Shown here: piece by piece, positions 1 to 64,000 of the stretch
Layout of the letters: each line of letters opens with the position of its first letter
Numbering within the stretch: position 1 is the first letter of the stretch
Source of the DNA: Pirellulales bacterium
Lineage (GTDB): Bacteria > Planctomycetota > Planctomycetia > Pirellulales > JAEUIK01
Direction: 5' to 3'
Assembly: GCA_019745975.1 (NCBI GenBank)
Contig: JAIESQ010000093.1
Coordinates: forward strand, 1-64,000
Length of the DNA stretch: 64,000 bases
The notes under the pieces: model-generated
What the model saw: the letters and a program-made list of their open reading frames with translations, nothing else
Told to the model about the DNA's origin: nothing
Databases searched by the model: none
Translations under genes and position numbers: made by a program

Positions 1-2199
1 ACGAATTTCGGCGCCACGGCGGCCGTGCCTAACGCCGGCAGCGGCGTCTTGATCACCGGCGGCGCCACGTTCAACGAAATCATCCCCAGCGTGCGCGTGG
101 AATGGAAGTACTTCGACCACCCGACCGAAGAAGGCGTGAAGGTCAAATATGTCTGGGGCGATCATGTCGCGCAGGATGTGGTTTCCGGCAACCTTGGGGC
201 CGGCGTCACGATCGAGGGAACGGGAACCAGCGGCAACTCGGTCCTCGGCACGCTCATCGGCGTCGGCTACAGCTCCGGCAACATGATCGGCCTGGGGAAC
301 CACGGCCCTGGCATCCTCGTGCGCGACGGCGCCAGTGGCAATCTGATTAACCAGACCGCGCCACAGTTAATCATTCACGAGCCAGAAGAGCTTGAGGATT
401 TTGACTTCGAAACTGTCACGCGGCGCAGCGTAATCGTCGCCAATGGCACCACACTTGCCCCCCGCGCCGGCATCGAGATTACCGGCGCCGGCACCAGCGA
501 TAACCAGGTCTATAACTCCTTTATCGGCACCAACGAGCTGGGGGCGACAAATCTCGGCAATACCGGCGACGGTGTCCTGATCACCGCCAGCGCCAGCGGC
601 AACCAGCTAGGCGACGACGGGGCCGGCAACACCATCGCCAAGAACGGCGCCCGCGGCGTGGCCATCCGCGGCTTGAACCAGGGGATCTCGGCCTGGTCGC
701 TGGACGAAGATGATTACCTACATCTGACCCTCGCGGCCCTCGACGGCATCGAAGTCGACGGCACGTACGCGATCAGCGGCCTGACATTCTACGACCAACA
801 GCTCAACTCGCAGGCAGTGACGACGGCGACCGTGGTGTCGATCAACGGCAACACGATCGAGACCGACGTGCTGGTCACGCTTACCGGCACGTTGACGGCG
901 AACCTGGGGGCGGCCTACGTCGTCATGGAAGGCGCCAACGAGAACACGGTCCGGGACAATTGGATCGGGACTAACCAGGAGGAAAGCGACCTGGGCAACG
1001 CCGGCGACGGCCTGCTGGTGACCGGCAGCGGCGCGTTGAACTGGCTCACCGACAATCGGATATTCTTTAACGGCGGGCATGGTGTGGCGCTGGCCGCCGG
1101 CGCCAATCAGAACATCGTTGGAACCAAGATCGAGAATGAAGTCACGCTCGGCGCGGCCAACGATATCTTCGACAACGACGGCAACGGCGTCCTCATCACC
1201 GGCTCGACTAACAACGTCTTGCGGGACAACACGATTCACCATAACGCGGCCAGCGGCGTCGCCCACAGCGGGTCAGGGTCGCGGTTCAACGTGGTGGTGG
1301 GGGGCGAGATTTCGGCGAATGAGCAGAACGGCGTGGTCTTCACCGACGGCGCTGAAGGGAACGCCGTCATCGGCAGCGACATCTTGAACAACGACGCCCA
1401 CGGCGTGCTGATCGCCAACGGCGCCGAAGGGAACGGCGTCGGCGTCTCTATCGATCTTGAAGGCGGCGACGACGGGCTGCCGATCGCCACCGATCCCACG
1501 TCCGCCAACACGATCACCGGAAACGAGGGAAACCAGGTGCGGATCACGGGCGAGAACACCAAGTTCAACTTCGTCGCCGGCTATAACGAGATCGAAGCGG
1601 TGGCCAACCAGGACGCGATCGTCATCGACGGCGCCGTGGCCAACGTCATCGGCAACGGCGGCGAAGGAGAACTCGCCGCCGGCGGCTTCGTCGTCGGTTC
1701 CAATCCGACCGACTACCAGAACGGAAACGTGATTGTCTACGGCGCCGGCGACTATGGCGTGGCGATCTACGAGGGGTCCAACGGCGCCGAGGGGAACGCC
1801 ATCTTGGGGAACGCGTTTCTTGGTGACCTGCAAGACGCCATTTTCATCGACGGCTACTCGGGCGTCGTGCCGCCGACGATCGACGACGTGACGGTTACGG
1901 GGAGCGGGCCCTTCGACCTGGACATCGGGACGACGGTAGCCGGCGCCAGCACCACCCATCACGTTCGTGTCGACTACGACCTGGTCAATCCGAATGACTT
2001 CAGGGAGACGCACGTGTTGGGCTCGATGATTTTCACAACGAGCGCGGCGGAGACTTTCACGGTGAGCGGGGTGGATGCAGACGATAGCGATTTGGACGGC
2101 TGGTACGTGACGGCCACGGCCACGTACGACTTGCAGGACGACAACGAGCTGCGCATCGAATCGGTGACCTCTACGATGGAGGTCTACGTCATCACTTGA
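1..2199 (+). CDS. Right-handed parallel beta-helix repeat protein, 5'-truncated by the window edge
   Basis: The frame is open to base 1, so the GTG at 25 in the ORF track is probably internal and the N-terminus lies outside the window. About 730 residues are visible. They consist of irregular repeats of the type 'GDGVLI-TGSA-SGN' and 'NxIxxNG-xGVxI', typical of right-handed parallel beta-helix proteins (pectate-lyase-like and NosD-like folds), each turn carrying stacked Asn/Gly. The last 120 residues lose the repeat and look like a beta-rich domain. There is no C-terminal anchor or catalytic motif that I recognise. Planctomycetes encode many large exported beta-helix proteins of unknown function, so an extracellular or surface role is inference. 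A promoter candidate for nuoD follows the stop. Confidence 0.75.
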   Translation, partial: TNFGATAAVPNAGSGVLITGGATFNEIIPSVRVEWKYFDHPTEEGVKVKYVWGDHVAQDVVSGNLGAGVTIEGTGTSGNSVLGTLIGVGYSSGNMIGLGNHGPGILVRDGASGNLINQTAPQLIIHEPEELEDFDFETVTRRSVIVANGTTLAPRAGIEITGAGTSDNQVYNSFIGTNELGATNLGNTGDGVLITASASGNQLGDDGAGNTIAKNGARGVAIRGLNQGISAWSLDEDDYLHLTLAALDGIEVDGTYAISGLTFYDQQLNSQAVTTATVVSINGNTIETDVLVTLTGTLTANLGAAYVVMEGANENTVRDNWIGTNQEESDLGNAGDGLLVTGSGALNWLTDNRIFFNGGHGVALAAGANQNIVGTKIENEVTLGAANDIFDNDGNGVLITGSTNNVLRDNTIHHNAASGVAHSGSGSRFNVVVGGEISANEQNGVVFTDGAEGNAVIGSDILNNDAHGVLIANGAEGNGVGVSIDLEGGDDGLPIATDPTSANTITGNEGNQVRITGENTKFNFVAGYNEIEAVANQDAIVIDGAVANVIGNGGEGELAAGGFVVGSNPTDYQNGNVIVYGAGDYGVAIYEGSNGAEGNAILGNAFLGDLQDAIFIDGYSGVVPPTIDDVTVTGSGPFDLDIGTTVAGASTTHHVRVDYDLVNPNDFRETHVLGSMIFTTSAAETFTVSGVDADDSDLDGWYVTATATYDLQDDNELRIESVTSTMEVYVIT

Positions 2200-2272
2200 T
2201 CGCCGGCGACGAATCGCAGTCGCGGCGTAATTGCCGCCGGGCGCGGGGGTTTTGCCCGCTGCTAGCGTGCGG

Positions 2273-2278
2273 TATCAT
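2273..2278 (+). promoter_or_regulatory. Candidate -10 box upstream of nuoD
   Basis: TATCAT matches five of six bases of the sigma-70 -10 consensus and lies about 94 bases before the nuoD ATG. A weak TTTTGC lies 17 bases upstream as a possible -35. This is a pattern match only. Confidence 0.3.
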
Positions 2279-2371
2279 ACTTTTTCTCCATTCAGATTCG
2301 ACCGCTCGCTGCACGCGCGCTGCCTGGGGCGGCCGTCGCCGGCGCGGCCCACTAGACGAGTTTCGGACATC

Positions 2372-3577
2372 ATGCCTCTGCAAATGGAAGATCAGCGCAT
2401 CGTCGAGTTCGACGTGCGCACCGACGAGATGCTGGTGAACATGGGGCCCCAGCACCCCAGCACGCACGGCGTGTTACGGCTCGTGCTGCGGACCGACGGC
2501 GAGGTCGTTTCCGAAGTCACGCCGCACATCGGTTACCTGCACCGCTGCGCCGAAAAGATCGGCGAAAACCTCACGCCGAAGCAGTGGATTCCCTACACCG
2601 ACCGGATGGACTACCTGGCCGGCATGAACATGAATCTCGGCTGGGCCCTGACGGTCGAGAAGCTGATGAAGCTCGAGCTGCCCGAAAAGGCCAAGCACCT
2701 GCGGGTGATCATCGCCGAGATGAACCGCATCGCCAGCCACCTGGTGGGCATGGGGGCCTACGGGCTGGACCTGGGGACGTTCAGCCCGTTCTTGTACGCC
2801 TTCCGCGAGCGCGAGAAGATATTGGACCTGTTCGAGGAAGCGTGCGGCGCGCGGCTGACGTACAGCTATTTGACCGTAGGCGGCGCCACGCACGATCTGC
2901 CGCGCGGCTGGCTGGAGAAGTGCTCGGCGTTCCTCGATCAGTTGCTGCCCGTGATCACAGAGTGCCACACGCTGTTGACCACAAACGCGATCTTCGTGAA
3001 GCGCACGGCGGGGATCGGCGTCATGTCGGCCGAGACGGCGATTAGCTATGGCTGCACAGGCCCGGTGCTGCGGGGGAGCGGAGTCGACCACGACCTGCGC
3101 CGCGACGGCGAAGAGCGCTATACCGAAATGTACGACGGCTACGCGTTCGAGGTGATCGTCGAGCGCGAGGGCCACTACCCCAAGGATCACGACTATCCGC
3201 CCGTTCCCGCCGATGCGGTGCTAGGCGATTGTTGGCACCGCTTCTACGTACGAATGCTCGAAGTGATGCAGGCCATCGACCTGGTCCGTCAGGGGATCGA
3301 GCGATACAGCTCGGCCACGGGTTCGTACGCCAAGCCTGTCAAGCTGACTGAAAAGCTCCCCAAGGGGGAAGCCTATCTCGAAACCGAAGCCCCGCGCGGG
3401 CAGATGGGTTTCTACATCGTGAGCGACGGCTCGTCGATTCCCTGGCGGGTTCGTGCCCGATCGAGCTCGTTCTGCAATCTGTCGGTGACGGGCGAGCTGT
3501 GTCGCGGCTGCCTGATCGCCGACGTGCCGGCGATCGTCGGCTCGCTGGACGTGGTGATGGGCGAAATCGACCGGTAA
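2372..3577 (+). CDS. nuoD: NADH-quinone oxidoreductase subunit D
   Basis: 401 residues, the usual length for the 49-kDa subunit of complex I, which helps form the quinone-reduction site in the peripheral arm. The N-terminal 'NMGPQHPSTHG' motif carries the quinone-site His, and 'VGMGAYGLDLGTF', 'GGATHDLP' and C-terminal 'DVVMGEIDR' are family hallmarks. The ORF track begins at 2231, but the ATG at 2372 gives the normal N-terminus (MPLQMEDQRIVEF). It stands alone: nuoC and nuoE-G are not adjacent, and the membrane-arm genes lie from 19.4 kb on the other strand. Complex assembly therefore depends on separate loci. The downstream APC transporter is convergent, and I see no clear terminator between the two genes. 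Confidence 0.97.
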   Translation: MPLQMEDQRIVEFDVRTDEMLVNMGPQHPSTHGVLRLVLRTDGEVVSEVTPHIGYLHRCAEKIGENLTPKQWIPYTDRMDYLAGMNMNLGWALTVEKLMKLELPEKAKHLRVIIAEMNRIASHLVGMGAYGLDLGTFSPFLYAFREREKILDLFEEACGARLTYSYLTVGGATHDLPRGWLEKCSAFLDQLLPVITECHTLLTTNAIFVKRTAGIGVMSAETAISYGCTGPVLRGSGVDHDLRRDGEERYTEMYDGYAFEVIVEREGHYPKDHDYPPVPADAVLGDCWHRFYVRMLEVMQAIDLVRQGIERYSSATGSYAKPVKLTEKLPKGEAYLETEAPRGQMGFYIVSDGSSIPWRVRARSSSFCNLSVTGELCRGCLIADVPAIVGSLDVVMGEIDR

Positions 3578-3594
3578 GCCGAGCTAACTCCGCT

Positions 3595-5100
3595 TCACGC
3601 CGGGCGTGGCATTTCATCGCTCGCGCCGCGGCGCCCCCAGACGGCATAGACCAGCATGCCGGCCGCGATCAACAGCAGGCCAGTACCGCACTGCGTTGGC
3701 GCCGCCGCGAACATCGACACGAGCAGAAACAGGTAGAACACCAAGAACACCAGCGGGGTGACCGGGTAGCCTAAGGTGCGGAACGGCCGCACTGAGTCTG
3801 GTTGGCGGGCACGCAGCACGAAGACCGCCGCCACGGCCAGAAAATAGAAGACCGAGCCGCCGAAGATCGCGTAATCGGTCAGCACGTCGAAGAGGGGTTT
3901 TGGTGGCGGTCCTCCCGGCCGCGGAGGCCCGAAGAGCCACGTCATGTCGCCGGCCAGCACCAGTACGATCGACCAGGCCGACACGGTGCCGATCGCCAAG
4001 GCCGGAGTGCCGAAGCGCGGATCGATTCGCCGCCACAATCGCAGGAAGTGGTGATCGCGGGCGACGGCGAACAGCACACGTGGTCCGACCAGGATGTTCG
4101 AGCTCATCGCCCCGAAAGTCGAGACGAGAATCATCGCCAGCAGCAGCCGCGCGCCGAACTCGCCCAACAGCGTGCGCGTCACGTCCTCGGCCGGCAGGGC
4201 CGAGGCCGCTATCGTCGACGAAGGGAGCGTCAGGTGATAGCCGAGATTGGCGCCGAAGTAGAGCAAAATCAAAGCGATGACACCGCCGGCCAAGGCGCGC
4301 GGCACATTGCGCTGCGGGTCGTGGATTTCCTCGGCGACAACGGTCACCTGCCCCCAGCCGTCGTAGGCCCACATGATGCCGGCTAGCGCCGAGCCGATCG
4401 ATAAGAGGAGCGAGGCTTCGCCAACAGCGGGAAACAACGGGCCGATCGCGACCGGATTCTCACTTACAGCCACAAACGGCAAGAGGCCGAGGAAGATTAG
4501 AAAGCCCGCCTTGATCGCCGTGGTAACGTTCTGAACCGCGCCGCCCCAAACGGTGCTGGCGATGTTCACGGCAGTGCACACGGCGATCGCGGAAATCGCG
4601 ACCACCTTTTCAAAGACCTGTTGTCCGCCCGGAGGTTCGCCGCCGACACTCACCCACAGCTTGTAGAGTGAAATGGCCATGGCGGTGCCGAGCGCCGCGA
4701 TCGCGCCCGAGCGGATGACCCAGAATTCGGCCCAACCCCACAAGAAGGCGCACATGCGGCCATAAGCTTCGCGGAGGTAGACGTAGTTGCCTCCGGCGTG
4801 CGGCAGCATCGCCGCTAGCTCGGCGATGGCCAGCGCCCCGCAGAGGTTCACCAGCCCGCAGGCCACCCACAGAAAGAGGATCAGCCCCACAAAACCGCCC
4901 GTGCTCTGGGCAATAACATTCGGCTTGTAGAAGACGCCTGACCCGATCACCTGCCCGATTACTAGCGCCATGGCGGTGACGAGGCCGAGCACGGGCGCGA
5001 GCTTGGTGTACGGCGCGGCGGTCGGATGCTGATCGGCCAATCGCTCTGGCGCATCCGGGGGAAGGGCGTGTTGCGGCCGACCTGGTTCTGTGTCGTGCAT
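3595..5100 (-). CDS. APC-superfamily amino acid permease
   Basis: 501 residues from the ATG at 5100; the longer ORF start at 5196 adds an Arg-rich extension with no membrane segment. After about 35 polar residues comes 'GLVTAMALVIGQVIGSGVFYKP', the first helix of amino acid/polyamine/organocation transporters with its G-S/T-G substrate-binding turn. About twelve hydrophobic segments follow. The loop after helix 6 contains 'MWAYDGWGQVTVVAEEIHDPQRNVPRAL' in pieces, typical of APC and LAT-like exchangers. The substrate cannot be read from sequence; neutral amino acids are the commonest choice. It is convergent with nuoD and divergent from the broken DUF202 gene. Confidence 0.9.
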   Translation of the reverse strand: MHDTEPGRPQHALPPDAPERLADQHPTAAPYTKLAPVLGLVTAMALVIGQVIGSGVFYKPNVIAQSTGGFVGLILFLWVACGLVNLCGALAIAELAAMLPHAGGNYVYLREAYGRMCAFLWGWAEFWVIRSGAIAALGTAMAISLYKLWVSVGGEPPGGQQVFEKVVAISAIAVCTAVNIASTVWGGAVQNVTTAIKAGFLIFLGLLPFVAVSENPVAIGPLFPAVGEASLLLSIGSALAGIMWAYDGWGQVTVVAEEIHDPQRNVPRALAGGVIALILLYFGANLGYHLTLPSSTIAASALPAEDVTRTLLGEFGARLLLAMILVSTFGAMSSNILVGPRVLFAVARDHHFLRLWRRIDPRFGTPALAIGTVSAWSIVLVLAGDMTWLFGPPRPGGPPPKPLFDVLTDYAIFGGSVFYFLAVAAVFVLRARQPDSVRPFRTLGYPVTPLVFLVFYLFLLVSMFAAAPTQCGTGLLLIAAGMLVYAVWGRRGASDEMPRPA

Positions 5101-5217
5101 GGTCGTCAGGATAGCGGGGTTGGTGCGGCGCGCGAATCGTTGTATGGTTTCGTTCGTGCCGCGAGCATTCGGTCGAAACGATGTTGCCGGAATCAACGGC
5201 GAGAATTGGGAACCACC

Positions 5218-5657
5218 ATGTCCACTTCGGACAAGAGCCCAACACCAGGGGCGGAGGGGGAGCGCGACCCGCGCGTCAAATTGGCGGGACAGCGGACGAG
5301 CATGGCCAACTTCCGCACGCAGTTGGCGCTCGATCGCACAACCCTATCGTGATTCGCACGACCCTGACGATGGCCGGCTTCGGATTCGGCACCGTGGGGT
5401 TCTTTCGCTCGCTGCAACAGTCGTCGCCGAGCCCGGAAACGGTCCGCTTGCACGACGGGGCGATCCGCTTCGGAGCGAGTCTGATCATGCTGGGGATCGC
5501 CGCCACTTTGTTCGCAGCCTGCTCGCACTGGCTGACATTGCGACGGCTGCGTCGCGGCGAATCGCCCGTGCTGACGCAATGGCCGCTAAGTTTGACCGTC
5601 GCTCTGCTGCTGGCCGCAATCGCGCTAGCCGGTTTGTGGTTGCTGTTTCGCCAATGA
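5218..5657 (+). pseudogene. DUF202-family small membrane protein, broken by one frameshift
   Basis: Two overlapping frames make one protein. Frame 1 starts at the ATG at 5218 and ends 'NFRTQLALDRTTLS' before a TGA at 5350. Frame 3 continues immediately with 'IRTTLTMAGFGFGTVGFF' and two more hydrophobic helices, ending at 5657. DUF202 proteins have the core motif ER-T-LAW-IRT-L-GFG, so TCG-TG-ATT looks like TCG-TGG-ATT with one G missing. If restored, the product is about 146 residues with three transmembrane helices. The function of DUF202 is unknown. Either the gene is inactivated, or the base is a sequence error; there is no slippery heptamer to suggest programmed shifting. Confidence 0.75.
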
Positions 5658-5672
5658 GTGCAACAACCTGTG

Positions 5673-6302
5673 CTAGCCCTCGGTAGGCAGCTCGCGCAAG
5701 TTGGCGTCGATGCGGCGATGCGAGAGATTCAGGAGCGGCGCGCCCACGAACATGGCCAAGGCTACCGGCACATACACATACGATACCGCGACGGCCGCCA
5801 GGTTAATGACCGGCCCCAGCAGAATGCGGATCGAGAGGCTGCGGCGGATTCGATCGTCGATTTGCATCGCCAACATCAGGTGGTGGGTATTGGCGTACCA
5901 CCACATCACGGCCAACGAAACGCCGCAGGCGACCTGCAGCAACCCATAAATCAAGACAACGAAGAAGTCCTGGCGGTACACAGCCAAGAGCTTCGTGGCG
6001 AAGGGGATCAACGTCACGAAGAATAGAAACACGAAGTTCAGCCAGGAAAATACGCGATTGGCCAGTTGCAAGTACAGACAGATGACGTGGTGCTCGATCC
6101 AATAGCTGCAGACAATCAAGAAGCTCAGCGCATAAGCGCCCACGTCGTGTTTGATCTTGGCCAGGAAGGAAAGCAAGCCTTCTTCCGAGAAGCGATGCTC
6201 CTCTGGCACCTCGATGCCCAGCACCAACAGCGTGGCCACGACGGCGAGAATGCCGTCGCTGAACATCGTCAGTCGCTCAAGGGTTTGTCTTGGCGCGGCC
6301 AT
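5673..6302 (-). CDS. TMEM175-family (DUF1211) potassium channel-like membrane protein
   Basis: 209 residues starting MAAPRQTLERLTMFSDGILAV when read in parts. The R-x3-FSDG-x-x-A motif in the first helix is the signature of bacterial TMEM175 proteins, tetrameric channels for K+ that lack the usual P-loop selectivity filter. Five to six hydrophobic segments follow, and 'SYWIEHH' matches the second conserved region. The stop is 15 bases from the end of the convergent DUF202 gene. Channel activity is inferred from family membership only. Confidence 0.88.
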   Translation of the reverse strand: MAAPRQTLERLTMFSDGILAVVATLLVLGIEVPEEHRFSEEGLLSFLAKIKHDVGAYALSFLIVCSYWIEHHVICLYLQLANRVFSWLNFVFLFFVTLIPFATKLLAVYRQDFFVVLIYGLLQVACGVSLAVMWWYANTHHLMLAMQIDDRIRRSLSIRILLGPVINLAAVAVSYVYVPVALAMFVGAPLLNLSHRRIDANLRELPTEG

Positions 6303-6502
6303 GAGGGCGATCTGCTTGTGGTGCGGGGTGTGGTTTTTGCAACGCAGCGAGCCGCAGCGTAGCGTAAGGCGAGGCGTCGGCCAACGGGTAAGTCCTAGGC
6401 GAGCAGATCGCCAAGATCCTGGGTCGCCGCGGCGCCGCCTCGCCGAACACCGATTTCATTACTTTCGCGCGGGACGTCGAGCCGCAGCCGATAAGGTGAG
6501 CC

Positions 6503-6970
6503 ATGACAGCCGCTGCCGTGCAGGGGTTATTCGAGACACATCTGAACGTCCGCAGTCTCGATGCCTCGATCGCGTTCTACCGCGATTGTCTTGGGCTCGA
6601 CCTGGCATATCGGCTCGACGAACGCCGCGTGGCATTTTTCTGGCTCGGTGGCCGCGGGCACGCCATGCTCGGATTGTGGGAGACGGGGACCGCGCCGAAC
6701 GCGATGCGATTGCACCTGGCATTCTCGTGCGAGGTTGACGAGGTGCTCGCCGCGCCGCGGAAGTTGCGGGCTGCCGGCATCGCTCCGCTGGGCTTCTTTG
6801 GCGAGCCGGTCGACGAACCAGTGGTGATCGGCTGGATGCCGGCCGTGTCGCTCTACTTCACCGATCCCGACGGACATTTGCTCGAGTACCTGGCGATGCT
6901 GCCAGACGAGCCCCAGCCGGCGGCCGGGATCGTGGCCTACAGCGATTGGTGCAAAGCGCGCTCGAGCTGA
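6503..6970 (+). CDS. VOC-superfamily (glyoxalase/bleomycin-resistance-like) protein
   Basis: 155 residues. It has the vicinal-oxygen-chelate layout: 'ETHLNVRSLDASIAFYRDCLGL' opens the first beta-alpha-beta-beta-beta module, and 'VSLYFTDPDGHLLEYLAML' closes the second. The H near residue 12 and the 'DPDGHLLEY' Glu are usual metal ligands. The family covers glyoxalase I, extradiol dioxygenases and fosfomycin-resistance enzymes; nothing here picks one out. It stands alone, 200 bases after the divergent TMEM175 gene. Confidence 0.9.
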   Translation: MTAAAVQGLFETHLNVRSLDASIAFYRDCLGLDLAYRLDERRVAFFWLGGRGHAMLGLWETGTAPNAMRLHLAFSCEVDEVLAAPRKLRAAGIAPLGFFGEPVDEPVVIGWMPAVSLYFTDPDGHLLEYLAMLPDEPQPAAGIVAYSDWCKARSS

Positions 6971-7074
6971 GCGTATCACCCGTCGCCAAGGAAGTGGTTC
7001 ATTCTGAATCGACGTTCGGGTCCGGGGTGGTCATTCCAGGTTCAATGTGAGCCATGCAGGGCTACAATAGGGCC

Positions 7075-7405
7075 ATGGGCAAAGACCTACAACAACAGCC
7101 GCATCCGTTAAATGCGCCCGGGGATTTCTACGTTTTGAATGACTGCTGTATTGCTTGCGAGGCGCCAGCGGCGGAAGCTCCCGATCTAATGGCTCACGTT
7201 GATTTTCCGAGACACCACTGTTATTTCAAAAAGCAGCCAGAAACCGCAGCAGAAACGGAGCGCGCTTGCCTCGCCGTCGAAGTTGGTTGCTGTGGTGCCG
7301 TTCAGGTACGGAGGTTGCGACCAGGCGATTCTCAAGAGGCTGGAGCGGTACGCGCACGATGTGTGCGACCACGCCGGTAGCAAAAAACTGTCCGCGCCAG
7401 AGTGA
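7075..7405 (+). pseudogene. Ferredoxin-like Cys-rich protein, broken by one frameshift
   Basis: Frame 1 from the ATG at 7075 (or 7054) reads 'NAPGDFYVLNDCCIACEAP' and later 'CYFKKQP' and 'VGCCGAV'. This Cys pattern is that of small 4Fe-4S ferredoxin-like proteins. Near 7303-7306 the coding sense jumps to frame 2, which continues 'YGGCDQAILKRLERYAHDVCDH' to the TGA at 7405. The original reading was probably 'CCGAV-R-YGG', so CAGG carries one extra base. The frame-1 ORF instead runs into an Arg-rich tail. Restored, the protein is about 110 residues. An electron-transfer role is inference. Confidence 0.6.
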
Positions 7406-7561
7406 ACCACGACCCTGCATCTCCGAGTTTGCATCCGCCGCGCGGCTGTGGCATATTCGACGGTTTCCGGGCAATGATGCCGCCGCCGCCGAGCGCGCAG
7501 CCCAGCGCGCTGGGTTACCGAGAGACGCGGTTCCCCACGGCAGAAGTTAAAGAAATCGCAC

Positions 7562-8299
7562 ATGCAAATCTGGCCGGCCATTGATCTGCGCGGCGGGCGC
7601 TGCGTCCGTCTGCAGCAGGGGGACTACAACCGCGAAACAGTCTTTGGCGAAGACCCCGCGGCAGTGGCCAGGCAGTTTGTCGATGCCGGCGCCGAGTTTC
7701 TCCATATCGTCGATCTCGATGGCGCCCGGGCCGGCTGCCCGGAGAATCTCGACAGTATTCGCGCGATTCGCGCGGCGGTTGATGTGCCGTGCCAACTGGG
7801 GGGTGGCATCCGCGGTGATGAAACCGTTGGCCAACTGCTCGACTTGGGGATCGATCGACTGGTGATCGGCACCCGCGGCCTCGAAGACCCCCACTGGTTG
7901 AGGCATGCGGCTCGAAAACACCCCGACCGCCTTGTACTGGGGGTCGATGCCCGAGATGGCATGGTCGCCACGCACGGCTGGCTTTCGACATCGGGGACCG
8001 CGGCCATCGAACTCATCGATATGTTCGCCGACGAACCGCTGGCGGCGGTCGTTTACACCGACATCGCGCAAGACGGCATGCTAGCGGGGCCAAACTTCGC
8101 CGCGCTGACGAAACTGGTCGGAGCCGTGCGGCTGCCGATCATCGCTTCGGGGGGCGTGACCACTGTCGATGATGTCCGCCGCCTAGCAGCACTGCCGGTG
8201 GCCGGCGCGATTATTGGCCGGGCCTTGTATGAGGGGCGTATCACTCTGCCGGAGGCGCTAGCGGCGGCCGGCTGCACGAAAGGGTCGCCAATCGGTTAG
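7562..8299 (+). CDS. hisA: Phosphoribosylformimino-5-aminoimidazole carboxamide ribotide isomerase
   Basis: 245 residues, full length. HisA catalyses the Amadori rearrangement of ProFAR to PRFAR, the fourth step of histidine synthesis. The (beta/alpha)8 barrel begins 'IWPAIDLRGGRCVRLQQGDY' with the first catalytic Asp, and the second lies in 'GVDARDG'. The phosphate-binding turns 'QLGGGIRG' and 'IASGGVTT' are present, distinguishing it from HisF-type sequence by length and the first motif. No other his gene is nearby, so the pathway is dispersed. The ATG at 7562 gives the standard N-terminus. Confidence 0.96.
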   Translation: MQIWPAIDLRGGRCVRLQQGDYNRETVFGEDPAAVARQFVDAGAEFLHIVDLDGARAGCPENLDSIRAIRAAVDVPCQLGGGIRGDETVGQLLDLGIDRLVIGTRGLEDPHWLRHAARKHPDRLVLGVDARDGMVATHGWLSTSGTAAIELIDMFADEPLAAVVYTDIAQDGMLAGPNFAALTKLVGAVRLPIIASGGVTTVDDVRRLAALPVAGAIIGRALYEGRITLPEALAAAGCTKGSPIG

Positions 8300-8462
8300 C
8301 GCGGAGCAAGCCACGTCGCCTTGCTGGCGAGAACCGGTCGCCGAGCGCACAAAAATAGTGGCACGCCGCCCTCGGGGAGTTTACGTTCAAGCGTCACTTC
8401 GCGGTTTCTTTCGATCACCAATTGGCTGCTTCGCTTAGCCTCGACGTAGAGGGAAGACTCGC

Positions 8463-10562
8463 ATGACTAAGCACTCGCCGGAAAAAATTCGCAACATTGC
8501 CATTTGCGGCCACGGCTCCAGTGGCAAAACCACCCTGGTCGATCATCTGTTGCACGTCACGGGCGCCGTCGCGCGGCAGGGGAGTGTCGACGAGCGCAAC
8601 AGCATCTGCGACTTCGAGGAAGAAGAGAAGCACCACAAGTACACGATCGAAGCCAAGGTCACGCACTTCGACAGCGGCGGCCTGCACTTCAATTTCATCG
8701 ACACGCCCGGCTATCCCGACTTCATCGGACAGACGCTGTGCGCGTTATCGGCCGTGGAAACGGCGATCATTGCCGTCAACGCCCATGCCGGCATCGAAGT
8801 GAACACGCGCCGCGTGTTCAAGGAGGCTGGCAAGCGCGGTCTCGGGCGCATCATCCTGATCAACAAGATGGACAGCGACAATCTCGACTTCCCGGCGCTG
8901 TTGGACTCGATTCAAAAGTCGTTCGGCGCGGCCTGCGTGCCGATCAACGTGCCGATTGGGAGCGGCGCGGCGTTCAAGGGAGTCGCCAGCACGTTGAACG
9001 TGCCGACCGACACCGCGGGGGCGCTGGTCGATCCGGCCGGCCTGCACGAGCGGTTGATCGAAGCGATCGTGGAAGTCGACGAAGCGGCGACCGAGGCCTA
9101 CTTCGAAGGAACCGAGCCGACTGGCGACCAACTCACCTTACTGATTCACAAGGCGATCGCCGCCGGAACGCTGATTCCGATTGTTTGCGCGGCGGGCAAG
9201 CGCAACGTGGGCGTCAAAGAGCTGCTCGAGGTGCTCGGCCTATGCGCGCTCGAGCCGGCGATGCTCGCGCGCACGGCCAAGGATGCGCAAGGCGGCGAAG
9301 TCGCGCTGGTGCCTAATCCCGACGCCCCGCTCGTGGCCCAGGTCTTCAGGACGCGGATCGACCCGTTCGTGCAGAAATTGAGCTTCATCCGCGTCTACTC
9401 GGGCACGCTGAAAAAAGATGCCTCGGTGCACGCCTCGCACGCGCGCAAGGCCGTCAAGATCGCACAACTGCTGACGCCGCAGGCCAACGAAATGACCCCC
9501 TGCGACGCCGTGGGGCCGGGCGAGATCGTGGCGGTCGCCAAGACCGAGGAGTTGCACACCGGGTCCACGCTGGGTGATCTGGAACTGCCGCATCTGGAGT
9601 TCCCGCGCCCCATGGTGGGGTTGGCCGTCACGCCCAAGAGCCGCAACGACGAAGCCAAGCTCAGCGGCGCACTGCACAAAATCGTCGAAGAAGACACCAC
9701 CTTCCGCATCGACCGCGATGCCCAGACCAAAGAGCTGGTGATGAACGGCATGAGCGAGCTGCACTTGCAGATCGTGCAAGAACGGCTCAAGCGGCGCGAT
9801 AAGGTGGAAGTCGACACCAAGGAGCCCAAGATTCCCTATCGCGAAACGATCCAGGCCAACGCCGAGGGGAGCTATCGCCACAAAAAGCAAACTGGCGGCC
9901 GCGGCCAGTTTGGCGAGGTGCACATTCGCATGTATCCGCTGCCGGGCGACGTCGACATCGAAACCTGGGCCACCAAGGAGCGGTTCGCGTCGATGCGGGC
10001 GCACCATTACGACAAAGAGCACAATTTTCTCTGGGTCGATTCGGTCGTCGGCGGCACGATCCCCAACAACTTTCTGCCGGCCGTCGAGAAAGGCTTCAAA
10101 GAACGGCTCGACCGCGGCGTGATCGCGGGCTTTCGCATTCAGAACGTGTGCGTCGAGGTGCACTTTGGCAAGCACCACCCGGTCGACAGCTCGGAAGCCG
10201 CTTTCAAAACTGCCGGCTCGATGGCCTTCCGCAACGTGTTTCAGCAAGCCAGGCCCGGCCTGCTCGAGCCGATCGTGAAGATGCACATCACGGTTCCCAG
10301 CGAGAAGGTCGGCGACGTCAACAGCGATATGTCTGGCCGGCGCGGCCGCGTACAGGGGCTCGAATCGGCTGGCGGCGACTTTCAGACGGTCACCGTCGAA
10401 GTTCCGCTGGCCGAGGTGACCACCTACGCCCGCACGTTGTCGAGCATGACCGGCGGGCAGGGGAGCTACGGCCTGGAGTTCAGCCACTACGACGTGGTGC
10501 CCGGCAACGTACAAAAGGAAATCGTCGAGAAGGCCGCGCACAAGGAAGAGGAAGAAGAGTAA
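8463..10562 (+). CDS. fusA: Elongation factor G-like translational GTPase (EF-G2 type)
   Basis: 699 residues. G1 'GHGSSGKT' at residues 16-23, G3 'DTPGYPDF' near 80 and G4 'NKMD' near 134 are intact. Domains II to V follow: 'TGGRGQFGEVHI' marks domain IV, and 'MSGRRGRVQGLE' the domain V loop. The switch-I region 'FEEEEKHHKYTIEAKV' departs from the canonical EERGITI of EF-G1, which places it in the EF-G-like/EF-G2 group. Such paralogues may support translocation under stress or have lost recycling activity; that is family knowledge, not shown here. The C-terminus ends in a short Glu-rich tail. Canonical fusA would normally lie in the str operon, which is not in this window. Confidence 0.9.
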   Translation: MTKHSPEKIRNIAICGHGSSGKTTLVDHLLHVTGAVARQGSVDERNSICDFEEEEKHHKYTIEAKVTHFDSGGLHFNFIDTPGYPDFIGQTLCALSAVETAIIAVNAHAGIEVNTRRVFKEAGKRGLGRIILINKMDSDNLDFPALLDSIQKSFGAACVPINVPIGSGAAFKGVASTLNVPTDTAGALVDPAGLHERLIEAIVEVDEAATEAYFEGTEPTGDQLTLLIHKAIAAGTLIPIVCAAGKRNVGVKELLEVLGLCALEPAMLARTAKDAQGGEVALVPNPDAPLVAQVFRTRIDPFVQKLSFIRVYSGTLKKDASVHASHARKAVKIAQLLTPQANEMTPCDAVGPGEIVAVAKTEELHTGSTLGDLELPHLEFPRPMVGLAVTPKSRNDEAKLSGALHKIVEEDTTFRIDRDAQTKELVMNGMSELHLQIVQERLKRRDKVEVDTKEPKIPYRETIQANAEGSYRHKKQTGGRGQFGEVHIRMYPLPGDVDIETWATKERFASMRAHHYDKEHNFLWVDSVVGGTIPNNFLPAVEKGFKERLDRGVIAGFRIQNVCVEVHFGKHHPVDSSEAAFKTAGSMAFRNVFQQARPGLLEPIVKMHITVPSEKVGDVNSDMSGRRGRVQGLESAGGDFQTVTVEVPLAEVTTYARTLSSMTGGQGSYGLEFSHYDVVPGNVQKEIVEKAAHKEEEEE

Positions 10563-10584
10563 CTGCTCATTCGAGACTGCGATC

Positions 10585-10812
10585 ATGCCACACGAGGTTG
10601 ATGCACGGCGAGTACGGATCGAATCGCTGGATCCGCGCATGGTTGAAGCCTTGCGCGGTATGACCGAGCGCAGGCGATTGGAGATCGCCTGGGGCATGTG
10701 GCGCTCTGCGCGAAATATGCTCGAAAATCTGCAGCGCGCGGAGCATCCGGAATGGACTCAGCAAGAGGTGGTAATCGCCGCCGGGCGGAGGCTCCTTGGA
10801 CAATCACGCTGA
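10585..10812 (+). CDS. Small conserved-type protein paired with a nucleotidyltransferase
   Basis: 75 residues, charged and helical ('MTERRRLEIAWGMWRSARNM'), ending 'EHPEWTQQEVVIAAGRRLLG'. Short proteins of this kind often precede nucleotidyltransferase genes in planctomycete genomes. The TTG start of the next gene overlaps its last 17 bases, implying translational coupling. The pair resembles a two-component toxin-antitoxin or AbiE-like arrangement, but I see no DNA-binding motif and do not assign a function. It begins 22 bases after the EF-G gene. Confidence 0.6.
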   Translation: MPHEVDARRVRIESLDPRMVEALRGMTERRRLEIAWGMWRSARNMLENLQRAEHPEWTQQEVVIAAGRRLLGQSR

Positions 10813-11358
10813 GTTGCTGCGACGTCTTGCGCAGGCGTGTGACCGCTTAGGATTGTCCTACGCCATTACCGGTTCGACGGCCACGATTGCTTACGGCGAA
10901 CCGCGCTTCACGAACGACATCGATGTCGTAATCGACTTGCCAGCCGCCCAGATCACACCACTGCTGGCCGCCTTTCCCGAGCCGGAATTCTACGTGAGTC
11001 TGGATGCCGCTCGGGCAGCCGTAGCACGTCGACATACTTTTAAAGTGATTCAGGTTACAGAGGGCTTGAAAATCGATTTCTATGTCGCGAGCGAGTCGGA
11101 GTTGATCGCGAACGAATGCGTCGCGCCCGCGAACTTGCCATCCTGCCGGATCGCGGGGTTCGCTTCGCCTCGCCCGAAGACGTGATTTTGAAGAAACTGC
11201 AAGCGTATCGCGAAGGTGGATCAGACAAGCATCTTCGCGACATTGTCGGCGTGCTCAAAGTGCAAGATTCGATTGACCGAGACTACATTTCACATTGGGC
11301 ATCGAGACTAGGTGTCGAGAACGAATGGCAGATCGTGGTCTCCATCGATCCGTCGTAG
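10796..11358 (+). pseudogene. Nucleotidyltransferase (AbiEii/DUF6036-like), broken by one frameshift
   Basis: Frame 2 from the TTG at 10796 has 'YAITGSTATIAYGEPRFTNDIDVV', the G-S plus D-x-D catalytic region of minimal nucleotidyltransferases, and runs to 'KIDFYVASESE'. The remaining family sequence is in frame 1: 'DRERMRRARELAILPDRG', then 'FASPEDVILKKLQAYREGG' and 'DKHLRDIVGVLKVQ', ending at 11358. The junction GAG-TT-GAT at 11099-11106 is short by one base (expected Glu-Phe-Asp). The frame-2 ORF continues to 11185 as nonsense. Restored length is about 187 residues. The active-site half is intact, but the C-terminal half is lost unless the base is a sequence error. Confidence 0.72.
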
Positions 11359-11382
11359 TCGGCGCCTGCGAGCCTGAAATCA

Positions 11383-12024
11383 ATGACCATCGCCATTGAC
11401 GTCCTCTATGTACTTGGCGGCGCACTGTTGGTGCTAGTGGTCGTGAGCCTCGTGTGGCGCTTTGGCAGCCGCCGCTGGTCGTGGCCTTGCCCGAGTTGGG
11501 CCGCGCCGCTGTTCCTCGAAGCCTGGAGCGATCGCCTGATCGGCACCAGCCGCACGCTCGATCGCATCGGCTTGCACCCTGGTCAACGCGTGCTGGAAAT
11601 TGGACCGGGGCCCGGGCGGCTGTTGATCCCGGCGGCGCGGCGCGTGCTCCCCGGCGGCGAAGTTGTGGGGCTCGATATCCAGGCCGCGATGCTCGCGCGG
11701 TTGCGCGCCAAGGCCAGTGCGGCGGGAATCGAAAACCTCACGATGATTCTCGGCGATGCCTCGTCGCCGCACGTGGCGGCCGAGAGCTTCGACGTCGTTT
11801 ATCTCTGCACGGTGTTGGGCGAGATTCCCGATCGCGTCGGCGCCTTGGAACAGTGCTATCGCGCGCTGCGCAGCGGCGGGCAGCTCTCGATCACCGAGAT
11901 CATCGGCGATCCGCACTATCAGACGCGGCGCACCGTCGACCGCTTAGCGCGGCAGGTGGGCTTTCGGCCGATCACCGTCAACGGCAATTGGCGCATGTAT
12001 ACGGCGAACTTCGAGAAGCCATAA
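11383..12024 (+). CDS. Class I SAM-dependent methyltransferase with an N-terminal membrane helix
   Basis: 213 residues. One N-terminal hydrophobic helix ('VLYVLGGALLVLVVVSLVW') precedes a methyltransferase domain. Motif I is 'VLEIGPGPGRLLIPAA', with the acidic motif II at 'VVGLDIQ', and 'GDASSPH' and 'FDVVYLCTVLGEIPD' follow as motifs III and IV. This UbiE-like layout is common in small-molecule or lipid methyltransferases. The helix suggests a membrane-proximal substrate, which is inference. It starts 25 bases after the broken nucleotidyltransferase and ends 444 bases before cysE. Confidence 0.85.
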   Translation: MTIAIDVLYVLGGALLVLVVVSLVWRFGSRRWSWPCPSWAAPLFLEAWSDRLIGTSRTLDRIGLHPGQRVLEIGPGPGRLLIPAARRVLPGGEVVGLDIQAAMLARLRAKASAAGIENLTMILGDASSPHVAAESFDVVYLCTVLGEIPDRVGALEQCYRALRSGGQLSITEIIGDPHYQTRRTVDRLARQVGFRPITVNGNWRMYTANFEKP

Positions 12025-12468
12025 TGCTGCCAAAGATGGCTGCGTGACTGCACGACTGATTCCCCCGGCACATGGCCGGCAAGCGGAAACTAGCAACATT
12101 TCGGCTGAATTCGTCCCCTTGCCGCAACCGAAGAGAGACCTAGCCGCGCTTGATTTTGCCGTTCGTGCGGCCTAGCATGCCTGTGCTGCTTCTAGCACTT
12201 TACGAACGTGACGCGATGACGACGCTCGCCGACGTAACTTCCCCTGCCGTGCAACTTTCCACCGCGTTTGCCGCGGCTTGTTGTTGCACCTGTCTCGAGG
12301 GCTGACCGGCCGCGGGCCACTTCGTTCGGCCCCCTGCCCGTCGCCCTACGCCCGCCCGGAGTCGCCCCTCGAAGGCGGCTGGTTCGCTTCCTCGACTTGG
12401 AAAGCGGTCGACTTCCGCCAGACTTGACGCAATTACCCCCTGACCGCTGCTAGCGGAGCACGACTCAC
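12025..12468 (+). other. 444-base intergenic stretch upstream of cysE
   Basis: I see no credible gene here; the 61-codon ORF at 12268 is Arg/Pro-rich and looks non-coding. The stretch holds one promoter candidate (12150-12178), which would leave a leader of about 285 bases before cysE. No riboswitch that I recognise is present. Confidence 0.5.
12150..12178 (+). promoter_or_regulatory. Candidate sigma-70 promoter for cysE
   Basis: TTGATT and TAGCAT are separated by 17 bases, four of six matches each. The same hexamer pair with an 18-base spacer occurs upstream of the protease gene at 28556-28585. Pattern match only. Confidence 0.35.
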
Positions 12469-13437
12469 ATGGCCTCCGACGTTCGACTGAAAGAGCGACT
12501 TCCCGACCTGACCGAGCGCATCGTTGCCACGTATCGCGATATCGGCGGCGCCATCCATCACCTGGGGCACTGCCCGCTGCCGAGCTACGACGCGGTGATC
12601 AGCATCGTCGAAGATCTCAAAGAGATCATCTACCCAGGGTATCGCCGCCGTGAGGGGTTGCACCTGGGCAACGTGACCTACCACGTTGGCGACTTGATCG
12701 ACGGCCTGCACGATAAGCTGACGACGCAGATTGGCCGCGCGCTGCGGCACGAGGCGGGCGCCACGCGCCGCCCCGCCTGCGACGACGACGCCGATTACGA
12801 GGCGCTTGGCCAGGCCAAGGCGATCGACTTTCTCGATCAGCTTCCCACGTTACGCAAGATGCTCGCACTCGACGTCGAGGCGGCGTACGCCGGCGACCCC
12901 GCCGTCAACGGGCCCGACGAAGTGATCTTCTGCTATCCGGGCCTGGAAGCAGTCACGGTCTATCGCATCGCGCACGCGCTCTACGAGCTCGACGCGCCGC
13001 TCATCCCGCGGATGATGACCGAATGGGCCCACTCCAAGACGGGCATCGACATTCATCCCGGCGCGCGGATCGGCAAGCACTTTTTCATCGATCACGGCAC
13101 CGGCGTGGTGATCGGCCAGACGTGCGAGATCGGCGACAACGTCAAGCTCTACCAGGGCGTGACCTTGGGTGCGCTCAGCTTTCCGACCGATGCCGACGGG
13201 CAGATCGTGCGCGGCCACAAGCGGCATCCCACGATCGAGGATCGCGTGGTGATCTACGCCAACGCCACGATTCTGGGGGGCAACACCGTGATCGGGCAGG
13301 ACTCGGTCGTTGGCTCGAACGTCTGGCTCACGCGGAGCGTGCCGCCGCGCACGACGGTGCTTTTGGAAAAGCCCAACCTGCGGATGCGCGGCGAGTACGT
13401 GGCGGAACTGGCCCCCGAAGCGAGCTACGATATCTGA
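12469..13437 (+). CDS. cysE: Serine O-acetyltransferase
   Basis: 322 residues. It transfers acetyl from acetyl-CoA to L-serine, the committed step towards cysteine. A helical N-terminal domain of about 170 residues precedes a left-handed beta-helix of hexapeptide repeats: '[21 protein letters not shown]' contains the catalytic His and the Asp-His pair, followed by '[21 protein letters not shown]'. The long N-terminal half resembles the extended EpsC/SAT class rather than the short plant-type start. The C-terminus is extended by about 20 residues past the usual feedback-sensitive tail. No cysK lies next to it. A hairpin terminator follows 20 bases after the stop. Confidence 0.94.
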
Positions 13438-13459
13438 TCTTGCCGATCAGTGAATAGAA

Positions 13460-13489
13460 AAAGCCCAGGGGTGGCAACCCCGGGGCTTT
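13460..13489. terminator. Bidirectional hairpin terminator between cysE and the redoxin/cytochrome fusion
   Basis: AAAGCCCAGGGGT and ACCCCGGGGCTTT form a 13-bp stem with one mismatch and a GGCA loop. Five A residues on the left give a U-run for the minus-strand gene, so it is strongest in that direction, and three T residues serve the plus strand. It sits between two convergent genes. Confidence 0.75.
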
Positions 13490-13525
13490 CTACTGTTGTG
13501 CGTCGATCTTCCCGCGACTGCACGG

Positions 13526-15445
13526 CTACGGCTTGTCGCCGCCCGCTTCGGTCTTCTTCTCGGCTGCGGCGTCGTCGGCGGTGACGCTCCCTTCGCCGGC
13601 GAATCCGTCGACCGTGGCTTCGACCTCCGGACCAGCGCTGGCATTCGTGGCCAACAAGTCTTCGTGCGGATCGTAGGCGGTGTAGAAGCCGAACATCATC
13701 TCTTCCCACGTCTGGTCGCCAAACGTGACGTCGGATGCTGGGTCGGGGTTCGCCAGGTTGTCGGCCGAATTGTCGAAGTGGGCCGTGCAAAGGATGCGGC
13801 TTCCCTTGGGCACGAGCTTCGGTTCAGCGAACTCGTAGCGCAACTGCCAGTTGAAGTCCCAGCGCGGCACGTTCAAAAGCACTTCGCGCGTGCCGTCGGG
13901 GTACTCGAGCTCGTACTTGAAATCCTTGCCGCGCAGGTGCATGTGCGGCGTGAGATTCAAGAGCACCGTATCACGCGTGAACTTGTGTTTCGCGGTGACT
14001 TCGTAGTTGCTGTCGCCGGCCGGAATCTTGAGGCGAACATTGCCCGCGACGCCCCCCTTCATCTTGCGATGAATCGTCTTGGGGTCGGCGAAGATCACGC
14101 CGATTGAGCTGCGGTCTTTCGACTCGACGCCATTGGGCGTGTAGTGCATCTGGAAGACCAGTTTCGAGCCGGCCGGCACAAACGTGGCCGCCCCCTCGGG
14201 CGCGGCGATCGGCAGGCTGCCCGGCGCGTAGCCGGCCAGTCCCCCGCGGCGGCCAAAGGCTCCAGAGCTGGAGTTCGGCGGCTGCACGAAGGCGATGATA
14301 TGGTGCACCACGCCGCGGTTGTCGGGCCGGGCTTCAGAAACCTTGATCCACTTGTCTTCCTTCCAACCGGGGTCGACCGTGAAGTACTGGTAATCGACGA
14401 CCCCTTCGGCCGGCACGGTGAACGGTTCATCGGCCATGTGGATCACCTGATCGGGCTGGCCGATCCGCCAACCCTCGACGAACTGCCGTGGTGGCGGCAA
14501 GTCGCTCGGATCCCCCTCGGGGCAACCATTATCGATCCAGGTGTAGAGCAGTTGCTTTTCTTCGTCGCTCAGCCGGGCATCGTTGGCGAAATGGCCAAAG
14601 GCAGGATCAGCGAACCACGGTGGCATGCGCCCTTCGCTAACGACCTCTTTCATCATCGGGGCCCAGCCCACCACTTCGTCGTAGGCCAGAAGACTGAACG
14701 GCGCGACTTCGCCGGGGCGATGGCATTCGGCACAGCGGTTTTGGAGGATGCTGGCGATATGCTTCGTGTAAGTCACTTCCCCCTGAGGCGCGGTCTTATT
14801 GACGCGCCCGATCAAGCAGCCGTCGGCCGGTTTAACAGGCTCGCTGACCGGCTTGCCGGCCAGCAGTTCTTCGATGGCGACGGCCAAGTCGCGGCGCTGC
14901 AAACGCGGTTTGGCGTAGCCTGCGCCGGTCTGAAACCCGTACTGATCGTCGACGCGGCCCCAATAACGAATCCGCCGCTCGGCATCGAGCACGAACACCT
15001 CAGGCGTGCGTACCGCGCCGAATTGGTCGGCCACGCGGTTATCGAGATCCTTGAGGATCGGGAAATCGAGCTCGTAAATCCGCGCGAAGGTGCCAATCTC
15101 AGTCATCGAGTCTTGCAGGTTCGAGTCGATGGCTACGAAGGCCACACCCTGCGACTTGAACTCCTTCGAGAGTCCCACCAGCCGGCTGGCGTAAACCTTG
15201 GCAAGCGGACACTCGGTACCCAGGAAGGCGACCACCACGAGCTTCTGCTCGGCGAAGTCGGCCAGCGAACGCGCCTTGCCGTGGAAATCGGGAAGGGCGA
15301 AAGACTCGATTTGGCGGCCTAAGCAATCGGCCGTCTTCGATTGGCTGCTAGCAGCTAACTCGGCCGCCGAGGCGCTGCCCGATTGGTTAGCAATGGCTAG
15401 GGCAGCCAAGGAAGCGATTAGTACGACAACTCGATCTCGTTTCAT
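13526..15445 (-). CDS. Secreted redoxin-cytochrome c-copper monooxygenase-like fusion protein
   Basis: 639 residues with a signal peptide (about 1-28, 'RVVVLIASLAALAIA'). Three parts follow. Residues 40-215 are a thioredoxin-fold redoxin/AhpC-TSA domain with 'FLGTECPLAK' (Cys79, single active Cys) and 'TPEVFVLDAERRIRYWGRV'. Near 225-300 is a cytochrome c-type segment with 'NRCAECHRPG', one haem-binding CxxCH, and 'MPPWFADP' as a possible Met ligand. From about 320 on, the sequence resembles the beta-sandwich domains of copper type II ascorbate-dependent monooxygenases, with 'GVVHHIIAFV' and 'TPHMHLRGKDF' His pairs. Export suggests periplasmic redox chemistry. The substrate is unknown. The tail is Ala/Glu-rich. 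The gene has its own promoter candidate and terminator. Confidence 0.85.
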   Translation of the reverse strand: MKRDRVVVLIASLAALAIANQSGSASAAELAASSQSKTADCLGRQIESFALPDFHGKARSLADFAEQKLVVVAFLGTECPLAKVYASRLVGLSKEFKSQGVAFVAIDSNLQDSMTEIGTFARIYELDFPILKDLDNRVADQFGAVRTPEVFVLDAERRIRYWGRVDDQYGFQTGAGYAKPRLQRRDLAVAIEELLAGKPVSEPVKPADGCLIGRVNKTAPQGEVTYTKHIASILQNRCAECHRPGEVAPFSLLAYDEVVGWAPMMKEVVSEGRMPPWFADPAFGHFANDARLSDEEKQLLYTWIDNGCPEGDPSDLPPPRQFVEGWRIGQPDQVIHMADEPFTVPAEGVVDYQYFTVDPGWKEDKWIKVSEARPDNRGVVHHIIAFVQPPNSSSGAFGRRGGLAGYAPGSLPIAAPEGAATFVPAGSKLVFQMHYTPNGVESKDRSSIGVIFADPKTIHRKMKGGVAGNVRLKIPAGDSNYEVTAKHKFTRDTVLLNLTPHMHLRGKDFKYELEYPDGTREVLLNVPRWDFNWQLRYEFAEPKLVPKGSRILCTAHFDNSADNLANPDPASDVTFGDQTWEEMMFGFYTAYDPHEDLLATNASAGPEVEATVDGFAGEGSVTADDAAAEKKTEAGGDKP

Positions 15446-15503
15446 TGCAAATCCTTGCGACTACCTTGCTTCAACAACCGGCTCAGCGCAGGTTATTGTT
15501 AGC

Positions 15504-15532
15504 AGGCTAAGTAATTCTTGGATCGGTGTCAA
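15504..15532 (-). promoter_or_regulatory. Candidate sigma-70 promoter for the redoxin/cytochrome fusion
   Basis: Read on the minus strand: TTGACA (perfect -35), a 17-base spacer, then TAGCCT (three of six). It lies 59 bases before the ATG at 15445, which is preceded by AAGGA as a ribosome-binding site. Confidence 0.45.
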
Positions 15533-15700
15533 GGCGATTGTAGGGTCGTGCAACGCAGTCACTTAGCCAGATTCTGGTGGCGACCTTCGTTGGCAGGAAT
15601 CGACCGGGGCGGGCGTACGGGTGGAACTAAGTCCGAGGCCGTGGTTGATTGTCGGGGTCTATTGGCAAGGGGACAAATCCGCAGCGCGCCGTGTCGCCGT

Positions 15701-17794
15701 TCAGGGACCGACGCTGGCCCGAAACGGCTGTTGTCGGCGATAGAGTTCCAATCGCGCCACAATCGCCTCCGCGAGGTCGTTGTTCGATTCGGCGTTGGCC
15801 ACTTGCGCAGCGAGGCCTGCCACTTGGATCGCTTCGTCGAATTGGCCCGCTTCGGCGTAGGCGGCCGCGAGGGTGTCGAGGTAGGCCGCGTTCCTATGAT
15901 GCGTGGCCCGACAAGCTTGGAGTGCCAACTCGATGGCCCGTCGACCGTCGCGTGCAGTCAACGCCTGGCTTGTCGCAAGATGCCAAGCCAGCGCGTTGGC
16001 GATCTCCAGCGAATCGGGCCGCAACGCCAGCGCCTGGCGATACGAAATCAAGGCATCGTCGGCTGCTCCGAGCCGTGCCTGCGCAGTACCCAACCCAAAA
16101 TAAAGCGACTCCTGTGGGCCACTTAGTTCGAGCGCTTGGAGAAACTGTTCGATGGCTTGAGCGTATTGTCGTTGACTGCCTAACAGAATTGCCAGATTCT
16201 GGTGGGCGCTTGCCTCGGTGGGATCGAGTCGGATGGCATATTCCAGCTGCTTAATCGCCTCGTCGACCTTTCCTTGTTGTGCGAAACAAACGGCCAAGCC
16301 ACGATACGCCTCAGCCGCGTTGGGGTCGATCGCCAAGGCCGCGCGGTATGCTGTTGTCGCCTCGTCCAGCCGATCAAGCTTCGTGAGCGCGACTCCGGCG
16401 TTCACGTGCGCAGCCACGTAACTGCCATCGAGCTTCAAGGCATGCTGATAGTGCGCGAGTGCATGGGCAAATCTCCCCTGCTCCGCGGCGATGTTCCCCA
16501 GGGCGTTTTCGGCCAAGTAGCTGCGCGGGTTGATGGCCAGCATATGGTGATAGAGCGCCGCTGGGCGCGACCAATGTGCGACGGCGAACACGCTCAACGC
16601 GGAGAGAGTGGCCAGACCAACGACGGCGGCCGAAATCACCACTCCGCCGCGAGTCGGTACCGCCAACTGTGCCGCGAGCAGGCTAGGCCCGAGGAGCGCC
16701 AGATAGGCGTAGCGATCCGCGACGGTGGAGAAATTCTGAAACGCGAATGGGAGAAAACCCAAAGACGGCAAAAGTGCCACTACGAAAACGGCGAGACATG
16801 TCAGCAATTCTCGCCGGCGGGGTAGCAACCACAGCGCGAGCGGCAGCACGAACGCCAGGAGCGCGTACAGATACGTCGTCGGTTGACTCAGAGCCAGCCT
16901 CGGCGAGCGCCCGTAGTCGGGAGTCAGCTCGATCGGGAGCACCAGCTTCTTGAGATACGACGTCAGCGCGTCGCCGGCCACGATCGGCCGCAACCAGACG
17001 GGAGTGACGTATCCGCTGGCGCTTTCGGGTTGGGCCACCCTGGTCAGCCAGATGATCACCGTGGCGACGACCAACCAGGGGGCGACGGCTAGCCACACTC
17101 GCCTCCACGGGCGACCGACGAAACCGATGTCGAGTGCAGCCACGATCAGCGGAACGATCACGGTCGACGGCTTGGCCAGCATGGACAATACAAAGGCAAC
17201 CGTGGCGGTGCCATAGCAGACGGCCGACGTGGTACGTCTGGTCGATACTTCGACATTCCAGTCGCATCCAAACGCGCGCAAATAAAACCAGATTGCCAGC
17301 AGCGCGAACAACCCCGAGAGCAACCCCTTCGTTTCTGTAATCCAAGCGACCGATTCAACGTGCAAAGGATGCAACCCGAAGATCATAGCACCCAGCCACG
17401 ACGACCAGTTCGCGATGTTCAATTGCCGCAGGATGGCATACACCAACCATGTGCAGCCAGCGTGCAGAACCAGGCTGCCCGAATGGAACACGACCGGGTT
17501 CAACCCCTGGTATCGGGCATCGGGAAACCAGCGCTGGGACACCAGCGCTTCGGTAGCCCAGAACGTGTAGGTCAGCGGAATATACAGTTGTGCGTAGGGG
17601 CGTACCCAAAAGTGCAAAACTTTGGCAGGTGTTATCCGGACGAGGTATGGGTTAGCTAGCAAGTTCTCCGGATCGTCATACGTTTGAAAGTCGTGGCCAA
17701 GGATTGGCAGGTAGACCGTGGCCATGAGCGCGGCAGCCAGCGCGAAAGCCAGCCACAGGGAAATCGTACCTGTTCGGCGAACTAACGATTGCAA
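15701..17794 (-). CDS. Polytopic membrane protein with C-terminal TPR repeats (TMTC/PMT-like)
   Basis: 697 residues from a TTG start. The first half has about ten hydrophobic helices and begins 'LPILGHDFQTYDDPENLLANP', matching TMTC-type and PMT-family (GT-C fold) proteins, whose first loop carries an acidic D-D catalytic motif ('YDDPE'). The second half (about 430-680) has at least six tetratricopeptide repeats, for example 'AEAYRGLAVCFAQQGKVDEAI' in parts. TMTC enzymes use lipid-linked mannose to O-mannosylate proteins; the bacterial members are mostly uncharacterised, so transferase activity is inference. The gene stands alone, downstream of a degraded thioesterase fragment. Confidence 0.82.
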   Translation of the reverse strand: MQSLVRRTGTISLWLAFALAAALMATVYLPILGHDFQTYDDPENLLANPYLVRITPAKVLHFWVRPYAQLYIPLTYTFWATEALVSQRWFPDARYQGLNPVVFHSGSLVLHAGCTWLVYAILRQLNIANWSSWLGAMIFGLHPLHVESVAWITETKGLLSGLFALLAIWFYLRAFGCDWNVEVSTRRTTSAVCYGTATVAFVLSMLAKPSTVIVPLIVAALDIGFVGRPWRRVWLAVAPWLVVATVIIWLTRVAQPESASGYVTPVWLRPIVAGDALTSYLKKLVLPIELTPDYGRSPRLALSQPTTYLYALLAFVLPLALWLLPRRRELLTCLAVFVVALLPSLGFLPFAFQNFSTVADRYAYLALLGPSLLAAQLAVPTRGGVVISAAVVGLATLSALSVFAVAHWSRPAALYHHMLAINPRSYLAENALGNIAAEQGRFAHALAHYQHALKLDGSYVAAHVNAGVALTKLDRLDEATTAYRAALAIDPNAAEAYRGLAVCFAQQGKVDEAIKQLEYAIRLDPTEASAHQNLAILLGSQRQYAQAIEQFLQALELSGPQESLYFGLGTAQARLGAADDALISYRQALALRPDSLEIANALAWHLATSQALTARDGRRAIELALQACRATHHRNAAYLDTLAAAYAEAGQFDEAIQVAGLAAQVANAESNNDLAEAIVARLELYRRQQPFRASVGP

Positions 17795-17839
17795 ACTGCC
17801 GCCTTGGCCGAAACCTGACGCATTCAGGGAGGGCTCGAG

Positions 17840-18116
17840 TCAAAGCTCCGTTGTGCCATTTCGCCCGCATTCTAGGAGCCGTCCGATTCCTCGACAACAC
17901 GCGACAGCACGGCCCCGATCGATTGCAAATCGAGTCGGGCGATAATCCGGCGCTGGCTCAGCACGCAACAGCGTCAGGTAACGCTTGGCGGTTGAGTCGA
18001 TGTAGAAGTGCCCGCCGGCGCGCGTTTGCAGCCGGGAGGATGACGATGACGAAGTGTGCTCGCGCCAAGCCTCGAGGGTGTCCAGCGGCCAATCGAAGTC
18101 TGCGGCGCTGCAAAGT
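17840..18116 (-). pseudogene. C-terminal remnant of a type II (GrsT-like) thioesterase
   Basis: Not in the ORF track because there is no start codon. On the minus strand the frame reads '(A)DFDWPLDTLEAWREHT', a Ser-rich patch, then 'GGHFYIDSTAKRYLTLL', and stays open to a TGA at 17840. This matches the end of type II alpha/beta-hydrolase thioesterases of NRPS/PKS clusters, where 'LEAW-x-x-HT' precedes 'GGHFF' with the catalytic His. The lid and nucleophile regions are missing; the preceding sequence is the 3' end of tatD. The remaining 40 codons after the homologous part look neutral. It appears to be the relic of a gene lost by deletion. There are no PKS or NRPS genes in the window. Confidence 0.55.
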
Positions 18117-18120
18117 CGCT

Positions 18121-18894
18121 CTAACCTAAACGAAACAATCGTCGTGCGTTGGCTGTCGTCTGGTCGGCGAGCTCGTCGAGCGAAACGCCGCGCACGTCGG
18201 CCAGGCGTCGCGCCGTGTGCGCGACGTAGGCCGGCTCGTTGCGCTTGCCGCGCATCGGGTCGGGAGCCAGGTAGGGGGAGTCGGTTTCGATCAAGAGCCG
18301 ATTGGTAGGGACCGTCGCGGCCACGCCCCGCAAGTCATCCGACTTCTTGAATGTCAGCATGCCGGCAAAGCTGATGTACAGCCCGAGTTCGACGCATTCG
18401 GCGGCCACGTCCGCGGCGCCGGTGAACGAATGCATGATGCCCGAGAGCGGCCCACGGGAGTGCGCGTCGCGGAGCATTGCCAGGATTTCGTCGAGGCTCT
18501 CCCGCGCGTGCACGACAAACGGCAATCCCGTCTCTTGCGATAGCCGGAGGTGGCGATCGAAGTAATCGCGTTGCAGCTCGAAGGGAGCATAGTCGCGGTA
18601 ACGATCGAGCCCGGTCTCGCCAATCGCGACGACCTTTGGCTGGCGTGCCAGTTGGCGCACGCGGTCCCAATCGCCTGGTTGGGCCTCCTGGCAGTAGTTG
18701 GGATGGATGCCGACCGCGGCATGGATCGGTTGATGCGCAGCCGCGAGCGAAACCGTGGCCTCACTCGAAGCGGCGCCGACGCCGATCGAGACGATGTGTT
18801 CGACTGCGGCGGCAGCCGCCCGCGCGAGCACCGCGTCAAGATCGGCGGCAAATTCTTCCTGATCGAGGTGAGCGTGCGTATCGAAGAGGTTCAC
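18121..18894 (-). CDS. tatD: TatD-family metal-dependent deoxyribonuclease/hydrolase
   Basis: 257 residues from the GTG at 18894; the 369-residue ORF in the track adds out-of-family Arg-rich sequence. The start overlaps the upstream stop as GTGA, which decides it. TatD features: 'NLFDTHAHLDQEEF' (first metal His pair), 'VAIGETGLDRYRD' (Glu ligand), 'PFVVHARES' (His), 'GIMHSFTGA' (His) and 'LLIETDSPYLAP' (Asp). The TIM-barrel enzyme processes DNA ends or acts in quality control in other bacteria. It is translationally coupled to the helical protein upstream and lies at the tail of the nuo gene run. Confidence 0.93.
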   Translation of the reverse strand: MNLFDTHAHLDQEEFAADLDAVLARAAAAAVEHIVSIGVGAASSEATVSLAAAHQPIHAAVGIHPNYCQEAQPGDWDRVRQLARQPKVVAIGETGLDRYRDYAPFELQRDYFDRHLRLSQETGLPFVVHARESLDEILAMLRDAHSRGPLSGIMHSFTGAADVAAECVELGLYISFAGMLTFKKSDDLRGVAATVPTNRLLIETDSPYLAPDPMRGKRNEPAYVAHTARRLADVRGVSLDELADQTTANARRLFRLG

Positions 18895-19319
18895 ACGGCG
18901 GCCTTGATCACGCTTTCCAGATTCTCGAGATGGCCGCGGGCATTGCCGAGGACTTCTTCTGCCAGCTCCCGCGCCTGGCGATCGGCCGCCAGTAAGTCGC
19001 GGCAGGCTTCGATGGCCTCGATGTTCGCCCGCTGGTGCTCGATCAATTCCTCGAGCAGGTAATCGAGCGAGAGGAGATTGAGGTCGGTAAATTCCATGGG
19101 AAAGATCGACGGCTCGAGCTGGCCGTGGCGGCTGAGAATCAACTCGGCGAGTCGGGCCATGTAGCTGCGCTGGTCCTCGACCAGATGGCGCACGATGGCT
19201 TCGGCCCGCTCGTCGCCGCGATGCGTCCAATAACGCGAGCCTTGCAGGTACTCGGGAAGCGAGCAGCGCAAGGTTGCCAGCAGACGATTGAGAACGTCGA
19301 TATTCTGCGAGCTGGGCAT
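18891..19319 (-). CDS. Helical protein of unknown function (ferritin-like bundle candidate)
   Basis: 142 residues, all predicted helix, with no signal peptide. Four amphipathic helices with regularly spaced Glu and His ('IVRHLVEDQRSYMARL', 'LLEELIEHQRANIEAI') recall ferritin-like four-helix bundles, but the E-x-x-H pairs expected for a di-iron site are not clearly placed, so I do not assign metal binding. It starts 88 bases after nuoN in the direction of transcription and overlaps tatD by four bases (GTGA). Confidence 0.7.
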   Translation of the reverse strand: MPSSQNIDVLNRLLATLRCSLPEYLQGSRYWTHRGDERAEAIVRHLVEDQRSYMARLAELILSRHGQLEPSIFPMEFTDLNLLSLDYLLEELIEHQRANIEAIEACRDLLAADRQARELAEEVLGNARGHLENLESVIKAAV

Positions 19320-19406
19320 AACGGCTCAGTCGAAAATCCTAGAGGACGGTTCGCACGTGGGTGCTTCTTGCACCATTGTAGCGGGCTCCTTGGCGACAAG
19401 CGCCGA

Positions 19407-21176
19407 CTACGTCAGCAACCGTGCCGCGGCCGCCTTGGCCATCTCCAGCAGGCCGCCGGCCGCCACGCCCAAAATGACGACGGGCAAGGTGATCGCCACC
19501 AGGTACACACCTGGGAGCGACACCAGCGAGAAGTGGGCGGGTAAGCGATCTTCTGGCTCGGGATCGAGCGTCATCACCTTGATGACGCGCAGGTAGTAGA
19601 ACAGGCTCAGCACCGTGTTCAAGCCGCCGATCAAGAGCAGCGTGTAGTGGCCCCCCTCGACCAGCGGATAGAAGATCAGCACCTTGGCCAGGAAGCCGGC
19701 CATGGGCGGGATGCCGATCAAGCTCAAGAGCACGATGATGAAGCAAACGGTCACGCCGGGGGAGGTGCGCACTAGCCCGCCGTAGGTGGCGATCTCCTCG
19801 CTGTGGAAGGTGTTTCGCAGGAAGGCCACGATGGCGAACGCGGCCAGATTCATGAACAAATACGCCCCGATGTAGAAAGCGATACCGAGCACCGCCTGGC
19901 GCGAGGCATCCGCCGACGTGAGGCTGGCCTGGGACAGGACCGGCACTACGGCCATCATCAGGTAGCCGGCGTGGGCGATCGTCGAGTAGGCCAGCAGGCG
20001 CTTGATGTTCGTCTGGCCGTAGGCCGCCAGGTTGCCGAACGTGCAAGTGATCGCCGCGACCGCCGCCACGAGCCAGGCGGCGAAGCTGCGCACGGGCGAG
20101 AGGGCGTCGTTAAGCGCTTGGCGCTTGTCGGCCGCCGCGGAGACCTTGGCGCTTGAGATCAACCGCGCGGTTGCGCGGGCCTCGCTTGTCGCAGCGGCTA
20201 GTTTCGTGTGCTGTCCATTGTCAACCCGCGCTGCCGACGTCGTCGCAGGTGCCAGCGGAACCGACGTCGGAACGTAGCCGATCCCCAGCCCCACGCGCAA
20301 CAACAGCGCGACGGCCGCTCCTTTCGAAGCCACGGACAAGAACGCGTTCACCTCGGCGCTGGCCCCCTCGAATACATCGGGACACCAGAAATGAAAGGGA
20401 ACCGCCGACAGCTTGAATGCCAGCCCGACCATAATCATCAAACCGCCGAGGACCAGCGCCGCGTAGCGGTCGGTGTAGGTGCCGGCTTGCAGCATTTCGC
20501 CCAGGCGAACGGCCAAAGTCGGCAAGTGTGCCGTGCCCAGCACTCCGCACCACAAGCTGATGCCGTAGAGCATGACGCCGGCGGCCCCGGCCCCGTAGAC
20601 GGCGTATTTCAGGGCGGCTTCGCTTGCTTGCCGGCGGCCCTTGAGCATACCGGCCAGCGCGTACGACGGCACGCTGGCCATCTCCACGCCCAGGAACACG
20701 ATCAGCAAATGGTTGGCGGACGCCATCAAGCACATGCCAATCGTGGAGCCGAGAATCAGCGTGTAAAAGTCAGCGGCGTCCTCGCGGTCGGGAATCCCCG
20801 AGAGCTGCGTGAAGATCACAAACAGCACGACGAACAATAGTAAGAACGAGCGAAAGTAGATCGTCAGCGGATCGTAGATCAGCATGCCGCCGAACAGTTC
20901 CTGACCGACATTCCCCAGGTTCGGCAGGTCCGCGGGCGGGCTGTCCGACAGGTAGAACCACGGTGTCGTGGCCGCCAGCGCCAGGCAAGCGCCCACCAGC
21001 GGCAGCCAGGCCGCCAGCACCTGCGCCGCGCGCTCGGTGATGCGGTTCCAGCTCGCGATGCGCAAGAGGAGCATCGCCACGATCGTGCCCGTGAGAATCA
21101 ACTCGGGTAGAAACGACGGCAGCGAGATCTCGCGCGTCTGGCGGATGAATCCTTCGATCAGCTCAACAAAATTCAC
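19407..21176 (-). CDS. nuoN: NADH-quinone oxidoreductase subunit N
   Basis: 589 residues (about 485 in E. coli) from a GTG start. This is one of the three antiporter-like proton channels of complex I. Fourteen hydrophobic segments; the core is recognisable in 'GVEMASVPSYALAGMLKG' and 'NIKRLLAYSTIAHAGYLMMA', which carry the conserved Glu of TM5 and Lys/His residues. An Ala/Thr-rich insertion of about 70 residues ('PLAPATTSAARVDNGQ' through 'KRQALNDALSP') interrupts the segment before 'LAAYGQTNIKRLLAYS' and lengthens a loop. Last gene of nuoHJKLMN; 42 bases separate it from nuoM. Confidence 0.95.
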   Translation of the reverse strand: MNFVELIEGFIRQTREISLPSFLPELILTGTIVAMLLLRIASWNRITERAAQVLAAWLPLVGACLALAATTPWFYLSDSPPADLPNLGNVGQELFGGMLIYDPLTIYFRSFLLLFVVLFVIFTQLSGIPDREDAADFYTLILGSTIGMCLMASANHLLIVFLGVEMASVPSYALAGMLKGRRQASEAALKYAVYGAGAAGVMLYGISLWCGVLGTAHLPTLAVRLGEMLQAGTYTDRYAALVLGGLMIMVGLAFKLSAVPFHFWCPDVFEGASAEVNAFLSVASKGAAVALLLRVGLGIGYVPTSVPLAPATTSAARVDNGQHTKLAAATSEARATARLISSAKVSAAADKRQALNDALSPVRSFAAWLVAAVAAITCTFGNLAAYGQTNIKRLLAYSTIAHAGYLMMAVVPVLSQASLTSADASRQAVLGIAFYIGAYLFMNLAAFAIVAFLRNTFHSEEIATYGGLVRTSPGVTVCFIIVLLSLIGIPPMAGFLAKVLIFYPLVEGGHYTLLLIGGLNTVLSLFYYLRVIKVMTLDPEPEDRLPAHFSLVSLPGVYLVAITLPVVILGVAAGGLLEMAKAAAARLLT

Positions 21177-21218
21177 GGCACGACTCGGGAGTTGTTCTGT
21201 CTGCTAGGTGAGGCGCGG

Positions 21219-23090
21219 TTACGGGAGCAGGGCCGCGGTCTTGGCCTTTTCTTCTTCCTGGGCTTCTTCCATCTGCTCTTCGTCGAGCCCGATATAGGGC
21301 TGTACGTCTTTGGTCCAGGTCGCCAGCTCGACGACTGTTTTGTCGACCGAGGGCTTCAGGTAGTCGAGCATGGCCGGCGGATAGACCCCCAACACAATCG
21401 ACGTCACCACGAGCGGCGCGACGATCGCCACTTCGCGCGGCGTGATCGGCGTGAGGTGATCGCCGTGCGGGCCTTTGTATTCGGGGCCGAGGTAGACGCG
21501 CTGAATTGTCCACAGGATGTACGCAGCCGTGAGAATCACCACGCCGGCGGAAATGACGGCCAGCACCTTGCTAAAGTTCCAAGCCGACAGCGTGACCAGC
21601 ACTTCGCCAATGAAACCACACAACCCTGGAAGCCCCAGCCCGGCGAAGAAGATCACGATGGCCAGACCGCTATAGAGGGGCATGCGGCCGAACAAGCCGC
21701 CGAACTCGTCGAGGTTGCGATGATGCACGCGGTCGTAGACCACGCCCACCAGGAAGAACATTCCAGGGGAGCTGATGCCGTGGGCGATCATCTGGAACAT
21801 GGCCCCGGTGACCCCTTGCTCCCAGTAATACGGATTGAAGCCGTTAGCCTGCGTGGCGCTCCACACGCCGAGGCCCAGCACGACGTAGCCCATGTGGCTG
21901 ACCGAGCTATAGGCGACGAGGCGCTTGAAGTCTTTCTGCGCCAGGGCGGCGAACGCGCCGTAAACCATGCTCACCACTCCGACACCGCAAACGGCCCAGG
22001 CCAGCTCGTAGCCGGCGGCCGGACAGATCGGATAGCAGATACGCAGGATGCCGTAGCCGCCCATCTTCAAGAGCACTCCGGCCAGGATCATCGAGATCGG
22101 CGTGGGGGCTTCGACGTGCGCGTCGGGCAGCCAGGTGTGCAGCGGCACGCTGGGGACCTTGATCGCGAAACCGATAAACAGCAGCACGAAGGCCCACCAT
22201 TGCACCGATTTGCCGAGGAACACAGCCTCGTCAAAGGGGTGCTTGTCGCCGTCGTAGCCGCCTGCCCGCAATCGCTCGAGCCATTCGGCGTCGTTGGTGT
22301 GCTGGCCGATCTGCTGCAGCGCCAGGATGTTGAACGTGTGCCAAGGGTGCTCGCTCGCCTGCACTTCTTTGAACTTCTGCATCAGCGGGCTGTCGAGCGG
22401 CTGGCCGTCGGCGTCCTTGCCAGCGTCGTTCGACAAGTGCGGGTGAGCGGCGGCGAACAGCGCCACGTTCTTCTCGGTAGCCAACTGGCGGAGATCGCTC
22501 GAGAAGTAGAGCATCAGGATCGCGATCAGCATGAACACGCTACCCAGCAGCGTGTACAGGAAGAACTTGATCGCCGCGTACTCGCGCCGCGGGCCGCCCC
22601 AGACGCCGATGAGGAAGTACATCGGCAGCAGCATCACTTCCCAAAAGACGTAGAACAGGAAGAAGTCCAGGGCGATGAACACCCCCAGCATGCCGGTTTC
22701 CAGGATCAGAAACAGTACGCAGTAGGCCTTCACATACTTGGTGATGTTCCAGCTCGTCCACATCGAGAGCAAGGTGATAAAGGCCGTCAACAGCACGAGC
22801 GGAAAGCTGATGCCGTCGAGCCCCAGCAGGTATTCGATGCGGAAGGCCTCGATCCAGGGGAGGCCGACCGAGAGCTGCATGTCCGGCTGGCCGAGCGCGA
22901 AGTGCAGCGAGTCGCTGGCCGGATCGCGCGGAATCGCAACCCACAACGTGACGCCGAACACCACCAGCGTCACGAACAGCGTGAACAGCTTCGCGGCCTC
23001 GGGCTTGTCCTTCGGCAGGAAGGCCACCACGATCGCGGCCAGTGCGGGAAGAAAAATGATGAAGCTCAATAAGGCGACGGCCGTATTCAT
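21219..23090 (-). CDS. nuoM: NADH-quinone oxidoreductase subunit M
   Basis: 623 residues (about 509 in E. coli). Antiporter-like membrane subunit of complex I. Motifs: 'LGLDGISFPLVLLTAF', 'WEVMLLPMYFLIGVWGG' with the key Glu, 'PLHTWLPDAHVEAPT' and 'DFKRLVAYSSVSHMGYVVLG'. An insertion of about 100 polar residues between TM5 and TM6 ('LATEKNVALFAAAHPHLS' to 'DKHPFDEAVFLG') makes it long. It sits between nuoL and nuoN; the plus-strand 626-residue ORF over the same bases is a shadow. Confidence 0.96.
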   Translation of the reverse strand: MNTAVALLSFIIFLPALAAIVVAFLPKDKPEAAKLFTLFVTLVVFGVTLWVAIPRDPASDSLHFALGQPDMQLSVGLPWIEAFRIEYLLGLDGISFPLVLLTAFITLLSMWTSWNITKYVKAYCVLFLILETGMLGVFIALDFFLFYVFWEVMLLPMYFLIGVWGGPRREYAAIKFFLYTLLGSVFMLIAILMLYFSSDLRQLATEKNVALFAAAHPHLSNDAGKDADGQPLDSPLMQKFKEVQASEHPWHTFNILALQQIGQHTNDAEWLERLRAGGYDGDKHPFDEAVFLGKSVQWWAFVLLFIGFAIKVPSVPLHTWLPDAHVEAPTPISMILAGVLLKMGGYGILRICYPICPAAGYELAWAVCGVGVVSMVYGAFAALAQKDFKRLVAYSSVSHMGYVVLGLGVWSATQANGFNPYYWEQGVTGAMFQMIAHGISSPGMFFLVGVVYDRVHHRNLDEFGGLFGRMPLYSGLAIVIFFAGLGLPGLCGFIGEVLVTLSAWNFSKVLAVISAGVVILTAAYILWTIQRVYLGPEYKGPHGDHLTPITPREVAIVAPLVVTSIVLGVYPPAMLDYLKPSVDKTVVELATWTKDVQPYIGLDEEQMEEAQEEEKAKTAALLP

Positions 23091-23190
23091 GTGCTTTCCC
23101 GCAGAGCGCTTCGCTTAGTCGTTGTCAGTTGATGTTCTGTTTGGTTCGATTCGAGCAATCGCGCCGAGGCGATGATTGAGTCGCCGCGGC

Positions 23191-25704
23191 TCAACCCGCT
23201 AGCACGAGTCCCACGGCAAAGGTTGCCAGTACGAATAGTGCCACGGTGCCAACGGCGATCAGCATCACGTATTCGCGGAGGCGGCCGGTTTGCACGTTCC
23301 GCAGATAGAGTCCGAATCCATACGTCCAATCGGCCAGGCGATTAATCAGGCCATCGACGAGATAACGATCGATCGTGTCGTCGATGTTGGCCAGGCCGCG
23401 TGTCCAGCGCGCCAGCGAGTCGATGAAACCGTCGATCCAGCGTTTGTCGAACCCGGCGACGAGCCGCGAAACGAGCATCGTCGGCCGCACAAAGGCGTAG
23501 TCGTACAACTCGTCGAAGTACCACTTGTCGCGCAAGAAGGCGTACGTCCGCGGGAACTGTTGTCGCACGTCGTCGGGGTTCAAGACGCCCAGGCCGTACA
23601 TCACCGTCGCCAGCGTGAAGCCGGCGATCGCCACGATCGTGGCGATGAGGGTGGCTTCGACGTGTACCGCCCCCAAATGCGAGAGATGCTCGGCCGGCAC
23701 GACAAGCGCCGTCCACCACCGGCCAGCGCCATGTTCGCCGGCGGGGCGCGCCTGCTCGAGCACATTGGCCAGGCTGAGGCTCGTGCCCGGCAGCGTCCAG
23801 GCCGCGACGATGGCCAGGGTCGCCAGAATCATCAGCGGCACGTACATCACCTTGGGTGATTCGTGCGCGTGATGGTAACGCTCGTGATCGCGGGGCCGTC
23901 CGGCAAAGGTCAGATACCACAGCCGGAACATGTAGAACGCCGTAGTCGCGGCGCCGGCGGCCGCCACGTAAAACAGCACGCCGTGAAAGCCGCTGTTGTG
24001 GTTCCGGAACGAGATCAACTGCGCGATGATCGCGTCTTTCGAGTAGTAGCCGCTGAACCCGATCAAAAACGGTATGCCCGCCCCCGCGATCGCCAGGCAG
24101 CCGACGAGCATGGTGTAAGCGGTGTACGGCATTTTGCTCCGCAGCCCGCCCATCTGCCGCATGTCGTTCGTGTGTACGGCATGAATGACCGATCCGGAGC
24201 AAAGGAACAACAAGCTTTTGAAGAACGCATGCGTGAACAGATGCAGCATGCCGGCCAGCCAGCCGCCCGCCCCCAGGGCCAGCATCATGTAGCCGAGCTG
24301 ACTGACCGTCGAATAGGCCAGCACGCGCTTGATGTCGGTCGCAGTAATCGCGATCGTGGCCGCCATCAGGAGCGTGATCCCGCCCGTGTAGGCGATCACC
24401 AGCAACACCTCGGGGGTGAAGACCGGGTAGAACCGTCCCACCAGGTAGACGCCGGCGGCGACCATCGTGGCCGAGTGCACCAAGGCCGAAACGGGGGTGG
24501 GCCCCTCCATGGCGTCGGGCAACCACACGTGCAGCGGAAACTGCGCGCTTTTGCCGACGCAGCCGCAAAAGATGCCCAAGCCGGCAACTACTAACAGCCC
24601 ATAGCCGAGGCCTTGTTGGCGCCAGTCGTTGACGACACCAGCTTCCGCGGCGGCGGCATTGTCGGTGACCCCGGCCGCGGCCGCTGCGGAGCGCACCATG
24701 CCGTCGGGCGTGGTCAGCGCGTGATGGTTTTCGGCCGGTCGCACCAGGCTGAAGATGCCGGGGCGCACCGCCTTCGTGGCCGTTGAGTTATCGCCCTTTC
24801 CACCGGCGACTACTGGCAAGTCGCCAAACGCAAGCGTTCCCAGGCTCCCCCACAGCGCCATCAGTCCAATGATCATGCCGAAATCGCCGACGCGGTTGAC
24901 GATAAACGCCTTGTTGGCCGCCGTCGACGCGCTCTTGCGCTCGATATAAAAGCCGATCAGAAAGTAGGAGCAGATGCCGACCAGCTCCCAGAACATGAAC
25001 ACCATGAAAACATTGCCCGAGACCACCAGCCCCAGCATGCTGAAGCAAAACAGCGACAGGTACTGGAAGAAGCGGTAGTAGCGCCCCGGCCGGTGCAGAT
25101 GTCGGCCGTCGGACATGCGCACTTCGTGATCGGTCACGTCGTGCAGTTCATCGTGCATGTAGCCCGTGGCGTAAAAGTGAATGCACGTGGCGATCAGCGA
25201 GACCATTGTGAACATGGCCACGGTCAACGCGTCGATGTAGTATCCGACCGAGAGCTCGAGCGGCCCGAAGCTCGCCATCGTGTACCAGGTGCCGGCGTAG
25301 GCGGGCCTTTCCGCGTGCTCGTCGGCAAGGCCGTGATCGGCGCCAGCGGCGTGCTCGTCGGCCGCATGGGTGGCGGGGGCAGCGTCGTCTGCCGCGAAGG
25401 CCACGGCCTGAAGGCGAGCGCGCTTGGGTGAATCGCCGGCGGCATGATGCTCGTCGGCCGCGTGCGATTCGGCGCCGTGAGCCTCGTGATGTGTCCCGGC
25501 CGGCCAGTGATGTCCCAACCAGAGGAGCATGGCGACGGCCGACAACACGAACGAACCGAGGATCGCGCCCGATGCGACGTAGCCCGCCAACACGCCGGCC
25601 TTGCCCAGCCGCGGGCCCAGAAAGACGATCACGACAAACGACACCAAGGGGAGCAGCCAGGCAGCTCCCAGCAGGATCGGCAGGATGTCGGCTAGCCCTT
25701 GCAT
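23191..25704 (-). CDS. nuoL: NADH-quinone oxidoreductase subunit L with a His-rich insertion
   Basis: 837 residues against about 613 in E. coli. It is the distal proton channel of complex I and carries the lateral helix HL. Recognisable: 'FWELVGICSYFLIGFY', 'SAQFPLHVWLPDAMEGPTPVSALVHSATMV' in parts, 'DIKRVLAYSTVSQLGYMMLA' and 'FFKSLLFLCSGSVIHA'. Two insertions account for the length. Residues 65-130 form a His/Ala/Asp-rich loop with twelve His ('THHEAHGAESHAADEHH'), and about 290-370 is an Ala-rich loop. Neither belongs to the conserved fold. Spacing to nuoK is 66 bases and to nuoM 100 bases. Confidence 0.96.
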   Translation of the reverse strand: MQGLADILPILLGAAWLLPLVSFVVIVFLGPRLGKAGVLAGYVASGAILGSFVLSAVAMLLWLGHHWPAGTHHEAHGAESHAADEHHAAGDSPKRARLQAVAFAADDAAPATHAADEHAAGADHGLADEHAERPAYAGTWYTMASFGPLELSVGYYIDALTVAMFTMVSLIATCIHFYATGYMHDELHDVTDHEVRMSDGRHLHRPGRYYRFFQYLSLFCFSMLGLVVSGNVFMVFMFWELVGICSYFLIGFYIERKSASTAANKAFIVNRVGDFGMIIGLMALWGSLGTLAFGDLPVVAGGKGDNSTATKAVRPGIFSLVRPAENHHALTTPDGMVRSAAAAAGVTDNAAAAEAGVVNDWRQQGLGYGLLVVAGLGIFCGCVGKSAQFPLHVWLPDAMEGPTPVSALVHSATMVAAGVYLVGRFYPVFTPEVLLVIAYTGGITLLMAATIAITATDIKRVLAYSTVSQLGYMMLALGAGGWLAGMLHLFTHAFFKSLLFLCSGSVIHAVHTNDMRQMGGLRSKMPYTAYTMLVGCLAIAGAGIPFLIGFSGYYSKDAIIAQLISFRNHNSGFHGVLFYVAAAGAATTAFYMFRLWYLTFAGRPRDHERYHHAHESPKVMYVPLMILATLAIVAAWTLPGTSLSLANVLEQARPAGEHGAGRWWTALVVPAEHLSHLGAVHVEATLIATIVAIAGFTLATVMYGLGVLNPDDVRQQFPRTYAFLRDKWYFDELYDYAFVRPTMLVSRLVAGFDKRWIDGFIDSLARWTRGLANIDDTIDRYLVDGLINRLADWTYGFGLYLRNVQTGRLREYVMLIAVGTVALFVLATFAVGLVLAG

Positions 25705-25770
25705 GTGGTGTCGTTCTGACTTGGGTGAACTGTTGTTCTGGCGGCGGGTCGCCGCGCGCAGCGCTGTCCG

Positions 25771-26115
25771 TTAGCCGTGTAGCTCTTCAGCGCGGTCGAC
25801 GTCAACGGTGGAATGGTTGTTATAGAAGTTGAGCGTAATGGCCAGGGCCACGGCCGCTTCGGCGGCGGCCAACACGATGACAAACAGAGCGATCAAGTGG
25901 CCGTCGAGTCCCAGCGCCCAATCGCCGTCGGAGCGCAGGTTGCCGTTGGCAAACGCCACGAAGTTGACGTTCGCGCCGTTAAGCACTAGCTCGATCCCCA
26001 TGAGCACGCCGAGCGCGTTGCGCTTCACGGCCATGCAGACGACGCCACACACGAACAGCACTGCCCCGACGAGCAGGTAGTGCGTCAAGCCAACAGGTTC
26101 GGTGAGCAGATTCAC
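25771..26115 (-). CDS. nuoK: NADH-quinone oxidoreductase subunit K
   Basis: 114 residues, three transmembrane helices, GTG start at 26115. Conserved Glu residues of the proton path lie in 'VLMGIELVLNGANVNFVAF' and 'FVIVLAAAEAAVALAI'. It is about 14 residues longer than E. coli NuoK at the C-terminus. Position between nuoJ and nuoL is canonical. Confidence 0.96.
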   Translation of the reverse strand: MNLLTEPVGLTHYLLVGAVLFVCGVVCMAVKRNALGVLMGIELVLNGANVNFVAFANGNLRSDGDWALGLDGHLIALFVIVLAAAEAAVALAITLNFYNNHSTVDVDRAEELHG

Positions 26116-26165
26116 GTTACTTCCTCAGGTTCAGCGCCGGCAGTTGGTCGCTATGCGTGAGAGCA

Positions 26166-26936
26166 TCAGTCCTCGGTCTTGAATCGTTTCTTGGTGCGGG
26201 CCAGATACGCCGCCCCGATCAGCACGACCAGCAAATGGACCGAGACAATCTCAAAGGGGAGTACGTAGCTCGACATGCCGCCGCGACGAACGGCACTCGG
26301 TTCCCCAAGGGAATCGACACGCGGTCCCGATAGCGCCATGCCAATTGCCGTGGCGGTGCGGGTGTCGCGGAGTTCAACGCGACGACCTTCGTGTGTCGGC
26401 GGGGCGGGTTCCTTGTCGTCTTCGGCGGCGTTCTCCTCGGCACGAGCGCCATCCGGATCAAATGGTTCGCTCTCCTTCGTCTCGTCGGCGGGACCCGCCG
26501 CGTCGGACGTCGCAGAGTCTGGCTGCGACGCTGCTTCACCACTGTCGGCCAACGTCAACGGCCGCTCGGGCCCGTGCCAGTCGCTGATCGAAACAGCCCG
26601 CTGGGCGAGCACGGCGAACAACGCTCCGCCGACGATTGATGCCAGGACCCACTCGCCGCCGCGCGTCTTAAGCGATACGAACGGTCCCTGCGCGGTGAGC
26701 ATAACGCCAAACACCAACAGCACGAGAGTGCCGCCGACGTAAATCAACAACTGCATCGCGCCGACAAAATCGGCGCCTGCCAGGAAGAACAAGCCCGATG
26801 TCGACCCCAGCGAGAGGATCAAGTAAAAGGCCATCCGCACGATATTGCTCGAGAACACGACCGCCAGCGCGAAGACGCAGGCCACGAGCCCGAATAGCAG
26901 AAAGAAGAACGATTGCCAGTTGATCGGGTCGTTCAC
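26166..26936 (-). CDS. nuoJ: NADH-quinone oxidoreductase subunit J with an acidic insertion
   Basis: 256 residues (184 in E. coli), GTG start overlapping the nuoH stop as GTGA. N-terminal helices 'FFFLLFGLVACVFALAVV' and the pi-bulge helix 'MQLLIYVGGTLVLLVFGVML' are typical. Between TM4 and TM5 lies an acidic stretch of about 65 residues ('DETKESEPFDPDGARAEE') not found in classic NuoJ. The last helix ('FEIVSVHLLVVLIGAAYLAR') is intact. Confidence 0.94.
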   Translation of the reverse strand: MNDPINWQSFFFLLFGLVACVFALAVVFSSNIVRMAFYLILSLGSTSGLFFLAGADFVGAMQLLIYVGGTLVLLVFGVMLTAQGPFVSLKTRGGEWVLASIVGGALFAVLAQRAVSISDWHGPERPLTLADSGEAASQPDSATSDAAGPADETKESEPFDPDGARAEENAAEDDKEPAPPTHEGRRVELRDTRTATAIGMALSGPRVDSLGEPSAVRRGGMSSYVLPFEIVSVHLLVVLIGAAYLARTKKRFKTED

Positions 26937-28243
26937 TGCGAAGCCCCTTCGCTGCGCTGGGCCGCGAACTGGGCCGCAGTTGCGGGTTCGCGATCGCGTG
27001 CGACCGGCCGCGAATCGGTGTCAAAGGCGGCGGCTCGAGTTGTCGGGGCCGTTTCCGACGCTGCTGGCGCGGGTCCATGTACTAGCGCCGGCGCCAACTG
27101 CGCTGGCTCCGCAAACGTGCCGAGCACATTGGTTTGCCAGGGCATGCCGCTGGGGAACAAAACACCGGTCCAGAGCGCCGCCCCCACGAACATCACCGCG
27201 GCAATCGGGGTGCAGTATTTCAAGCAAGTCTTCATCACCTGATCGATCCGCAGCCGCGGGAGGGTCCAGCGGACCCAAATCAGTAGCGTAACGCCCAACA
27301 CCGTCTTGAAGACAAAGTTCAAGAGCCCCAAGAGATTGACCAGCCACAGCCCGAATGAGGGTTCGGTGCGATTGATCCCCAGCAGCGACGCCAGTCCATC
27401 AACGATGGGAATCGGCCCGTTCCAGCCGCCGAAAAACAGAATCGCTCCCAGGCCGCTGACCGTGAACATCGAACCATACTCGGCCATATAAAACGCCAGC
27501 CAGCGGAAGCCCGAGTACTCGGTGTGGAAGCCGGCCACCAACTCGCTTTCGGCTTCGGCCAGGTCGAAGGGAGCACGGTTCACGCTCGCCGTCGCGCAGG
27601 TGAAGAAGACGAAGAACGTGATAAACGTGAACGGATCATGGAACAGAAACCAATTTGTGAACAGCCCGCGCTGCATGTCGGCGATCACGACCAGGTCCAT
27701 CGTGCCGGCGACGAGGACCGGGACCACGACACACAAACCCAGCGGCACTTCGTAGCTGACGACCTGGGCCGATTCGCGCATCGCGCCGAATAGCGACCAT
27801 TTCGAGGCCGACGAGTAGCCGGCCAGAATGACGCCGAAAACTTCCAGCCCCAAGACTGCCAGGATAAAGAACACCGCGACGTTCATCTGCTGGGCAGCCC
27901 AACCGCTGGCAAACGGTAGTGCCAACAGGGCCACGTACGAGGCGGTGAAGCTAATATAAGGAGCGAGGCGGAAGAGCGTGCCGTCGGCATCGGCCGGGCG
28001 CAAGTCTTCCTTGGTGATCAGCTTCAGTCCGTCGGCCAGCAGTTGCAGCCAACCGAACTTCCCGCCGCAGCGGGTTGGACCGAGCCGATCCTGGATGCGC
28101 GCCGAGACTTTGCGCTCCATCCAGACGAACGCCATGGCGCCGACAAACGGCACCAGGATCAAGAGCGCACACTGAATCGCCCCCGTGACGAGATACGCCA
28201 CGGCCCAAGGGAGCCCCACGGTCTCGGCGAAAAACTGGGCCAC
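26933..28243 (-). CDS. nuoH: NADH-quinone oxidoreductase subunit H
   Basis: 436 residues (325 in E. coli), GTG start. NuoH joins membrane and peripheral arms and forms the quinone chamber: 'WMERKVSARIQDRLGPTR', 'NRAPFDLAEAESELVAGFHTEYSG' in parts, and 'WVRWTLPRLRIDQVMK'. After the last helix comes a tail of about 65 residues, Ala/Pro-rich and probably disordered. First gene of the nuo run; the next gene is nuoJ, overlapping by four bases, so the usual nuoI between them is missing. Confidence 0.96.
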   Translation of the reverse strand: MAQFFAETVGLPWAVAYLVTGAIQCALLILVPFVGAMAFVWMERKVSARIQDRLGPTRCGGKFGWLQLLADGLKLITKEDLRPADADGTLFRLAPYISFTASYVALLALPFASGWAAQQMNVAVFFILAVLGLEVFGVILAGYSSASKWSLFGAMRESAQVVSYEVPLGLCVVVPVLVAGTMDLVVIADMQRGLFTNWFLFHDPFTFITFFVFFTCATASVNRAPFDLAEAESELVAGFHTEYSGFRWLAFYMAEYGSMFTVSGLGAILFFGGWNGPIPIVDGLASLLGINRTEPSFGLWLVNLLGLLNFVFKTVLGVTLLIWVRWTLPRLRIDQVMKTCLKYCTPIAAVMFVGAALWTGVLFPSGMPWQTNVLGTFAEPAQLAPALVHGPAPAASETAPTTRAAAFDTDSRPVARDREPATAAQFAAQRSEGASQ

Positions 28244-28690
28244 GTCGTGCGTCCTGCGTGCAGAACCGGCGGCGTAATCGCGACTTCCGACGCTGGTCGT
28301 AGTGTCCGGAAGCCGGTCAGGTGCGTTAACAAGAGTGTGAAATATGGCACAAGCCCGACGCTACCGACAAGCCCCCGCGACAAAGAATTCCACATCGGAA
28401 CAAGGCACACCGGGGCGCTACCGTACGCGCATGGAACGCGCCGTTCGGAGTAGACGTTTTCACGTCGAAGTTCAGGTCCGTCGTCGCAACTGAGACATGA
28501 GGGCGGTCTCACTGAAGGACCGCGCTTCGCTGGTCGGCGTTGGCCAACTCGCCAATTGATTGTTGAACGGCCGGGCGGGTAGCATAAGAGAGTTTCCGGC
28601 GACCCCTGTCGTCACCGCAGGCCGCCCTTGCTGCCTCGGAGGAATCAGCGGGGGCGGCACGGCCACACTTCCGCTCGGGGCCTAAGCGCC
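28244..28690. other. 447-base divergent intergenic region between nuoH and the trypsin-like protein
   Basis: It must hold promoters for both directions. I see one plus-strand candidate (28556-28585) and no clear minus-strand box for nuoH. No coding signal. Confidence 0.5.
28556..28585 (+). promoter_or_regulatory. Candidate sigma-70 promoter for the trypsin-like protein gene
   Basis: TTGATT, an 18-base spacer, then TAGCAT, the same hexamers as upstream of cysE. It lies about 105 bases before the ATG at 28691. Confidence 0.35.
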
Positions 28691-30754
28691 ATGTCGATTG
28701 CTGTTACCTGTTCGGCTTGTCGCAAGACCTTTCCGGTCAAAGACAAATACGCTGGCGTTCGCGGCAAGTGCCCGCATTGCGGCGGTGAGATCCAAGTGCC
28801 AGACGCGCCGCCGAAAGCGGTGATCTTGCCTGATGCCGGCCCCAGCGAAGGATTGTCGGTCGCCGACGTGTCGATTTCGGGCAGCACGTTAACCGACAGT
28901 GGCCTGATGAGTAGCACCATCCGCGCGCCGAAGCCCGACGGAGCGAAGCGGCCCGTCCCTGGTCGCCCGACCGCGCGCCCTGCTGAAACCGTTCGACCGT
29001 CGGTGGCGCCGCGCAAGCCACCCACGGTCCGGCCAGAACCAACGACCCGGCCGGCTGCGTCGCACGCGGCTCCGGCATCGGTGCCGAGTGGCAAGCGGGG
29101 CGCTGCGACGAGTGGCGCGACACCCCGCTCCGCCAGCGCCCCTGTCGGTAGCTTCGATTTTGACGCGCCGTTAAGCGGAACTTCGTCGACGTCGACGGCG
29201 TCGCTGCGTCCCGCGCGCAAGCGTTCGAAGTCGATCCCGGTCTGGGTGTGGTTCCTCGCGGGGGCGATCGCGATGTTCGGCACGGTTGGCGTGACAGCCT
29301 ACGTCAAGCTTAAGCCGCACGTCGTGGCGCAAATCGAGAAGACCGGTAGTGCTGGTAAGGGAAAGCCGCGGCGCACGCGCGCTGAGCCGCCGGACCCAAC
29401 CAAGAGCAAGAACTACCAGGGGATCAAGCCACGCACCGAAGGGTTCGCCCCCAAGCCAGCCGAAGTCATCGACCTCGCCAAGCCCGATAAGAACTCCTCG
29501 CAAGAGGACATTATCGACTACATCAAGTACGGCATCGTCAAAATCGAGACGTTCGACGAGTACAACAATCACCGCGGGCTAGGTTCGGGTTTTGTCATCG
29601 ATGCAAGCGGACTGGTGGCGACGAACTACCACGTCGTTTCCGATGCCGTCAAAGGGGACGTTGTCTTCAGCGACGGGCAACGTTTCGGCGTGCTCGGTTA
29701 TATGGCGCTGCAGCCGGAGAGTGACCTGGTGATCCTCAAGCTCAATGGGACGCCGCCGAACATGACGGTGCTCGAACTGCACCACCAGGACGATCCGCGC
29801 GTTGCCTCGCGCGTCTTCGCGATCGGGCATCCCCGCGGCTATCAATTCCAGGTCACCGACGGCATCGTGAGCACGGTGGAAAAGACAAGCCAGCTTCCGC
29901 CCGACGCTCAGAACTTTCTTAAGCACACGCTCACCGACAAGATCGATAATGTCTGGATCTCGCACACGGCCTCGATTCACCCCGGCAACAGCGGTGGACC
30001 CTTGCTGAATCCCGCGGGGGAAGTGATCGGGATCAACTCCTGGGTCAGTACCGACATCGATCGCGGCTTTGCCGTCCACGTGAAGTACTTGCAGGAAATG
30101 CGGGGGCGGATGTTCTCGACGCCGGCGCCGCTCAAGGACCATCGTCGACCCGAGCCCGAAATGGGCGACCTGGCCGACGTCCTCAACCTCGACATTTCGG
30201 TCGAGGCCGTGAAGAAGATGATCGCCGAGGCCGAAGCGACGGGCTGGAGCACTTCGGACCAGAAGGACTACGCGCGACTGGCCGAGATCGCCCGACACGT
30301 CTCGTTCGCCTTGAATCTGCGCGAGGACGCCGAGAAAGCGCCGGCCGACAAGAGACAGGAGCTCGACGGCATTCACGCCGAGTCGCAGAAGCTGATCGCC
30401 ACGCTGGGCCAAGTGAAATGGGACAAGAGTAAGCAGATTGAGCCAGCCAATAAACGGGCGGCCGAATCGATCGAAGAGCCGTTCCATGGCATGTTCCTGT
30501 TCGGCACGGTCGAGAAAGTGCTCGAGGCCAAGGAACGCGAACGCCGCGGGCTGCTCGTGAAACTGCTCGACAGCGATAAGACGATCTTCGTGCCGCTGAC
30601 GGGCGAACAGAAAGACTTTCAGGCCGCGCCCGGTTCGCACGTCTTGGTGCTTGGGCTGTCGACTCCCTTCAGCTTGAATTACGGGGAGAATCCGCTGGAG
30701 CCGAATCGAGCCTGGATCACCCTGTCCAAGGTGCTGGTGCCGGTGACGCTCTAG
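28691..30754 (+). CDS. Zinc-ribbon, membrane-anchored trypsin-like serine protease
   Basis: 687 residues; the ATG at 28691 places a zinc ribbon at the very start (Cys7, 10, 27, 30), so it is preferred to the ORF start at 28628. Residues 35-180 are Pro/Arg/Thr-rich linker. One transmembrane helix lies near 182-207 ('VWVWFLAGAIAMFGTVGV'). The protease domain follows with the triad in HtrA style: His in 'GLVATNYHVV', Asp in 'ESDLVILKL' and Ser in 'HPGNSGGPLL'. No PDZ domain is visible; the C-terminal 200 residues are helical and then beta-rich. The ribbon is cytoplasmic and the protease is probably periplasmic. Targets are unknown. Confidence 0.88.
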   Translation: MSIAVTCSACRKTFPVKDKYAGVRGKCPHCGGEIQVPDAPPKAVILPDAGPSEGLSVADVSISGSTLTDSGLMSSTIRAPKPDGAKRPVPGRPTARPAETVRPSVAPRKPPTVRPEPTTRPAASHAAPASVPSGKRGAATSGATPRSASAPVGSFDFDAPLSGTSSTSTASLRPARKRSKSIPVWVWFLAGAIAMFGTVGVTAYVKLKPHVVAQIEKTGSAGKGKPRRTRAEPPDPTKSKNYQGIKPRTEGFAPKPAEVIDLAKPDKNSSQEDIIDYIKYGIVKIETFDEYNNHRGLGSGFVIDASGLVATNYHVVSDAVKGDVVFSDGQRFGVLGYMALQPESDLVILKLNGTPPNMTVLELHHQDDPRVASRVFAIGHPRGYQFQVTDGIVSTVEKTSQLPPDAQNFLKHTLTDKIDNVWISHTASIHPGNSGGPLLNPAGEVIGINSWVSTDIDRGFAVHVKYLQEMRGRMFSTPAPLKDHRRPEPEMGDLADVLNLDISVEAVKKMIAEAEATGWSTSDQKDYARLAEIARHVSFALNLREDAEKAPADKRQELDGIHAESQKLIATLGQVKWDKSKQIEPANKRAAESIEEPFHGMFLFGTVEKVLEAKERERRGLLVKLLDSDKTIFVPLTGEQKDFQAAPGSHVLVLGLSTPFSLNYGENPLEPNRAWITLSKVLVPVTL

Positions 30755-30974
30755 CCAGCGCGCCACGGGCGGCAGCGTTTGTGTTTGCGTGTGTCCGAGG
30801 CGACGCTAGCAAACCTCTCCGTGGTGGCAGTTCCTACGCCTCCAGGCTTCGCAAAGCGCCTAGGCTGTCTCGTGCCGGCGGCTCGGGTTTCGTACAGTCC
30901 CGCGCGATGTCTTGAGCTCCACCAGCCGCGGCGACTAAATGCCGCGTCTCAGTCTTCGTTTGCCGAGGTACCCC

Positions 30975-32228
30975 ATGCGCCGCAGTACGCGTTCGACGCT
31001 CGTTCGTTCCGTCAGCTTGCTCGGTCTTTGTGCCGGGTTATGGTTTGTCGCCCGTGCGAGCGAGCCGGCGGAATCGTCCGTCTCAATTGTCACGGCGGCG
31101 GCAGTCGCGTCCGATGGGCAGCCGGCAGCGAAACCCCTGTGCGGACAATACGCTCGTCGTCGGCCGTGCTGTGAGGATTCGGGAGCTCCCCCCTGCGGCG
31201 ACGCGACAGGTGTGGCAACCTGTTGCGATCAAGAACATCCCGGTTGCGTGGCTGGCAACTGCAAGGCTGCGTCTGGCGAAATGCCAGAGGCGATCCTCGA
31301 AATCATGGAACAAGTAGCTCCCGAATCGTTCGCTGTACCGACTGGCTGGTGTGTGCTCCCCGCGCCCGGCAATACGATGGTCGGCGAGATTCCTCCGCCC
31401 CAGCCGCCGACACCGCGCGAAGCGATGCTCGCCGTGTTGCGCGAACAACACCGACAGGCTCAAGGCGACAACGCAGCGGACGAATGTAGCGCGCCATCGT
31501 GTTACGTGTCTCGGGTGCCTGCGTCGCCCTTCGTTCCACAGCCCTGCCCGTCGGCGATTTATGCGGCTCCTCCGTTTGGCACGTGCGTCGCGGCGCCTCC
31601 GTGCCCTCCGCCATGCGCCGTCGTGGCGCCCGCGTACGCGGCGCCGTGCCCCGTTCTGCCAAATTGCTACGCTCCACCGATGCCGGCGGTATATGCCCCC
31701 GTATGCGGCAAATGGGCTGCACTCAGCAGCTCGAGCGAGGTACTGGAGAGCGTGGCGCGACAGCTTGAAGCGGCCGAATTGTACGACAATGCCGACCGAG
31801 TGCGTGAGTTAGCTGGCGACCTGCGTATGGCGGCCCGTGTCGCCCGACGCAACGAGAGGCCGACAGCCGTGTCGCAGGCGGCCGGACATCACGAATCGGT
31901 CGCTCCACCCGCGGAGGCGGCCGGTGCGCCCGTGCCACCGTGCAACGATGCCGGCGGAGTCGTACGCCCCGTTTCGGTCAACGGCCCGTGCGATTCGCCA
32001 TGTGGCTCGCCGTGCCGTCGCCCCAGTGACGACACGAGCTGCCCGGCGGGTGTCAGCCCCGGATCGGAACCGTGCACGCACAGCCGCGCCTCCGGCTCGG
32101 AAACATGCCCCGAGGCGTGCACCGGTTCGTGCGCTTCCTCTCGACGTCGGGGCTGCCCTACCGAATTTGGTATCCTGGTTGATACCGATAGCGACGGACG
32201 CCCCATCTTCCGCGGGGTCGCTGATTGA
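30975..32228 (+). CDS. Cys- and Pro-rich secreted protein of unknown function
   Basis: 417 residues from the ATG at 30975, which has GAGGTA five bases upstream and opens a signal peptide ('STLVRSVSLLGLCAGLWFVA'). The mature part contains 25 or more Cys in clusters ('RRPCCEDSGAPPCGD', 'ATCCDQEHPGCVAGNC', 'CDSPCGSPCRRP'), a Pro/Ala/Cys-rich middle ('APPCPPPCAVVAPAYA') and a short helical region ('VLESVARQLEAAELYDNAD'). The latter resembles a helix found repeatedly in planctomycete secreted proteins. I recognise no enzyme motif. A structural, disulfide-linked envelope role is one possibility. It lies between the protease and the pilus locus. Confidence 0.75.
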   Translation: MRRSTRSTLVRSVSLLGLCAGLWFVARASEPAESSVSIVTAAAVASDGQPAAKPLCGQYARRRPCCEDSGAPPCGDATGVATCCDQEHPGCVAGNCKAASGEMPEAILEIMEQVAPESFAVPTGWCVLPAPGNTMVGEIPPPQPPTPREAMLAVLREQHRQAQGDNAADECSAPSCYVSRVPASPFVPQPCPSAIYAAPPFGTCVAAPPCPPPCAVVAPAYAAPCPVLPNCYAPPMPAVYAPVCGKWAALSSSSEVLESVARQLEAAELYDNADRVRELAGDLRMAARVARRNERPTAVSQAAGHHESVAPPAEAAGAPVPPCNDAGGVVRPVSVNGPCDSPCGSPCRRPSDDTSCPAGVSPGSEPCTHSRASGSETCPEACTGSCASSRRRGCPTEFGILVDTDSDGRPIFRGVAD

Positions 32229-32253
32229 CAGTATCCGCCTGCGGTATTACTCT
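32225..32253 (+). promoter_or_regulatory. Candidate promoter for the first pilus ATPase gene
   Basis: TTGACA overlaps the stop codon of the Cys-rich protein gene; after 17 bases comes TACTCT (three of six). The ATG of the ATPase is about 250 bases downstream. Confidence 0.3.
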
Positions 32254-32503
32254 AAACCCTGACTAGTTACTTGGTTGGGGTTGCTAGCCAGAGCAGCCAA
32301 CAGACCAAGTAAGCGGGTTTTTCTCCCGCTGGCAAGCGCACGCGGCCAAGGGGTCGCTCGTTGCGCAAAGCGAACGAGCCGCACGATCCGGCGCCTACTT
32401 GCGCGCCGCGCTCGTCGCGGTTTGGGTCCGTTTTTGGAAGAGGCACACTGGCGATTCACGTCCTTCGCACGCTCGTCTCCCTCGGAACAATCTCCGGATA
32501 TCG

Positions 32504-34213
32504 ATGGCCACGACGATGGACTCGTTCGCTGACATTCTGCTCCGGCAAGGAATCATCAGCGCAGACCAACTGGCCGAAGCCAAACAGTTGGCCAAGAACA
32601 CGCGAGTGACCTTGCAAGATGCCCTCGTGCGCCTTGGTTACGCCACCGGCGATGAGGTGATGCGGGCGATGGCCCAGTATCATAGCCTCGACTACGTCAA
32701 CCTGACGGAAGTCGTCATTCCCCCCTCGGTCGTCGAACTGGTTCCCGAGTCGGTTGCCCGCGAAAACGCCATCTTGCCGATGGCTGAAGAGGACGGGGCG
32801 ATCAAAGTCATCGTCAGCGATCCGTTGGACTACGACACGCAGGAAAAGCTGCGATTCATCCTCAATCGCGAAGTTCGCATCGCGCTGGCCCCCCGCGAAA
32901 TGATCCTCGAGGCGATCAACCGCCATTACGGCCAGTCGGAAGGCGAAAGCGCCGACTCGATGCTGCAGGAGTTCACCGACACCGCCATCGACTTCACGGA
33001 AACGGAGCAAGAGGCTCGTGGCCAGCAGGAAGTCGTCGACGAGAGCGCCGCGCCGATCGTCCGCATGGTGCAATTGATTGTTAAAGAGGCGGTGCAGTTG
33101 CGGGCATCGGACATTCACATCGAGCCGTTCGAAGACCGCATCCGGGTGCGCTACCGGATCGACGGCATGCTCGTCGAGCGGGACCGGGTTCCCCGGCGAC
33201 TGCACGGGGCGATCCTCTCCCGCATCAAGATCATGGCGAAGATGGACATTGCCGAGCGCCGCCGGCCCCAGGACGGCCGGATTAAGGTCTCTGAAGGGGC
33301 CAAGGAGCTCGATCTGCGGGTCAGCGTGCTGCCCAGCAACCACGGCCAGACCGTGGTCATGCGCATTCTAGACAAGGACAGTATCAAGGTCGGGCTGCGG
33401 CAGTTGGGGATGGCCGACGAGGTGTTTCGCACGTTCACCCAGTTGATTCGCCGGCCTAACGGAATCATCCTGGTAACCGGGCCGACCGGATCGGGCAAGA
33501 CCACGACGCTTTACGCCGGGCTCAACGAGCTCAATCGCCCGGACCGCAAGATCATCACCGCGGAGGACCCGGTTGAGTACTACCTGCCGGGAATCAACCA
33601 GGTCGAAGTAAAGCACAGCATTGGCCTGGACTTTGCGCGGATCATTCGCTCAATGCTCCGCCAGGCACCCAATATCATCCTGGTTGGCGAAATGCGCGAT
33701 CAGGAGACGGCGGAGATGGGGATTCAGGCTTCTTTGACTGGACACCTTGTTTTCAGTACACTGCATACGAACGATGCGCCCGGTGCTATTACACGAATGG
33801 TGGACATGGGTGTACCATCTTATCTGGTTGCAAGCAGCGTGATTGCCGTCTTGGCACAGCGATTGGTCCGCGTCATTTGCGGCAAATGCAAGCAACCCCA
33901 CACGCCGAGCGATGCTCAGCTCGAGGCCGCTGGTATCTCGAAGTCGCTGGCAGCGAAGGGCAACTTCATGAAGGGCAAGGGCTGCGGACATTGCCAGAAA
34001 AGCGGATACCGCGGCCGCATGGGCATCTACGAGTTGATGCTGATGAACTCGAAGGTGCGCGAGCTGGCCTTTGCCGGCGCGAGCACGCAAGACATACGTA
34101 AAGCCGCTATCGCACAAGGGATGCGCAGCTTGTATCAGGATGGCATCCTCAAGGTGCTCAAGGGACAAACCACAATCGAGGAGATATTCCGCGTTGCCAA
34201 GCGCGTCGACTGA
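32504..34213 (+). CDS. pilB: Type IV pilus/type II secretion assembly ATPase (PilB/GspE), copy 1
   Basis: 569 residues from the ATG at 32504 (ORF start at 32399 is upstream non-family sequence). The MshEN/T2SSE N-domain ('LVRLGYATGDEVMRAMAQYH') is present and can bind c-di-GMP in some relatives. The hexameric AAA+-like core has Walker A 'GPTGSGKTTT' near residue 330, an Asp box 'NIILVGEMRDQETAEM' and a His box 'HLVFSTLHTNDAPG'. A zinc clip of two CxxC pairs ('CGKCKQP', 'GCGHCQKSGYRGRMG') is typical of PilB/GspE and absent from PilT. It powers pseudopilus or pilus extension. Separated from pilT by 789 bases. Confidence 0.94.
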   Translation: MATTMDSFADILLRQGIISADQLAEAKQLAKNTRVTLQDALVRLGYATGDEVMRAMAQYHSLDYVNLTEVVIPPSVVELVPESVARENAILPMAEEDGAIKVIVSDPLDYDTQEKLRFILNREVRIALAPREMILEAINRHYGQSEGESADSMLQEFTDTAIDFTETEQEARGQQEVVDESAAPIVRMVQLIVKEAVQLRASDIHIEPFEDRIRVRYRIDGMLVERDRVPRRLHGAILSRIKIMAKMDIAERRRPQDGRIKVSEGAKELDLRVSVLPSNHGQTVVMRILDKDSIKVGLRQLGMADEVFRTFTQLIRRPNGIILVTGPTGSGKTTTLYAGLNELNRPDRKIITAEDPVEYYLPGINQVEVKHSIGLDFARIIRSMLRQAPNIILVGEMRDQETAEMGIQASLTGHLVFSTLHTNDAPGAITRMVDMGVPSYLVASSVIAVLAQRLVRVICGKCKQPHTPSDAQLEAAGISKSLAAKGNFMKGKGCGHCQKSGYRGRMGIYELMLMNSKVRELAFAGASTQDIRKAAIAQGMRSLYQDGILKVLKGQTTIEEIFRVAKRVD

Positions 34214-35002
34214 GAGCCGGCTCCATGCGGCCGCACGTGAATCGTGCCGAGCCTGACATCAGCCGAATGCTCGCGTGCAAACGAAGTTGCAAAAGTGCAA
34301 TCGCTCATGCGTTTTCGAGATTCAGTTTTATGCCACAGCGGGTTCGGTCGGTCGCCGCGACGGGCGTTCGGCACCGAGCCGATTGAAGCGACGGGAGCGG
34401 TTGGGTGGGACGAATTATTTGAGCCTGCTGCAGCCGAGGTGAATAATCGCCAGCCGAGGGGCGGCCGCACGCGAGCCGTTGAAGGAAGCCGGGAAAGGAA
34501 ATCAAGCGCGGGCAATCAACTCATCAGCTACTGATCATCTCGCGATTCATTCCGAAACGTGTTCGTGGCGCGCCGCCGGCGCGAAACAATGCAGGGAACC
34601 AAGGCCAGTAGAGCGTAGCGAGGGGAGCGTCACTGAGGATCGTGCCACGGGGCGGATCGTGCCATGCGGGCAAGGTTTGACGGTTTCCTCAGTTGCTGAG
34701 GTTAACGAGAAGAGAACTGACCCGGGGGGCGGGCAGTAGGAATAAACGCCTTGGTCGAAAGCACAACCTTCTAAGTATTGGCCATCCGCTGGAACCGGAA
34801 CACCGGCGCGATTGAGCCGGCCAATTTGCATGAGGGATACGCCGCGTGCCTCGCGGCGCTCCCGCGTGTGAGCGACGCAGTGCAGAGCCTTGTTGCGGCA
34901 GCCTGCCGTTGCCAATTGGTCGGTTTCTTTCCTCGCCCCCGGCTGGCGCGTGGTCTTTGTCCAACCCGCAGAGCTCCGTTTCAGGCCTGGTGAGACAACG
35001 CA
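34214..35002 (+). other. 789-base intergenic stretch between the first ATPase and pilT
   Basis: The longest gene-free stretch in the window. ORFs here (for example 34244-34534) show no family features. Contents I can point to: a fragment resembling the 'AGCGTAGCGAGGG' sequence seen again at 51570, and a strongly structured part near 34771-34870 (separate entry). No tRNA or recognised riboswitch. Confidence 0.5.
34771..34870 (+). ncRNA. Structured leader candidate upstream of pilT
   Basis: Two hairpins in tandem. The first closes with ATTGGCC/GGCCAAT and has an inner CCGGC/GCCGG stem. The second is GGGA-TA-CGCCGCG with CGCGGCG-CTCCC around a five-base loop. They lie 130 to 230 bases before the pilT start. 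I do not match them to a known riboswitch class; they could be an RNA leader or chance folding in GC-rich DNA. Confidence 0.25.
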
Positions 35003-36142
35003 GTGGGTACTCTGCTCATCGACAAACTGCTGCAGACGGTGGTCAATCAAAAGGCCAGCGATCTGCACATCGCCGTCGGCCAGCCACCGGTGATCCGCCT
35101 CGACGGCCGCATGCGCCGGCTCGAAACCAAGGTGCTCGAGCCCGACGATACCGTGGCGCTGATGAAGAGCATCACGCCGGAGCGGTGCCAACAAGAATTG
35201 CAAGAAGTCGGCGGCACCGACTTCGGTTTTGCCTTCGGCACCGCCGCCCGATTCCGCGTCGCCATCTTCAAGCAGCGTGGCTGCGTGGGCATGGTGTTGC
35301 GGCGCATTCCCAACGAATTCATGACCTTCGAGCAGCTCATGCTCCCCAAGGTCTGCGCCGACTTGATCATGCGCCCCCGCGGGCTGTTTCTGGTGACCGG
35401 GCCAACGGGCTCGGGCAAGAGCACCAGCCTGGCCAGCATGATCAACTACCTGAATGAGAGCATCGATCACCACATCATCACGATCGAAGACCCGATCGAG
35501 TTTTATCACCAGCACAAGCGCTGCACGGTGAACCAGCGCGAGATCGGCGTCGATGTGCCGAGCTTTCCCGAGGCGATCCGCCGCGCACTGCGCATGGACC
35601 CCGATGTGATCCTGGTCGGCGAAATGCGCGACTTGGAAACGATCGAGGCGGCCATCACCGCGGCCGAAACCGGGCACGTCGTGTTCGGCACGCTGCACAC
35701 CACGGGGGCCGAAGGAACGGTCAACCGCATCATCGACGTGTTTCCCACCACACAGCAAGAACAGATTCGCGTGCAGCTCTCGACGTCGATCATCGCCGTG
35801 CTGTCGCAGCAGTTGCTCCCCAAGATCGGCGGCGGCCGCATCGCCGCTCACGAAATGCTGGTGGTCACGCCTGCCATCGCCAACCTGATTCGCGAAAACA
35901 AGACCTTCCGCATCACCTCGTCGATTCAAACCGGCGCCAAGTACGGCATGCAGCTCATGGACGACACACTCTTCAAGCTCTGGAAGAGCGGCATTTGCGC
36001 GAAGGAAGAAGTGATGATGAAAAGCAACAAGCCCGACGAACTGCAGGTCCGTATCGCGCGAGCTGAGAAGGGCTTGATGGAAGAAGAAGACGAACAAGGC
36101 GAGGGGGACAAGCCAGGACGCAACGGCGGCAAGGGGCACTAA
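35003..36142 (+). CDS. pilT: Twitching-motility retraction ATPase
   Basis: 379 residues from a GTG start, beginning 'LIDKLLQTVVNQKASDLHI'. Walker A 'GPTGSGKSTS' near residue 133, 'VGEMRDLETIEAAITAAETGH' (read in two parts) and 'FGTLHTTGA' are diagnostic of PilT rather than PilB; there is no zinc clip. PilT disassembles pilus fibres to drive retraction, so true type IV pili are implied, not only secretion. The C-terminus has an acidic/Gly tail. 60 bases separate it from the second PilB/GspE. Confidence 0.95.
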   Translation: MGTLLIDKLLQTVVNQKASDLHIAVGQPPVIRLDGRMRRLETKVLEPDDTVALMKSITPERCQQELQEVGGTDFGFAFGTAARFRVAIFKQRGCVGMVLRRIPNEFMTFEQLMLPKVCADLIMRPRGLFLVTGPTGSGKSTSLASMINYLNESIDHHIITIEDPIEFYHQHKRCTVNQREIGVDVPSFPEAIRRALRMDPDVILVGEMRDLETIEAAITAAETGHVVFGTLHTTGAEGTVNRIIDVFPTTQQEQIRVQLSTSIIAVLSQQLLPKIGGGRIAAHEMLVVTPAIANLIRENKTFRITSSIQTGAKYGMQLMDDTLFKLWKSGICAKEEVMMKSNKPDELQVRIARAEKGLMEEEDEQGEGDKPGRNGGKGH

Positions 36143-36202
36143 CCGCGACCGCAAACAGGCGGAGCCGATCCGCCGCATGGTATCGGGGGGGGAACACGAG
36201 CG

Positions 36203-37921
36203 ATGGCGATTCGACGTATCGGCCAGATTCTGGTCGACCTGGGCTTCATCACCGACGATCAGCTCGAGCTCGTGCTCGAAGAGCAGCAGAATCGCCCGGG
36301 CGAACTGTTGGGCCGTGTCGCCGAGAGCATGGGGCTAATTAATGCCGAACAGCTCGCCCAGGCCCTGGCCGAACAGATGGGATTAAAGGTCATCAGTCTG
36401 GCCGATACGGTCGTGCCGCAGGACGTGCTCAATCACGTCACTGAGCCGATGGCGCAGCTCTATCGCATCGTGCCGGTGAGCTTCCGCGACAACACGCTTA
36501 CCGTAGCGATGTGCGATCCGCAGAAGCTCTCGGTGATCGACGAGCTGCGGAACTTTTTGGGTTACGACATTCGCGCCGTGGTCGCCACCGAAGCCGATGT
36601 TAAACGCGCCCTGGAGCGCTACTACGCCGGCGAAACCGAGAGCGTGGAGCAGCTCGTCGCCGGTATCGAAGAAGACGAAGACCTGGCGGCGGCCGCCGCC
36701 GCGCTCGAAAAAGAGGGGCCGATCGATCTCACCAGCGTCGAGGCCCTGGCCGATAGCGCGCCGGTCCGCAAGCTATTGAACATGGTGCTGCTGTTGGCCA
36801 TTAAGGAGCACGCCAGCGACTTGCACTTCGAGCCCTTCGAGGACGAGTTCAAGATTCGCGTCAAGGCCGACGGCGTGCTGTACGAGATGGTTCCCCCGCC
36901 GCGGCACCTGGCGTTTGCCATCACCACGCGCATCAAAGTGATGGCCAACCTCGACATCGCCGAGCGGCGCTTGCCGCAAGATGGCCGCATCGAGCTCACC
37001 GTGGGCGGGCACCCCGTCGACTTGCGCGTCGCCGTGCTCCCCACCATGTTCGGCGAAAGCGTCGTCATGCGCGTGCTCGACCGTTCCGTGGTCAACCTCG
37101 ATCTCAACGCCGTCGGCATGGGGGCCGGCACCTTGCAGAATTTTCGCGAGGTGATCGGCCGCCCCAACGGCATCATTCTGGTCACGGGGCCGACCGGTTC
37201 GGGCAAGACGACCACGCTCTACAGCGCGCTCTCCGAGCTCAATCACATTCACGACAAAATCATCACCACCGAAGACCCGATCGAGTACGACATCGACGGC
37301 ATCATCCAGGTGCCCATCGATTCGTCGATCGGCAACACGTTCGCGCAATGTCTGCGAGCGATCTTGCGGCAAGACCCCGACCGCATCCTGGTGGGTGAAA
37401 TCCGCGACCTGGAGACAGCCGAGATCGCCGTGCAGGCGTCGCTCACGGGTCACACGGTGTTCAGCACGCTGCACACCAACGACGCACCCAGCACCGTTAC
37501 GCGCTTGAAGGACATGGGAGTGCCACCGTTTTTGATCACGGCCACGGTCGAGGCCATTCTCGCCCAGCGGCTCGTGCGGCGCGTCTGCACGCAATGTCGC
37601 GAAGAAGTCAAGCCTTCGAACGAAATGCTGGTCGACTTGCAGCTCACGCCCAAGGACATCGCCGGCAAGAAGTTCTACCGGGGCCGCGGCTGCGACGTCT
37701 GCAACAACACTGGCTACAAGGGGCGCGTGGGGCTGTTCGAGCTGATGGTCATGAACGACGAGCTGCGCGACATGATCATCCGCAATGCCACGACCGACGA
37801 CCTGCGCGAATCGGCTCGTCGCCACGGCATGGTCTCCCTGCGCGACGCGGGCATGCAGCTCGCCTACGAAGGGGGCACCACGCTCGACGAAGTAATTCGC
37901 GAAACCGTACTCGATGCGTAA
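36203..37921 (+). CDS. gspE: Type IV pilus/type II secretion assembly ATPase (PilB/GspE), copy 2
   Basis: 572 residues. Begins 'RRIGQILVDLGFITDDQL', an MshEN-type N-domain, then an Ala/Glu linker. The core has Walker A 'GPTGSGKTTT' near 330, 'RILVGEIRDLETAEIA', 'VFSTLHTNDAPST' and the zinc clip 'CTQCREE/GCDVCNNTGYKGRVG'. A GGGGGGGGA run six bases upstream of the ATG area serves as ribosome-binding site. It is diverged from copy 1 by eye in the N-domain. Directly before gspF (62 bases), so this copy is the likely partner of that platform protein. Confidence 0.95.
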   Translation: MAIRRIGQILVDLGFITDDQLELVLEEQQNRPGELLGRVAESMGLINAEQLAQALAEQMGLKVISLADTVVPQDVLNHVTEPMAQLYRIVPVSFRDNTLTVAMCDPQKLSVIDELRNFLGYDIRAVVATEADVKRALERYYAGETESVEQLVAGIEEDEDLAAAAAALEKEGPIDLTSVEALADSAPVRKLLNMVLLLAIKEHASDLHFEPFEDEFKIRVKADGVLYEMVPPPRHLAFAITTRIKVMANLDIAERRLPQDGRIELTVGGHPVDLRVAVLPTMFGESVVMRVLDRSVVNLDLNAVGMGAGTLQNFREVIGRPNGIILVTGPTGSGKTTTLYSALSELNHIHDKIITTEDPIEYDIDGIIQVPIDSSIGNTFAQCLRAILRQDPDRILVGEIRDLETAEIAVQASLTGHTVFSTLHTNDAPSTVTRLKDMGVPPFLITATVEAILAQRLVRRVCTQCREEVKPSNEMLVDLQLTPKDIAGKKFYRGRGCDVCNNTGYKGRVGLFELMVMNDELRDMIIRNATTDDLRESARRHGMVSLRDAGMQLAYEGGTTLDEVIRETVLDA

Positions 37922-37983
37922 ACGACCGCTAACCGCCGCCCCCCAGCGGCCCCACGTTTAATCCGCCATCCAGGAATTGTGCC

Positions 37984-39315
37984 ATGCCAATCTATGTATT
38001 CGAGGCCATGGATGCCACGGGCGCCGAGATCAAGGACCAGCTCGAGGCCCCCAGCGAAGAAGAGGCACAAGCAACCATCCGCCAGATGGGCTACTTCGTC
38101 ACCAAGATCGCGGTGAAGAAGGCCCGCAAAGGCGCCGGCGACAAAAAGAAGAAGGACAAGAAAGGCAAGACTTTCACCATCGGCGGCGTCGGCGGCAAGC
38201 AGCTCACCACCTTCACGCGGCAATTGAGCATTTTGCAAGACGCCGGTCTGCCGATTCTGCGCAGCCTGCGAATTCTCGAAGGGCAGTCGAAGCCCGGGCG
38301 CTTGAAGAACTCGCTTATCGATGTCTGCGACGACATCGAAGCGGGCTCCACCTTGTCCGAAGCCATGGGCAAGGCCCCCAAGTGCTTCGACCGCCTGTAC
38401 ATCAACATGATCAAGGCGGGCGAAGCCGGCGGTGCGCTCGAAGTCATCCTGCGGCGCCTGGCCGAGTTCCAGGAGAAAGCCCAGTCACTGCGCCGCAAGG
38501 TGAAAGGGGCCATGATCTACCCGATCGTCGTGGTGTTGATCGCGGTGGTCATTCTCGTGTTGATCATGAAGTTCATCGTGCCGAGGTTCAAAACGATCTT
38601 TGAGGACTTCGAGACCGAACTGCCGCCGATGACCGAGTGGCTGATCTTCATCTCGGACATCGTCATTACCTACTTCTATCTGCTGCCGCTGGTCCCCGTC
38701 GGCATCTGGCTGTTCGTCAAGTTGGTGCGCAAGTTCGAGGCGGGCCGCTTCGGTTGGGACCTGTTCACGCTCAAGGTTCCGGTGTTCGGCGCCTTGATCG
38801 AAAAGAACATCATGGCCCGCACCAGCCGCACGTTGGGCACGTTGGTGGCCAGCGGCGTGCCGATCCTCGAAGCCCTCAACATCGCCCGCGAAACCAGCGG
38901 CAATGCCGTCTTCGAGCGGATGTACGGTCGGGTGTACGACGCCATTCGCGAAGGCGAATCGATCGCCCGACCCATGAAGGAAAACAGCCGCCCCGGCTTC
39001 AACTTCGTCACGGCCTTTTTCTGGATGGCATTCGTCGGCGGGCCGATCGGCCTGTTGATCTACGTGATGCGCATGAACTCCCGCATCGTCGACGACCTGG
39101 TGGTCAACATGGTCGACGTCGGCGAGGAGACGGGCGAACTCGACACCATGCTCTACAAGGTGGCCGATACCTACGACGAAGAAGTGGCCGTCCTCACCGA
39201 GAGCCTGGTGAGCTTGTTGGAACCGCTGCTGATCATCATCTTGGGCGGCATGGTGGGCTTCATCGTCATCGCCCTGTTCCTGCCGCTGATCAAACTGATT
39301 GAAACGTTGTCTTAG
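37984..39315 (+). CDS. gspF: Inner-membrane platform protein (PilC/GspF)
   Basis: 443 residues, longer than the usual 400-410. It links the ATPase to the pseudopilus in the cytoplasmic membrane. Two copies of the T2SSF domain: 'FTRQLSILQDAGLPILRSLRIL' and 'RTSRTLGTLVASGVPILEALNI'. The C-terminal 'VGEETGELDTMLYKVADTYDEEV' and final helix are standard. Near residues 335-370 there is an extra hydrophobic stretch ('FNFVTAFFWMAFVGGPIGLL') between the second domain's 'ARPMKE' and 'NMVDVGEETG', which could add a membrane segment. A 19-bp inverted repeat follows 30 bases after the stop. Confidence 0.94.
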   Translation: MPIYVFEAMDATGAEIKDQLEAPSEEEAQATIRQMGYFVTKIAVKKARKGAGDKKKKDKKGKTFTIGGVGGKQLTTFTRQLSILQDAGLPILRSLRILEGQSKPGRLKNSLIDVCDDIEAGSTLSEAMGKAPKCFDRLYINMIKAGEAGGALEVILRRLAEFQEKAQSLRRKVKGAMIYPIVVVLIAVVILVLIMKFIVPRFKTIFEDFETELPPMTEWLIFISDIVITYFYLLPLVPVGIWLFVKLVRKFEAGRFGWDLFTLKVPVFGALIEKNIMARTSRTLGTLVASGVPILEALNIARETSGNAVFERMYGRVYDAIREGESIARPMKENSRPGFNFVTAFFWMAFVGGPIGLLIYVMRMNSRIVDDLVVNMVDVGEETGELDTMLYKVADTYDEEVAVLTESLVSLLEPLLIIILGGMVGFIVIALFLPLIKLIETLS

Positions 39316-39345
39316 AGAACCATTGAACAATAAGTGCAGTGACAA

Positions 39346-39412
39346 AAGCCCAGGGAAGACCGTCGTAACCGCTCGATTGTCGGTAGCCGCGCAGACGGTC
39401 TTCCCTGGGCTT
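39346..39412. repeat. 67-base inverted repeat between gspF and the first pseudopilin
   Basis: Perfect 19-bp arms (AAGCCCAGGGAAGACCGTC and its complement) around a 29-base loop. Similar in size to the 74-base elements further down but different in sequence. As RNA it would be a stable hairpin 22 bases before the pseudopilin ATG. Confidence 0.85.
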
Positions 39413-39433
39413 GCGATCAAAAGGACTTTTCAC

Positions 39434-40543
39434 ATGCAACTTTCCCCGACTCGCGCCCCCCGCGCGGGCTTTACGCTCATCGAGCTGTTGATGGTGATCT
39501 TCTTGATCGGCATTTTGGCCACGATCCTGGGGTATGCCGCGAATAAGGCACTTCGCACCGCGCGGCAAACCCGCATCCTGGCCGAGATCGAGCAGTTGAA
39601 TACCGCTGTCGAGACTTATAAATCGGAGCGCGGATCGTACCCTCCAACTTGGGGCAACTTTCTTGTCGAATCGCAATCGGCCAATGCGAAGCGACAACGA
39701 ATACAACGCCATGTGAGCAAATCGTTTCCGCGTTACACCGGCGATTACAACGCCATTCGAACGCAAATCTCATTGGCCACCGCTTACGTCCCCCCGAATT
39801 ACACGCAAGATGTCGCGGCGGGACGCCCCCTGGCGCTCACCTATACAGCACAAGCGGCTGGTCTACCGGGCGGTGGACTCGACATCGAGAATCTTGACCC
39901 TGCCGAAACACTTGTGTTCTGGCTTGGCGGGCTCCCCGATCCCACCTCAGCAACAAAACTGGCAGGCTTTCGAGCGGACGCGACTAGTCCGTTCGTAGAC
40001 GCTTCACAAGTCGGCGCGCCACAACCCGTCCCCGCGTCACAACTGCCTGGGAGAACTCCTCCGGCGTATCGGTTTGATCCATCACGATTAGTCGATCGCG
40101 ATGGCGACGGCTGGTGGGAGTATTTGCAGGCGGGTGCGAAGGCCGACGACAACGTTCCACCGTTGGTCTACTTCGACAATCTGGTATATGGCCTGAGCGT
40201 CAGCTATCCAGCCGTCAATCCTCCTTCAGGAACGGCCGGTAACGAAGCTGCGTCACATGCCATGCAGTGGGGCACGATTCTTCCGTACGCGAGCGATGGT
40301 CCGTCACAGCTCAATCCGACCAAGCTCGTCACTTGGGTGAATTCTCAGACTTATCAGATCATCGCCTGCGGACTGGACGGACAGTACGACTCGCCATCCG
40401 ATACGCGAACGCCAGTCAATCAGAATCCAGGCTTCAACGCCATCGACGATTTGGAGTATTGGCCCTCGGGTCGCAACTTCGAGCAAGAAGATTACGACAA
40501 CCTGACGAATTTCCACCCGGGGCCACTGTCGGACGCGTTTTAG
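39434..40543 (+). CDS. gspG: Type II secretion/type IV pseudopilin (GspG-like)
   Basis: 369 residues from the ATG at 39434, giving a normal 12-residue leader before the cleavage site 'RAG/FTLIELLMVIFLIGIL' (Phe+1, Glu+5). The ORF start at 39299 would run through the inverted repeat and is not used. After the helix comes 'ALRTARQTRILAEIEQLNTA', typical of major pseudopilins, and 'YKSERGSYPP'. The globular part is about 250 residues, twice that of GspG, with 'DRDGDGWWEY' near residue 220 that looks like a calcium-type loop. The stop TAG is directly followed by ATG of the next gene. Confidence 0.9.
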   Translation: MQLSPTRAPRAGFTLIELLMVIFLIGILATILGYAANKALRTARQTRILAEIEQLNTAVETYKSERGSYPPTWGNFLVESQSANAKRQRIQRHVSKSFPRYTGDYNAIRTQISLATAYVPPNYTQDVAAGRPLALTYTAQAAGLPGGGLDIENLDPAETLVFWLGGLPDPTSATKLAGFRADATSPFVDASQVGAPQPVPASQLPGRTPPAYRFDPSRLVDRDGDGWWEYLQAGAKADDNVPPLVYFDNLVYGLSVSYPAVNPPSGTAGNEAASHAMQWGTILPYASDGPSQLNPTKLVTWVNSQTYQIIACGLDGQYDSPSDTRTPVNQNPGFNAIDDLEYWPSGRNFEQEDYDNLTNFHPGPLSDAF

Positions 40544-42151
40544 ATGATCCGCTACACTTCGATCAACGCCGACGCAGCACTCGCAGAGTGTGTGAAACAC
40601 ACCGGCCCGCTCACCCGGCCGCAACTTCGTTGCGTCCACCCTCTCCCACGAGGAGAGAGGGGTGTTGTAGTTGCGTGCGCCAAACGCACCGGCCGGGTGC
40701 CACTGGCGGCGCCAGTGCCACGCATTTCTCCCTCTCCCTTGATGGGAGAGGGCCGGGGTGAGGGTGACGTTCGTAGGGTGTGTGAAACACACCACGATCC
40801 AGCGTCGGGTGCCACTGCTGGCTTGTCCAGCAGTGCCTCGATCTCTGTCGCGCGCGATTCTGGTGTGCTGCGCACACCCTACGAGTCTGTCGCCGGTTTC
40901 ACCGGCGCTGGCCCGGGGTCACTGACCCCGGCTACAGTTTGGGCGCGCCGTCGTGGCTTTACGCTCATCGAAGTCCTGGTCGTGATCACGATCATCGGGA
41001 TCATTGCCGGGCTGGGGCTGGGCGCGCTATTTCAGGCGCAAGAAGTCGCCCGCCGCTCGCGCACCAAGGGGCTCATCGCCCGGCTGCACACGCAAATGGC
41101 CTCGCGCTGGGACAGCTACCGCACGCGGCGCTTGCCGATCGACTTTTACGATCCAGCGACTGGTGGCGCCATCGCCAACGCGAGTGGCCAACCGGGTAAA
41201 TTTTTCGATCCGGCTACGCCTGGCTTGCCACGACGAGCGAATGGTGCGATCGCCTCCGGCATCGCCGGCTTGAAACTGGCCGCGCTCCGCGAGCTGATGC
41301 GGATGGAATTGCCCGATCGCTATAACGATCTGCTCTTTCCGCCCGACCCGCAGATTTGGACGAACGCTCAGAATCCGGCGGGCACGATGATCGCCAATCT
41401 GAGCGACTATCAAGACGGAAGCAATCAGAGGATTCCGACGTTTCCGGCCTTGCGCATGGCTTATCTGCGGCGCGTCCAGGCGATCAATCCTAGTCGCCGC
41501 GTCTACGACATCATTTACGATCCGACGACCGGCCTCGCGCGTCAAAATCAACGCGCCGAGTGCCTGTATCTGATCATGACGACCGGTTTCGCCGACGAGA
41601 ATGACGACATCCCCTGGCACCCGCGCGACGTGGCCGACACCGATAACGACGGCATGCCCGAGTTCGTCGACGGCTGGGGGACGCCGATCGAGTGGATTCG
41701 CTGGCCGGCCGGTTTTTACTCCGAGCTGCAGCCGATCGGCCCCTCGGGCGACCACGACGCGACGACGAGTCCCGATCCCTTCGACCCGCGCGGCGTCGAT
41801 CGCGTGGCGTACGATTCCAGTCAGCCGCAACGAACGCCGCGCGGCTATGCCCTCTTCCCATTGATCATGTCAGCGGGACCTGATGGCTCAGGCCGCAACG
41901 ACCCCCGCGGCGCGTTTGGCGTCTGGTCATTTCCAACGACCGAGGCAAGTTCCCAACAGGGTTTGCGTGACCCTTATTTTTATCATTCCGAGTCGCCAGG
42001 ATTGCAGAGTGTACTTACCGGCCCGTCTGGCCCTCCTACTTATCAGTTTGGGACAGTCATTCCACCCTCCGATTTCGGAAATGACGGGTTCTACGCCGGC
42101 GGCAGCGCCGACGACAACATTCACAACCATCAGATCGACGCCCGGCAATGA
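40544..42151 (+). CDS. Pseudopilin 2, with a 138-residue leader encoded by palindromic repeats
   Basis: The frame is open from the ATG at 40544 (abutting the previous stop, TAG-ATG) for 535 codons. The prepilin site 'RRRG/FTLIEVLVVITIIGII' occurs only at residue 138. Residues 10-130 are translated palindromic repeats and contain no recognisable domain. Between the GTG at 40865 and the cleavage site there is no ATG, GTG or TTG, so translation must start inside or upstream of repeat DNA. The mature part has the N-terminal helix and a globular domain ending near 'DFGNDGFYAGGSADDN'. A role in the pseudopilus is by family. True start: 40544 (coupled) or 40865 (31-residue leader); I cannot decide. 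Confidence 0.8.
   Translation: MIRYTSINADAALAECVKHTGPLTRPQLRCVHPLPRGERGVVVACAKRTGRVPLAAPVPRISPSPLMGEGRGEGDVRRVCETHHDPASGATAGLSSSASISVARDSGVLRTPYESVAGFTGAGPGSLTPATVWARRRGFTLIEVLVVITIIGIIAGLGLGALFQAQEVARRSRTKGLIARLHTQMASRWDSYRTRRLPIDFYDPATGGAIANASGQPGKFFDPATPGLPRRANGAIASGIAGLKLAALRELMRMELPDRYNDLLFPPDPQIWTNAQNPAGTMIANLSDYQDGSNQRIPTFPALRMAYLRRVQAINPSRRVYDIIYDPTTGLARQNQRAECLYLIMTTGFADENDDIPWHPRDVADTDNDGMPEFVDGWGTPIEWIRWPAGFYSELQPIGPSGDHDATTSPDPFDPRGVDRVAYDSSQPQRTPRGYALFPLIMSAGPDGSGRNDPRGAFGVWSFPTTEASSQQGLRDPYFYHSESPGLQSVLTGPSGPPTYQFGTVIPPSDFGNDGFYAGGSADDNIHNHQIDARQ
40588..40931. repeat. Cluster of nine short palindromic modules inside the pseudopilin 2 leader
   Basis: In order: GTGTGTGAAACACAC (40588), an imperfect CCCTCTCC hairpin (40637), GTGCG-CCAAA-CGCAC (40675), CACTGGC-GGC-GCCAGTG (40701), CCCTCTCCC-TTGAT-GGGAGAGGG (40730), GGTGTGTGAAACACACC (40777), GGGTGCCACTGCTGG hairpin (40807), GGTGTGCTGCGCACACC (40862), and CCGGGGTC-ACT-GACCCCGG (40913). 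Modules recur elsewhere in the pilus locus. They resemble REP/MITE-type DNA with no transposase in the window. Confidence 0.88.
40807..40882 (+). repeat. 76-base composite element, copy 1
   Basis: A GGGTGCCACTGCTGG-type hairpin (29 bases), a 26-base spacer and a GGTGTGCTGCGCACACC-type palindrome ending in CTAC. Copy 2 at 42261 has the same parts, order, orientation, spacing and reading frame. Confidence 0.85.
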
Positions 42152-43530
42152 CACGCGGTGATGTGCACAACTTGAACGTCAAGGGGGACGGGAGTCGTTT
42201 CCGGGCTGCGACTTCGCGCACGCCGATGGCAATCTCCCGGAAACGACTCCCGTCCCCATCGGGTGCCACTGCTGGCTTGCCCAGCAGTGTGTCGCTGGGC
42301 ATCGCGCCCGAACCTGGTGTGCTGCGCACACCCTACTGGAATCGCCCCGGCTTCACCCTCGTCGAGCTGTTGGTGACGCTCGTGATCATCATGATGCTCA
42401 CGGCGATCGCGGTGCCGGTGCTGGCGCCGGCCTTGGCCGGGCGGCGGCAGCGCGAAGCCAGCCGCGAAGTCACCAGCTACTTCGCCCTGGCGCGCGACAC
42501 GGCCATGCGCACGGGCCGGGCGACCGGCGTGATGCTCGAACGCTTCACCGGCGCCGGTAATGCCAGCGCTAAGGCGCTCATCGCGGCCGGCTTGCCTCCC
42601 ACGCCGGTGCCCGAGATGTGCCTGACGCTCTGGCAGGTCGAGGTGCCGCCCCCGTACAGTGGCGACACGCTCTACTCGCGCGCGTTTGTGCTCGGTGGCT
42701 TCGGCGTCGGCCAGATCGCCGCCATAGTCACGCCCGGCAGCAGCGTCCCCGAAGCCTATGGGTTGGTGCGGATCGGTGACACCATCAAATTCAACACGCA
42801 GGGACATCTGTATCAGATCATCGGCGGCACCCCAGACACGACGATCTCGCCCAATCCGACGGGCCTGCTCGCGCCGCCGACGCCGGGCGCTCCCTGGACG
42901 ATCATGCCGATCGGCGGCACCACGGCGTTTGTGCCAAGCTTCGCGCTGGGGGTGCCCTATCAGATCATGCGCCAGCCGGTGAAGACTTCGGCGCCGCCGC
43001 TGCAACTCCCCGAGGGGATCGTGGTTGACCTGGCGGCGTCGGGCATGACGCCGCAGTGGACAGGCAGCGTGCCACCGTACGCAGGCTTTAACCCGGCAAA
43101 CGTTGCATTCACGGCAAGTTTCTGCCCGTTGGACGCGACCGGCGCGCCGCAGTTTCCCAGCGATTCGATTCCCATCATCGTGCTCTTTTCGCCGACCGGA
43201 TCAGTCGAACGGATGGCGTTCTCCGGGCCGAATCCGAGCAATGCCTCGCAGCCGATGCCGTTCGCCGTGCCCCCCACGACGCCGATCTTTCTGCTCTTGG
43301 GGCAACGCGAGAAAGTGCCGGCGGCCAGCAACGTCAACAACGAGAACTGGCGCGACGCCACGAATTTGTGGATCACGATCTTCCCGCAGACGGGGCTCGT
43401 GACCAGCACGGAGAATGTGCCGCTCAATCCGCCGTCGGGGCAACCGTTCGCCACGCCGGGTGGCTACGCGGGTGACTTGATGGCCGCGCGCCGCCTGGCC
43501 CTCGAAGGCCAGACGCTGGGAGGGCGGTAA
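42148..43530 (+). CDS. Pseudopilin 3 (GspH-like), with a 68-residue repeat-encoded leader
   Basis: The ATG at 42148 overlaps the previous stop (ATGA). The prepilin site 'NRPG/FTLVELLVTLVIIMML' is at residue 68. The leader is encoded by a 74-base inverted repeat and the second 76-base composite element. A GTG at 42319, inside the composite element, would give a normal 11-residue leader; no other standard start lies between it and the cleavage site. The mature helix and 'REASREVTSYFALARDTAMRTG' match the GspH/FimT group. The globular domain is long (about 350 residues). Confidence 0.82.
   Translation: MTRGDVHNLNVKGDGSRFRAATSRTPMAISRKRLPSPSGATAGLPSSVSLGIAPEPGVLRTPYWNRPGFTLVELLVTLVIIMMLTAIAVPVLAPALAGRRQREASREVTSYFALARDTAMRTGRATGVMLERFTGAGNASAKALIAAGLPPTPVPEMCLTLWQVEVPPPYSGDTLYSRAFVLGGFGVGQIAAIVTPGSSVPEAYGLVRIGDTIKFNTQGHLYQIIGGTPDTTISPNPTGLLAPPTPGAPWTIMPIGGTTAFVPSFALGVPYQIMRQPVKTSAPPLQLPEGIVVDLAASGMTPQWTGSVPPYAGFNPANVAFTASFCPLDATGAPQFPSDSIPIIVLFSPTGSVERMAFSGPNPSNASQPMPFAVPPTTPIFLLLGQREKVPAASNVNNENWRDATNLWITIFPQTGLVTSTENVPLNPPSGQPFATPGGYAGDLMAARRLALEGQTLGGR
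42184..42257. repeat. 74-base inverted repeat, copy 1
   Basis: Arms of 21 to 22 bp built on GGGACGGGAGTCGTTTCC and its complement with a 30-base loop. The same arms occur at 43599-43804 and 51394-51467. Copy 3 is also 74 bases but has a different loop. Confidence 0.9.
42261..42336 (+). repeat. 76-base composite element, copy 2
   Basis: Same architecture as 40807-40882, including the 26-base spacer. Translated in the same frame, both read 'GATAGL-SS-S ... GVLRTPY'. The element ends 12 bases before the prepilin Gly codon. Confidence 0.85.
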
Positions 43531-43532
43531 CC

Positions 43533-45344
<1,812 letters not shown>

Positions 45345-45352
45345 GCGTTTTG

Positions 45353-45504
45353 TAGGGTGTGCGCAGCACACCAACTCCCTCTCCTTTGACGGGGTGAGCG
45401 ACCAATTTAGTAGGGTTTGCGCAGCACACCAACGGGATGCCGCCGAAGCACTGGTGTGCTTCGCACACCCTACGGAGAATCCCTCTCCCACGAAGGGGGA
45501 GGGC
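45353..45504. repeat. Palindromic repeat cluster between pseudopilin 4 and gspK-like gene
   Basis: GTAGGGTGTGCGCAGCACACC at 45353 (given as consensus of 45353 and 45411, differing by one base), an inverted copy GGTGTGCTTCGCACACCCTAC at 45454, and a CCCTCTCCC hairpin at 45482. It lies just after the pseudopilin stop; the next gene starts about 60 bases later. Confidence 0.85.
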
Positions 45505-45563
45505 AGTAGTTCAGCCAGAGCCACTATTAAGCCAGAGAAGAAGTCATCCACCAGGGGCCCTGA

Positions 45564-48500
45564 GTGGAACAGAACATCATGTCGCGTCGAACTGAGCACC
45601 GTGTCGTGCGTCGCGCGCGGCCGCGCCGCGGGATCATTTTGTTGTTCGTGATGGCGCTGTTGGCGCTGTTCGCGCTGGTGACGGTCACCTTCGTGATCGT
45701 GGCCCACGCGCACAAGGTCTCCGCGCGCCATGCCACCGCGGTCGAGCGCAACTTTGATACGTCCAAGGCGCTCCTCGATCGCGCGGCGCAGCAGATCCTG
45801 GTGGGGTCCGTCGACCCGCACTCGTCGATCGCTCCTCACGGCCTGCTCGAAGACATGTACGGCAACGACGGGCTGCTGGGGACCATCGTGCCGACCACGA
45901 TTCCGAGCCTGCCGACGACTCCCTTCGCCCAGTACGGCCAGGTGCTGCGCTTCACGGTGGATTTCGGTAGCAGCAGCCCCTACCTGGTGGGCGCGCTCTC
46001 GGGGCGCGTGCTGACGATCACCACGGGGCAACTCAAGGATCATAGTTGGCGGATTCTGAACTACGATCCGCGCTACGGGCTCGTGAGCGTGCTGGTCGAG
46101 GATGTCGACGCCACGATCGCCGCGACGCAGTTGAGCCAGGGTGATCGCGTGCTGGTCAACGGCCGGGCGTTCAACGGTACCGGCTTCGGTTTGGATATTG
46201 GTCCAACCATGGTCGGCGTCTTGACGCGTGCTGCGACCGCAGCGCCGCCGCAAGCAATCGATGCGACTTTTCCCTTCCTGGGATCGCTCGATCCAGTGAG
46301 CACCGGCGAATATGCGTTGTTGCCGAATGCGAAGTTCTTCACCCCTGATATGACGCCGCTGCCAAACCCCAGCAACCCCTCAACCACGATTCCCAAGTAT
46401 TTCGACGTGGCTGGCCCCGGCGGCGCCGACGAAGATGTTGACGTGCCCGACATGCAGAACATGCTGCTGGCGTTCGAGCGCGCTCCATTGCCCCCTTATG
46501 CTGATGCGCCAGTGGCAATCCCCTCGCTGCACCGCCCCGAGCTGGTGCACTACTGGATGCAAAAGATCGCGGCGCTCGGCGGCAGCGTCACCTATCCGCC
46601 TTCGAGCCCGTCGCCGACCGGCCCGACGTTCGTGCAGCTTTGGAATTCTGGATTGCCGGCCCAGCGCATTCTGCGCCGCGCCATGCTACGCCCGGTCGGC
46701 GGATTTCCCGGCGCCGACCATCCCGATTTCACCGGCAGCAACCCCAGCCCCTTGGGGTTTGATCCGGTGCTCGGCGGCCGCGGTCTCGACACCAACAGCG
46801 ACGGCACGCCCGACTTGCTCTTCTCCTGGGATGTCGACAACGACGGCGACGGCGTGCCCGACAGCATTTGGGTCGATATCGGCCTGCCGCCGCGGGCTGG
46901 CCCCGACGGGCGGATGGTCAAACCGCTCGTGGCGGTGCTGTGCCTCGACCAGGACGGCAAGCTGAATCTCAACGCCCACGGCACGCTCGTGCAATCGCAG
47001 GAACTGCTCCGCGACTACCAGGTGCTTTCTTCTTCGGGAAGCTTCACGCCCGCGCAATTGCCCCAGGCCATGCTGAATTGGCCGCTGCCGCTGCCGGCCG
47101 CGAGCGCCGGCGGCCCGATCGCATCGCTGTTTGGCTATCCGTTCCCACCCGCCGGCACCAACGGCTCGCAAACGGTGATCCTGCCCGAGGGCTTTGGCTA
47201 CGGACCGGCCGAGATCAATTTGCGACCGTTGTTCGTCACGAATCCGGCCGAGTATCTGCGGCTGTTGCAAGGTTGGCCGACAAACATGAACGACTGGCCG
47301 AGCGCCGGCTCGCTCAATCCGCCCGTGCGCGTCGATGGCCGCTATGGCGAATCGCAGCGCTTTGCAGCGGGCACATCGCCGCCGCTGTTTCCAATTCCCG
47401 GCGGTCTGCCTGGCGCGGCGCCCGACATTCGACTGAGCTGGCAAGGGCGCTGGCGGCAGTTCGACTTGCCGAACAGCTATTGGGATATCCGGCCCCTGAA
47501 AACTCCGCCGATCGTGCCGAACCCGCCGACCGAATTCACCACACCGGCCGATCTCAACGGCGACGGCTCCGTGGCGTACGACACGCACGGGCAGCCGATC
47601 TACCGCAGCGCCAGCGAGGGGGACCTGTCGAGCGGCATCTATGAGAAAACCGCCAGTCAGTACGACATCGACTTGTCGCGCCGCGCGCAGCGCGGCCGGG
47701 CGATCAACGCCTCGCAGACCAGCGGGGTCGATAGCCCCTTCACGCCGGCCGAGTGGGAACGGCTGCTGCGCTACGGCGACGTCGACTCGGCGAGCATGCC
47801 GCGGCGGTTGATCGACCTGGCCTCGAGCGCCTTCGAGACCGGCGCGGCGCCAGGCCAATCGCCCAACCTGATTCAGGCCGCCATCAATCGCAAGCTGGTG
47901 ACCACCGAGAGCTGGGACGTGAACGTGCCATCGATGCTGCCGACGATGGAGCTCGGCGGCGACATGGCGGCCACGGGATCCATCCCCTTCAACATGCAGT
48001 TGACCGACCTGGTGTTCAGCCGGCTGAAGCTGAGCGGCTTCGTCACATCGATGTCGGCCAGCGAACTGGTGAAAGCCAACACGGCACTGCAAAAGCTGCT
48101 GCCGTGGGACCTGCTGGCCGGCGTGAAGCTGGACATCAATCGACCGTTTGGCAACGGCCGCGACGACACCGCGCCGAACCAGCCCGGCTTCGGCGTCGTC
48201 GACGAACCGCTGGCGTACGCCGGCGGGCAGGTCACCAGCGAAGTGATCGGTCCCGATCGCTCGGGCCGGCCCGGCGAATGGCTCTGGGAAGATCCGGCCA
48301 ACCCGTTGCCGATCGTCATGGCGGCCGGCGCGCGGATGGATCACAACAACGACGGGCTCCACCAGCCGACGAGCATTTCGGGCCCGCCGGCGGCGATGTT
48401 CAACGCCGACGGGAACGATCTGTTGGCGCGGCAGCTCTATGCGCGGCACCTGTACATCATGATGTGCAGCCTGTTCGATCAGAAGCTGATCGCGCTGATC

Positions 48501-51383
48501 ATCAAGATTCAAAATGACCAGGTGACCGACCCGGCCGAAAAGTGGGTGGCTCTCGACGTCTATCGCCGCTTCGCGCAGTGGGCGGTCAACGTGGTCGACT
48601 CGCGCGACAGCGACGCGATCATGACCCCCTTCGAGTTTGACGCCACGCCGTTCAACGACGACACGGGCGCGGGGGTCACCTGGAACGTCGACGACAACCC
48701 CGGCACGGCCGAAGCCCCGGCGACAGGCCCCCCGTATCGCGGCCTGGTGTGGGGGTGCGAGCGCCCCGAGCTGTTGATCACCGAGTCGATCGCCTGGCAC
48801 GATCGCCGCACGGCGGACACCAAGGCCGACACGCAGAAGATGAACTCGGTCCATCAGCCCGACATGGGTCGCCCGCCCGATAACGACTACGACCAGGTCC
48901 GCCGGCCGCAAGGGGCGGTGTTCTTCGAGTTGTATGTCCCTTGGAATCCGCCCGTGAAGAGCCAGAGCTCGCCGCAGGCGACTGTGTGGGGCACCGGGAG
49001 CATGCCGCCGGCTGAGTTTTACCACTACGACCCGGCGACCGATCGCTACTCGTTCCAGCTCGACCGCACCGCGCCCAACGGCGACCCCGTCTGGCGGATG
49101 GCGGTCGTGAACGCCGATCGCGATGTGGACGAATGCCCTGACAATCCGCGCTCGCCGGTTTCGACCAATCCGACCAAGATCGACCGCGCGATTTACTTCA
49201 CGACCAACAGCGGCCGGGTGTCGGCGATCTCGCCAGCCACTGAAGAGCCCTTCTTGCGGCAAGGCGGCCCTGCCCAGATCCTGATTCCGCCCTGTGGATA
49301 CGCCGTGATCGGCGGCGATGCCTCGACTGTGATGCGCGGGCAGAGCGGCGGCGCCGGCAGCACGTTCGACCTGAACATGGGGGCCAACCCGCAAACGACC
49401 TCCGGCGTGTCGATCGACGGTAACGGTTCGCAGATTCACGGCAACTTGGGCCGGCCGCTGGGACCGATCGGCATCGTCATCGATCAGACGCCGGCCGGTC
49501 AGCGACGCTTGAGCTTGTCGGAGCCGTACAAAGGCTCGGCCGGCGACAACTACACCACGGAGGACGATTCCGCCACGGTCAACGACGGCACCCCTTGGGA
49601 CGCGAGCAATACGATCCTGCAAGCGCAGCCGACGACGATGAACGGCACCGCGCTCAAGAAGTTCACGGTTTTCTTGCAGCGGTTGGCTAATCCGCTCTTG
49701 CCGTGGAACCCGGAATCGGGGCGGACCGGCTACAACTCGAATCTGCCGATCAACCCCTACCTGACGGTCGACATGACGTACGTCGACCTGACGGTCTACA
49801 ACAGCGAGCCGCCGCAGACGACCGGGGACGAGCCTGGCATTCCGCCCACGCCGACTCCCCCCTTCAAGTTTGAGACCCGCGAACGCGGCTTCGTTGAGCA
49901 GCAGCGGCCGAACATCTGGTCGAGCAACTTCTCGCCGACGTCGGGCCAGGGACCCGGCGCGGGGGACCCGATCAGGCTGACCTCGGGCAAGCAAACGCTC
50001 GGCTACCTGAACCGCGTGTTCGGCACGCCACTGGCCAACGGCAACCCGTACGACGCGGCACTGGGCGCCGGGCAGACGGTCTATCGCGGCGATCCGCAGC
50101 TCAGCACGCTGCAAGCCCCCTTCCCGGCGTTTCCCTGGCTCAACCGGCCGTTCATCAATCCTTATGAGTTGATGATGATCCCGGTGGCGCACCCGTTCGA
50201 GCTGTTGTTTGGCTACGTGGTGCGCGATCCGTCGATCAGTGCGGCGAACCTGGCCGACCCGACCAAGAATCCTTACATCATTCCGTATCAAAATCTGCCG
50301 AACGGCGATCCGTTCCGGGTCATGCCGTACGGGATGCTTGGCCCGATGTACATGTCGATGCCGATTCCCCCTGCCGTGGTGCCGTCAGGGATCTCTCCAC
50401 CGGCGTACTCGCTGCCGAACTTTTTCCGCCTGATGGACTTCGTGCAGGTGCCCAGCCGGTTCACCGGGACGGAGACGATCCTCAACCCCGCGCCGACGAA
50501 CACGGCCTTCGGGGTGTGGCCGCCGGCGCTTCCCGAAACGTTGCCGCGCGGCCTCTACCCGCCGTTCAACCGCGTGCCGCGGTTCCGCGAGCCGGGCAAG
50601 GTGAACATCAACACCATCGCGCACGGCAACGTCTGGCTGGGGTTGACGAACGGCACGACCGACACGCCGGTTGTGGGCGGACCCGCCCCGGCACTACAGC
50701 AAACGACCATCCAGTGGATGAAGCTGATGCTCAGCCGCCGCGGCAGCAACCCCGCCAGCCTGGCGAACTTCATCACGGCTCCCGACCCGGTGCCGAACTT
50801 GCTCGTCGATCCGCCACGCGATCGCACCGGCGGCTTGCTGCCGACGTACTTCGCGACACCGTTCCGCTCGTACGCCGGCTCGTACATGGTGCCGACGGCC
50901 AACATGCGGATGTTCAATCTGGGGGTCATGTCGGCCATACCGCTGCAGCTACCGCGAAATGAGGTTGACGCGACCTTGCTGCGCGTCGATCCGATGACCG
51001 GCATGACGCCGCTCTTCTCCAATGCCGTGCAGTTGAACTCGTCGGGCACACCCACGCCGGTTACCGGTCCGCCGTATGCCGACCCCGTCGGCAACCCGGC
51101 CACGTTCTATAAGTCGCTGCACAAGATTGGCGGGTTGGTCACCAACCGCTCGAACGTGTATGCCGTGTGGCTGACGCTGGGCTTCTTCGAGTGCGAGAAG
51201 GTGCCGGAGGACGAAGGGCACCCCGATGGCTACCGGCTGGGGCGCGAGGCGGCGGTCGACACGGGCGAAGTGCGCCGGCATCGGGCGTTCTTCATCGTCG
51301 ATCGTTCGATTCCGGTCGGCTTCCAGCGCGGCGAAGCCCACAACTCGGAGAAAGCGATTCTGCTGAAGCGGTTTATCGAGTAG
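45564..51383 (+). CDS. Giant GspK-like minor pseudopilin
   Basis: 1,939 residues (GspK is usually about 320). GTG at 45564 or ATG at 45579. The N-terminus 'RARPRRG/IILLFVMALLALFAL' is a prepilin site without Glu+5, as in GspK. Two GspK-type motifs are present but about 1,200 residues apart: 'CLDQDGKLNLNAHG' near 465 and 'REPGKVNINTIAHG' near 1,678. Between and around them lie Pro/Asn/Asp-rich beta-type sequences, with 'DTNSDGTPD' and 'DVDNDGDGVPD' near 410-430 resembling calcium-binding loops. GspK caps the pseudopilus tip with GspI and GspJ. The 1,201-residue minus-strand ORF over it is a shadow. Last gene of the locus. Confidence 0.8.
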   Translation: MEQNIMSRRTEHRVVRRARPRRGIILLFVMALLALFALVTVTFVIVAHAHKVSARHATAVERNFDTSKALLDRAAQQILVGSVDPHSSIAPHGLLEDMYGNDGLLGTIVPTTIPSLPTTPFAQYGQVLRFTVDFGSSSPYLVGALSGRVLTITTGQLKDHSWRILNYDPRYGLVSVLVEDVDATIAATQLSQGDRVLVNGRAFNGTGFGLDIGPTMVGVLTRAATAAPPQAIDATFPFLGSLDPVSTGEYALLPNAKFFTPDMTPLPNPSNPSTTIPKYFDVAGPGGADEDVDVPDMQNMLLAFERAPLPPYADAPVAIPSLHRPELVHYWMQKIAALGGSVTYPPSSPSPTGPTFVQLWNSGLPAQRILRRAMLRPVGGFPGADHPDFTGSNPSPLGFDPVLGGRGLDTNSDGTPDLLFSWDVDNDGDGVPDSIWVDIGLPPRAGPDGRMVKPLVAVLCLDQDGKLNLNAHGTLVQSQELLRDYQVLSSSGSFTPAQLPQAMLNWPLPLPAASAGGPIASLFGYPFPPAGTNGSQTVILPEGFGYGPAEINLRPLFVTNPAEYLRLLQGWPTNMNDWPSAGSLNPPVRVDGRYGESQRFAAGTSPPLFPIPGGLPGAAPDIRLSWQGRWRQFDLPNSYWDIRPLKTPPIVPNPPTEFTTPADLNGDGSVAYDTHGQPIYRSASEGDLSSGIYEKTASQYDIDLSRRAQRGRAINASQTSGVDSPFTPAEWERLLRYGDVDSASMPRRLIDLASSAFETGAAPGQSPNLIQAAINRKLVTTESWDVNVPSMLPTMELGGDMAATGSIPFNMQLTDLVFSRLKLSGFVTSMSASELVKANTALQKLLPWDLLAGVKLDINRPFGNGRDDTAPNQPGFGVVDEPLAYAGGQVTSEVIGPDRSGRPGEWLWEDPANPLPIVMAAGARMDHNNDGLHQPTSISGPPAAMFNADGNDLLARQLYARHLYIMMCSLFDQKLIALIIKIQNDQVTDPAEKWVALDVYRRFAQWAVNVVDSRDSDAIMTPFEFDATPFNDDTGAGVTWNVDDNPGTAEAPATGPPYRGLVWGCERPELLITESIAWHDRRTADTKADTQKMNSVHQPDMGRPPDNDYDQVRRPQGAVFFELYVPWNPPVKSQSSPQATVWGTGSMPPAEFYHYDPATDRYSFQLDRTAPNGDPVWRMAVVNADRDVDECPDNPRSPVSTNPTKIDRAIYFTTNSGRVSAISPATEEPFLRQGGPAQILIPPCGYAVIGGDASTVMRGQSGGAGSTFDLNMGANPQTTSGVSIDGNGSQIHGNLGRPLGPIGIVIDQTPAGQRRLSLSEPYKGSAGDNYTTEDDSATVNDGTPWDASNTILQAQPTTMNGTALKKFTVFLQRLANPLLPWNPESGRTGYNSNLPINPYLTVDMTYVDLTVYNSEPPQTTGDEPGIPPTPTPPFKFETRERGFVEQQRPNIWSSNFSPTSGQGPGAGDPIRLTSGKQTLGYLNRVFGTPLANGNPYDAALGAGQTVYRGDPQLSTLQAPFPAFPWLNRPFINPYELMMIPVAHPFELLFGYVVRDPSISAANLADPTKNPYIIPYQNLPNGDPFRVMPYGMLGPMYMSMPIPPAVVPSGISPPAYSLPNFFRLMDFVQVPSRFTGTETILNPAPTNTAFGVWPPALPETLPRGLYPPFNRVPRFREPGKVNINTIAHGNVWLGLTNGTTDTPVVGGPAPALQQTTIQWMKLMLSRRGSNPASLANFITAPDPVPNLLVDPPRDRTGGLLPTYFATPFRSYAGSYMVPTANMRMFNLGVMSAIPLQLPRNEVDATLLRVDPMTGMTPLFSNAVQLNSSGTPTPVTGPPYADPVGNPATFYKSLHKIGGLVTNRSNVYAVWLTLGFFECEKVPEDEGHPDGYRLGREAAVDTGEVRRHRAFFIVDRSIPVGFQRGEAHNSEKAILLKRFIE

Positions 51384-51393
51384 TCATGACCAA

Positions 51394-51467
51394 GGGGACG
51401 GGAGTCGTTTCCGGCCGGAAGCGGTGGTGTTCGGAATTGTCGTTGACCGGAAACGACTCCCGTCCCC
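51394..51467. repeat. 74-base inverted repeat, copy 3
   Basis: Same 21-bp arms as at 42184 and 43599, same total length as copy 1, with a different 32-base interior. It begins ten bases after the gspK-like stop and may act as a 3' hairpin of the pilus transcript. Confidence 0.9.
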
Positions 51468-51867
51468 CTCAGCGCGACCCCAGCCAGCCACGACGAACCC
51501 TTGCTGCGGTGCGGGCTTGTGTAAGGGCGCCATGCGTGGTGGCGCCAACTCACAACACCGCGCCACAATAGCCCGAAGCGTAGCGAGGGAATCGCCCCTG
51601 GTTCGAAGCTGCCGAAGGTGTCAGGAACAGCTCGGCACGTTCGTCGGTTGCCAAAGCCGCTCGCTCGTCGGTTCCAGACACCGCCGCGCCGCACAGACTG
51701 CGCCACCGGCACGAACCCCGGAACGTTCGCAGACTCGCGAAATTTCCTATTCTCTTGCGGCGCGGCGCGCCGATGTTCTCTCTGTCGTCATACCGGCAGG
51801 GTCGCCGGTTGCGCTGGCTTGTCGCCCCTGTGACCGAGCCGGATCCACGGAAGGGTGGGCTAACGCC
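51468..51867 (+). other. 400-base stretch upstream of fliW
   Basis: The ORF that runs from 51424 into fliW is low-complexity and not family-like before the ATG at 51868. It contains a 'CCCGAAGCGTAGCGAGGGA' motif similar to one at 34610. I see no clear promoter. Confidence 0.45.
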
Positions 51868-52308
51868 ATGTTGCTGGCAACATCACGATTCGGGCAAGTC
51901 GAAGTCGAAGTCGACGACTTGATTTGGTTTCCCGATGGACTGTTGGGTTTGGCCGAGTGCCGTCAATGGGTGCTCTTGGCCGACGCCCAGAACGACGCGC
52001 TCGGGTGGCTGCAAAGCACGACCCGCCCGGAGATGGCGCTGGCCGTCGTCAGTCCGCGGCGCTTCGTGCCCGACTATCAATTGCGCTTAGCGCGCTCGGA
52101 GCTCGCGCCGCTGGGGCTCGACGATGTGCGCGCCGCGCAGGTGCTGGTGATTGTCGGCAAGAACGAGCAAGGGATCACGCTCAACCTGAAGGCGCCGTTG
52201 GTGATCAACCTCAGCGAGCGGCAAGGGCGGCAAGTGATTCACAGCGGCGACCAGCCGTTGCAGTATCCCCTGTATGGCGACACGGTGAAATTGCGGAAAA
52301 CAGCCTGA
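51868..52308 (+). CDS. fliW: Flagellar assembly factor FliW
   Basis: 146 residues from the ATG at 51868, preceded by GGAAGGGTGGG. FliW binds flagellin and antagonises CsrA. Motifs: 'TSRFGQVEVEVDDLIWFPDGLLGL', 'LLADAQNDALGWLQS' (read in parts) and 'ITLNLKAPLVINLSERQGRQVI', all typical. csrA follows after 91 bases, the common partner-switch pair. No flagellin or other flagellar gene lies in the window. Confidence 0.95.
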   Translation: MLLATSRFGQVEVEVDDLIWFPDGLLGLAECRQWVLLADAQNDALGWLQSTTRPEMALAVVSPRRFVPDYQLRLARSELAPLGLDDVRAAQVLVIVGKNEQGITLNLKAPLVINLSERQGRQVIHSGDQPLQYPLYGDTVKLRKTA

Positions 52309-52399
52309 GGGCGCTTGCGGGGGATGCCTTGCGAGTGCCGCCGCGCGCCAAAGCGCGCCGTTTGTGCCCATGTGCTTCACGCCAAACTAGGAGCCGGCG

Positions 52400-52660
52400 A
52401 TGCTGGTCCTTTCGCGACAACGTGACGAAAGCATCATGATCGGTGACAACATCGTCATCACCGTCGTGGATATTCGGGGTGACAAGGTACGGTTGGGCAT
52501 CAACGCTCCGACCGAGGTCCCCGTGCATCGCCAGGAAGTGTACGAGGCCATTCAACGCGAGAACCTTCGCGCCAGCCGGCTCGATCCCGACGACGTCCGC
52601 GGGGTGGGTAAGCCGCTGCCGCGCTCGGGCAACCGGCCGTCGAACGGGCCGAAAAGTTAG
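52400..52660 (+). CDS. csrA: Carbon storage regulator CsrA
   Basis: 86 residues; AGGAG precedes the ATG by seven bases. 'MLVLSRQRDESIMIGDNI' and 'VRLGINAPTEVPVHRQEVY' define the RNA-binding dimer, with Leu4 and Arg44-type contacts in place. A 25-residue Pro/Arg-rich C-terminal tail is longer than in E. coli (61 residues), as in FliW-regulated CsrA where the extension binds FliW. It binds GGA motifs in leaders of target mRNAs. Confidence 0.96.
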   Translation: MLVLSRQRDESIMIGDNIVITVVDIRGDKVRLGINAPTEVPVHRQEVYEAIQRENLRASRLDPDDVRGVGKPLPRSGNRPSNGPKS

Positions 52661-53004
52661 GCGAATTTCCCTCGGCGCCGGGTTCGCGAGCCCAATTTGG
52701 CGACGCCGCGGGCTCTTGTAACTCTCTTGGTTGTGGCGCAAACCAACGGCCGGCTCGTCGCGCCGACCCATTTCACCGATCAGCACCGTCGGACGCGGCG
52801 GCATCGAGCTTACCACTTGTGGTTGCTCGGCCGGCGGCGGTTGCGGTTGCTCTATTGAGCTGCCGGCGACGAGGGGGACGCCAGGACAATCGCGGCTTTT
52901 CCCCGCGATCGCTACTTGCTAGCGCTGGGGCGATTCGCCACACTACGGTTCAAGTTTTGCCGCGACCGCGGCACCGTACGTTGTGGTTGGTGAGGGTCCA
53001 GGTT
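52661..53004 (+). other. 344-base intergenic stretch before the cold-shock gene
   Basis: No gene or clear signal seen. A small ATCGCGG/CCGCGAT hairpin lies near 52893. The long leader would fit cold-shock genes, which often carry long 5' UTRs, but nothing specific is visible. Confidence 0.4.
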
Positions 53005-53217
53005 ATGCCAGCGGGCAAGATTAAGAAGATCGTGACGGAAAAGGGCTTTGGTTTTATTCGACCCGATGATGGCGGCGCGGATGTGTTCTTCCATCATTCG
53101 TCGCTCGTCGGCCTGCAGATCGAAGAGATCGGCATGGGCGACTCGGTCACGTTCGACGTCGAGGCGGGACGCGACGGCAAGGGGCCGCGTGCCGTGAACG
53201 TCAACAAGCAAGATTAA
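53005..53217 (+). CDS. Cold-shock-domain protein
   Basis: 70 residues from the ATG at 53005. 'GKIKKIVTEKGFGFIRPD' contains RNP1 (KGFGFI) and 'ADVFFHHSSL' RNP2, the single-strand nucleic-acid-binding surface of the OB fold. The N-terminal Met-Pro-Ala-Gly differs from the CspA start. Acts as RNA chaperone or translation/transcription modulator by family. The 132-residue ORF in the track starts too early. Confidence 0.93.
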   Translation: MPAGKIKKIVTEKGFGFIRPDDGGADVFFHHSSLVGLQIEEIGMGDSVTFDVEAGRDGKGPRAVNVNKQD

Positions 53218-53460
53218 GTCGGCGGCGAGTCGCGTCGCAGTTTTGCTCGCAGGGTATCGCCCCCAGCGCGCGTGAGCACCGCCACGGCTAGCGTGGCCGG
53301 TTCGTCGATACTTCGCGCGAACTGACGCTGGCAAGCCGGTCGCCAGCGGCGTTCGTGCACTAGCCCTGTGAACAGCCGGTACTGGTTTGCGGTTGGGTCG
53401 ATCGTTGCGCCCCGCGCAGTGTTTTCGACCAACTTCAGGCGAGTTCGAGGAGTACGAACC

Positions 53461-54324
<864 letters not shown>

Positions 54325-54346
54325 TGGCCCCCGGCGCCGCGTAACG

Positions 54347-54700
54347 ATGCCACGAGACTCGACGACGCGAACTGGGTCGAACGCCGCGGGATCAAATGGC
54401 GATCCGCTGTTGCGTTCGGCGCGGCGCGAGGCCATCGTCGTCTTCGCCCTCTGGCTGGCCGCGATCGTCTATACGGTTGGTTACTCCTACACGTTCGGAT
54501 ACGACCGCCCGGTCGAGAGCATCTCGTATATCTATGGCGTGCCCGACTGGGTGATGTGGGGGATCGTGCTGCCGTGGGGTGTTTCGACCGTCGCGGCGAT
54601 CTGGTTCGCTTGGTTCTTTATGACCGACGAGCCCCTGGGAGACGAATGCGAGCGACCCGACGACTTTGACGTGCCCCGCGACGCCCGGGGTGAACCATGA
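54347..54700 (+). CDS. YhdT/DUF997-like small membrane protein
   Basis: 117 residues, two membrane helices ('AIVVFALWLAAIVYTVGY' and 'VMWGIVLPWGVSTVAAIWFAWFFM'). The length, topology and position directly before a sodium:solute symporter gene (ATGA overlap) match YhdT, the small partner of PanF-type transporters. N- and C-termini are charged. Confidence 0.8.
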   Translation: MPRDSTTRTGSNAAGSNGDPLLRSARREAIVVFALWLAAIVYTVGYSYTFGYDRPVESISYIYGVPDWVMWGIVLPWGVSTVAAIWFAWFFMTDEPLGDECERPDDFDVPRDARGEP

Positions 54701-56499
54701 GCGGCGGCGCGGGCCTTGGAGCGCTGGCGGCATTGGCGGCCGTGATCGTCATGTCGGTCTGGCTAGGCGCCGTGGCCCAGCGCGCCGTGCAGCGCGGCAC
54801 GTTCGTCAAGGGCTACTTTCTGGGCAACCGCGCGCTCGGCTCCTGGGCCATGGCCCTGACCGCCACGGTGCAAAGCGGTGGCACCTTCATGGGCTACCCG
54901 TCGCTGGTCTACACGCACGGGTGGGTCGTGGCGCTGTGGATATCGAGTTACATGATCGTGCCGCTGGCTAGCTTTGGCGTGCTCGGCAAGCGGCTCGCGC
55001 AGCTTTCGCGTCGCACGGGCGCGATCACGGTTCCCGATTTGTTTCGCGCCCGCTTCGACAGCCCGGCCGCGGGTTTGACGGCATCGCTTTTGATCATGTT
55101 TTTTCTGGCTTTCATGATGGTCGCGCAATTCAAGGCCGGGGCATCGATCATGAAGATCGCCTGGCCAGGGAGCGGCGCTTTGGCTCTGGGCGACGACTTG
55201 CCGCTCTACCAACTCGATCCGCAGGCGCTAAACAATCTGAGCTCCGCCAGCGTGCTGGATGCCGAGACGCGGCGAGCGCTCGAACCGCTCGTCGGACGCG
55301 GCTTCGCCAGTCGCGCGGAGTTCGACGCGGCCCTCAAACTAGTGCTGGCAAGCGCCCAGCGCGGCGAAGACAGCGAGCTGCGCAGCGCCATCATCCGCGG
55401 CGCCGAACAAACCGATTGGCTCTTCTACCTGGGGCTGGCGATCTTCACGGTCACCGTCGTCGGGTATTCGCTCGTGGGTGGATTTCTGGCGGCGGTCTGG
55501 ACCGATTTGTTTCAGAGCGTATTGATGTTCGCAGGAGTCGTCGTGCTGTTTGTGCTCGTTGTGCCGGTCGTGGGCGGGCTTGAGGTGGCATCGCGCAAAG
55601 CGGTGGTTGCCACGGGGCCCGCGTTCTTGTCCGGGCCTGGCTACGCTCCGGATGGGCGACAGTTTCTACCGCTGGGGATGGCTGTCTCGTACTTTTTCTT
55701 TTGGGTCTTTGCGGGAATCGGTTCGCCGGCCGGCATGGTCCGCGTAATGGCGACCAATAGCACGGCGACACTGCGGCGCTCGATCGTGCTGTTGGCCGGT
55801 TACAACTGGTTCATTTACCTGCCGCTGATTGGCATTTGCGTGGCCGCCCGCGCCGTGATGCCGGCGCTCGAGCAGTCCGACGAAGTGATTCCGCGCATGT
55901 CGCTCTGGGCGACGCGCGAGCTGACCGGCGGCTCTTTCATCACGGGGCTGATCCTGGCGGCGCCGTTCGGCGCGGTGATGGCTACGGTCAGCTCGTACCT
56001 GGTGGTGATCGCCTCGGGGCTCGTGCGCGACGTCTATCAGAAGTTCGTCAACCCGAGCGCCAGCGATATGGTCATTCGTCGGCTTTCGTATCTGACGATG
56101 ATCGTCATGGGGACGATCGCCGTGGTGGCGAACCTGCGGCCAATCCAGTACCTGCAGGCTTTGGTCCTCTTCAGTGGCGGTGGGCAGGCAGCGACTTTTG
56201 TCGTGCCCATCTTGATGCTGGCCTATTGGCGCCGCGCGACAACAGCCGGCGTGCTGGCCGCGATGCTCGGCGGAGCCGGAACGGTGCTCGGTCTGTTTGT
56301 CGCCGGTTGGCTCGGCTACGGCCCATCGCTCGTGGGCCAGGCGACGCGATTTCGCCCCTACTACCTGCTCAACTGCGACCCAATCATTTGGGGGCTGGCC
56401 GTGTCGCTTGTGGCCGGAATCGGGGTCAGTCTGTTGACGAAACCGCCCCGCGCCGAGCTGATTCGCCCGTTGTTTGCAGGGTCTGGCTCCGAGCCATGA
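54697..56499 (+). CDS. Sodium:solute symporter family transporter (PanF-like)
   Basis: 600 residues, 13 predicted helices of the LeuT fold. 'GYFLGNRALGSWAMALTATVQSGGTFMG' (in parts) is TM1-TM2 of the SSS family with the sodium-site region, and 'GSPAGMVRVMA' is the conserved TM6-7 signature. Residues about 150-245 form a long polar insertion ('NLSSASVLDAETRRALEP') between TM4 and TM5, not seen in compact members. Coupled to the YhdT-like gene upstream, which favours a PanF-like role, though pantothenate as substrate is inference. Confidence 0.86.
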   Translation: MSGGAGLGALAALAAVIVMSVWLGAVAQRAVQRGTFVKGYFLGNRALGSWAMALTATVQSGGTFMGYPSLVYTHGWVVALWISSYMIVPLASFGVLGKRLAQLSRRTGAITVPDLFRARFDSPAAGLTASLLIMFFLAFMMVAQFKAGASIMKIAWPGSGALALGDDLPLYQLDPQALNNLSSASVLDAETRRALEPLVGRGFASRAEFDAALKLVLASAQRGEDSELRSAIIRGAEQTDWLFYLGLAIFTVTVVGYSLVGGFLAAVWTDLFQSVLMFAGVVVLFVLVVPVVGGLEVASRKAVVATGPAFLSGPGYAPDGRQFLPLGMAVSYFFFWVFAGIGSPAGMVRVMATNSTATLRRSIVLLAGYNWFIYLPLIGICVAARAVMPALEQSDEVIPRMSLWATRELTGGSFITGLILAAPFGAVMATVSSYLVVIASGLVRDVYQKFVNPSASDMVIRRLSYLTMIVMGTIAVVANLRPIQYLQALVLFSGGGQAATFVVPILMLAYWRRATTAGVLAAMLGGAGTVLGLFVAGWLGYGPSLVGQATRFRPYYLLNCDPIIWGLAVSLVAGIGVSLLTKPPRAELIRPLFAGSGSEP

Positions 56500-56543
56500 T
56501 CCGCTGGCGCGGCGAGCGCAGTCTGAATCTGCGCAAGAAAAAA

Positions 56544-56579
56544 ATGGCGCGTCGAGCAAGGGTTCGCTCGACGCGCCAT
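56544..56579. terminator. Hairpin terminator between the symporter and the 75-residue ORF
   Basis: Perfect 14-bp stem ATGGCGCGTCGAGC/GCTCGACGCGCCAT with an eight-base loop. A seven-A run on the left gives a U-tract for the minus-strand gene at 56658-56885; the plus strand has only a weak T-tract, so it serves mainly that gene, and possibly both. Confidence 0.8.
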
Positions 56580-56657
56580 TCGATGTTTTGTTACTATCTC
56601 GCCGCAGGCTGCCCACCCCATCGGCGCGCTCTCCGCGCTCGATGATGCACGTCCGCC

Positions 56658-56885
56658 TTACTCGCGCGGACGAACCACGCCAGTCAGCCCTGAATAGTCA
56701 GAGCGATCTTCGGGATGCCACAGCGGCAAGCCCAACTCGATCCGGCGCGCCAACACTGCCAACTTCTCAGTCGACCCCGCCGGAGCTGCTGTCGACACAA
56801 ACTCGTCGCTCTCGTGGGGAGCAAAGTCCTCGTCGTGCCCGCACTGCAGAATGGCCTCGAATACGTTCCGCATCTTTTCCGTCAC
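56658..56885 (-). CDS. Small protein of unknown function
   Basis: 75 residues, GTG start (ATG at codon 5 possible). 'VLARRIELGLPLWHPEDRSDY' resembles the C-terminus of short conserved proteins in planctomycetes that I cannot name. Acidic N-terminal half. The downstream hairpin with a U-run supports that it is transcribed as its own unit. Confidence 0.6.
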   Translation of the reverse strand: MTEKMRNVFEAILQCGHDEDFAPHESDEFVSTAAPAGSTEKLAVLARRIELGLPLWHPEDRSDYSGLTGVVRPRE

Positions 56886-57412
56886 CTTCCTTACGCGATT
56901 CCTACCTTAACTGTCCAAACCAAATACGTTAATCATCGGCGACCGCAATCGCTTGACTGCGGTCGTTCGTGGTTCCTGTGGGCGTGCGTGCTCGTCAATG
57001 GGTCGCGAGCCGCAAGCTTGCCCGAATGCGACATCGGCTGAGGTCGCTCGGGCCCGGGGTGGGTGGGTTCCTCGCAAGTCGCGACGCAAGCCTGACAGCG
57101 GCCGCCGAAACCTCGGAGAGCCGAATCTCGCCACGGCGCTCGTCGCGCCGGGGAACGACGCAACCTCGCGAAGACTCGCTATTGTTCTCGGCTCGACGGC
57201 CAATGTCAAGAAAATGGTGCGAAATCGTCAAAAAAGAACGCCAAGCGGGCGCGGCCGAGCTACTTCAACTCCGCCCGCCGCGAACGTTCGTCCCCCCCGC
57301 CATCATAACGCTACGCACGGCATGCCCCGAAAGTTCATCCTGTTGCCCGTTGTGTTGCATATATTTGGCCGTGGGCAGCTTCTAACGCAGGCGAATCAGA
57401 AACGATCGTCCG
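56886..57412 (+). other. 527-base intergenic stretch before yjbQ
   Basis: ORFs in both directions are Arg-rich and lack features. It must contain the promoters of the divergent flanking genes, but I see no convincing pair. A GACCGCA/TGCGGTC hairpin lies near 56941. Confidence 0.45.
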
Positions 57413-57832
57413 ATGGGCTGGATACAACGAGTTTTGCGGCTTCCCCCATTTCCGAGGGGCTGCCACCTCATCACCGAGCGCGTCGAGCAGGCGCTCCCCG
57501 AGCTGGCGAACGTGCGAACCGGGCTGTTACACCTGTTCATTCAGCACACCTCGGCGGCGATTTCGATTAATGAGAATGCCGATTCCGACGTGCCGCGCGA
57601 CCTGGCCGCCGCGCTCGATCGCGTGGCGCCGGAAAACGCGCCCTACCTTCATACGTGCGAGGGCCCGGACGATATGCCAGCCCATGTCAAGTCGTCGCTC
57701 GTGGGAAGTTCGCTGAGCATTCCGATCGGCGACGGGCGATTGCTGCTGGGGACCTGGCAGGGGATCTACCTGTGCGAGTTCCGCAACCACGGCGGGACGC
57801 GCCAGCTCGTGCTGACGCTCTGGGGCGAGTAG
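57413..57832 (+). CDS. YjbQ/UPF0047 family protein
   Basis: 139 residues. 'LFIQHTSAAISINENADSDVPRDL' (in parts) and 'HTCEGPDDMPAHVKSSLVGSSL' are the conserved motifs of UPF0047, with the His and Asp/Glu that line a metal site. Family members have weak thiamine-phosphate synthase activity, and the real role is uncertain. Convergent with holB, 17 bases between stops. Confidence 0.93.
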   Translation: MGWIQRVLRLPPFPRGCHLITERVEQALPELANVRTGLLHLFIQHTSAAISINENADSDVPRDLAAALDRVAPENAPYLHTCEGPDDMPAHVKSSLVGSSLSIPIGDGRLLLGTWQGIYLCEFRNHGGTRQLVLTLWGE

Positions 57833-57849
57833 CTACGATCAGCCGGTCC

Positions 57850-58917
57850 TTACACGGCGACGCGCCGTGCGCTGGCGATCCTGGCCAGATCGTCGAGCCA
57901 GCACTCAATCACGGTCACAAGGTGCGCATTGCGATCGACGTGCTCGAGCGCTTCGAGCGTGCGATCGAGCTGCTCGCTCGCGCGATCGACGTCAAGCGAG
58001 GTGTCCTTGGCAGCCGCGGCGACGACGGCCGCCAGGTCGCGATCGTCTCCAACCATCGCGCCGGCGCCAATCCGCAGCATCGCCCGATAGAATTCCGCGG
58101 CAAAGCCGATGACGGTGCGCGCGCGAACGCGCTTGGCCGCCGCCTCTTTGCCCGCGGCTTCGACAAACTCGTTCACCGCACGGGCGATTGTCAGCGCTGG
58201 CAGCGGGCGATCGGCCAGTCGACGCAGCAGCTCACCGCGAAACTTCCATAGCTCGGCATCGGCGAGCTCCGCCGCGCGCGCCAGGCTCCCTTCGCAATGC
58301 CGGGCGAGATGCGCTGCGGCTTCAGGTTCTGCCGCCAGGTTCTGTTCAAGCACGAGCCGCTCCAACACCGCGGGTGCCAGCGGTCGAAACGAGATAACTT
58401 GCGACCGCGAGCGAATGGTAGGCAACTGCTTTTCAAGGGACGTGCCGATCAGGATGATCGTCGTTCGCGGCGGCGGCTCTTCGAGCGTTTTGAGCAGGCT
58501 ATTGGCCCCTTCGATATTCAAGTCGTCGGCGTCGTCGATGATCGCCACCTTGCGGCCCCCCATGAAGCTCGCCAGCGCGAGCGAGTGGCACAACCCCTCG
58601 CGCGTTCGTTTCTCGGGCGGACCGATCAAGAGCTCCAGCGGGATCGTCGCTTTGTCGGGTGGTTTGCTCACGAGCAGCAGATCGGGATGCGTCTGAGCCA
58701 CCACTTGCTGACAGGCGGGGCACGCGCCGCAGGGGTTCATTGCCGCTTCGGGACGCACGCCACAAAGCAGCGTTTGTGCCAGCCGCAGGGCAAACGAGCG
58801 CTTGCCGATGCCCGCGGGCCCGACGAACAGATACGTGCCGGCCAAGCGTCCGCGCTCAAGCGCCCGGCGAAACCGCTCGACAACCGCATCGTGTCCTTCG
58901 AGGCCGAGCCAAGGCAT
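57850..58917 (-). CDS. holB: DNA polymerase III subunit delta'
   Basis: 355 residues from the ATG at 58917; the track's TTG at 58929 adds four residues. It is part of the clamp loader. Motifs: 'FVGPAGIGKRSFALRLAQ' (P-loop form), a zinc module 'NPCGACPACQQV' and 'GANSLLKTLEEPPPRTTIILI' (SRC-like/SRG region, read in parts) with 'TIRSRSQVI' as the arginine-finger motif. A normal length for the family. The gene lies close to the acyl-CoA dehydrogenase upstream (53 bases), without functional link. Confidence 0.94.
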   Translation of the reverse strand: MPWLGLEGHDAVVERFRRALERGRLAGTYLFVGPAGIGKRSFALRLAQTLLCGVRPEAAMNPCGACPACQQVVAQTHPDLLLVSKPPDKATIPLELLIGPPEKRTREGLCHSLALASFMGGRKVAIIDDADDLNIEGANSLLKTLEEPPPRTTIILIGTSLEKQLPTIRSRSQVISFRPLAPAVLERLVLEQNLAAEPEAAAHLARHCEGSLARAAELADAELWKFRGELLRRLADRPLPALTIARAVNEFVEAAGKEAAAKRVRARTVIGFAAEFYRAMLRIGAGAMVGDDRDLAAVVAAAAKDTSLDVDRASEQLDRTLEALEHVDRNAHLVTVIECWLDDLARIASARRVAV

Positions 58918-58970
58918 AGGCAGGGACAAGGGATTAGGAGTTGGGGGCTAGAAGTGGACGATCGCGCGAG

Positions 58971-60179
58971 CTACGAAAACGCGTTGAACTCTCGGCCTAG
59001 CAGGCTGGCGGCGATCTTGAGCTTGAGGATCTCGTCGGTCCCCTCGTAGATGCGGCAAACGCGCACATCCTGCAAGTGCCGGCCGACACGATACAGCTCC
59101 GACCAGCCTCGCCCGCCGAAAACTTGCACGGCACGGTCAGCCGCCTGCCAGGCGGCATTGGTCGCGAAGAACTTGGCTTGCGCCACTTGAATGTCGGCCG
59201 CGGCGGCCCGCTCGGCGTTGTCGCGGTCGGCGTCGCTGGCAGCCTTGGCCTCGGCCGCCTTGAGCACCAGCGCCTCGCTGGCGACACGCGCCATTTCGAT
59301 TTCGGCCAAATGCTCCTGCACGAGTTGGTGCTTGCCGATTAGCTTGCCGTGCTGCGAGCGCGTCCGGCTATAGTTGAGCGCTTCAGCCAGGCAATCTTCG
59401 ATTACGCCCAGGCAGCCGGCGGCCACGCTCAATCTACCGGAGACGAGCGTGCCCATCGCGATACGGAAGCCGTTCCCTTCGCCCCCTAACAGATTCTCCA
59501 CCGGCACCGGGTGATCGACCATTTCAAACATGCCGGTGTTGGCCGTATACATACCCGGCTTCGAGTGCAGCTCCTCGCGGACGAAGGTGTCGCCGGCGGT
59601 TTCGATGATGAACGCGCTCATCCGGCGCTGGGGGCCGCTCTTGTCGGCCGGATAACCAAAGCCGACGACCACATCAGCGATGCTGCCGTTGGAGATCAGG
59701 TATTTGACGCCGTTGAGCAGGTAACGATCACCGTCGCGGCGGTAGGTGGTTGTCATTTCCAGCGGGTTCGAGCCGGCGTCGGGCTCGGTCAGTCCGAAGG
59801 CCATCACTAATTCACCGGCCGCGGAGCGAGGCAAGTAGCGTTCCTGTTGCTGACGATTGCCGTACCGCAGGATCGGATATTGCCCGATCGACGTCTGCCC
59901 TGAAAAGAACGTGCGCACGCCGGTCCCCTCACGGCCGATGCGGGCCAGCGCCCTGGCGTACGTCACATAGTCGGCGCCGCGCCCGCCCAAATCGACCGGC
60001 AGCGGCATGCCCAACAGGTTGTGCTTGAGGGCCAGTCGCTGGATATCGGGATTGAAGCGCCGTTCGAGATAGCAGAGTTCTTCCAATGGGCGAAGCTCTT
60101 CGCAGTAGGCCTCGACATCCGCCAAGATCGCGGCGCGTGCGCTGGCTTCAGCAGTCTTGTGAGCAGAGTCCGCCTTCAT
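58971..60179 (-). CDS. Acyl-CoA dehydrogenase
   Basis: 402 residues from the ATG at 60179 (the track's start is a TTG four codons earlier). FAD enzyme that introduces the alpha-beta double bond in acyl-CoA. 'MAFGLTEPDAGSNPLEMTTT' and 'LISNGSIADVVVGFG' are the FAD/substrate motifs, and 'CRIYEGTDEILKLKIA' contains the catalytic Glu. The chain-length class cannot be read. Upstream on the same strand, 66 bases away, is the deacetylase-like gene, which may be in the same transcript. Confidence 0.93.
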   Translation of the reverse strand: MKADSAHKTAEASARAAILADVEAYCEELRPLEELCYLERRFNPDIQRLALKHNLLGMPLPVDLGGRGADYVTYARALARIGREGTGVRTFFSGQTSIGQYPILRYGNRQQQERYLPRSAAGELVMAFGLTEPDAGSNPLEMTTTYRRDGDRYLLNGVKYLISNGSIADVVVGFGYPADKSGPQRRMSAFIIETAGDTFVREELHSKPGMYTANTGMFEMVDHPVPVENLLGGEGNGFRIAMGTLVSGRLSVAAGCLGVIEDCLAEALNYSRTRSQHGKLIGKHQLVQEHLAEIEMARVASEALVLKAAEAKAASDADRDNAERAAAADIQVAQAKFFATNAAWQAADRAVQVFGGRGWSELYRVGRHLQDVRVCRIYEGTDEILKLKIAASLLGREFNAFS

Positions 60180-60245
60180 CGTTGCCGCCAATCCTCGGAG
60201 TTATCGCCAATGCGGCGCGTCCCAATTCGCGCCAGCAAGTCAATT

Positions 60246-61205
60246 CTAGCCCGCCGGTCGAGCGTCTCGGGCGTCGGCCGCGAGCAGTTCCTGCAGGTGT
60301 GCCTCGACCGAGCCCGCCAATGCGCTCGTGTTATAACCTCCTTCGAGCACGCTCACGAGCCGGCCGCTGGCGTGGGTGTCGGCAATCTCGCAAACCAGCC
60401 GCGTCAGTGGCTGAAAATCTTCGATCTCCAGCTCCAGCGACCCGACCGGATCGTCGCGGTGAGCGTCGAAGCCGGCGCTGACGAGCACCAACTGCGGTCG
60501 CAGCTTGTCGGCGAACTTGGCGAGTCGTGCTTCAAACTGCTGCACATAGTCGTGGCGCGGCGTCCCGAACGGGACCGGCAGATTGAGCGTGCTTCCCAAC
60601 CCTTCGCCCGAGCCGGTTTCGTCCCAGTCCCCCGTGCCGGGATAGAAGGGCCAGCGATGGATCGAAAAGAAACCGACGCGAGGATCGGTCCAGAAAGCGT
60701 CTTGCGTGCCGTTTCCGTGATGTACGTCCCAATCGACGACGAGCACGCGATCGAGGCCGAGCTCGTCGGTGGCCATCCGCGCGCCGATCGCTACGTTGCC
60801 GAACAGGCAGAAACCCATCGCGTGATCCTTCAAAGCATGGTGCCCTGGAGGACGCACAAGGCACAGTGCGCGGCGATCCTGACCGCTTACCACACGCGTC
60901 ACGGCGTCGATCACGGCGCCGGCGGCCAGTAGGGCAACGTCGTAAGATGCCCTGGACACGACCGTGTCGGCTTCGATCAGGCCACCCCCCGCCGCCGCGA
61001 AGCGGGCAACCTCGTCGATGTAGTTTCGGCCATGCACGCGGGTCAGCGCATCAACCGAGGCTTCGGACCATTCCACCTGTCGACACTGCGCCGCCAAACC
61101 GGTGCGCTCCAGGTGGCGATGGATTTGCCGAATCCGCTCGGCGCGCTCGGGATGGCGACCCGTCTCGTGGTCCAGAAAGCGGTCGGACTGATAGAGAAGT
61201 GTCAC
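60246..61205 (-). CDS. Histone deacetylase-like amidohydrolase (AcuC/HDAC family)
   Basis: 319 residues, GTG start. Zinc and catalytic residues are all visible: 'RPPGHHALKDHAMGFC' (His-His pair), 'VDWDVHHGNGTQ' (Asp and His ligands), 'SAGFDAHRDDP' (Asp ligand) and 'LEGGYN'. In bacteria this family includes AcuC and acetylpolyamine deacetylases, so the substrate is open. The adjacent acyl-CoA dehydrogenase fits a link with acyl metabolism. Confidence 0.92.
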   Translation of the reverse strand: MTLLYQSDRFLDHETGRHPERAERIRQIHRHLERTGLAAQCRQVEWSEASVDALTRVHGRNYIDEVARFAAAGGGLIEADTVVSRASYDVALLAAGAVIDAVTRVVSGQDRRALCLVRPPGHHALKDHAMGFCLFGNVAIGARMATDELGLDRVLVVDWDVHHGNGTQDAFWTDPRVGFFSIHRWPFYPGTGDWDETGSGEGLGSTLNLPVPFGTPRHDYVQQFEARLAKFADKLRPQLVLVSAGFDAHRDDPVGSLELEIEDFQPLTRLVCEIADTHASGRLVSVLEGGYNTSALAGSVEAHLQELLAADARDARPAG

Positions 61206-61540
61206 GCTGGAAGTCCTGGGATTTCGATTGTAGGGAATGCGACGCCCAAGCCGTGGTACGACGAGCTCTAAGGCCTCACTGCAGTGCGACTTTGAGCACC
61301 AGACCAGCTTGACATTCGCCGCGTTACGTTGCTAGGGTGGAAGCACGGAAGTAGTTACCCTGTAAACGCTTGGCATTCTTCTGTAAGGGGGATCGCGCCG
61401 CGAATCGTCGTGTGGGCCCCGGAGCGTCTTGGCGGCGATTTCAGCGACCTCTGCCGGGCGAGTTTCGCGCGATGCGACCCGCGTGGCGACGGCTTTTGGT
61501 TCATTGTTCGCCACCGGGTCGGTCAGTAGGATCGTCGTTC
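61206..61540 (+). other. 335-base intergenic stretch before the secreted helical protein gene
   Basis: Contains one promoter candidate (61309-61338) and no gene features. The 331-residue ORF in the track begins here, but its first 57 residues lack any sign of coding and precede the signal peptide. Confidence 0.45.
61309..61338 (+). promoter_or_regulatory. Candidate promoter for the secreted helical protein gene
   Basis: A perfect TTGACA, 18-base spacer and TAGGGT (three of six) about 200 bases before the ATG at 61541. Confidence 0.3.
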
Positions 61541-62365
61541 ATGCTAGCGTGCTGGAACCTTCGTAGCCCAAACACCCGCTGCGCAAAACTGGCGGCTTGT
61601 CGGATCGTGCTGGGCGCGCTGGCCGCGTTAGCGTTCGGGCCGATGGGGAGCGGTCAGGGAACTCCTCGGCCCGAGGATAAAAAGCCGGCAGATTGGCTCG
61701 AGGTGCCGGTCGATCCCGCGAGCGTCAGCCCACGCGCGAAGTCCGAAGCGTACAAAATGCTCAGCCAGGGGACGATCAGCGATGCGACCCTCTTCGACAA
61801 CTACTGGAAGGGATTCTTCGCCCAGCTTACCCACTGGTCGAATCGCGACTTGCTCAGCGAGATGCGGTTGACTCGCTTTAAGCTTGTCTTGCGCAACAAG
61901 AACAATGCGGCGCAAAAGCACTTGGTCGAAGACCTGGCGCTGCCGACCCTCAAGAAGATCGTGCAAAACAAGAAGTTCAGCCCGTTGGCGCGCTACAACG
62001 CGCTGCTGATGCTGGGCGATTTGAACGAGGTTGAACCTGATAGCGCCGGCCGCGGCAGCAAGGCGTTGCCCGCCGCGCTACCGATACTGGCCGAGTTTCT
62101 CGACACGAAGAAGTATCCGATCAGCGACTCGAACGACGCGCTCCGCGTGGCGGCGCTAGTAGGCATCCAGGGGCATCTCGAGCGCGGCGGTCTGGCCGAA
62201 GACCAGGTTCGTCTGGTCCGTCCGGCCCTCGAAGCGCTAGCCCGGCAGGAGCGCGCCCCCAAGGGGCGCGATCCCGAAGTGCACGGGTTCATGCAAGCCC
62301 GGGCCCAAAGTGTCATGTCCGCGCTCGATCGCGGTGTCGCGGGGCGCCGTCCGCCGGTGCGTTAG
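61541..62365 (+). CDS. Secreted HEAT-like helical protein of unknown function
   Basis: 274 residues from the ATG at 61541, which opens a signal peptide ('CRIVLGALAALAFGPMGSGQ'). The rest is helical with paired helices such as 'LPTLKKIVQNKKFSPLARYNALLMLG' (in parts) and 'ALRVAALVGIQGHLERGG', resembling HEAT repeats in secreted planctomycete proteins. No catalytic motif. Neighbours give no hint. Confidence 0.7.
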   Translation: MLACWNLRSPNTRCAKLAACRIVLGALAALAFGPMGSGQGTPRPEDKKPADWLEVPVDPASVSPRAKSEAYKMLSQGTISDATLFDNYWKGFFAQLTHWSNRDLLSEMRLTRFKLVLRNKNNAAQKHLVEDLALPTLKKIVQNKKFSPLARYNALLMLGDLNEVEPDSAGRGSKALPAALPILAEFLDTKKYPISDSNDALRVAALVGIQGHLERGGLAEDQVRLVRPALEALARQERAPKGRDPEVHGFMQARAQSVMSALDRGVAGRRPPVR

Positions 62366-62429
62366 GATCACGTCGGCGGCAAACTAGTTGCGCTTTTCGC
62401 AGCGACGGCCGCGAGCACTCGTCGCGCTC

Positions 62430-63329
62430 TCACATCCAACTGCGCGCCAGCTCGTAGAGTGGTCGCAATGTCGGCCGGTAGTACATTTCACCGACATAGA
62501 GCCAATAGAGCACCTTGGCGGCAACGATGGCTCCGGTCGTCGCGAGCAGTGCCGCCAAAGCGAGGCCTTCGGCCAGACGCATCCTGAGGGGCGGATAGGG
62601 CGCGTGCCGCGCCGCGGGATCGAATCCTCGGGCTGCGACCGACGTAGCCAGCGCCGTCGCCCGCCGCAATGCCGCGGCGATCACCGGCACAAGCAGCGCG
62701 ATCCCAACCCGCATCTGTGCAAACGGCTGCCACGGACGCGTATTGATTCCCTGCCGCGCTCCACTGCGCAGCCACCGCGCTTGACGAACCGTCTGATACT
62801 CGCCCAAAACCAGCGGCACGAAGCGCAGCGACGCCACGGTCATGAAGCCGATCGCCGACGGCACACGCAACCAGGTGAGCGCCGCCAGAAGTCGCGGCGG
62901 AGTGGTCGACAAACAAACCGCCAGTCCGGCCAGTGTCACGGCGATCATACGAAGTGATTGTGCCAGGCCGTACGTCAGGCCTTCGCGATAGAGCCGCAGC
63001 CCTCCCAGTTGCCAGCCACCAAGGTTCCAGGGCGGGAGCAGGGTGACGAGCGTCGTGCGAGGTTCAGCCGCGTAGAACAGCCCTTGGCTGAGAATCGTCC
63101 CCCAGACGATCGCGGCCAGAACGAATCCTAGCAATCCCCACGCGCGCGCGGGCATCCGCAATCCGGTGATGACGACGGACGAGAGCGCGCAAAGCACGCC
63201 GAGCCCAACCACCGAATCCAATACGACGGAGAGGAGCGAGACGCAGGCGAGCCAGCAGAGTTTCATCCGCGGATCGAGATCCTCAAGCCACGCGGCGCCA
63301 CGGGCAGCGGTAAATGCTCCTGCGCTCAT
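62430..63329 (-). CDS. ecfT: ECF transporter transmembrane T component
   Basis: 299 residues, five to six helices. 'LDPRMKLCWLACVSLLSVV' opens the fold, and 'TSVAARGFDP' carries the A-R-G motif that couples to the ATPases. It scaffolds energy coupling for vitamin or metal uptake. The start overlaps the ATPase stop by four bases (ATGA). No S component is visible, so the substrate is unknown. Confidence 0.9.
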   Translation of the reverse strand: MSAGAFTAARGAAWLEDLDPRMKLCWLACVSLLSVVLDSVVGLGVLCALSSVVITGLRMPARAWGLLGFVLAAIVWGTILSQGLFYAAEPRTTLVTLLPPWNLGGWQLGGLRLYREGLTYGLAQSLRMIAVTLAGLAVCLSTTPPRLLAALTWLRVPSAIGFMTVASLRFVPLVLGEYQTVRQARWLRSGARQGINTRPWQPFAQMRVGIALLVPVIAAALRRATALATSVAARGFDPAARHAPYPPLRMRLAEGLALAALLATTGAIVAAKVLYWLYVGEMYYRPTLRPLYELARSWM

Positions 63330-64000
63330 GATTCGAGTTCCCTGCTGAGGGCTTCGACAGTCAGCCCTGCCAAGCCCAGCCGCCGCCGCAACTCCAAAAG
63401 CGGTGGAAGCCGCAGTCGCGCCTTCGCCAGCAATTCGTCGTCGGCCAAGAGTTGCGCCGGCGTGCAGTCGGCAATCAAGACGCCGTCGGCTAGGACCAAA
63501 ACGCGCCGGGCGTGTCGTGTGATGGCGCGCACGTCGTGTGTCGCAAACAACACGATCTGGTCGTCGGGCAGCGCCGCGAACAGGCGATCGACTTGATCGG
63601 CGTCCTGGCCCATGGTTGGTTCGTCGAGCAATAGAACTGGCGAGTCGAGCGCCAACGTTGCGGCGACAGCCACTCGCAAACGCTGCCCTTGGCTGAGAGC
63701 CAGCGGCGCGGAGTCGAGTTCGTTCGCCAGGCCGATCTGTCCGGCAAGTTGCTCGATCATGATGTCGACTGCCCGTTCATCCAGGCCACGTTCGCGCGGC
63801 GCCAGCGCCAGCTCATCGCGCACGCTGTCGCAGAAGAGCATCAAATCAGGGTTCTGCAGTACGAGGCCCGGGCGAGAGGTTCGCTGTGATCGATCGCGGT
63901 CGCGCGCGACGTGATTGTCGCTGGCGTTCGCGTCTCCGCAGACAATCGTTCCGGCGGTCGGGCGATGCAGGCCCGCGAGCACCGCCAGCAGCGTGCTCTT
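63326..64000 (-). CDS. ecfA: ECF/ABC transporter ATP-binding protein, cut by the window edge
   Basis: 225 residues are visible; the frame is open to base 64000, where the codons read K-S-T-L-L, the end of Walker A, so about 40 residues lie outside. Q-loop 'VLQNPDLMLF' is typical of EcfA; signature 'LALSQGQRLRVAVAATLA' and Walker B 'VLLLDEPTMGQD' follow, with the switch His in 'FATHDVRAI'. Overlaps ecfT and powers it. The insert 'SDNHVARDRDRSQRTSR' before the Q-loop is unusual. Confidence 0.92.
   Translation of the reverse strand, partial: KSTLLAVLAGLHRPTAGTIVCGDANASDNHVARDRDRSQRTSRPGLVLQNPDLMLFCDSVRDELALAPRERGLDERAVDIMIEQLAGQIGLANELDSAPLALSQGQRLRVAVAATLALDSPVLLLDEPTMGQDADQVDRLFAALPDDQIVLFATHDVRAITRHARRVLVLADGVLIADCTPAQLLADDELLAKARLRLPPLLELRRRLGLAGLTVEALSRELES

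Follow-up and report, generated by a model that had tools for sequence, protein, structure and literature searches.

The question raised by this locus is what kind of protein carries the leader and the motifs of GspK, a small protein thought to cap the filaments of type II secretion systems and type IV pili, and yet is 1,939 residues long. The gene (45564..51383) lies in a stretch of 64,000 nucleotides of Pirellulales DNA, here called the window. It is an intact open reading frame on the forward strand with a GTG start and without an internal stop, and it is present as a single copy in its genome. A full-length homologue covers residues 5-1939 of the encoded protein with 42% identity, and matches at the protein level are found in 173 of 197 Pirellulales genomes (147 of 160 among the good ones), and thus the frame represents a real gene. 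An antisense open reading frame of 1,201 codons (46686-50291, reverse strand) was taken as a codon-usage shadow of the giant frame and not as a gene. Immediately 3' of the giant gene (51424-52308) lies the gene of a FliW-family protein whose N-terminus is extended by about 150 residues. The protein, hereafter giant K, can be divided as follows.

45564..51383, + strand: giant GspK-type pseudopilin, 1,939 residues (open reading frame, homologues, synteny, profile comparison)
45606..45698, + strand: prepilin leader and hydrophobic helix, residues 15-45, with Phe and not Glu at position +5
46788..46988, + strand: first GspK landmark, residues 409-475, with D-x-D-x-D-G loops, DSIWVDIG and DQDGKLNLN (profile match to mid-size relatives)
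47031..48578, + strand: partly helical region, residues 490-1005, absent from small GspK (AF2 helices, sister-family alignment)
48573..48641, + strand: second GspK landmark, residues 1004-1026, AQWAVNVVDSRDSDAIMTPFEFD, equivalent of GspK DYIDxD (profile matches)
48741..49808, + strand: place of the lamin-tail-type beta-sandwich of relatives, residues ~1060-1415, enlarged in the window protein (column alignment)
50142..50186, + strand: third GspK landmark, residues 1527-1541, NRPFINPYEL, corresponding to GspK N-P--S--EL (tiles 1455-1604, sister family)
50595..50615, + strand: fourth GspK landmark, GKVNINT, residues 1678-1684 (best match GspK columns 250-256, E 2e-4)
51126..51380, + strand: C-terminal segment, residues 1855-1939, RSNVYAVWLTLGFFE...FIVDRS, equivalent of the last GspK pilin-sheet strands

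The class III prepilin leader, RARPRRG/IILLFVMALLALFALV, with predicted cleavage after G23, is followed by a hydrophobic helix, which is the one hydrophobic segment of the protein. Comparable leaders are present in 23/23 family members, and the leader helix aligns with the N-terminus of GspK with an hhalign probability of 86%. GKLNLN occupies residues 465-470 and GKVNINT residues 1678-1684, a spacing of about 1,210 residues, so that the reading frame, the prepilin site and the two motifs reported in a preliminary description of this DNA were all confirmed. That description had also seen a Pro/Asp/Asn-rich sequence with calcium-type loops between the motifs. Such loops do occur there, namely two weaker ones (663 and 926), but the composition is shared by the entire protein instead of setting residues 470-1670 apart: the Pro content is 11.7% in this span, 11.0% before it and 10.0% after it, Asp amounts to 8.6% before the span versus 6.4% inside, and the clearest loops, DTNSDG at 409 and DVDNDGDG at 423 (residues 409-433), are situated just ahead of it.

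The relationship to GspK becomes visible at the level of the family, and it is at this level that the earlier designation as a GspK-like pseudopilin is supported. The window protein alone has no match to the GspK/T2SSK models of Pfam and NCBIfam at E<=1, 20 members from the order searched singly against Pfam gave nothing at E 0.1, and a PDB sequence-profile search gave no credible match. Mid-size relatives of 860-1,320 residues bridge the window family to true GspK. NCBIfam NF037980 (GspK) matches P0004 at 3.2e-10, P0002 at 8.3e-7 and P0003 at 2.2e-5, each of them under the equivalog cut-off. In L260, Pfam T2SSK scores 39.3 bits, over its gathering score of 24.2. In profile comparisons, the mid-size family matches true planctomycete GspK in its C-terminal part (hhalign 97.6%, E 4e-12, 122 columns) as well as in its N-terminal part (95.5%, E 1e-8), and the window family matches the mid-size family at the first landmark (97.1%, E 7e-11), at the N-terminus (94%, E 1e-7) and at the C-terminus (91.4%, E 9e-7). 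The mid-size relatives that are matched by the C-terminal segment of the window protein match GspK with their own C-terminal part at E 6e-15.

When the window protein was tiled and compared with GspK without presetting positions, the 8 best of 31 tiles were collinear (Spearman 0.99; the tiles overlap, and about six of the 8 are independent), while the other 23 showed no order. Apart from those at the N-terminal helix and at the NINT motif, single-tile matches are weak. The resulting order of landmarks is leader (23), DQDGKLNLN (462), VVDSRDSD (1010), NRPFINPYEL (1529), GKVNINT (1678) and RSNVYAVW (1862). The first landmark aligns with the NLN strand of GspK; the second reaches 63.5% to the f76 relatives at the matching motif and 98.7%, E 4e-16, to a sister family; tiles 1455-1604, which contain the third, have their best match at GspK columns 202-215 (E 0.027). 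The view that the two GspK motifs are parted by a foreign insert is misleading, because VVD-RD-D (~1010) and NRPF--YEL (~1529) are found inside the supposed insert and in GspK order.

What lies between the landmarks differs in its relation to known proteins. Residues 490-1005 matched no known family; within this region a TT-SWD motif near residue 780 is conserved. Ahead of DYxDxD, P0002, P0003, the sister family and the window protein (~780) have a T-x-x-S-[FW]-D motif and, behind it, an additional L-[ND]-[IL]-N. This stretch resembles LTVYS...NINTA of GspK, and an internal duplication would be a possible explanation of the likeness. Further downstream, mid-size relatives have a predicted lamin-tail-type beta-sandwich between the DYxDxD and GKxNxNT landmarks, which follows the sequence 'YG-E-QPFISELY' and sits inside the GspK part. 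Pfam LTD (PF00932) matches P0002 at 1.1e-4 and three other relatives at 0.001-0.005, none of these matches reaching the gathering score. The AF2 model of P0002, which has the order helix-strand-helices-strands and is poor overall (pLDDT 51, pTM 0.32), has as its best PDB matches in Foldseek the Ig folds of Lamin-B1 (E 3e-5, probability 1.00; TM 0.67 on target).

For the window protein itself the presence of the sandwich is inferred by alignment, its own middle model being without a relative in the PDB; Pfam LTD has no match to the window protein. An alignment links the sister family to the window protein, and where the sandwich starts the sister family can also be aligned to the relatives (VWGCERPELLITE ... 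FFELYVPW), the latter matches being weak by themselves (hhalign 4-17%). In the AF2 model, residues 470-1669 form a compact body (pTM 0.79, mean pLDDT 65) with, as expected, a helical stretch at 942-1013 and then a strand-rich part at 1022-1412, but Foldseek found no match for it in the PDB and viral libraries. The structure prediction proposed in the preliminary description thus yielded a compact body without a structural relative in these libraries. The lamin-tail-type beta-sandwich, detected in the mid-size relatives, is the sole module found by homology. The idea that giant K carries an adhesin is possible but unproven.

The distribution of the family speaks to the same issue. With a profile of the sister family A2 (built from L074-L076, about 1,550-1,700 residues), which aligns end to end with the window family (hhalign 100%, E 4e-70, 1,365 columns), 112 of 119 Planctomycetia genomes are matched (108 of 114 good ones); the matched proteins mostly have 1,550-2,900 residues, many matches being partial and some open frames being cut by contig ends. 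The homologue search shows residues 470-1670 to be conserved along their length across Planctomycetia, and they do not behave as the separate insert that had been assumed. In view of this class-wide conservation at giant size, the long form is normal for the class and does not go back to a recent insertion into a single protein: giant K is a standard part of Planctomycetia surface machinery and no isolated case that carries a stray insert. Named relatives are mostly from Pirellulales and allied Planctomycetia, and a phylum sample of 246 genomes was mostly negative outside Planctomycetia at the sensitivity used, with distant members in open frames of 864-1,333 residues. A scan of genome contigs with the single window sequence gave no match, but repetition with an alignment in its place did; a plasmid search with a 1.5-kb piece gave no match. 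Six other genomes of the phylum (G067, G443, G425, G018, G527, G062) encode two proteins of roughly 900-1,650 residues each with a GspK-like leader, in G527 on one contig and a few kb apart. A Pirellulales-type giant K gene is also borne by a contig labelled Candidatus Nealsonbacteria (L151), which is probably a mislabelled or contaminated bin.

The genes that precede giant K form a conserved run.

32399..34213, + strand: first PilB/GspE-type ATPase, at the start of the conserved run (NCBIfam GspE 612 bits, PilB 610 bits, both under cut-offs)
35003..36142, + strand: PilT retraction ATPase (NCBIfam TIGR01420 452.8 bits, over the curated cut-off of 319.1)
36203..37921, + strand: second PilB/GspE-type extension ATPase with MshEN domain (Pfam T2SSE 2e-135; NCBIfam PilB 626 bits, below the curated equivalog cut-off)
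37984..39315, + strand: GspF/PilC platform protein (Pfam T2SSF 7e-61)
39299..40543, + strand: pseudopilin pp1, GspG-like leader G/FTLIELL, Glu5 (NCBIfam GspG 9e-10, below cut-off)
40544..42151, + strand: pseudopilin pp2, leader G/FTLIEVL, Glu5 (Pfam N_methyl 5e-9)
42148..43530, + strand: pseudopilin pp3, leader G/FTLVELL, Glu5 (Pfam N_methyl 9e-7)
43533..45344, + strand: pseudopilin pp4, PilV/GspI-like leader G/ISLLEVL, Glu5 (NCBIfam PilV 9e-7, below cut-off)

Hence a PilB-like ATPase, PilT, a second PilB-like ATPase, GspF and four pseudopilins with Glu5 are followed by the Glu5-less K as the last gene; Glu5 is present in pp1-pp4 (4/4) versus 0/23 members of the giant-K family. In all 17 order-level loci that were opened, giant K follows four pseudopilins, with GspF and PilB ahead of them except in L071, where these were unmatched, and the first ATPase is syntenic in sampled loci. 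In three class-level loci the run was partly matched; L074 combines four genes of the machinery with six pseudopilins, of which the last is a protein of 1,569 residues. Pseudopilin runs that end with a large protein devoid of Glu5 also occur in other classes of the phylum. The earlier proposal of a tip protein, which is an inference, agrees with the synteny and the missing Glu5.

In L074 a GspJ-like pseudopilin of 486 residues (9561-11021) is encoded between the PilV/GspI-like one and K, at a place where the window has just 219 bp between pp4 and K (45345-45563), so that Pirellulales seem to have lost or merged J. An open reading frame of 429 residues without a Pfam or NCBIfam match (30939-32228) directly precedes the pilus run. 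No GspC, GspD, GspL or GspM was recognised beside the giant K gene with Pfam and NCBIfam models. The genome encodes four secretins, all away from the giant-K operon; two of the four secretin-bearing open frames (L271, L274) are very long (1,434 and 1,641 residues). A search for PilY1 in 48 genomes of the order was silent, as were its controls. A separate, compact gsp operon is located on contig C185 of the same genome (L275, 3624-13106), with E-F-G-H-I-J-K and a GspL-like open reading frame as judged by layout. Its K has a normal size, at most 618 residues (Pfam T2SSK_1st 3.6e-17), and therefore giant K is not the only GspK of the organism. A scan of the genome with Pfam PF03934 gave weak matches, most of which are not GspK and one of which is a true GspK.

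Taken together, giant K is an undescribed GspK variant far outside the known size range that is normal for its class, and the reading to which we assign a probability of about two in three makes it a giant minor pilin of the GspK type, placed at the tip of a filament that PilT can retract. The leader would be trimmed by prepilin peptidase, and the protein and its neighbours would then cap the filament tip, in the manner of GspK and GspI/J. The filament would be extended on the GspF platform by the PilB-type ATPases, PilT would retract it, and an outer-membrane secretin encoded elsewhere would let it through. The filament would thereby present a large exposed head, probably partly calcium-binding, to the surroundings, and a putative function of this head would be binding to a surface or polymer.

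The run could also be regarded as an ordinary pseudopilus of the type II secretion kind, with giant K as the large tip of a secretion piston that recognises periplasmic cargo and with PilT as a bystander. The GspE-, GspF- and GspG-like matches in the run fit such a machine, and a probable equivalent operon of Planctopirus has been annotated as type II secretion (PMC10632474). However, a PilT over its cut-off lies inside the run, GspC/D/L/M genes were not recognised next to it, and the same genome has a separate gsp operon of a more classical kind, the GspK of which is of normal size, so that we regard this explanation as rather improbable. Less credit still is given to a membrane-anchored periplasmic scaffold with a pilin-like signal that is not built into a filament: the very large size, the missing Glu5 and the one hydrophobic segment would all be compatible with it, but the fixed place at the end of a pseudopilin run and the homology of the C-terminus to pilin strands argue against it, and true small GspK proteins, when aligned, are also devoid of Glu5.

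The least likely explanation, and in our view a very improbable one, is an ordinary GspK that has acquired an adhesin cassette of about 1,200 residues as a discrete unit. The distance of about 1,210 residues between the two motifs suggests it at first sight, and modular pilins onto which adhesion modules have been grafted are known (PMC8179133). Against it, GspK landmarks lie within the supposed cassette, no adhesin family of Pfam or NCBIfam is matched, and conservation extends over the length of the protein in both the order and the class, the class-wide alignment in particular weakening this explanation.

Read as the tip pilin of a retractable filament, giant K can be compared with several known systems. 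With GspK/XcpX (Pfam T2SSK PF03934, PF21687; NCBIfam NF037980) it shares the leader without Glu5, the place as last pseudopilin and the order of landmarks, i.e. NLN, DYxDxD, N-P--S--EL, GKxNxNT and the C-terminal strands. GspK likewise has an extra domain inserted in its pilin sheet (PMC8179133) and binds calcium (PMC6211770). In contrast, giant K is about six times longer (1,939 residues versus typically about 300-500), has an extra helical region of about 500 residues and the lamin-tail-type sandwich (shown in relatives), escapes recognition by GspK models and is encoded in an operon with PilT. In the modular type IV pilin PilB of Streptococcus sanguinis, an extra domain follows a small pilin module (PMC8179133), whereas the additions of giant K lie inside a GspK-type protein, which with its 1,939 residues has over twice the 860 residues of the most extreme modular pilin cited (PMC8179133). 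Like giant K, the Verru_Chthon cassette protein A (NCBIfam TIGR02600, 1,296 positions) is giant and is encoded beside pilin-like proteins B, C and D; TIGR02600 matches L224 at the leader and P0004 at the C-terminus, in both cases weakly, and the models of B, C and D have weak matches among the neighbours of the window protein. It was rejected as the family of giant K, the window protein being unmatched and no sampled genome of the class reaching the cut-off. With the retractable type IVa pilus the run shares PilT, a PilB-type ATPase and PilC.

The closest described counterpart may be Plim_0410-0401 of Planctopirus limnophila, in which four genes annotated as type II secretion are followed by six Planctomycetes-restricted genes whose function was left unexplained (PMC10632474). 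This layout of four plus six genes is the same as that of the L074 version of the giant-K run, and to judge from it the two operons probably correspond to each other. A core protein of a whole class, which has no Pfam or NCBIfam family, is now placed as the K-type part of a probably retractable filament. This makes the machine a candidate for the maker of the pili-like fibres of planctomycetes and for the entry of large molecules: such fibres have been observed on crateriform outer-membrane structures, and the uptake route of macromolecules was left uncharacterised (Boedeker et al., PMC5394234). The connection of giant K to the crater-associated fibres and to dextran uptake (PMC5394234) is circumstantial, and it is offered as a tentative, rather speculative extension that a PilT-driven machine might make these fibres and that giant K might be its tip and bind the ligand; macromolecules would be bound outside the cell and pulled into the enlarged periplasm as the fibre retracts. 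As the probable equivalent operon belongs to the genetically tractable Planctopirus limnophila, for which gene-deletion tools are available (PMC11958385), the giant-K hypothesis is open to experimental test.
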